The translations under genes and the position numbers were made by a program. Of a stretch of DNA of 24,009 bases, positions 1-24,009 are shown one piece after another (the first letter of the stretch is position 1; each line of letters starts with the position of its first letter). The DNA is from a virus, in the IMG/VR virus record IMGVR_UViG_3300025889_000939, positions 1 to 24,009 of that record; one strand, 5' to 3'. The notes under the pieces were generated by a model. That model was not told the DNA's origin. It made no database searches and saw only the letters and a program-made list of their open reading frames with translations.

Positions 1-684
1 CACTACCGAACAGAAGAATATGTAGCAAGAAGAAAAGATGGGCTTCCTGCGGTTGATTCGAGTTGGTATAGCGGAACAGGAAATCCACCACATTGGGCTT
101 TGTTTGGAGGAAACTCTACTTATGCGAGCCCAAGAGGTCTTTTGGAAATTATGGAAGATATATCTGATGCTCTTGGTAAAAAGGGCGAAGGGGTTAAAAT
201 TAGAGATTTGGAAATTGTTAATTTGAAAGGCAAAAATCAAGTTGATAAAATGTCGGGAATTCGAGCAATTGAAAGATACTTTGACCAATTAGTTAAGAAG
301 GAGCAATTTTGGAAAGGCGGAAGACTACTTATAGATAAGGTAAGGCAGGATTTTACTGCTCAAGAATTTAAAGTGGCTCCAAGAGAACAAAGCAAAGTTA
401 GGGAATTGGCTGGTTTAGGCACAGGTAAAGATGCTATTGCAGGAACTATTGTTAATTTTAAAGTGACTTCAACTGCTTTGCCAATTATTGATTTGGTGAA
501 TTCGGCACTTATTCGTGCAGGAACAAATAAAGCACCCGATGGATATAGAGCGTGGCAAAATCAAAGAAGAACAGGTTTCGATTATCGTAAGACGGCTAAA
601 GAAATCTATGGAGAAGATACTGGTAGATTTAAGCCCGACCAAAAAATTATTTCAAAGAGATGGGCAGAAATTTTGAGGGGTTAA
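1..684 (+). CDS. Hypothetical protein, 5'-truncated, with C-terminal W-x-E-I-L-R motif
   Basis: The reading frame is open from the first base of the window to the TAA at 682-684, giving 227 visible codons, so the true start lies upstream. The visible N-terminus is polar and rich in G, S, W and Y (around SSWYSGTGNPPHW). It is followed by a mixed basic segment and a region rich in A, T and V near codons 140-180. I do not recognise a family. The last residues read KRWAEILRG, with the Trp at visible codon 221. This matches the W-x-[D/E]-I-L-[K/R] motif that opens many small proteins downstream, here at the C-terminus as in the protease/scaffold and the 18011 gene. The next start follows after one base. 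A head or virion-associated role is possible only by context. Confidence 0.85.
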   Translation, partial: HYRTEEYVARRKDGLPAVDSSWYSGTGNPPHWALFGGNSTYASPRGLLEIMEDISDALGKKGEGVKIRDLEIVNLKGKNQVDKMSGIRAIERYFDQLVKKEQFWKGGRLLIDKVRQDFTAQEFKVAPREQSKVRELAGLGTGKDAIAGTIVNFKVTSTALPIIDLVNSALIRAGTNKAPDGYRAWQNQRRTGFDYRKTAKEIYGEDTGRFKPDQKIISKRWAEILRG

Positions 685-685
685 A

Positions 686-1351
686 ATGTCTGTTACCCGT
701 AAAAGATGCGGTCTTTGCCAAAGCGAAGAAAGGGCTGAATTAGAAACGGCTTTGGAAACTCGCCAAATGACTTGTGATGAAATGGATTTGGCTAATGGTT
801 GGAGAAGTGGAACTTCGGCTCAACATCAGCGAAATCATATGGGCGATTTTGAAATGAGTTCAAATCCTAAGTGTAATTTATGCACAGACCCAATGAGAAA
901 ACACTATGAGAAGGCAATTCATGAAGGGAATATTCAAACTGATGCGGTGGCAGAAGCATTAGATACTTCAAAGGCTCAAATTCAAAGACATATGAAACAT
1001 CACTTAACGCCAATAGTTCAAGAATCGGCTGCTATGATGATTGCTCAAAAAGAAATTAGTGAAGTTGATTTACTTTCCAACAATGTGCAAAAATTAGATA
1101 CAAGATTAGAGCAAGTGTTTAATGAGTTAGGAAATGACTTAGACCCTAAGATGATTGATGCACTTACTAAGTTAGCAAGAGAAATTAGAGAGTCGCTAAA
1201 GTATCTTATGGAGTTCAAAGGTAAATTGGTTCATAAGAGGCAAGATACAATTATAGTCGCCCAAATGCAAATTGTTCAAGAAGTGCTTGCACAGAACAAT
1301 CCCGAAATTTGGCTCGATATTAAACAAAAAATGCAGGAGAGATTACAATGA
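686..1351 (+). CDS. Tandem CxxC/HxxxH zinc-binding helix-turn-helix protein; possible small terminase or regulator
   Basis: This 221-residue protein starts at an ATG behind GAGGGG. It holds two copies of one module with an exact 55-residue period. The ligand candidates are C8, C11, H47, H51 in the first copy and C63, C66, H102, H106 in the second. Each copy has CxxC, a helical stretch resembling a helix-turn-helix (clearest in the second copy, VAEALDTSKAQIQRHMKHH), then HxxxH. Single modules of this kind (CxxC...RHxxxH) are common in phage DNA-binding proteins, some encoded near the terminase. Residues 110-221 look helical. The last six residues, MQERLQ, are encoded by the ribosome-binding cassette of the next gene, which overlaps by ATGA. 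A small-terminase role is plausible, but the large terminase is 9 kb away, so a transcription factor is equally possible. Confidence 0.9.
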   Translation: MSVTRKRCGLCQSEERAELETALETRQMTCDEMDLANGWRSGTSAQHQRNHMGDFEMSSNPKCNLCTDPMRKHYEKAIHEGNIQTDAVAEALDTSKAQIQRHMKHHLTPIVQESAAMMIAQKEISEVDLLSNNVQKLDTRLEQVFNELGNDLDPKMIDALTKLAREIRESLKYLMEFKGKLVHKRQDTIIVAQMQIVQEVLAQNNPEIWLDIKQKMQERLQ

Positions 1352-1824
1352 CATGGTTTTCTATAATTAAAAAACCAAGAGTTGTAGGAGAAAGATACGG
1401 AATGAAGGTGGATAATGATTATCCTTTGGGAATGATATTGAGTTATTATGATAATGACCTTTACTTAAAGGATGAAATATGGGAACAAATATCTGACTAT
1501 CCTTCCGATATGACAATCATTGAAAGAGAACTTGATAAAGGAAATAACATAGTTGATGCTCTTAAAAAGGTAATAGAAAAAACAAAACACTTTATTGATA
1601 AAAAAGATGATGAAATGTGGAGTAAGGAATCTATTGAAGAAAAATTAGGAAGAGAATTAACTCCAAAAGATTATGAAAGGAACATTACATTTGAAGATAA
1701 TGCGGTAACAAATTCCGCTATATCACAGTTAATATTAAACAATCCAAAAGCAATAAAACTTATGGAAGAAAATTCAAGATTACAAAGAGAACTATCAAAA
1801 ATAATGCAGGAGAGATTACAATGA
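1348..1824 (+). CDS. Small acidic protein with N-terminal MTWFSIIKK motif
   Basis: A 158-residue protein of unknown family whose ATG overlaps the previous stop (ATGA). It begins MTWFSIIKKP, a variant of the M-[S/T]-W-x-x-I-[L/I]-K peptide shared by neighbouring genes. The rest is charged and probably helical (IEEKLGRELTPKDYE, then LMEENSRLQRELSKI near the end). Its C-terminus is again MQERLQ, produced by the next copy of the repeated ribosome-binding cassette. The position inside a run of genes sharing the same start region suggests duplication of a start cassette placed in front of different coding bodies. No enzymatic motif is visible. Confidence 0.85.
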   Translation: MTWFSIIKKPRVVGERYGMKVDNDYPLGMILSYYDNDLYLKDEIWEQISDYPSDMTIIERELDKGNNIVDALKKVIEKTKHFIDKKDDEMWSKESIEEKLGRELTPKDYERNITFEDNAVTNSAISQLILNNPKAIKLMEENSRLQRELSKIMQERLQ

Positions 1825-2108
1825 GTTGGGAAGATATACTAAAAAGCGAAAGAAATAGATTTGAAAATGTTATCAAAGATTTAGAAAAAGAGATATATAA
1901 AAAATACAAAGGAGATAGGGTAATGCGTCTTTTAAGTAGGGGAGTTCATTTTGACGAGGCTGTTGGAATATTTGTGAGAATCAATAAAAGACTAGATAAA
2001 ATCGCAGAAAACCCAACAGAAGAAGATTTGATAGATTTTATGACACAATATTTAGATTTTAATTACCTATCGGCAAAAAGATTCATAGATTCTAGACTAG
2101 GATTTTAA
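1821..2108 (+). CDS. Small protein with N-terminal MSWEDILK motif
   Basis: A 95-residue protein. Its ATG overlaps the upstream stop as ATGA and is preceded by GGAGAGATTACA. It opens with the clearest form of the shared peptide, MSWEDILKSERN, followed by basic/acidic helices and a C-terminal part (EEDLIDFMTQYLDFNYLSA). At nucleotide level its first 26 bases nearly match those of the gene at 9090, 7 kb away. I do not recognise the body of the protein. Packaging into the head through the N-terminal peptide is an inference. Confidence 0.85.
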   Translation: MSWEDILKSERNRFENVIKDLEKEIYKKYKGDRVMRLLSRGVHFDEAVGIFVRINKRLDKIAENPTEEDLIDFMTQYLDFNYLSAKRFIDSRLGF

Positions 2109-2120
2109 GGAGAGATTACA

Positions 2121-2276
2121 ATGAGTTGGGAAGAAGAAATTAAGAAAAGTAAAACTCCTATTGGAGATAAAATGAAAAAGGAAGTTAAAGAAATTTTAGA
2201 GGAACTACTATCTGAGGGAAAAGAAAAAATAACAGTTTCAAGAAGCCTTCTTAATATGATTTGGAATTTAATGTAA
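2121..2276 (+). CDS. 51-residue protein with N-terminal MSWEEEIKK motif
   Basis: A short gene from ATG 2121 to TAA 2274-2276, encoding 51 residues: MSWEEEIKKSKTPIGDKMKK, then a helical segment (EVKEILEELLSEGKEKI) and the tail SRSLLNMIWNLM. It is supported by the cassette AAGGAGAGATTACA directly upstream, identical over most of its length to those of neighbouring genes, and by the MSW opening. The final A of its TAA is also the first A of the next cassette, whose ATG at 2276-2278 would encode only MQERLQ before stopping at TGA 2294-2296. Function unknown. Confidence 0.75.
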   Translation: MSWEEEIKKSKTPIGDKMKKEVKEILEELLSEGKEKITVSRSLLNMIWNLM

Positions 2277-2292
2277 TGCAGGAGAGATTACA

Positions 2293-2538
2293 ATGACTGA
2301 TATTAACAAGAGATACCCGATGAGAGAACATCGTGCTACTATAAGAAGAAAAAGACGAGAAGCACAAAAGAGACATAAAGCCAATCTTCCTAATATTATT
2401 GAAGAATATAAAACAATAATAGAAATGATAAAGGTAATGAAAAAAGACCCCGAATACAAAGATAAACAAGAAAACCTAAATAGAGTTTTAGATACATTTT
2501 CAGAAGGTCTTAAAAGATTAAAGGAGGAATTACAATGA
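2293..2538 (+). CDS. Small basic protein
   Basis: An 81-residue protein starting at ATG 2293 behind the same GGAGAGATTACA cassette as its neighbours, but opening MTDINKRYPMREHR rather than MSW. The first half is strongly basic (RRKRREAQKRHK) and the second half is a predicted amphipathic helix (LNRVLDTFSEGLKRLKEELQ). The stop overlaps the next ATG as ATGA. The basic half could bind nucleic acid. This is the one cassette gene in the cluster without the W motif, so the cassette and the peptide can be separated. Confidence 0.8.
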   Translation: MTDINKRYPMREHRATIRRKRREAQKRHKANLPNIIEEYKTIIEMIKVMKKDPEYKDKQENLNRVLDTFSEGLKRLKEELQ

Positions 2539-2693
2539 GTTGGGAAAATACAATAAAAAAAGAAAGCAAGTTCTATACTAAAAGAAAACTTAGAAAGTTA
2601 TTAGAAATTTTAGAAAGTGACATGGAAGATTTTTCTAAAATAAATCAATCAATAGGTTTTGTAGAAAGCATGTTAAAACAAATAGACGATTAG
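2535..2693 (+). CDS. 52-residue protein with N-terminal MSWENTIKK motif
   Basis: A short gene from ATG 2535 to TAG 2691-2693 that overlaps the preceding TGA by four bases. Upstream is AAGGAGGAATTACA, a close variant of the repeated cassette with a stronger Shine-Dalgarno core. The product starts MSWENTIKKES, continues with a basic helix (KRKLRKLLEILESD) and ends FVESMLKQIDD. It resembles the 51-residue product of the 2121 gene in size, opening and layout, so the two may be diverged paralogues. No known family. Confidence 0.75.
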   Translation: MSWENTIKKESKFYTKRKLRKLLEILESDMEDFSKINQSIGFVESMLKQIDD

Positions 2694-2702
2694 GGGATTA
2701 CA

Positions 2703-3026
2703 ATGACTTGGAAAAACATTCTTAGAAAGAGCATTGAAACGGCTACCCGTTCTGCTGAACTATGGGCTATGAATGATTATGACTTATATCAAGATGTCAA
2801 AGCCAAAATTACAACCTTAGTGAAAAGTGGTCACGATAAAGAAGAAATCATTACTATTTTATCTTCTTGGCTACCAAATATGATGGCTCACATGGATGGG
2901 TTTATGGAAGAACTGGCAAGAGAAGATGCACAAGGAATTCCCGATGCAATTAGTGATGTAGATTGGGAAGAAGTGTCAAGAAATTACGAAGAAGATATTG
3001 ATACTATTATTGAAGACTACGCTTGA
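2703..3026 (+). CDS. Small acidic protein with N-terminal MTWKNILRK motif
   Basis: A 107-residue protein whose ATG follows GGGGATTACA, a degenerate copy of the cassette. It starts MTWKNILRKSIETATRSAEL, the shared peptide with Arg for Lys. The body is helical and acidic, with DVDWEEVSRNYEEDIDTI near the C-terminus. That stretch carries a second W-E-E-V-x-R segment loosely like the motif. The family is not recognised. It is the last gene of the cassette cluster before the long 675-residue gene. Confidence 0.85.
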   Translation: MTWKNILRKSIETATRSAELWAMNDYDLYQDVKAKITTLVKSGHDKEEIITILSSWLPNMMAHMDGFMEELAREDAQGIPDAISDVDWEEVSRNYEEDIDTIIEDYA

Positions 3027-3035
3027 GGAATAAAA

Positions 3036-5063
3036 ATGTGGTTTGAAGTAATTAAAACGAGGCAACCTGCCGATGTCTTTGCTTTGGCTTTTATAATTCA
3101 AGATAATAAAAAAACAGATAAGTTAGTTGGAGAACTTGAAACGGCTAAAGTGAATGAAAATTTTAAAGGAATTTTATCTACAATTAAAGCAGGACAATTA
3201 ACATTAGATTCTATAATTGCCAAATTTCCAGTTCCCGACTTTCCAAGAGAACAAGCAGAAAAAAATCTCGAAAGAATTATGCAAACTGCCAAATTTGAAA
3301 CGATTTCTAACTTAGAGCCTATCCTAAGAGAAGCAATTGCTCTAAATTCTAAAATTAGAAATCCAAATGAGGAGACTACTACTGCCGATGAGGAAAAATT
3401 AGCGTCTTTAGTTGAGAAAATTGTTGAAACTTCAAAAAAATCAAGGCAAAAATTGTCTGATGACAAAGTGGTAAGAGAACTTTTGGCCTATTTTAATAAA
3501 AATGTAAGACCAAAAAAGAATTTTGTGCTTACTTTTGAAAAAATTCCCGAAGATAGAGCAGACTTTGAGAAAAAATTACAAGAAGTGGCTGAAATTATCG
3601 TAAAAGAAGAGAAAGTTGGAGAAGAAACAGTGACAACTTACTTAGGAAAGGTCGAAAATGGCGAAATTTTGACTAATTTTTCTACTGCGAATGAACTTTT
3701 AGCATTTTTGAATTCAAACCCCGATAAAAAGGAAATGTTTGCAGAAACATTAGCCCCTTTTAGTCCAAAATTACCACAACTTACTCGTTCTTTTGGAGCA
3801 AAAAGGAAGAAAACTTCAAGAAAAAAACAAAGCGAAGAAAAATTACAAGATTTGGTAGTAAGAGAGGTTAAATTTACCCCTGCTACAATAGATAGTTATG
3901 AAGATGTTCAAAAATATCTTAAAGCCTTGACAAATGTTCCATATAGCCTAAAAGCATTCGTTCCCGATGTTCTTTCTACTACAACAGGAGATAATTTAAC
4001 TGAGGAAACCAATGATATGCCCGAACAACTCATACTTTCAAGAGAGTCGGGTAGAAGCAAGTCAATAATTCTAAATCCTTATGCTGACTTATTGATGAAA
4101 AATGATTATACTAATCCAAAAACTTGGTTTAGAGACTTTTTTGAAGACATACGAGTTTCACAAATTGTTAAAGAAGGAGCAGCAGAACTTATTGTATTAG
4201 ATGACATTTATGATATGATTCAATTGAATAAAACAAGTAGGTTTGGGTTCAATCCCGATATGTTTAGTTCTATTTCTTTGTCCGAAAATAGAAAGGCTTC
4301 AAGACAGAAACTAAAAGACATTATTCTTGCAGATTCTACACTCAATGCTGAATTTAATAGAGGGGTAAAACCCATGTTAGAGAATGTGCTTACTGAATTA
4401 AGAACGGACTTTACAGTGAATGAAGCAGAACAACTATTAGAACTTTGGAATCCCGAAGTGTCTGATTTTGAAGAAGAATATGGGGAAATTTCTTTTATCT
4501 ATAAAGATGCTAAAGGCCAAGTTGTTGAAAGCGAGGGAGATGCTAAGTTTGTGGAAATTCAAATTAATGGCGAAAGTAAAAACTCCGACCAAATAAAAGA
4601 GATTTTAGAAGACGAAGGAGAAGAAATAGAAATGATGCCATTTAGAGAATTAGTAGAAGGTAATAACTTTATTTCGTATGTTCTTTCTTTAGAAGACTTG
4701 GGTTCTATTTTAACAGAAGCAAATACTTCTGCAAAATACATAGATAAACTTGAGCCAAAAAATAGTCTTGTGTTTTTAGCAACAATAAGCGAAAGTATGA
4801 CAGGTCAAAATGAGGATTTGGTGATTAATGCTCTCGAAGAGGTTTCTTTAGAGGAATCTGATTCAGAAAAGGAAGTCCTACTAAAAGAATTAAATGATAA
4901 AATGCCTCAATTTCTAAAAGACTTGAAAGAGCAATTAATTAATGCATTTCAGATAAAACTGAACGACTTTTCAGAAAATTACATTAATTATGTTGGCAAC
5001 AGTAAAGATAAAGCAATAAGGGCTATTGAGGCGTTTAAGAGGGAAGGGCTTTTAGAGGAGTGA
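3036..5063 (+). CDS. Large helical protein of unknown function (675 aa)
   Basis: The start ATG at 3036 follows GAGGAATAAAA. The N-terminus MWFEVIKTRQ resembles a shifted version of the W-x-x-I-[L/I]-K peptide (compare MTWFSIIKK at 1348). The protein is charged, with no signal peptide or membrane segment seen. A lysine/arginine-rich patch (AKRKKTSRKKQ) lies near residues 254-266 and could be a linker or nucleic-acid contact. The region around residues 395-420 (ELIVLDDIYDMIQLNKTSRF) and the acidic C-terminal half show no motif I can name. The stop overlaps the ribosome-binding region of the next long gene, so the pair is probably co-translated. Internal head, scaffold-core or injected protein are possibilities, all speculative. 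Confidence 0.88.
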   Translation: MWFEVIKTRQPADVFALAFIIQDNKKTDKLVGELETAKVNENFKGILSTIKAGQLTLDSIIAKFPVPDFPREQAEKNLERIMQTAKFETISNLEPILREAIALNSKIRNPNEETTTADEEKLASLVEKIVETSKKSRQKLSDDKVVRELLAYFNKNVRPKKNFVLTFEKIPEDRADFEKKLQEVAEIIVKEEKVGEETVTTYLGKVENGEILTNFSTANELLAFLNSNPDKKEMFAETLAPFSPKLPQLTRSFGAKRKKTSRKKQSEEKLQDLVVREVKFTPATIDSYEDVQKYLKALTNVPYSLKAFVPDVLSTTTGDNLTEETNDMPEQLILSRESGRSKSIILNPYADLLMKNDYTNPKTWFRDFFEDIRVSQIVKEGAAELIVLDDIYDMIQLNKTSRFGFNPDMFSSISLSENRKASRQKLKDIILADSTLNAEFNRGVKPMLENVLTELRTDFTVNEAEQLLELWNPEVSDFEEEYGEISFIYKDAKGQVVESEGDAKFVEIQINGESKNSDQIKEILEDEGEEIEMMPFRELVEGNNFISYVLSLEDLGSILTEANTSAKYIDKLEPKNSLVFLATISESMTGQNEDLVINALEEVSLEESDSEKEVLLKELNDKMPQFLKDLKEQLINAFQIKLNDFSENYINYVGNSKDKAIRAIEAFKREGLLEE

Positions 5064-5068
5064 TTGGA

Positions 5069-7531
5069 ATGAATTATGAAGAAGAAATAATGCAATTTAT
5101 TGATAACTATGAATACGGCACTTCCCAATATAAAAATAAGAAGAAGGAACTTCTTCGTAGAATTAAAGAAGGGGTTGCTCAAGAAAAATTAGACGAAAAG
5201 GAATCTAATGAGAAACTCAAAGAGTTAAGGAGGTTTTTGAGAAGCCAAGAGCAAAGCAAGCAAATGGCTTCAGGGCAAACTATTTCCATAGGAAGTCGAA
5301 AACTAGAAGGAAGTTTAGACCCTATTTTGAGAATGAACATTACTAACGAAAGTGGGGTTAAGCATTCTCCAAGCACTTTTACAGATAGGAAATTAGAAGC
5401 AGATGAAATAGTTATAGGCAATATTGTAGAAGAAATCATGACAAAGGATTATGCTAAAAAACTAAAAGAATTCGCTGAGGCACTTGGCGGTGAAAAAGAA
5501 AAGAATCTTTTAGAGAACTTTAAGTCTATTAAAAGAGAGATGGAAAGGAAAAGAAAAAAAGAGTCTCTTCCCGAAGTAAAGACAAAAAACATTACAATAG
5601 ATGTTCGTAAATATTTAGGTGCTACTGATTTATCCAAAGCCACTACAAGAGAAGGAATCTATACTTTTTGGGAAGAAGTGGCTAAAAAATATAATGCGTT
5701 TGATGATGCTTTACAAGAATTCTTTAGAAATATTATGGATGAACAAGGGCTTAAGACTTTATTTGAGATAGTTCAAGAAAAAGGAGAGCGAGCCTTCTAT
5801 GACGAAGCAAGAAGAATTTATGAAAAATATGGAAATGAAAATTTAGAATATCTTGCTGATTTTACAAAGGCACAAGCAAAAATAACTGCTGACCCTAAAG
5901 AAAGGCTCATTGAAGCATTTGATAGAATAGTTACTGCTGAACAATTGGCAGAAAAGAAAAAAGAAATTATTCAAGGAGATGTAGAAGAAGACACCTTTGA
6001 AAGCACACAAAGGGCGTGGGAAGAAGTATATATGAATGAAGAATTAAATGCCTCTAAAGGCGGTATTTTAGGTGATTTTGAAATTGACCTTGTTGATGAG
6101 GAAGATGAAGATGATGTAAGGGATTTAATGGAAATGCCTACTGACCCACTTCTTGCATATGAATTAATGAAAAATAAAAAATTAATTGCTTTAGATGATG
6201 AGAGCGAACTTATTCTAAAAGAAACTCTTGCAGAACTAAAGAAAGAAAACTTGTATTTAGATTTTCAAACTAACTTATCTGAATTATTAGATGAAGTAAA
6301 AGATACAGTTGATATAGATAAAGAAAAATATGTTCTTCCTATTTCTGTTCTTTCTAATGATATGTTTGCTAAGTATATTAAAACAACAAAAGTTCCTTCT
6401 GCTATCAATAAAAAAGAAATCACTGTTGAAGTGTTAGAAACTATTGATGAATTGTTTGAGGAAATTCATGCCTTACTAAGCACTGAAAAGTTTGGCTTTG
6501 CTATGGGAGTTAGAGCAACAGGTAGAGCAGGTTTAGGTAGTTTAGTAGAAAGAAGAGAAGCGAGGGGAACGGCAATACAAAGATTGGCAGAAGAACCTCT
6601 TAGAACTGTTCCAAGTAATCCCGAACAAAGAGGAAAATTAAAAGAAGAAATAAAACCTATATTGGAATCTCTACAAAAATTATTGAATGCCTTTGCAGAT
6701 TACTACCTCAATCCTCTTTATACAGGCCGCCTACCAATAGAAATTCCATTGTATAGTAGTGGTAGAGGAGCAAAAGCCCTTGCTATCTTTTTGAAAGATG
6801 TTGGGGGGGAAAGCCTCATGGCAGAATCCTATGAAAAATTATCTACTATTGGTAGAGCAACTATTAGTAAAAAGAGCATGAAAGATTTGGCTGATTTCTT
6901 AATCAAATTAGAATCACCAAAGATAGCAGTAGATGATGGTTTAATCAAGATGGCTAAACAGGCATCTAAGGGATTGACAGATATGTTGGGCAATCCTGAA
7001 AAGAATCATAATTATTTTTCATCTGTTCTTATGCATTTTATGGAACAAACAGAAAATTTAGATTCAGCAGATGAAGACTTTTATGGGGTAACTATTCAAG
7101 ATAGGGCAGATATGTTTGAAAGAGATTATGAGAATAGAGTTCCTTATCCCATATTTGCTCTACCACAATTTGTTGATGAGAACCAATCTCTTATGACAAA
7201 AGATAAGGCAAGAAAGGAACAGTATGAGAGGCTAAAGAGCGTTCTTGAAGTAGTTGAAGAAGACCTATATGTGACTCTTACTAAACTACTAAAGGCACAT
7301 GATGAAATAAGAAAGGCATTGGGTAAGCCAGTATATTATGGATTTATGCCATTAACTTATGACTCGTATGAGAGGATGGTAGAGTTGCTTTACCAAGAGC
7401 AAAATGTTGATTTGAGCCATTTAGAAGTTAATAACATTGTAAAATCTGATGATGCTCACAAAAATATCTCAAGAGAATACGGAATTACAGAAGAACAGGT
7501 GTATTTAATTAAAGCAAACTTTAGGTGTTAA
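5069..7531 (+). CDS. Large helical protein of unknown function (820 aa)
   Basis: I place the start at ATG 5069, because GAGGAG at 5055-5060 sits eight bases upstream. An in-frame GTG at 5060 would overlap that site. The product is charged and mainly helical, with long Lys/Glu stretches early on, an acidic run (VDEEDEDDVRDLMEMPTDP) near residue 350, and a Gly/Arg-containing stretch (GVRATGRAGLGSLVERREAR) near residues 480-500 that may be a flexible or processed segment. I do not recognise a family. It overlaps the preceding gene's expression unit and lies two bases before the GNAT gene. Size and position suggest a large virion or morphogenesis protein, but tail-type features such as transmembrane spans or beta repeats are not seen. 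Confidence 0.88.
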   Translation: MNYEEEIMQFIDNYEYGTSQYKNKKKELLRRIKEGVAQEKLDEKESNEKLKELRRFLRSQEQSKQMASGQTISIGSRKLEGSLDPILRMNITNESGVKHSPSTFTDRKLEADEIVIGNIVEEIMTKDYAKKLKEFAEALGGEKEKNLLENFKSIKREMERKRKKESLPEVKTKNITIDVRKYLGATDLSKATTREGIYTFWEEVAKKYNAFDDALQEFFRNIMDEQGLKTLFEIVQEKGERAFYDEARRIYEKYGNENLEYLADFTKAQAKITADPKERLIEAFDRIVTAEQLAEKKKEIIQGDVEEDTFESTQRAWEEVYMNEELNASKGGILGDFEIDLVDEEDEDDVRDLMEMPTDPLLAYELMKNKKLIALDDESELILKETLAELKKENLYLDFQTNLSELLDEVKDTVDIDKEKYVLPISVLSNDMFAKYIKTTKVPSAINKKEITVEVLETIDELFEEIHALLSTEKFGFAMGVRATGRAGLGSLVERREARGTAIQRLAEEPLRTVPSNPEQRGKLKEEIKPILESLQKLLNAFADYYLNPLYTGRLPIEIPLYSSGRGAKALAIFLKDVGGESLMAESYEKLSTIGRATISKKSMKDLADFLIKLESPKIAVDDGLIKMAKQASKGLTDMLGNPEKNHNYFSSVLMHFMEQTENLDSADEDFYGVTIQDRADMFERDYENRVPYPIFALPQFVDENQSLMTKDKARKEQYERLKSVLEVVEEDLYVTLTKLLKAHDEIRKALGKPVYYGFMPLTYDSYERMVELLYQEQNVDLSHLEVNNIVKSDDAHKNISREYGITEEQVYLIKANFRC

Positions 7532-7533
7532 AG

Positions 7534-8325
7534 ATGGTTGAAAGATTTACTGCTAATGATATTTCTTTTAAAGAAATGTCCGAAGAAGAAGCGGTGAAAA
7601 CTTTTCAAGAAGATGGCTATTTTGATTACCAAAAGAGAAGAATGCGATACAAAAAAACCTCTCCCGATTCTATTTGGGCTACTGCTCCTGCAAAGATGTT
7701 TGTTGCTTTTTATGAAGATATTCCCGTAGGAGTAGTTGGATTTGCCGAGTATAGAGGGGCTTTACTTGGGGCAGGAGTTCATACTCGAAAGGAGTATAGA
7801 GGAAAAGGGCTTTTAGATATTCTAATTGATAAGGCAATACAAGAAAAGGGGTCAAGAACTCTTTATATCAATATTGCAAATCGAAATATAGTAGATAAGT
7901 ATAGAGGAAAGGGATTCAAAGATATGAATAAAGATGAACTGCCTCAACAAGTTCAAGAAGAAATAGCAGGAATACAATATGTTGACCAAGTGCAAAAGTG
8001 GATTCGCCATACTTCTGAATGGAGAAGCATTTTAAAAATTAGTGGAAGAACTGATGATGGTAGGGAAATAGATGCAGAACCCGAAACAATTAGAGACTAT
8101 TTAACTTACAGAAGTTGGGCTTGGCAATCCGATAAAGCAAGAAAAGAAGAGGGCTTATCGGGAGAAGGATTTAATGATAAAGAACATTTAGAACTAATTA
8201 CTACGCCAAGAGGAAGGGCGTTAGGCTATTCTCCGAAAGGAAGGGAATTGAAAAACTGGCTACTAACATGGAATAAAGAATTCGGAAAAAGATTAGGAGT
8301 AATATATCCAACAGGTGATGAGTGA
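7534..8325 (+). CDS. GNAT-family N-acetyltransferase-like protein with C-terminal extension
   Basis: The 263-residue product starts at ATG 7534 behind TTAGGTG; an in-frame GTG at 7525 is less likely because it overlaps that site. Residues about 45-130 look like a GNAT fold: strand-rich MFVAFYEDIPVGVVGFAEY, then the acetyl-CoA-binding motif A around EYRGKGLLDILIDKA (R89, G92), then LYINIANRNIVDKYRGKGF. GNAT enzymes transfer an acyl group from acyl-CoA to an amine; the substrate cannot be read here. Position six of motif A is Leu, not the usual Gly/Ala. A C-terminal extension of about 100 residues starts near EWRSILKISG (W163), which repeats the W-x-x-I-L-K peptide seen elsewhere. The stop TGA overlaps the next ATG by one base. 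Confidence 0.8.
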   Translation: MVERFTANDISFKEMSEEEAVKTFQEDGYFDYQKRRMRYKKTSPDSIWATAPAKMFVAFYEDIPVGVVGFAEYRGALLGAGVHTRKEYRGKGLLDILIDKAIQEKGSRTLYINIANRNIVDKYRGKGFKDMNKDELPQQVQEEIAGIQYVDQVQKWIRHTSEWRSILKISGRTDDGREIDAEPETIRDYLTYRSWAWQSDKARKEEGLSGEGFNDKEHLELITTPRGRALGYSPKGRELKNWLLTWNKEFGKRLGVIYPTGDE

Positions 8326-8819
8326 TGGAAGATATATTAAAGAGAATTCCTTATGATAAAGAGGCGGCTAAAAATGCCTTTACTATGCTTAATTTAGAAG
8401 ATACTTTTACTTTAGATTTTGATATTTACAAAGAATTTGTAGATAATTTTATTTCTAAATTAGAAGATAGTTCTCAAAAAACTTCTGTTAAAAGAACTTT
8501 TAATAATAGTGGAAGTAAAATGAATAGGAAAATAAAATCTTATTTTAAAGAGGCTGCAAAAAGCATGGGATATTTAGAAACAAAGCCCGAAGTATTTGAT
8601 AGAAGTCTAAATCAATTCAGGAAATCTTGGGAAGAAGTTTTGAAAAAGAAATCAACAGTTAATCAAGCAGGTAATTACACCAAACCTAAACTTCGCAGAA
8701 GGCTATTCAATGAAATAAAAAGAGGAACAAAAGGCGGTAGAGCAGGTCAATGGTCTGCAAGAAAAGCCCAATTGCTTGCTCAAAGATATAAGAAAGCAGG
8801 TGGGGGCTATCGTGACTAA
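8325..8819 (+). CDS. Basic small protein with GGxxGQWSARKAQLL C-terminal domain (DUF5872-like)
   Basis: I chose ATG 8325, giving MEDILKRIPYDKE, over the GTG at 8322, because GGTGATGAG lies just upstream and the TGATG overlap is tight. The opening MEDILK lacks Ser-Trp but matches the rest of the shared peptide, and a full SWEEVLKKK occurs internally (W102). The C-terminal 45 residues, ending KGGRAGQWSARKAQLLAQRY then KKAGGGY, closely resemble a short domain known in viral and bacterial proteins, which I recall as DUF5872. That name is from memory. The function of the domain is unknown to me; it is basic and probably binds nucleic acid or structural partners. Confidence 0.82.
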   Translation: MEDILKRIPYDKEAAKNAFTMLNLEDTFTLDFDIYKEFVDNFISKLEDSSQKTSVKRTFNNSGSKMNRKIKSYFKEAAKSMGYLETKPEVFDRSLNQFRKSWEEVLKKKSTVNQAGNYTKPKLRRRLFNEIKRGTKGGRAGQWSARKAQLLAQRYKKAGGGYRD

Positions 8820-9084
8820 TTGGCGTAATGTTCTCAAAGCCAAAACAAAAAGGCAACAGGACTTAACTACTTGGACTAATGAAGAATGGGGAAGTCAAGA
8901 ACAACACCGAGCAAAAGCAAAAGGCAAAACTCCTAAATCTAAAACTAAGGGAAGATATATGCCAAAAGCCACATATCAAAAAACTCCTAAAGCAACCTTA
9001 GATTATCAAGACCAAAAGAAAAGAAAGGGAACTAAAGCAGGTAAGCAACACATACCAACAGGAAAGAAGTTTAGTCAAAAGTGA
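8812..9084 (+). CDS. Small very basic protein with N-terminal MTNWRNVLK motif
   Basis: A 90-residue gene that I start at GTG 8812 because GGTGGGGG lies at the right distance upstream and the product then begins MTNWRNVLKAKTKRQQ, an evident variant of the shared peptide. The start overlaps the previous stop by eight bases. The whole protein is Lys/Arg-rich with few hydrophobic residues (AKAKGKTPKSKTKGRYMPKA), so it is likely disordered and could condense DNA or coat a charged surface. No known family. If the opening peptide targets the capsid, this would be a good candidate for a packaged DNA-binding protein. Confidence 0.8.
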   Translation: MTNWRNVLKAKTKRQQDLTTWTNEEWGSQEQHRAKAKGKTPKSKTKGRYMPKATYQKTPKATLDYQDQKKRKGTKAGKQHIPTGKKFSQK

Positions 9085-9089
9085 TTTTT

Positions 9090-9491
9090 ATGAGTTGGAA
9101 AGATATACTAAAAGAGGAAACAGATTGGGCTAATCCTTCTAATTGGACTGTTCCTTACATGAAAGTGGACTATGATAAACTTCCTTATGGTAGTATTAAG
9201 AACAATATGATTAAGGATGGTAAAATTAGTTGGAAGTATTTTACAGACAATTATCCAAGTGATAAACTAAAAAGGTTTGAAGAAAGAACTACCAATTCGA
9301 TAAAAAGAATACAAAATGATGATAACTTCAAACCTACTCCAAAATGGATAAAGTATCATGAAGGTCTTCTTGCTCAATATATGAACGAAAAAATTGAACA
9401 AGATAGGAAAGGCTCAAAAAGATACAGTCCTAAGAGTAATAGAGAAAGAGAAAGAGGAATGAATATAGGTGATTTTTTAGGTAAGGAGTGA
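9090..9491 (+). CDS. Small protein with N-terminal MSWKDILKEE motif
   Basis: A 133-residue protein. ATG 9090 is chosen over the in-frame GTG at 9081, because GTGAT (which contains the upstream TGA stop) can pair with the 16S rRNA end and because the product then begins exactly MSWKDILKEE. The first 26 bases nearly match those of the 1821 gene. The body is polar and basic, with a Trp/Tyr-containing middle (TPKWIKYHEGLLAQYMNEKI) and a run of Arg/Glu (SKRYSPKSNRERERG) before the end. No known domain. Confidence 0.85.
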   Translation: MSWKDILKEETDWANPSNWTVPYMKVDYDKLPYGSIKNNMIKDGKISWKYFTDNYPSDKLKRFEERTTNSIKRIQNDDNFKPTPKWIKYHEGLLAQYMNEKIEQDRKGSKRYSPKSNRERERGMNIGDFLGKE

Positions 9492-9495
9492 TAAT

Positions 9496-10050
9496 ATGAA
9501 TTGGCAAGATATTTTGAAAGTGGGATATATCCCAAGTGATGAGAAAAAAAGAAAAAAAGTTTTATCAGAAAATTTAGAGAAAAAGATTCTTGATGAAATA
9601 GAAAAAGAGGGTGGAGCATTAGGAATGAAAAACCTAAAGCAATTTGGTAGTGAGTCTGAAATTAAAGAAACTCTTTCTCGCTTAGAAAAAGAGGGCAAAT
9701 TGTTTATGCACAAAGATGGAGATATTTACACTCATAATCCTATTAAGAAATTTTTTGGTAGAAAACCACAAGAGCAAACCTTTGAAGAAAACGGAATTAA
9801 ATTTTCAGACCAAAAAGCCTTAGATGAGTATAAAAAACTAAAATCACAATACCCTCAACTAACTCAAAGACTTCAACAATTACAATCTCAATATCAAACA
9901 AACATTCCTATTGGAACAGTTCAATCTGAATTTGAAAGAGGGCTAAAAGAACAAAGGCAACAACAGGCTCAACAACAGACTCAACCCCCAGTTCAACCAA
10001 GAGGTAGTAAATACGGAGCAAGTGGCGAAGGGTATTCTTGGAGAGGTTGA
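9496..10050 (+). CDS. Winged-helix-like protein with N-terminal MNWQDILK motif and Gln-rich tail
   Basis: The 184-residue protein has ATG 9496 following AAGGAGTGATAAT. It opens with MNWQDILKVGYIP. Residues about 24-76 have the layout of a winged helix: a first helix (LEKKILDEIEKEGGALG), a short second helix, a recognition helix (SESEIKETLSRLEKEG), then a beta-wing (KLFMHKDGDIYTH). Such domains usually bind DNA. The second half contains a Leu/Gln helix (LTQRLQQLQSQYQ) and a strongly Gln-rich segment (RQQQAQQQTQPPVQP). DNA binding plus the shared N-terminal peptide would fit a virion-packaged DNA-associated protein, which is inference. It could also be a late regulator. Confidence 0.82.
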   Translation: MNWQDILKVGYIPSDEKKRKKVLSENLEKKILDEIEKEGGALGMKNLKQFGSESEIKETLSRLEKEGKLFMHKDGDIYTHNPIKKFFGRKPQEQTFEENGIKFSDQKALDEYKKLKSQYPQLTQRLQQLQSQYQTNIPIGTVQSEFERGLKEQRQQQAQQQTQPPVQPRGSKYGASGEGYSWRG

Positions 10051-10054
10051 TATT

Positions 10055-10345
10055 GTGAGTTGGAAAGATATTGTTTCTAAAAAAGATAAAAAAGATATGA
10101 GAGTAGGTCGTGTATATCCTTCCGATAGGGCAGGTAAGAAAATTATGATGCTAACTCATGAAGGAAAAAAAATTCATGCAGGTGCTAAAGGCTACGGTAA
10201 TTGGAAAGGTAAAGGAAAGAATCGTGGTGGTGGAACTCACACCAATAGAAAGCGTAGGGCTAATTTCAAATCAAGACATAACTGCGACCAATGTAAAGGA
10301 AGAATAACAACTCCAAGATGTTTAGCGTGTAAGAAATTGTGGTGA
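10055..10345 (+). CDS. Small basic zinc-ribbon protein with N-terminal MSWKDIV motif
   Basis: I start this 96-residue protein at GTG 10055, which gives MSWKDIVSKKD and has GAGAGGTTGAT just upstream; the longer in-frame GTG at 10022 would lie inside the preceding gene. The middle is Gly/Lys/Arg-rich. The segment KKIHAGAKGYGNW followed by RKRRANFKSRH resembles a family of small viral proteins with a K-x-H-F-G...RR-x-x-Y-x-x-RH pattern, recalled from memory as DUF5754-like. The C-terminus carries a zinc-ribbon-type CxxC-x8-CxxC (C77, C80, C89, C92). It lies immediately upstream of the terminase. Confidence 0.82.
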   Translation: MSWKDIVSKKDKKDMRVGRVYPSDRAGKKIMMLTHEGKKIHAGAKGYGNWKGKGKNRGGGTHTNRKRRANFKSRHNCDQCKGRITTPRCLACKKLW

Positions 10346-10347
10346 TT

Positions 10348-11772
10348 ATGGAATTAGACACACTAAACCTTGAACATCAAATGGATATGGAGTTATCAAA
10401 AAACTCATTCCCGTATTTTTTTCAACAAGTATTAGGTTTGGATTTTGCTGCCCATCAACAAGAATGGCACGAATTAATGAATACTACTCAAAGAACAGTA
10501 ATTATCTGTTCAAGAGGTCACGGTAAATCTGTATTTATGCACAGTTGGGTAGTTTGGAATTTAATCTTCCAAGAGCCACCGTATCAGATGCTATACATTT
10601 CATCGAACCAAAAGCAGACTATGGTTCACATGAGAGATATAGATAAGATGTTCACTCATCCTCTTCTTAAGAAATTTAAACCCGCAAGAGGATGGGCTAT
10701 TGGTAATATTACCTTAACAAATGGAAATCAAATCTTAGAGCGTTCAGTTGGTTCACAGATTCGTGGACTTCACCCTCAAGAAATTATTATTGATGACCCT
10801 TTGAAAGAGTTTAGCGTTAGCGGTATTCAGAAAGTCACCGATTGGTTTTATGGTGACATGATTCCTACGCTTCACCATACTGCTTCTTTACGAGTTATTG
10901 GAACTCCATTCAGTTATACAGATATTTACCAACAACTCGCTGAAAACGAAGCCTATACAGTTAGAACCTACCCTTGTCTTAACGCTTTAAATGAGCCATT
11001 ATGGGAAGCAAGATGGAACTACGAAACTCTTATGGAAAGAAAGGCTGAAATTGGTTCTTTAAAATTCACAAGAGAATATATGTGTGTGCCTATTTCAACG
11101 GGAACTTCTCTCTTTAATCCCGAACATTTAGATAGTGCTAAGAATAAAAACTTGGTATTGAAACCTCAAAAAAGAGAGGGAATGAAATACTTCGTAGGAG
11201 TTGACCCTGCTATTTCTACTGATGGAGACTACAATGTAATTACAGTTATTGAAATGGATGAACATGAGAATAAATCTATTGTCTATATTGACCGAGCAAA
11301 GAATGTAGAGTTTAGAGAAAACATACAGAAGGTAAAACTCATTGGTCAAATGTTTAGACCCGAAGTTATCCTTTTTGAAACAAATACATTTGCCAAATCA
11401 TTTACTCAAGAACTACGCCAAGTGGCTGATTTAAATGTTCATGACTTTAATACGACTCGCAGAAAAAAGCAAGAAATAATACTTAATTTGCAGATGACTT
11501 TGGAAAACAATAAAATGCATTTTCCTTATGGGAACGAAGAGAGCCGTAGAGTCACTTCGGCTTTAATTGAGGAATTGTCTATGTTTGCTATTACCGAAAG
11601 AGGTAAATTTGAAGGAGTTGGGGCTCATGATGATATGGTTATGAGTTTGGCTTTAGCAAACGCAGCAACTTACCAAGCGTCAGATAACTTCATACTGCTT
11701 GATGATATGGGTATCTTTGATGATGCTCCAAAGAGAGTAAATACTAACTTTGGATTGGGATTAAATTTTTGA
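10348..11772 (+). CDS. terL: Terminase large subunit (packaging ATPase and nuclease)
   Basis: The 474-residue TerL pumps viral DNA into the procapsid through the portal and cuts the concatemer. The N-terminal ATPase has Walker A SRGHGKS (residues 55-61, K60) and Walker B EIIIDDP (145-151), with a coupling-type segment near RVIGTPFSYTD. The C-terminal RNase H-like nuclease shows its acidic residues in order: GVDPA (D286), LFETN (E344) and AHDDM (D428/D429). Length is normal for the family. ATG 10348 directly follows GTGGTGAT; GTGs at 10339 and 10342 are in frame but overlap that site. No interruption or intein is seen, and the next gene starts nine bases after the stop. Confidence 0.97.
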   Translation: MELDTLNLEHQMDMELSKNSFPYFFQQVLGLDFAAHQQEWHELMNTTQRTVIICSRGHGKSVFMHSWVVWNLIFQEPPYQMLYISSNQKQTMVHMRDIDKMFTHPLLKKFKPARGWAIGNITLTNGNQILERSVGSQIRGLHPQEIIIDDPLKEFSVSGIQKVTDWFYGDMIPTLHHTASLRVIGTPFSYTDIYQQLAENEAYTVRTYPCLNALNEPLWEARWNYETLMERKAEIGSLKFTREYMCVPISTGTSLFNPEHLDSAKNKNLVLKPQKREGMKYFVGVDPAISTDGDYNVITVIEMDEHENKSIVYIDRAKNVEFRENIQKVKLIGQMFRPEVILFETNTFAKSFTQELRQVADLNVHDFNTTRRKKQEIILNLQMTLENNKMHFPYGNEESRRVTSALIEELSMFAITERGKFEGVGAHDDMVMSLALANAATYQASDNFILLDDMGIFDDAPKRVNTNFGLGLNF

Positions 11773-11781
11773 GGGATATAC

Positions 11782-13152
11782 ATGGCTACTGCTGAACAAT
11801 ATAGACAAGCCTCTACTCAAATGGATAGGTTGGCTGAACTCAAAGACGAAGAAGAAGAGGCTATGGAAGAAGTTCAACAAGAATTAGATATTGAACTCAA
11901 AGGACTTTTTTCTTATGGAGAAGTTCTTTCTGAACTTGATGAAATTGCTAAAGTTTCTAACACTTACAAAATAAATGGTAGTCAAGCAAGGGATATGTTG
12001 AATTCATATCCAAAGGAATACTTGGTTCAAGACCAAACAGTTCCAGAAATAATCAAAACTATGAGGAATAATAGAAGGAATTTGAAAGGAGAGTATCGAG
12101 ATAAAATGTCTAAGGCTATTGATACTCTCATTGATGCATACTCCGACCATCTAAACAAGTGCATTGATTCTATTCATTGGCTAACTCCTTACAAACAAAC
12201 CTTGTTGAAAATGAGATTTAATGAAAAAGACTTAAGCAAACTTTACAAAATGAAAGACATTGAAACAAGAAGAGAAGTCGTAGATGCATTATGTAAGTAT
12301 TGGGAAGCAGAACTTGAGCAACAGGATATGGTATATAGTCAAGAATATGCTCAACTCTCCAAAACAATGAGTTCAGCAAAGAAACAATTTAGAGATGCGA
12401 TTGCCAAAGTTAGTGACCAATCAATTACTAAGTCTAAAAAAGAAAGGCAGGAAGAATTTATTGTCAAAATGGTTTGTGAAAATCAAGGTATTGGGGCAAG
12501 ACAAATACATGAAAGAATGCCAACAAATATGTATAAGATTTCAAGCCCTCAAATGATTTCTAAAATGATAAAGAAGTTAGATATTGTTTCAGTAGATGGA
12601 GCCTACTATAAAATGCCAAGTGAAATGAAAAAGAATATTTGGGCTTATACGGCTGCATTTATTGATTCAGATGGATATATTACATTAGACCGTAATATGA
12701 ATCCAAGAGTCGGATTAGTGGCAACAGGAGAAAGGGGCAAGGCATTCATGAATGAAATGCATAAATCAATTGGTTTTGGTCGCTTGCATCTAAATCAAAA
12801 ATCTCCTCAAGATACTCGACCAGTAAATCGCTTAAACTTCTATTCTCAAGATGATGTTATGAACCTACTAACAAAGTGTCTTCCTCATTTTAGAATGAAG
12901 AAAGGAAATGCTGAACTTTTGATTGAATTAATTCGTATGAAAAAATCTCACAAGAAGGCTGATTGGTATAAACAAAGGTGTGATGAAATTTTTAAGTTAA
13001 TGAAATGGGAAAATCATAAAGACCATGTTGGTTTTGATTTTACTAAAGAAGGTATATATTTAGACGATATTCAAAAATATAAAGATAATTGCAAAATATC
13101 TCTAATGGATGAAATAGAGCAAATTGGTGGAACTATTCTAAAGGAGGAGTAG
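11782..13152 (+). CDS. Coiled-coil protein fused to a single-motif LAGLIDADG-like domain
   Basis: A 456-residue protein in three parts. Residues 1-215 are acidic then basic helices and coiled coil. Residues about 225-280 look like a winged helix (ENQGIGARQIHERM ... MIKKLDIVSVDGAYYKM). Residues about 285-400 begin with WAYTAAFIDSDGYITL, matching the LAGLIDADG motif (residues 290-298, acidic D295 and D297), and continue with the strand/helix pattern of a homing-endonuclease half. Only one motif is visible, so it would act as a homodimer or be a domesticated non-cleaving DNA binder. It lies between terminase and portal as a full gene with its own GAGGG site, not as a group I intron or intein. 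A structural or packaging role is as likely as homing. Confidence 0.85.
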   Translation: MATAEQYRQASTQMDRLAELKDEEEEAMEEVQQELDIELKGLFSYGEVLSELDEIAKVSNTYKINGSQARDMLNSYPKEYLVQDQTVPEIIKTMRNNRRNLKGEYRDKMSKAIDTLIDAYSDHLNKCIDSIHWLTPYKQTLLKMRFNEKDLSKLYKMKDIETRREVVDALCKYWEAELEQQDMVYSQEYAQLSKTMSSAKKQFRDAIAKVSDQSITKSKKERQEEFIVKMVCENQGIGARQIHERMPTNMYKISSPQMISKMIKKLDIVSVDGAYYKMPSEMKKNIWAYTAAFIDSDGYITLDRNMNPRVGLVATGERGKAFMNEMHKSIGFGRLHLNQKSPQDTRPVNRLNFYSQDDVMNLLTKCLPHFRMKKGNAELLIELIRMKKSHKKADWYKQRCDEIFKLMKWENHKDHVGFDFTKEGIYLDDIQKYKDNCKISLMDEIEQIGGTILKEE

Positions 13153-13154
13153 AG

Positions 13155-14033
13155 ATGGATATAGAAATCTATGAAGTTGGTGCAAGAGATGGCATACAAA
13201 ATAGTAGTTTTCCAATAACCACTAAACAAAAAATCCAAATGATAGAAATGCTATATGAAGCAGGGTTAAAGAATATGGAAATCACTTCATTCGTTAATCC
13301 AAAGTATGTTCCTAAAATGGCTGATGCTAAAGAAGTATTTGAAGCAACAAAGGAGTTAGATTCTTTTGGAGTATTAATACCCAATCAAAAAGGAATGGAT
13401 AGGGCAAGAGAAGTAGGAGCAGAAAAAATAAATGTTTTCTTTTCTCCTTCTAATAATTTTAATTACAGAAACTTAGGAACTGATTTAAAAACTGCTTATG
13501 GTAATATTGAAAATATGTTAATAGATACTGATAGAGAAAAGGTAAGGGCATATATTTCGTGTGCTTTTGGTTGCCCATTTGAAGGAATGCCTAAAGAACA
13601 TCAACTAATAGATGCTTTGGAAAAAGCAAGTGCTATTGCTGAAACTGTTGTTTTGTGTGATACTATTGGTGCATCTTATCCAACTAAAATGCTGACAACA
13701 TTAGAACTAACAAAAAAAATTGATTCTAAGATAGCCCTCCATCTTCATGAAAATAGAGTTGAGGGTAATGATATTTTTGCCAATGTAAAATCTGCTTTAG
13801 ATTGGGGGATAACTTCTTTTGATAGTAGTATTAATGGGCTTGGCGGTTGCCCTTTCATACCAAATAGCGGGAGTAATTTATCTACTAATCAATTAATTCA
13901 TTGGGCTGAAAACAATAACTATGAGACAGGAATAGAGTTGAATGACTTGAGAGAAGTCACTTCATATATGCATATGTTAGAGAAGGGCTTGCCCGAAGGA
14001 TTCATAACAGACGCATCTCCTGTTGCTATTTAA
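13155..14033 (+). CDS. HMG-CoA lyase-like enzyme (DRE-TIM metallolyase)
   Basis: The 292-residue product has the length of a complete hydroxymethylglutaryl-CoA lyase, the enzyme that splits HMG-CoA into acetyl-CoA and acetoacetate. Family signatures in order are EVGARDGIQN (R11, D12), ITSFVNPKYVPKMAD, AFGCPFEG (136-144), CDTIGASYP (168-176), ALHLHEN with metal ligands H196 and H198, and FDSSINGLGGCPFIP with catalytic-loop C232, then N241. All expected catalytic and metal residues are present. It departs from typical enzymes after HxH: ENRVEGND replaces the usual D-T-Y/R-G-type stretch. The start follows AAGGAGGAG, and the gene sits between the LAGLIDADG fusion and the portal. A related lyase or condensing enzyme of the same superfamily is the alternative. 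Confidence 0.92.
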   Translation: MDIEIYEVGARDGIQNSSFPITTKQKIQMIEMLYEAGLKNMEITSFVNPKYVPKMADAKEVFEATKELDSFGVLIPNQKGMDRAREVGAEKINVFFSPSNNFNYRNLGTDLKTAYGNIENMLIDTDREKVRAYISCAFGCPFEGMPKEHQLIDALEKASAIAETVVLCDTIGASYPTKMLTTLELTKKIDSKIALHLHENRVEGNDIFANVKSALDWGITSFDSSINGLGGCPFIPNSGSNLSTNQLIHWAENNNYETGIELNDLREVTSYMHMLEKGLPEGFITDASPVAI

Positions 14034-14046
14034 GGGAGGTATGACT

Positions 14047-15684
14047 ATGGCTGATGAGTCGAGAAGATTTAGTCTAACTAATTTATTTAGGCGTTCTACT
14101 CCTAAACCTGCGGATAGAGAAATCTATAACATAGGTATTCAAGAAAGGCAACAAAATAGCCTAATGACCGCACCTTTATTATATCACATTGTTCAAAATT
14201 CAGTTATTACTCGAACTTGCATTACTCAACTAAAACAAGAAATATTTAGAAGAGGATATGTTTGGGAAAAAGCATACGAAGCAGTATGTCTTTCTTGTAA
14301 AAAACAACACAAAAGACCCGTCACGGAATGCTCAAGGTGTGGTAGTGAAAATCTAAAGACTCCCGATGTAAAGCAATTAGAATATGCTGAAAGGTTCATA
14401 GAAGGATATGTCAATAAAGCAGAACAATTGTTCATTGATGTTCTTAGAGAACTTGAAGATGATTTGAATATCATGGATGATGCTTATATTGTTCTTGTAA
14501 AAGAATATTTTATTGACGGAAATCAAAAAATACGAATGCACCGTATTAAAGAAATTTATCGTGGCGACCCAGTGACTATGGCAATTTATTCTGATGAGTT
14601 AGGTCAAAGAGGAACAAAAGGATTTACTTGTGTTAATCATAGAGGAATGCTTTCTACTGAACCACATGAAAGATGTGAAGAGTGTGGCAGTTCTCTTTAT
14701 CCTGTTCATTATGTAAATAGAGTAGGAGGACAAGACCAATACTTCATCAAGGGAGAAGTTCTTCACTTTAGTAAATATAGTCCATCAAGATTGTATGGTA
14801 TGTCTCCAATAATTACTCTCTATAATCATATTACTACTCTTATTGCTATGGAGAATTATGTTAATTCTTCTTATCAAAAGAGTCGTATGCCAAGAGGACT
14901 ACTCGCAGTTCAAACAAGAAATATGGATTCTATGCGTTCTTTTTGGAGGTCTGTTAAAGAGAAAATGGAAACAGACCCCCACTTTATTCCTGTAATGGGC
15001 ATTGAAGCAGAAGGCGGTAAAGGTTCTGTTGAATGGATTAAGTTCATGGATAGCCTAAAAGAAATGGATTATGTTTCTGTTAAAGATGATTTGAGAGATA
15101 GAATTTCAGCATTCTATGGAGTAAGTAAAGTGTTCATGGCTGATAATACTACAAGCGGTGGATTAAATAATGAAGGTATGCAAATTCTCGTAACAAATCG
15201 AGCAGTTCAAATGGCTCAAAATGTGTATAATAATTATGTATTCCCATTTTTAATCAAACAGTTTGGCATTACTGATTGGGATTTAAAACTTCCACCAAGC
15301 GAAGAAGAAGATGAAATTGCAGTATTGAGAAAGAGAGAGATTGAAGTTAATATTGCAGCATCTACTAAGAATTTGGGCTTTGAAGTTGAGATGGATGAAG
15401 ATGGTAATTTCACATTTAAGAAGCCCGAACCAAAAGAACCAAAAGAAGGAGAAACTCCTTCTGATGAGAGCAAAGTTGAATTAGACCCTTATGCTGGCAC
15501 TAACATAGATGCCAGTCAATTAGGACAAATGCAAGAACAAGCATTTAGCAAACCACAAGAGAATCCCCCTGCAACAAGAAACAAACCAAGAATGAGCGTT
15601 GGCCCAGATAAAAGATTAACAGGATTACCGACAGATGCAGGAAACCAAAATGTAGATACAAGAAACGAAAGGAGAATTGGTTGA
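14047..15684 (+). CDS. Portal protein with two zinc-binding insertions
   Basis: The 545-residue protein matches portal architecture. An N-terminal helical region (LYHIVQNSVITRTCITQLKQE) is followed by the wing and stem/crown, with LYGMSPIITLYNHITTLIAMENYVNSSYQK, a GIEAEGGKGSVEWIKF strand region and RDRISAFYGVSKVFM, then a disordered Pro/Gln tail. The portal dodecamer forms the DNA channel at one capsid vertex. Two inserted zinc-binding segments are visible: C81/C84/C95/C98, and C195/H198/C210/C213. I chose ATG 14047, six bases after GGGAGGT; ATG 14041 is adjacent to that site, and an upstream TTG overlaps the lyase gene. The identification rests on fold pattern and its place after terminase. 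Confidence 0.9.
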   Translation: MADESRRFSLTNLFRRSTPKPADREIYNIGIQERQQNSLMTAPLLYHIVQNSVITRTCITQLKQEIFRRGYVWEKAYEAVCLSCKKQHKRPVTECSRCGSENLKTPDVKQLEYAERFIEGYVNKAEQLFIDVLRELEDDLNIMDDAYIVLVKEYFIDGNQKIRMHRIKEIYRGDPVTMAIYSDELGQRGTKGFTCVNHRGMLSTEPHERCEECGSSLYPVHYVNRVGGQDQYFIKGEVLHFSKYSPSRLYGMSPIITLYNHITTLIAMENYVNSSYQKSRMPRGLLAVQTRNMDSMRSFWRSVKEKMETDPHFIPVMGIEAEGGKGSVEWIKFMDSLKEMDYVSVKDDLRDRISAFYGVSKVFMADNTTSGGLNNEGMQILVTNRAVQMAQNVYNNYVFPFLIKQFGITDWDLKLPPSEEEDEIAVLRKREIEVNIAASTKNLGFEVEMDEDGNFTFKKPEPKEPKEGETPSDESKVELDPYAGTNIDASQLGQMQEQAFSKPQENPPATRNKPRMSVGPDKRLTGLPTDAGNQNVDTRNERRIG

Positions 15685-15685
15685 T

Positions 15686-15913
15686 ATGACAGAAGATATG
15701 AAACAAAAAGAAATACGACTAAGAAAAGAATTGGCACAAGTAAAGGCACTAAACGCTAATGCTAATAGCCAAATTAAAAAGCCAAGAAATTTGGATATAG
15801 CAGGGATGCCAACAGATACTACTCATAAGGCGACACCTTCTTCTGCTGATATTCCCGATGTTATTTCTCTACCACCGAAGCGAAGAGGAAAGAAAGAAAA
15901 CATTCCGTTTTGA
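15686..15913 (+). CDS. Small protein of unknown function after portal
   Basis: A 75-residue protein from ATG 15686, overlapping the region just after the portal stop, with GGAG and GGTTGAT upstream. The N-terminal half is a charged helix (MKQKEIRLRKELAQVKALNA). The second half is Pro-rich and disordered-looking, ending in a basic patch (PPKRRGKKENIPF). No known family. It may be a small scaffold or portal-associated factor by position, but nothing in the sequence shows this. Confidence 0.75.
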   Translation: MTEDMKQKEIRLRKELAQVKALNANANSQIKKPRNLDIAGMPTDTTHKATPSSADIPDVISLPPKRRGKKENIPF

Positions 15914-15924
15914 GAGGTATTAAT

Positions 15925-17655
15925 ATGTCTAAAGATAGTTTTAGTTCGTTGCTAAAAATGGTATCTTTAGATGACAATACTAAAAGTTTAATCGGTTCAT
16001 CTAAAGAAGAAATAGCAAAATCTTTGAGAAGCAACATTAATGAAAACAATTCCGCACTTTATAATGTTCTTATTGCAAAAGCAGAAGAATCAACCGAAGA
16101 GGAAGAAGAAGCATTTAGAACGGCTTTAGGTCAAGATAAAGATGAAGATGTTAGCGAAGTAGAAATTCGAGATGATGAAGAAGGGGAAGCACCCGCTACT
16201 AAAACTGCTTATAGAGGATTTATAAATTTGCATAGAAGAATGATGCTTCTTGAGAATACTTTGCCGTTGTTAGAAAAACTATCCGAAGAATTAGAATTGG
16301 TTGGCAAAACAACAGACACCGCACTTCCTTCGGGATATAGATTTGAAAATGATGAAGAGTATGATAAAATACGAAGCATAAACGCTTCTAATTTTATTAT
16401 ATCTGTTTTAGTATCGCTATCTAAGAATAAACAATATTTAGAAAATATGAGTGATTATATTAAAAATGGAATATTAGTTCCTATTGAACCCCCATTAAAA
16501 GAAAGCAGAACTACTGGGGAAATGGTTGCTGGAAAGAAAAAGGAATCCGTAGATGTTAAAGGAATCCAAGAGCGTTTGATTTCTATAATAGATAAGGAAA
16601 TTGATGGAATGTCTTTTACAGAAGCAGTTTCTAATCTACATATTAATAGATTTAAGAGAAATCCTTTGGTTAAAAGAGGAAAGGAAGGAAAGACCCGATA
16701 TTCTGAAGACATTGGTTTTGCAACAGAATTTATAAGAGGAACTACTATTGGTTCAAGACAAAGAGATATACAAAATAAACTTAAGCGATTAAGAAAAATT
16801 CTTCAAAACTTTAGAGAATTAGAAGAATATGAAGAAAGTTTATTAGAAAAAATTTCAGAAATAAAAGATTTAGGAAAAAATATTGATGTAGAAGAAGCCA
16901 TGACAAAAAAGATTCAAGACATGAATAGGTTAATTTCAAGTGGAGAACGAGTGGCAGAAACCTTTAGCAAATACAAAGAAACATTAGCCGATGTTAGAAA
17001 AAATCCTGAAAAATACATAAAAGAAATTAGAGAAGAATATGAACTTCAATTATCTGATGCTCAAATAGACCTTAGAGCAGTTGTAGATGAAATGAAAAAG
17101 ATTAGTCCTTTTATTGAAGAAATAGTTGAGTTAATAGACTATACTAAAAAATATATGAAATTAGATATTATAGAAGATAGAGAATTGGAAAAAAGTAAAA
17201 ATAGATTAAAAGATGCTAAAGAACTTTTAGAAGAGGTAAAAGCAAATCCAGATAAATTTGGAGAGAATAGAGAACAACAACTAATCGAAAATGTCGAAGG
17301 TCTTGAAGAAGAAATAGAAGAATATGAACAAAATAAAGAAAAGTATTCTAAACTAAGACAATTAATCAACAAGAATTCTAAAATTATATTTGATTTAAAT
17401 GATAAGTTTGATTCGGTGGAAAAGATTGTGAATAAAGTAGAAGAATCATCTGATAAAGATGCTGAAAAATTAGCAGAAAGAATTAGTGAATATGTGATTT
17501 TTAGAGGAATGACAGGAAACTTTACTAAAGATTTAGTAAAAGTAGTTTCTTTAAAAGAAGAAGAATCCGAAACTCTTCTATCAGAAACAACAGATATAGT
17601 AGAAGATTTAAAAAGAATAAGCGATATTAATACAAAAATAGGTGAACTACTATGA
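15925..17655 (+). CDS. Long coiled-coil protein of unknown function (576 aa)
   Basis: ATG 15925 is chosen because GAGAGGT lies at 15912-15918; an in-frame TTG at 15910 precedes that site. The N-terminus is MSKDSFSSLLKMVSLDDN. After an acidic region near residues 50-95 the protein becomes mostly Lys/Glu-rich, with heptad-like stretches between about residues 275 and 520. An example is the part from LERLKEL-type segments to EELEELEEYEQNK-type segments. No signal peptide, membrane span or catalytic motif is seen. Its place between portal and the small coiled-coil genes suggests a core/scaffold or internal head protein, by context only. The last codons overlap the next start (ATGA). Confidence 0.87.
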   Translation: MSKDSFSSLLKMVSLDDNTKSLIGSSKEEIAKSLRSNINENNSALYNVLIAKAEESTEEEEEAFRTALGQDKDEDVSEVEIRDDEEGEAPATKTAYRGFINLHRRMMLLENTLPLLEKLSEELELVGKTTDTALPSGYRFENDEEYDKIRSINASNFIISVLVSLSKNKQYLENMSDYIKNGILVPIEPPLKESRTTGEMVAGKKKESVDVKGIQERLISIIDKEIDGMSFTEAVSNLHINRFKRNPLVKRGKEGKTRYSEDIGFATEFIRGTTIGSRQRDIQNKLKRLRKILQNFRELEEYEESLLEKISEIKDLGKNIDVEEAMTKKIQDMNRLISSGERVAETFSKYKETLADVRKNPEKYIKEIREEYELQLSDAQIDLRAVVDEMKKISPFIEEIVELIDYTKKYMKLDIIEDRELEKSKNRLKDAKELLEEVKANPDKFGENREQQLIENVEGLEEEIEEYEQNKEKYSKLRQLINKNSKIIFDLNDKFDSVEKIVNKVEESSDKDAEKLAERISEYVIFRGMTGNFTKDLVKVVSLKEEESETLLSETTDIVEDLKRISDINTKIGELL

Positions 17656-18014
17656 CATGGGATTATTATGAAAAAGGCGAAGAATTTGTTCTTAAAGAAA
17701 GAAAACAAGTTCCTAAAGAACTACTTGACACTTTAGATGCTAAAGGAAGAAAGAAACTCAAGAAGATACTACAATCAGCAGAACCGACAGAATTCTTTGG
17801 GCAAGACTTTACTAAGTTAGGGGATTTAATTTCCATGCTAAAAGAATTAGATTTGATGAAGGCTGATAAAAAACTAAACAAGAAAGTGAAATCAATGGAT
17901 GAGAGAAACATTGATATTGTGGCTACGGCTACGAAACTCCGTAAGGAGTATGAATTGCTCTTTAGGCAACTAAGAGATTTAGTCTATCCAACAGGTAAGG
18001 AGGAGAAAAAATGA
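17652..18014 (+). CDS. Small charged helical protein starting MTWDYYEK
   Basis: A 120-residue protein overlapping the previous stop as ATGA. It opens MTWDYYEKGEEFVLKERKQ; the Thr-Trp at positions 2-3 resembles the shared N-terminal peptide but the I-L-K part is missing, so I treat it as a weak case. The remainder is Lys/Leu/Glu-rich helix (LDAKGRKKLKKILQSAE, then MKADKKLNKKVKSMDERN), ending YPTGKEEKK. The family is not recognised. It forms a tight overlapping unit with the genes on either side. Confidence 0.85.
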   Translation: MTWDYYEKGEEFVLKERKQVPKELLDTLDAKGRKKLKKILQSAEPTEFFGQDFTKLGDLISMLKELDLMKADKKLNKKVKSMDERNIDIVATATKLRKEYELLFRQLRDLVYPTGKEEKK

Positions 18015-18253
18015 CAGAAGAAACTGAATTTAAAGAAGAGTTGCTGACTATTATTAAAGCACTAACAAGCAAGATAGAAGAGTTGGAGAAAACAGTTTAT
18101 TCTCAAGACAACCTTTTGATGAAGTCGGGATATGTTGTTGCTGAAACTCCTACCCCAGTAATTGACAATGTAATTGGTTCAAGCGTGGCTGATGTTTCAA
18201 GTATGGATTGGTCTGATATTCACAAAATGGTAGAAAATGCAGGAGGACAATAA
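18011..18253 (+). CDS. Small coiled-coil protein with C-terminal MDWSDIHKM motif; scaffold candidate
   Basis: The 80-residue protein starts at an ATG behind TAAGGAGGAGAAAA and overlaps the previous stop. Residues 1-40 form an acidic coiled coil (LLTIIKALTSKIEELEKTV), followed by a Thr/Pro/Val linker. The C-terminus, SSMDWSDIHKMVENAGGQ (W67), matches the end of the protease/scaffold encoded 4 kb downstream (EMDWNDIHKMAGGI). Coiled coil plus a short C-terminal binding peptide is a typical layout for phage scaffolding proteins, whose C-terminus often contacts the coat. I infer a scaffold or head-core role; no direct homologue is recognised. Confidence 0.82.
   Translation: MTEETEFKEELLTIIKALTSKIEELEKTVYSQDNLLMKSGYVVAETPTPVIDNVIGSSVADVSSMDWSDIHKMVENAGGQ
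18194..18250 (+). other. C-terminal MDW-x-DIHKM peptide, first copy
   Basis: The segment encodes SSMDWSDIHKMVENAGGQ at the end of the 18011 product. It matches, residue for residue over nine positions except one, the end of the protease/scaffold at 22215-22253. The bases differ at several synonymous positions (for example GATTGG against GACTGG and CACAAA against CATAAG), so protein-level conservation is likelier than a recent DNA copy. Both copies are followed by, or overlap, an AGGAGG-type ribosome site for the next gene. Confidence 0.8.
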
Positions 18254-18254
18254 T

Positions 18255-18503
18255 ATGCCCGAAAGAGTCACACAAGAAGAAAGAGTAATTAGTCTCGCTA
18301 TTGAAAAAGCCCGTTCAGCAAAAGAACTACTTCATCAATCGCTTAATGATAATAACCGACTACCCGATGAAAAGGATGACCGTATGGAAGAAGTTAAAAT
18401 TAAGCGACCAAAGGCTGAAAATGATAAAACCAAAATCGAAAACAATGATGGAACTCATTCGGGCTATGGCAAAGGTGGGGAAACAACAGAATTCAAAGCC
18501 TAA
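18255..18503 (+). CDS. Small acidic/charged protein of unknown function
   Basis: An 82-residue protein. ATG 18255 is chosen because AGGAGG at 18241-18246 precedes it by about eight bases; an in-frame ATG at 18237 lies before that site. The first part is helical (ERVTQEERVISLAIEKARSAKELL). The second part is highly charged and low in hydrophobic residues (EEVKIKRPKAENDKTKIE), ending GYGKGGETTEFKA, and is probably disordered. No recognised family. It lies immediately upstream of the DNA ligase, separated by a short gap with a GGGGGT ribosome site. Confidence 0.78.
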   Translation: MPERVTQEERVISLAIEKARSAKELLHQSLNDNNRLPDEKDDRMEEVKIKRPKAENDKTKIENNDGTHSGYGKGGETTEFKA

Positions 18504-18520
18504 ATAAAAGGGGGTTTTGA

Positions 18521-21067
18521 ATGAAGTTAAGTTCCATCGAGAAGGATAAACAACCTTCCGAAGAAATACTTCGTTTATTTGAAAAGGTTAGAGTAGCATA
18601 TCTTTCTGCAAAGAATGACCCTACTGAATATGGGGGTCGTTGGAGAAACGCAGTAGAGTTAATCAAAGAGTCTTTAGAAGAAATTGACGCTACTTCAAAG
18701 GAACTTAAAGATTTCATAGATGAAGATTTATTGGATGCAAAGGAGAGTGGCGACCCGTCTTCCGACCAAGCAAAGAAAATTTTTGAAGGAATCAAATCTT
18801 TAAGATATTCTTCTGATTTAGTTCAAGACCCATTCGCTAAAAGATTTAAGGGTAATGTTTTGGAAGCCCTTTTGGGAAATCCCGAAATTATGGTTAAGTT
18901 TGTGCATTATGCATTGAGGAGTGATGATAACACTTTGCCCAAAGAAGTCTATGCAATAAAAGACATGCAAATGGATGATATTACAGTAGGTCTTAAGGGC
19001 CTTGACATAGAATCTGACGATATTGCCCTCTATATTATTGAGCATTATGGGGATGGAAAAGACTCGAAAGCGGTAGAAAAGAAAGTTAAATCCGCTTTAG
19101 ATATGTTAGAACTTTTAATGCTCTCAAGATACGAAGAAAGTGATTTAGATGAACTTGTTGAAATAGAAGGTTTTGAAACAGAAAAAGAAGAAAAGGCTTC
19201 TATTAAAAAAGATGAAACAGAAAAATCAGAAGAAGAAAAATCATTAACAGATTTTATTGTTCCAAATAAACCAATGTATAGAATATTTGAAATTGAAGAT
19301 ATTAATGAATTAAAAGGATTTAGTGGAGATTGGTATATTCAAGAAAAATACGATGGTATGAGAATACAATTGCAAAAAATAGATAAATCAATTAAAGTGT
19401 TTTCTTATAATAAAAAAGACATCACGGAAAAATGTAAAGAAATAGTTAGCGAACTAAGTAAAAAACAATTTGGAGATTGTATTCTTGATGCAGAACTAAT
19501 TCTATTTGATGGTGAAGATGCTTTACATAGAGCAGACACCATTTCCCATGTATTTCAAAATAAATACAAAGATGCAAAATTAAAATGTCATGTCTTTGAC
19601 ATTATGCGACATAATGAACAGAATCTATTAGATGAAGAACTAAGTGATAGAATGACTATTATGTTTAACAACTATTCAATGCATTCTTCTGATATTCTTA
19701 ACTTTCCTTCAAAGAAAGATACTCGTCAAGCAGATAATCTAAAAGATATTGAAGAGTATGCAAAAGAGATTATGGAGATGCCTACTTCCGAAGGAGTTGT
19801 CATTAAAGATGCTACTTCTACCTATTATGTAGGAACAAGAAAGAACCCTAAGTGGATTAAGTGGAAGAAGTTTGTAGATTTAGATGTTATTGTTTTAGAT
19901 AAATCAAAAACTAAAAGCAATTTATATTCCTATACTTTAGGAATTGGGCCTGTCGAAGATGAAGGTAAATTTATTCAAGAATTTCAAGGAAAGAAATACA
20001 TGAATGTTGGTAAGGCTCTTAATACTAAAATTAGTGCTAATATTGGAGATATAATTAGAGTAAAGGTAGATGAAGTAAAAAATGCAGGAGAAAGATATAC
20101 TCTTTATTCTGCACAAGTAATTGAGATACCCGAAGTTGAAGCACCCGATAAATTGGTGACTTTAGAAATGCTTTCTCAAGATACTAAAAAATCCTTGAAC
20201 TATTCTATTGAAGGTTTAAAGAAAGGAATAACTATTACAGACCATATTCATGGAGAAGCCACTCTTATTGTTAAAGCAGACTTAGATGGGTTCACTATCT
20301 ATGGCTTTGAAGAAAATAATTTAATGTCTAAAAACGCATTGATGGACTTAGATATGTGGAAACAACAAGTAGAAGAGATAATGAAAACTAAGCAAGGTAA
20401 ATTAACAGTTGCTATTTTTAATTACCTAAAGCAAAATGGAGCAAAGACTCCCAAAGAAGTCCATAATTACTTAGTTAGAAATCAACCTTCATTATATGAG
20501 GACATTTTAGAAAGCGAATATTCTAAATTAAAAGATTGGGCGGAACAAAGGGATGGAATTAGTTTTGAAAATGATAAACTATTTGCAGAAGCAGATAAAA
20601 TCTATCAAGAAGATGACATTAAGAAAGCCTACAAAACTCCCGAAGAATACCAAAAAGGACAATTTAGAATATACATGAGAAAGGATAACAACCTTAACAT
20701 TGTGATGAAATTAGGTGATGAAAGTATCAATTGGCTTATTGATATAGAAAACGAAGAAGAACTCTTTGATATGTTTGGCAAAGCAGGTAAATACCCTGCC
20801 GAAGTTGCTAAAACAATTGACAAAGAAAAGACAATTGATAGTGGTTCTGTTAAATTAGGCATTCAAAGACATGGGTATCATGAATATTTCTTAGAAGGCA
20901 ATAAGTTCCAAACAAAACTTCATGTTCGAGTTATTCCAGTAAAAGGCAATAAGATGTGGTTAGCATGGACTGGTTTTAAGCAGAAACCCGCAGACCAAGA
21001 AGGTGATGAGGGCATTTGGAACATTTATGAAGATAAATTTAGTTCAATGCAAATACCAAGAAATTAG
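18521..21067 (+). CDS. Multidomain ATP-dependent DNA ligase with C-terminal extensions
   Basis: The 848-residue protein seals nicks using ATP. Residues 1-215 resemble the helical DNA-binding domain, and residues about 195-240 form a charged linker. The adenylation domain follows, with motif I EKYDGMRI (nucleophile K276), motif III around CHVFDIMRHNEQNLL, motif IV EGVVIKD (424-430) and motif V KWIKWKK (444-450). An OB-fold-like region runs to about residue 555. Two further parts are unusual: a winged-helix-like segment at about 622-695, and a C-terminal beta-rich region at about 711-830 (YFLEGNKFQTKLHVRVIP, KMWLAWTG). The last is loosely reminiscent of the LigD phosphoesterase domain, without obvious catalytic residues. 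ATG 18521 follows GGGGGT. It lies inside the head-gene block. Confidence 0.95.
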   Translation: MKLSSIEKDKQPSEEILRLFEKVRVAYLSAKNDPTEYGGRWRNAVELIKESLEEIDATSKELKDFIDEDLLDAKESGDPSSDQAKKIFEGIKSLRYSSDLVQDPFAKRFKGNVLEALLGNPEIMVKFVHYALRSDDNTLPKEVYAIKDMQMDDITVGLKGLDIESDDIALYIIEHYGDGKDSKAVEKKVKSALDMLELLMLSRYEESDLDELVEIEGFETEKEEKASIKKDETEKSEEEKSLTDFIVPNKPMYRIFEIEDINELKGFSGDWYIQEKYDGMRIQLQKIDKSIKVFSYNKKDITEKCKEIVSELSKKQFGDCILDAELILFDGEDALHRADTISHVFQNKYKDAKLKCHVFDIMRHNEQNLLDEELSDRMTIMFNNYSMHSSDILNFPSKKDTRQADNLKDIEEYAKEIMEMPTSEGVVIKDATSTYYVGTRKNPKWIKWKKFVDLDVIVLDKSKTKSNLYSYTLGIGPVEDEGKFIQEFQGKKYMNVGKALNTKISANIGDIIRVKVDEVKNAGERYTLYSAQVIEIPEVEAPDKLVTLEMLSQDTKKSLNYSIEGLKKGITITDHIHGEATLIVKADLDGFTIYGFEENNLMSKNALMDLDMWKQQVEEIMKTKQGKLTVAIFNYLKQNGAKTPKEVHNYLVRNQPSLYEDILESEYSKLKDWAEQRDGISFENDKLFAEADKIYQEDDIKKAYKTPEEYQKGQFRIYMRKDNNLNIVMKLGDESINWLIDIENEEELFDMFGKAGKYPAEVAKTIDKEKTIDSGSVKLGIQRHGYHEYFLEGNKFQTKLHVRVIPVKGNKMWLAWTGFKQKPADQEGDEGIWNIYEDKFSSMQIPRN

Positions 21068-21110
21068 GTGTTCTTTATATAGTAGAGGGTAATTAGGAGG
21101 GTTGAAGAAA
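21068..21110 (+). promoter_or_regulatory. Candidate archaeal-type TATA box and ribosome site before the capsid genes
   Basis: This 43-base gap is one of the largest non-coding stretches in the window. It holds TTCTTTATATAGTAG at about 21071-21085, which contains the TTTATATA sequence typical of archaeal promoters, and then TTAGGAGGG at 21093-21101, nine bases before the protease ATG. A separate promoter for the abundant capsid proteins would make sense. However, the distance from the box to the ribosome site is short for a start 25 bases downstream, and AT-rich DNA gives such boxes by chance. Confidence 0.35.
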
Positions 21111-22256
21111 ATGACAGTTCTTCTCAAAAGGGAAATACAAGACTTTCAAATATTGAAAAGCGATGAATTAATGATAGGGGGATATGCAAGTATAGAAATC
21201 GTAGATAAACAAAACGATTTGATTACCCTAAAAGCATTAAATGAAGCAGTAAAAAAATATATGGAGAATCCAAAATTTAGAAATGTAATGACAAATCATT
21301 CAAATGTTCAAGTCGGAGAAGTAGTAGAATCATATCGAGATAAAAGTGGGAGGTTATGGAAAACAGAAGTAGATGATGTTGGCTTCTTTGTTGTAATTAA
21401 ACTCCGTGACGATATAGAAAAAGCAAAAGAAATAAATCGAGGAATAAGAAAAGGTTCGCTTAGGAGTTTTAGTATTGGAGGACAAGCAATTCAGAAAGTG
21501 AAAAAGAATCACCCAGAATTAGGACAATACAATGAAATTAGCAAATTAGAACTACATGAGGTAACAATCTGCGAAAAAGGAATAAACCCCGAAGCGAAAT
21601 TTGACATTTTAAAACAAGAAAAAAAGGTGAAAAATATGACAAAACTAGAAAAAGCATTGGAGGAATTGGATTCATTAATGAATGAAGTCAATGCTCTAAG
21701 AAAAGAAGAAGAAGAAGAGATGATGGATATGCCAGCAGAAGAGGAAGAGAAAGGTATGGGCGAATACATGGATGATGAAGCCAAAGCCGTAGTATCAACT
21801 CTTGATGGTGCAGGTGTAGAAATCGGAGAACCCGCAGACCGTGTTGTAGTAGATAACGGAAAGCCAAGAGCAACAGATATGCCAGTTGTTAAGGCATTTG
21901 ATAGTAATGAGTTTTCAACTCTTGACCTATCAAATGAAAACATCGAGAAGGCTTACGAGGCTTTCCGACAAGAACAACTTGAAAAGTTGGCTTACGACAA
22001 TCTACAAAAGCAATTTGAAAGCAGATTTGCAGAAGAAGTCTCTACAAGAGAAGACTTGTTGGCAAAGGCTGAATATGATGCACAAACAGAAATTGCTTCC
22101 CTAAAGGAAGAATTTACACAACTACGAAAGTCTCTAACTGAGAAAGAAGAAACAATTCTAAAGGCTCAAGAAGAGGCTCAAATCAAACTCCCTTCATTGG
22201 AGGAAATTTCAGAAATGGACTGGAATGACATTCATAAGATGGCAGGAGGAATTTAA
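21111..22256 (+). CDS. Prohead protease fused to scaffold-like region, C-terminal MDWNDIHKM motif
   Basis: The 381-residue protein starts at ATG 21111 behind AGGAGGG. Residues 1-170 look like an HK97-type/XkdF-like prohead serine protease: GGYASIEIVDKQNDLITL, VMTNHSNVQVGEVVES with catalytic H63 candidate, SLRSFSIGG with S121 candidate, then KLELHEVTICEKGINPEA. The rest is acidic linker (EEEEEMMDMPAEEEEKG) and coiled coil (FRQEQLEKLAYDNLQKQFES onward), fitting a scaffold domain fused in one chain. Such proteases assemble inside the procapsid, cleave scaffold and themselves, and leave. The C-terminus EMDWNDIHKMAGGI (W371) matches the 18011 product. The capsid gene follows after one base. Confidence 0.93.
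   Translation: MTVLLKREIQDFQILKSDELMIGGYASIEIVDKQNDLITLKALNEAVKKYMENPKFRNVMTNHSNVQVGEVVESYRDKSGRLWKTEVDDVGFFVVIKLRDDIEKAKEINRGIRKGSLRSFSIGGQAIQKVKKNHPELGQYNEISKLELHEVTICEKGINPEAKFDILKQEKKVKNMTKLEKALEELDSLMNEVNALRKEEEEEMMDMPAEEEEKGMGEYMDDEAKAVVSTLDGAGVEIGEPADRVVVDNGKPRATDMPVVKAFDSNEFSTLDLSNENIEKAYEAFRQEQLEKLAYDNLQKQFESRFAEEVSTREDLLAKAEYDAQTEIASLKEEFTQLRKSLTEKEETILKAQEEAQIKLPSLEEISEMDWNDIHKMAGGI
22212..22253 (+). other. C-terminal MDW-x-DIHKM peptide, second copy
   Basis: This segment encodes SEMDWNDIHKMAGGI, the last residues of the protease/scaffold protein. It shares MDW, DIHKM and a Gly-rich end with the 18011 product, and shares the pattern W-x-[D/N]-I-x-K with the N-termini of many small proteins in the window. 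The Shine-Dalgarno sequence of the capsid gene (GCAGGAGGA) encodes its final Ala-Gly-Gly. Confidence 0.8.
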
Positions 22257-22257
22257 A

Positions 22258-23592
22258 ATGGCAGGATATATTAACACAATTGCAGATTTGGAAGCACAAA
22301 CATACGGATTTAGTCTCGGTGGAAGCAGTAATATGCTTTTGAAAACCGCAGGGGCAGTAACAGGCATTCATGGGGGGCATGATGCAGCAACTCAAACTTC
22401 CCCAACAACAGGTATTGCAGGTAATCTTTACAATGTTCTATACGGACAAAAAGTTTGGTCAATGCTAAACAGGGAAGTAAATGCACTTTCTGTTATGGCA
22501 AAGCGACCATATACTTCAAGTGGTTGGAGAGTTCTATCAAAGCGACCTGCTGGTGGCACTGGTAATTCTCACTCTTTTACACAAACTGGAACTGATTTGG
22601 TTGGAACAGATGCTCCACGAATTGACAATATTGGTGGCGTTCCTGAAAATGCATCTCTATCAACAAGTGGAGATGGTTTGATTGCTATTGCACCTGAATA
22701 TTCTACACTCTTTATGAGTCCAAAAACAGTTGCTCATCAATTCGATTTCAGCGAATTGGCTATGGAAATGGCTCAAATTGATGACGGAATTGGCGACATT
22801 AGGGCTCAAATGCGTGAAGATATGGGTAAGCACCACGCAGAAGCACAGAACCTAATGCTTGTTGCTCCTCTTGAAGCATATTTGCAAGCAGATAAGTCAA
22901 ATGCAGCAGCAAATATTGAAAGAAACTATACCTCTCTTTACAAGGTTATTTCTTCAAATGCTGAATTAGACCAAATGGACACAGATAACTTCCCTGTTTC
23001 CTCAATTACCGCAGATATTAGCGAAGCATACCACATTTACGGAACAAACCGTGATAATGCTTCTTTCCTTGATGCAACTATTGATTATGGTGACGGATAT
23101 GCAAGTGGCGATTCTCGACCATTTACACTAACAATTATGAACAGTCTTTTGAGGCAACTTCGTGAAAACGGTGGTTCTCCAAAGGTTATTCTAACAGGAT
23201 ATGACACACTACAAACTCTATCTGACCTTCTACAATCCCAAGAGCGATTTATGGATAGAAAAGAAGTTGTTCCAACTGTTAACGGTGTTCGTGGAGTTAA
23301 GGGTGCAGAAGTTGGATTCCGTGTAGCAACATACTACGACATTCCACTAATTCCAGTTGTTTCAATGCAAAGCACATCTGCTGACAGTGGAACAATTAGC
23401 GATATGTTGTTTGTAGATACTGACCATATGTGGCTTGCAGTTATGAAACCAACTCAATACTTTGAAGATGGTATTAGCAACGGAAACCCATTCGGTGTCG
23501 GACAACTTGGAAACCGAGCATTGTATCGAACAATTGCAGAAGTTGGTTGTTCATACTTTAAGGGTCAAGGCAAAATTACTAACTTGAAGTGA
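22258..23592 (+). CDS. Major capsid protein, HK97-fold
   Basis: The 444-residue product starts at ATG 22258, eight bases after GCAGGAGGA; an in-frame upstream ATG at 22225 lies within the protease gene and gives an unrelated leader. The call is based on its place directly after the protease/scaffold, its size, and capsid-like features: an N-terminal region with an early helix (INTIADLEAQ), SVMAKRPYTSSGWRVL, an acidic helix region with QMREDMGKHHAEAQNL, and a late segment PKVILTGYDTLQTLSDLLQ followed by GAEVGFRVATYYDIPLIPV, typical of the P- and A-domains of phage capsid proteins. Codon use is richer in C-ending codons than in most of the window, as expected for a highly expressed gene. Confidence 0.92.
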   Translation: MAGYINTIADLEAQTYGFSLGGSSNMLLKTAGAVTGIHGGHDAATQTSPTTGIAGNLYNVLYGQKVWSMLNREVNALSVMAKRPYTSSGWRVLSKRPAGGTGNSHSFTQTGTDLVGTDAPRIDNIGGVPENASLSTSGDGLIAIAPEYSTLFMSPKTVAHQFDFSELAMEMAQIDDGIGDIRAQMREDMGKHHAEAQNLMLVAPLEAYLQADKSNAAANIERNYTSLYKVISSNAELDQMDTDNFPVSSITADISEAYHIYGTNRDNASFLDATIDYGDGYASGDSRPFTLTIMNSLLRQLRENGGSPKVILTGYDTLQTLSDLLQSQERFMDRKEVVPTVNGVRGVKGAEVGFRVATYYDIPLIPVVSMQSTSADSGTISDMLFVDTDHMWLAVMKPTQYFEDGISNGNPFGVGQLGNRALYRTIAEVGCSYFKGQGKITNLK

Positions 23593-23602
23593 GGTGTTTT
23601 AA

Positions 23603-23941
23603 TTGACACACACAACAACAATTTTAGCCGACCATAAAGGCTATACTGCACCAAGAGTTAGTGGTGACGAATATTTTGTAGATGCGGTAATTGATATTAC
23701 CACATATACAGTGACAGGAGAAGTAGTCACGGCTGCTTCTTTGGGTCTTGACACCATTACATCTGCTACGATTACAGGACATGAAGTTGCTCTAAACACA
23801 TTTTCTCTTGTTTGTGGTTCTGCGGGAGCATATACAAGCACTTCCTCTCTAACAATCTTTGGAGTTGTTAGAGCAACAGGAGCAGAACTAACCGCAACCG
23901 ATGTAGGAGCAGTTAGAATTAGAGTTTATGGTAATCTTTGA
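23603..23941 (+). CDS. Small beta-rich head protein (TTG start)
   Basis: A 112-residue protein that I start at TTG 23603: GAGGTG at 23591-23596 lies six bases upstream and no ATG occurs at a suitable place. The product begins MTHTTTILADHKGYTAPRV and is Thr/Val/Ala-rich with alternating strands (DAVIDITTYTVTGEVVTAAS, SLTIFGVVRATGAELTATDVG), few charges and no coiled coil. This composition fits a capsid decoration protein or other small structural protein, and it follows the capsid gene directly. I do not recognise a specific family. Confidence 0.82.
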   Translation: MTHTTTILADHKGYTAPRVSGDEYFVDAVIDITTYTVTGEVVTAASLGLDTITSATITGHEVALNTFSLVCGSAGAYTSTSSLTIFGVVRATGAELTATDVGAVRIRVYGNL

Positions 23942-23950
23942 GGTGTTCAA

Positions 23951-24009
23951 TTGCCTCAAGTCACTATAAGCGATAGAGCAAACATTGGTCGTCTTGACAC
24001 GCCATACGG
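23951..24009 (+). CDS. Start of a further head/neck gene, truncated at window edge (TTG start)
   Basis: The frame opens with TTG 23951 after GAGGTGTTCAA, almost the same initiation region as the preceding gene (GAGGTGTTTTAA then TTG). It reads MPQVTISDRANIGRLDTPY to the last complete codon. The gene continues beyond the window. Position after the capsid and decoration-type genes suggests a head-completion or neck protein, but too little is visible to name it. Confidence 0.6.
   Translation, partial: MPQVTISDRANIGRLDTPY

Follow-up and report, generated by a model that had tools for sequence, protein, structure and literature searches.

The window analysed here, the whole of a 24,009-nucleotide stretch of the IMG/VR virus record IMGVR_UViG_3300025889_000939, carries an HMG-CoA lyase-type gene among its late genes. 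The gene is a single intact ORF, and the sequence read directly shows a strong ribosome-binding site in front of it. In agreement with the original prediction, which placed it between packaging and portal genes, the order is terminase large subunit, HNH-like ORF, lyase and portal, with the HNH-like ORF and the portal flanking the lyase directly. The features of the window are as follows:

1348..10345, + strand: block of late ORFs, many of which begin with the tag M[ST]WxxI[LI]K
10339..11772, + strand: terminase large subunit
11782..13152, + strand: 456-aa HNH-like ORF, matching HNH endonucleases weakly over its C-terminal half; in relatives it invariably bounds the slot on the left
13141..13149, + strand: Shine-Dalgarno-like AAGGAGGAG, 5 bases 5′ of the lyase ATG and directly preceding the stop of the upstream ORF
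13155..14033, + strand: HMG-CoA lyase-type gene, 292 aa, ATG start, stop included
14023..15684, + strand: portal protein, which probably starts at ATG 14041 and bounds the slot on the right
18521..21067, + strand: ATP-dependent DNA ligase-domain protein, within the late block
21102..22256, + strand: prohead protease, with a C-terminus, EISEMDWNDIHKMAGGI, similar to the tag of its neighbours
22225..23592, + strand: major capsid protein, probable start 22258

Two other late proteins deserve mention. A late ORF at 7525-8325 encodes a GNAT acetyltransferase-like domain. The ligase-domain protein (848 aa) is part of the head module, where it lies between portal and protease, and has a long N-terminal extension. 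An 835-aa ORF occupies a similar position in the relative contig G198 (described below), where, of the other proteins scanned, one ORF likewise has a ligase domain.

Enzyme family, active site and viral branch

Profile scores, solved relatives and fold all bear out the proposed assignment to the HMG-CoA lyases. The NF004283 model (hydroxymethylglutaryl-CoA lyase, PRK05692) matched the window protein at 1.2e-69; the score of 234.8 bits falls just short of the curated cut-off, which is 246 bits. Related viral copies scored 251 and 259, above the cut-off (contigs of L007 and L102), and 244, 237 and 231, below it. PF00682 (HMGL-like) matched at 3e-27, and the best solved sequence matches were HMG-CoA lyases (Bacillus 1ydo, 4e-46; human, 1e-45). 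The AlphaFold model of the lyase (pLDDT 91, pTM 0.89) had a TM score of 0.87 against human HMG-CoA lyase 2cw6, and its best PDB matches were all HMG-CoA lyases with a DRE-TIM barrel. Over human and bacterial HMG-CoA lyases, TM scores were 0.83-0.89, with an rmsd of mostly about 2 Å.

The original prediction had allowed for placement with a condensing synthase instead. This did not occur, and the family scores favor HMG-CoA lyases. The DRE-TIM condensing synthases (isopropylmalate, homocitrate and citramalate synthase) share the superfamily and the barrel, but the best of their models scored far more weakly than NF004283 (1.7e-13), TM scores were about 0.67-0.76, and 292 residues leave no room for the extra domain of the full-length enzymes. 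A condensing synthase is thus ruled out by model scores, size and fold. With cellular HMG-CoA lyases (human HMGCL 2cw6/3mp3, Bacillus 1ydo, Brucella 1ydn) the window lyase shares 31-34% identity, the TIM barrel, the xRDG start, HxH, the GLGGCP loop and the Asn metal ligand; unlike them, it has an insertion after HxH, a changed second shell, a viral-clade C-terminal tail and a place in a viral head module. The HMGL-like protein of Klosneuvirus KNV1, a giant virus of eukaryotes, is likewise virus-encoded and of the same fold (TM 0.84), and is 29% identical to the window lyase.

Alignment to the human enzyme confirmed that all of the catalytic and metal residues named in the original prediction are kept. 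R11, D12, H196, H198, C232 and N241 correspond to human R41, D42, H233, H235, C266 and N275, and E42 corresponds to E72. In human numbering, we take R41 and C266 to be catalytic and D42, H233, H235 and N275 to be metal ligands. The GLGGCPF loop is present, with C232 as the catalytic Cys. Every one of the 20 viral copies placed has R41, D42, E72, H233, H235, C266 and N275, and the loss of catalytic residues that had been considered for close relatives was seen in none of them. Judged by sequence, the window lyase is a well-preserved HMG-CoA lyase-type enzyme with an intact active site.

The change noted in the stretch after HxH is confirmed as well. The window lyase has HLHEN and a further three residues in place of HxHDT. 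Most viral copies share this alteration, with E (or at times K, Q, H or N) after HxH, then N, G or K, and mostly three more residues. The second-shell changes in the window lyase are V166, E199-N200 with the 3-residue insertion, F234, N245 and Q246. Second-shell S201, D236, T237, E279 and D280 are conserved in most cellular lyases and altered in nearly all viral copies: S201 is V in all 20, and in 17 of them E279 is N and D280 mostly Q. The usual HxHDT and E279/D280 are thus absent from the window lyase, and a few cellular members deviate too.

In a tree of 20 viral copies, gathered with sequence patterns from the same viral clade, and 36 cellular copies, among which the archaea are represented by one (Haloferax), all viral copies fell on one side of a branch with support of 100/99 that was found in 100% of bootstrap trees. 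Given this split and a best cellular identity of about 40%, a recent capture from a sampled cell finds no support in this sampling, in which archaea are scarce. Pairwise dN/dS among the viral lyases was 0.07-0.26, which indicates purifying selection and a maintained function; together with conservation, it rules out a decayed or chance ORF. Since the gene is kept in many independent contigs, it is not an assembly artefact either. Hits in Acinetobacter phage MD-2021a were left out of the viral relatives because they are part of a complete operon for acyl-CoA degradation and have the look of bacterial DNA within the phage record. In that record (CAKLQH020000001.1, locus L214), which is probably bacterial chromosome, the HMG-CoA lyase is annotated leuA_2 and the operon is of bacterial type.

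The second-shell changes common to the viral clade leave it possible that the exact substrate is another acyl-CoA. A repurposed lyase of this kind would retain the chemistry, C-C cleavage of a 3-hydroxyacyl-CoA, and act on a different molecule. Such a reading is suggested by the coherence of the changes (S201 to V, HxHDT to HxHE/K plus N/G/K and an insertion, E279 to N, D280 mostly to Q), by the stem of 0.81 changes per site that separates the viral clade from the sampled lyases and by the solved Acinetobacter lyase 6nds, which was crystallised with coenzyme A and 3-methylmalate. We nevertheless consider it rather unlikely, given that the catalytic and metal residues are all kept, that the basal copies L099, L100 and L102 retain E279 and D280, and that human HMG-CoA lyase and the model resemble each other very closely.

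Virus group and the variable slot before the portal

In at least 80 IMG/VR loci the terminase shares 80-95% identity with that of the window, and several of these loci belong to contigs of 90-97 kb. Its portal is closest to the portals of the Haloarcula viruses HVTV-1 and HCTV-5, which supports the earlier suggestion of an archaeal tailed virus. In the relative contig G198 (96,385 bases, from locus L008, terminase 90% identical), the replication and head modules occupy opposite strands. Pfam searches of this contig matched, among others, family B polymerase, chaperonin, helicase, DNA ligase, AAA, histone-fold and TFIIB-type proteins. Magroviruses (order Magrovirales) are described in two papers as Caudoviricetes of about 90-110 kb with head genes like those of the halovirus family Druskaviridae and with opposed replication and morphogenesis modules (PMC12999244, PMC10768690). 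Head genes, contig size and opposed modules of this kind were all found here, the module layout being read on the relative G198. Because the terminase relatives, the halovirus-like portal and the layout and Pfam content of G198 match the published description, the window is, by sequence comparison, a magrovirus, a member of the Poseidoniales-virus group. Poseidoniales as the host is taken from the literature on the group (PMC12999244, PMC10768690).

Among 77 terminase-matched relatives in which the portal is present as well, what lies between the HNH-like ORF and the portal varied: nothing, small ORFs or a lyase. The lyase occupied this slot in only 7 of the 77 and is therefore dispensable. 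Other viral copies lie outside the slot, beside small tagged ORFs (L092, L093, L098) or beside tagged ORFs that may be long or small (L095, L097, L099, L100, L102). The late-operon position had been regarded as odd, but it is not isolated: in the sampled contigs the lyase is found either in the slot between terminase and portal or amid late genes that are tagged.

The histories of terminase and lyase disagree. Between the window and L004 the terminases are 95% identical and the lyases only 63%, and over pairs the rank correlation between terminase and lyase identity was weak (0.27, p 0.12). Based on this disagreement, the lyase has probably been swapped between viruses. Faster evolution of the lyase alone would also explain the disagreement, and we do not favor it over exchange.

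Possible role of the lyase in infection

HMG-CoA lyase has already been published as a magrovirus auxiliary gene for host metabolism (PMC10768690, PMC10160649). The lyases reported there for Aoguangviridae/magroviruses (Poseidoniales virus YSH_150918; the vOTUs of Xu et al. 2023) have the same enzyme name and come from the same virus order as that of the window, a likeness that goes as far as the annotation. To these the window contributes a further member; what is new here is the viral branch, the slot, the probable exchange and the second-shell pattern.

Our favored explanation, to which we give about an even chance, is that the gene is a magrovirus auxiliary gene for a competent metal-dependent HMG-CoA lyase that acts late and in the cytoplasm, cleaving host HMG-CoA and drawing carbon from isoprenoid synthesis. 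The comparisons show the family, the fold, the active-site residues, the selection, the virus group and a conserved place in the late block; the activity on HMG-CoA, the timing and the metabolic purpose are what we infer. The divalent-metal-dependent TIM-barrel enzyme would probably be made with the late genes and would act in the cytoplasm of the infected archaeon, where it would split HMG-CoA, supplied by the mevalonate route or by leucine breakdown, into acetyl-CoA and acetoacetate. Cleavage would come at a stage with no further need of new membrane lipid, and carbon would be removed from isoprenoid synthesis and given back as acetyl-CoA. No HMG-CoA synthase was found to be encoded in 18 viral contigs searched, most of them about 90-100 kb, and any substrate must therefore come from the host. 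A complete archaeal lipid pathway has been reported for Poseidoniales (PMC6461757). It is plausible that HMG-CoA cleavage would drain the mevalonate route, as the original prediction proposed. Counting against our favored explanation are the second-shell differences, the NF004283 score slightly under the cut-off and the dispensability suggested by the few relatives with a lyase in the slot.

The same reaction, HMG-CoA to acetyl-CoA and acetoacetate, could instead boost the last step of host leucine breakdown for energy, with no block of lipid synthesis intended. HMGCL is placed under leucine degradation by Xu et al. 2023 (PMC10160649), and Poseidoniales have been described as protein degraders (PMC6461757), which would suit this role. 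On the other hand, neither the window nor the 25 Pfam families listed for G198 included another leucine-pathway gene; bacterial lyases such as one inspected here, by contrast, are found in operons with acyl-CoA carboxylase and enoyl-CoA hydratase. The findings are compatible with both the lipid drain and the leucine reading; we think the latter rather unlikely, on a par with a repurposed lyase.

If the lyase works as we propose for the drain on lipid synthesis, very abundant archaea of the surface ocean would have carbon of the isoprenoid route redirected to acetyl-CoA by their viruses late in infection, and the enzyme would be a viral control point on archaeal lipid metabolism. The viral branch, the intact active site, the concerted second-shell change and the probable exchange make both the lipid-drain and the new-substrate readings testable with one purified protein.

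A tag shared by late proteins

A more surprising by-product of this analysis than the lyase itself is the tag at the start of many late proteins. In the window, M[ST]WxxI[LI]K is found at ORFs 1348, 1821, 2703, 3036, 9081 and 9496, with variants at 2121, 2535 and 10022. The C-termini of the prohead protease (MDWNDIHKMAGGI) and of an 80-aa ORF (MDWSDIHKMVENAGGQ) are similar to it. Using the pattern W-x-x-[ILVM]-[LIVMHF]-[KR] within the first 20 residues, the tag was detected in 546 of 1641 forward-strand ORFs of 81 loci, counts that do not represent independent events because closely related contigs are included. Its consensus is M-[SNT]-W-[KEQ]-[DEN]-I-L-K, and the bodies of the tagged ORFs form 174 similarity clusters. 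On G198, the tag was borne by 8 of 51 late ORFs and by none of the 87 others (Fisher p 2.4e-4). Shuffling the late ORFs gave 0.06 tagged on average, and all 8 tagged ORFs lie within 12.7 kb before the terminase. A literature search, which was not exhaustive, found no description of M[SNT]WxxILK.

The internal proteins of T4 enter the head by means of a 10-residue N-terminal sequence (PMC9026906), which makes capsid targeting a reasonable guess for the magrovirus tags. By this analogy, the tags are possibly a capsid-targeting signal. A broader proposal, which we offer tentatively and hold to be somewhat less probable than not, is that the late block is a head-cargo locus in which the tags would dock hundreds of unrelated small proteins in the prohead in a T4-like manner, forming a large exchangeable injected set; the lyase would then be exchangeable cargo that acts in the producing cell and not in the virion.

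The original prediction had also raised the option of a virion-associated enzyme, that is, a lyase packaged in the virion and delivered along with the DNA. In favor of this option, the neighbours of the lyase bear the tag that resembles a capsid-targeting signal, and copies in the slot between HNH-like ORF and portal have a conserved C-terminal tail, PE[GA]xITEAxPVAE (residues 279-292 of the window lyase), the last 12 residues of which are disordered in the model. This tail is absent from copies elsewhere. Moreover, neither tag form occurs in any of the 24 viral lyase copies checked, so that, unlike a T4-type capsid-targeted internal protein, they lack the short terminal targeting-like peptide of their neighbours. 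This is evidence against packaging by the tag route; the virion-associated option thus found no support, and we regard a packaged lyase as very unlikely.

The tag or a similar sequence was located at 1348-10345, 18011-18253 and 21102-22256 of the window, in loci L004-L083 and on G198 (L216-L220). A second lineage has a tag of its own, [T/S]GEPMDLAxRLLK, which is found at ORF ends and also recurs within long ORFs, so that these resemble a polyprotein made up of tagged units. Six copies were counted in L102/G201 (1-3618), five in L095 (4998-7487) and three in L099 (6092-8932).
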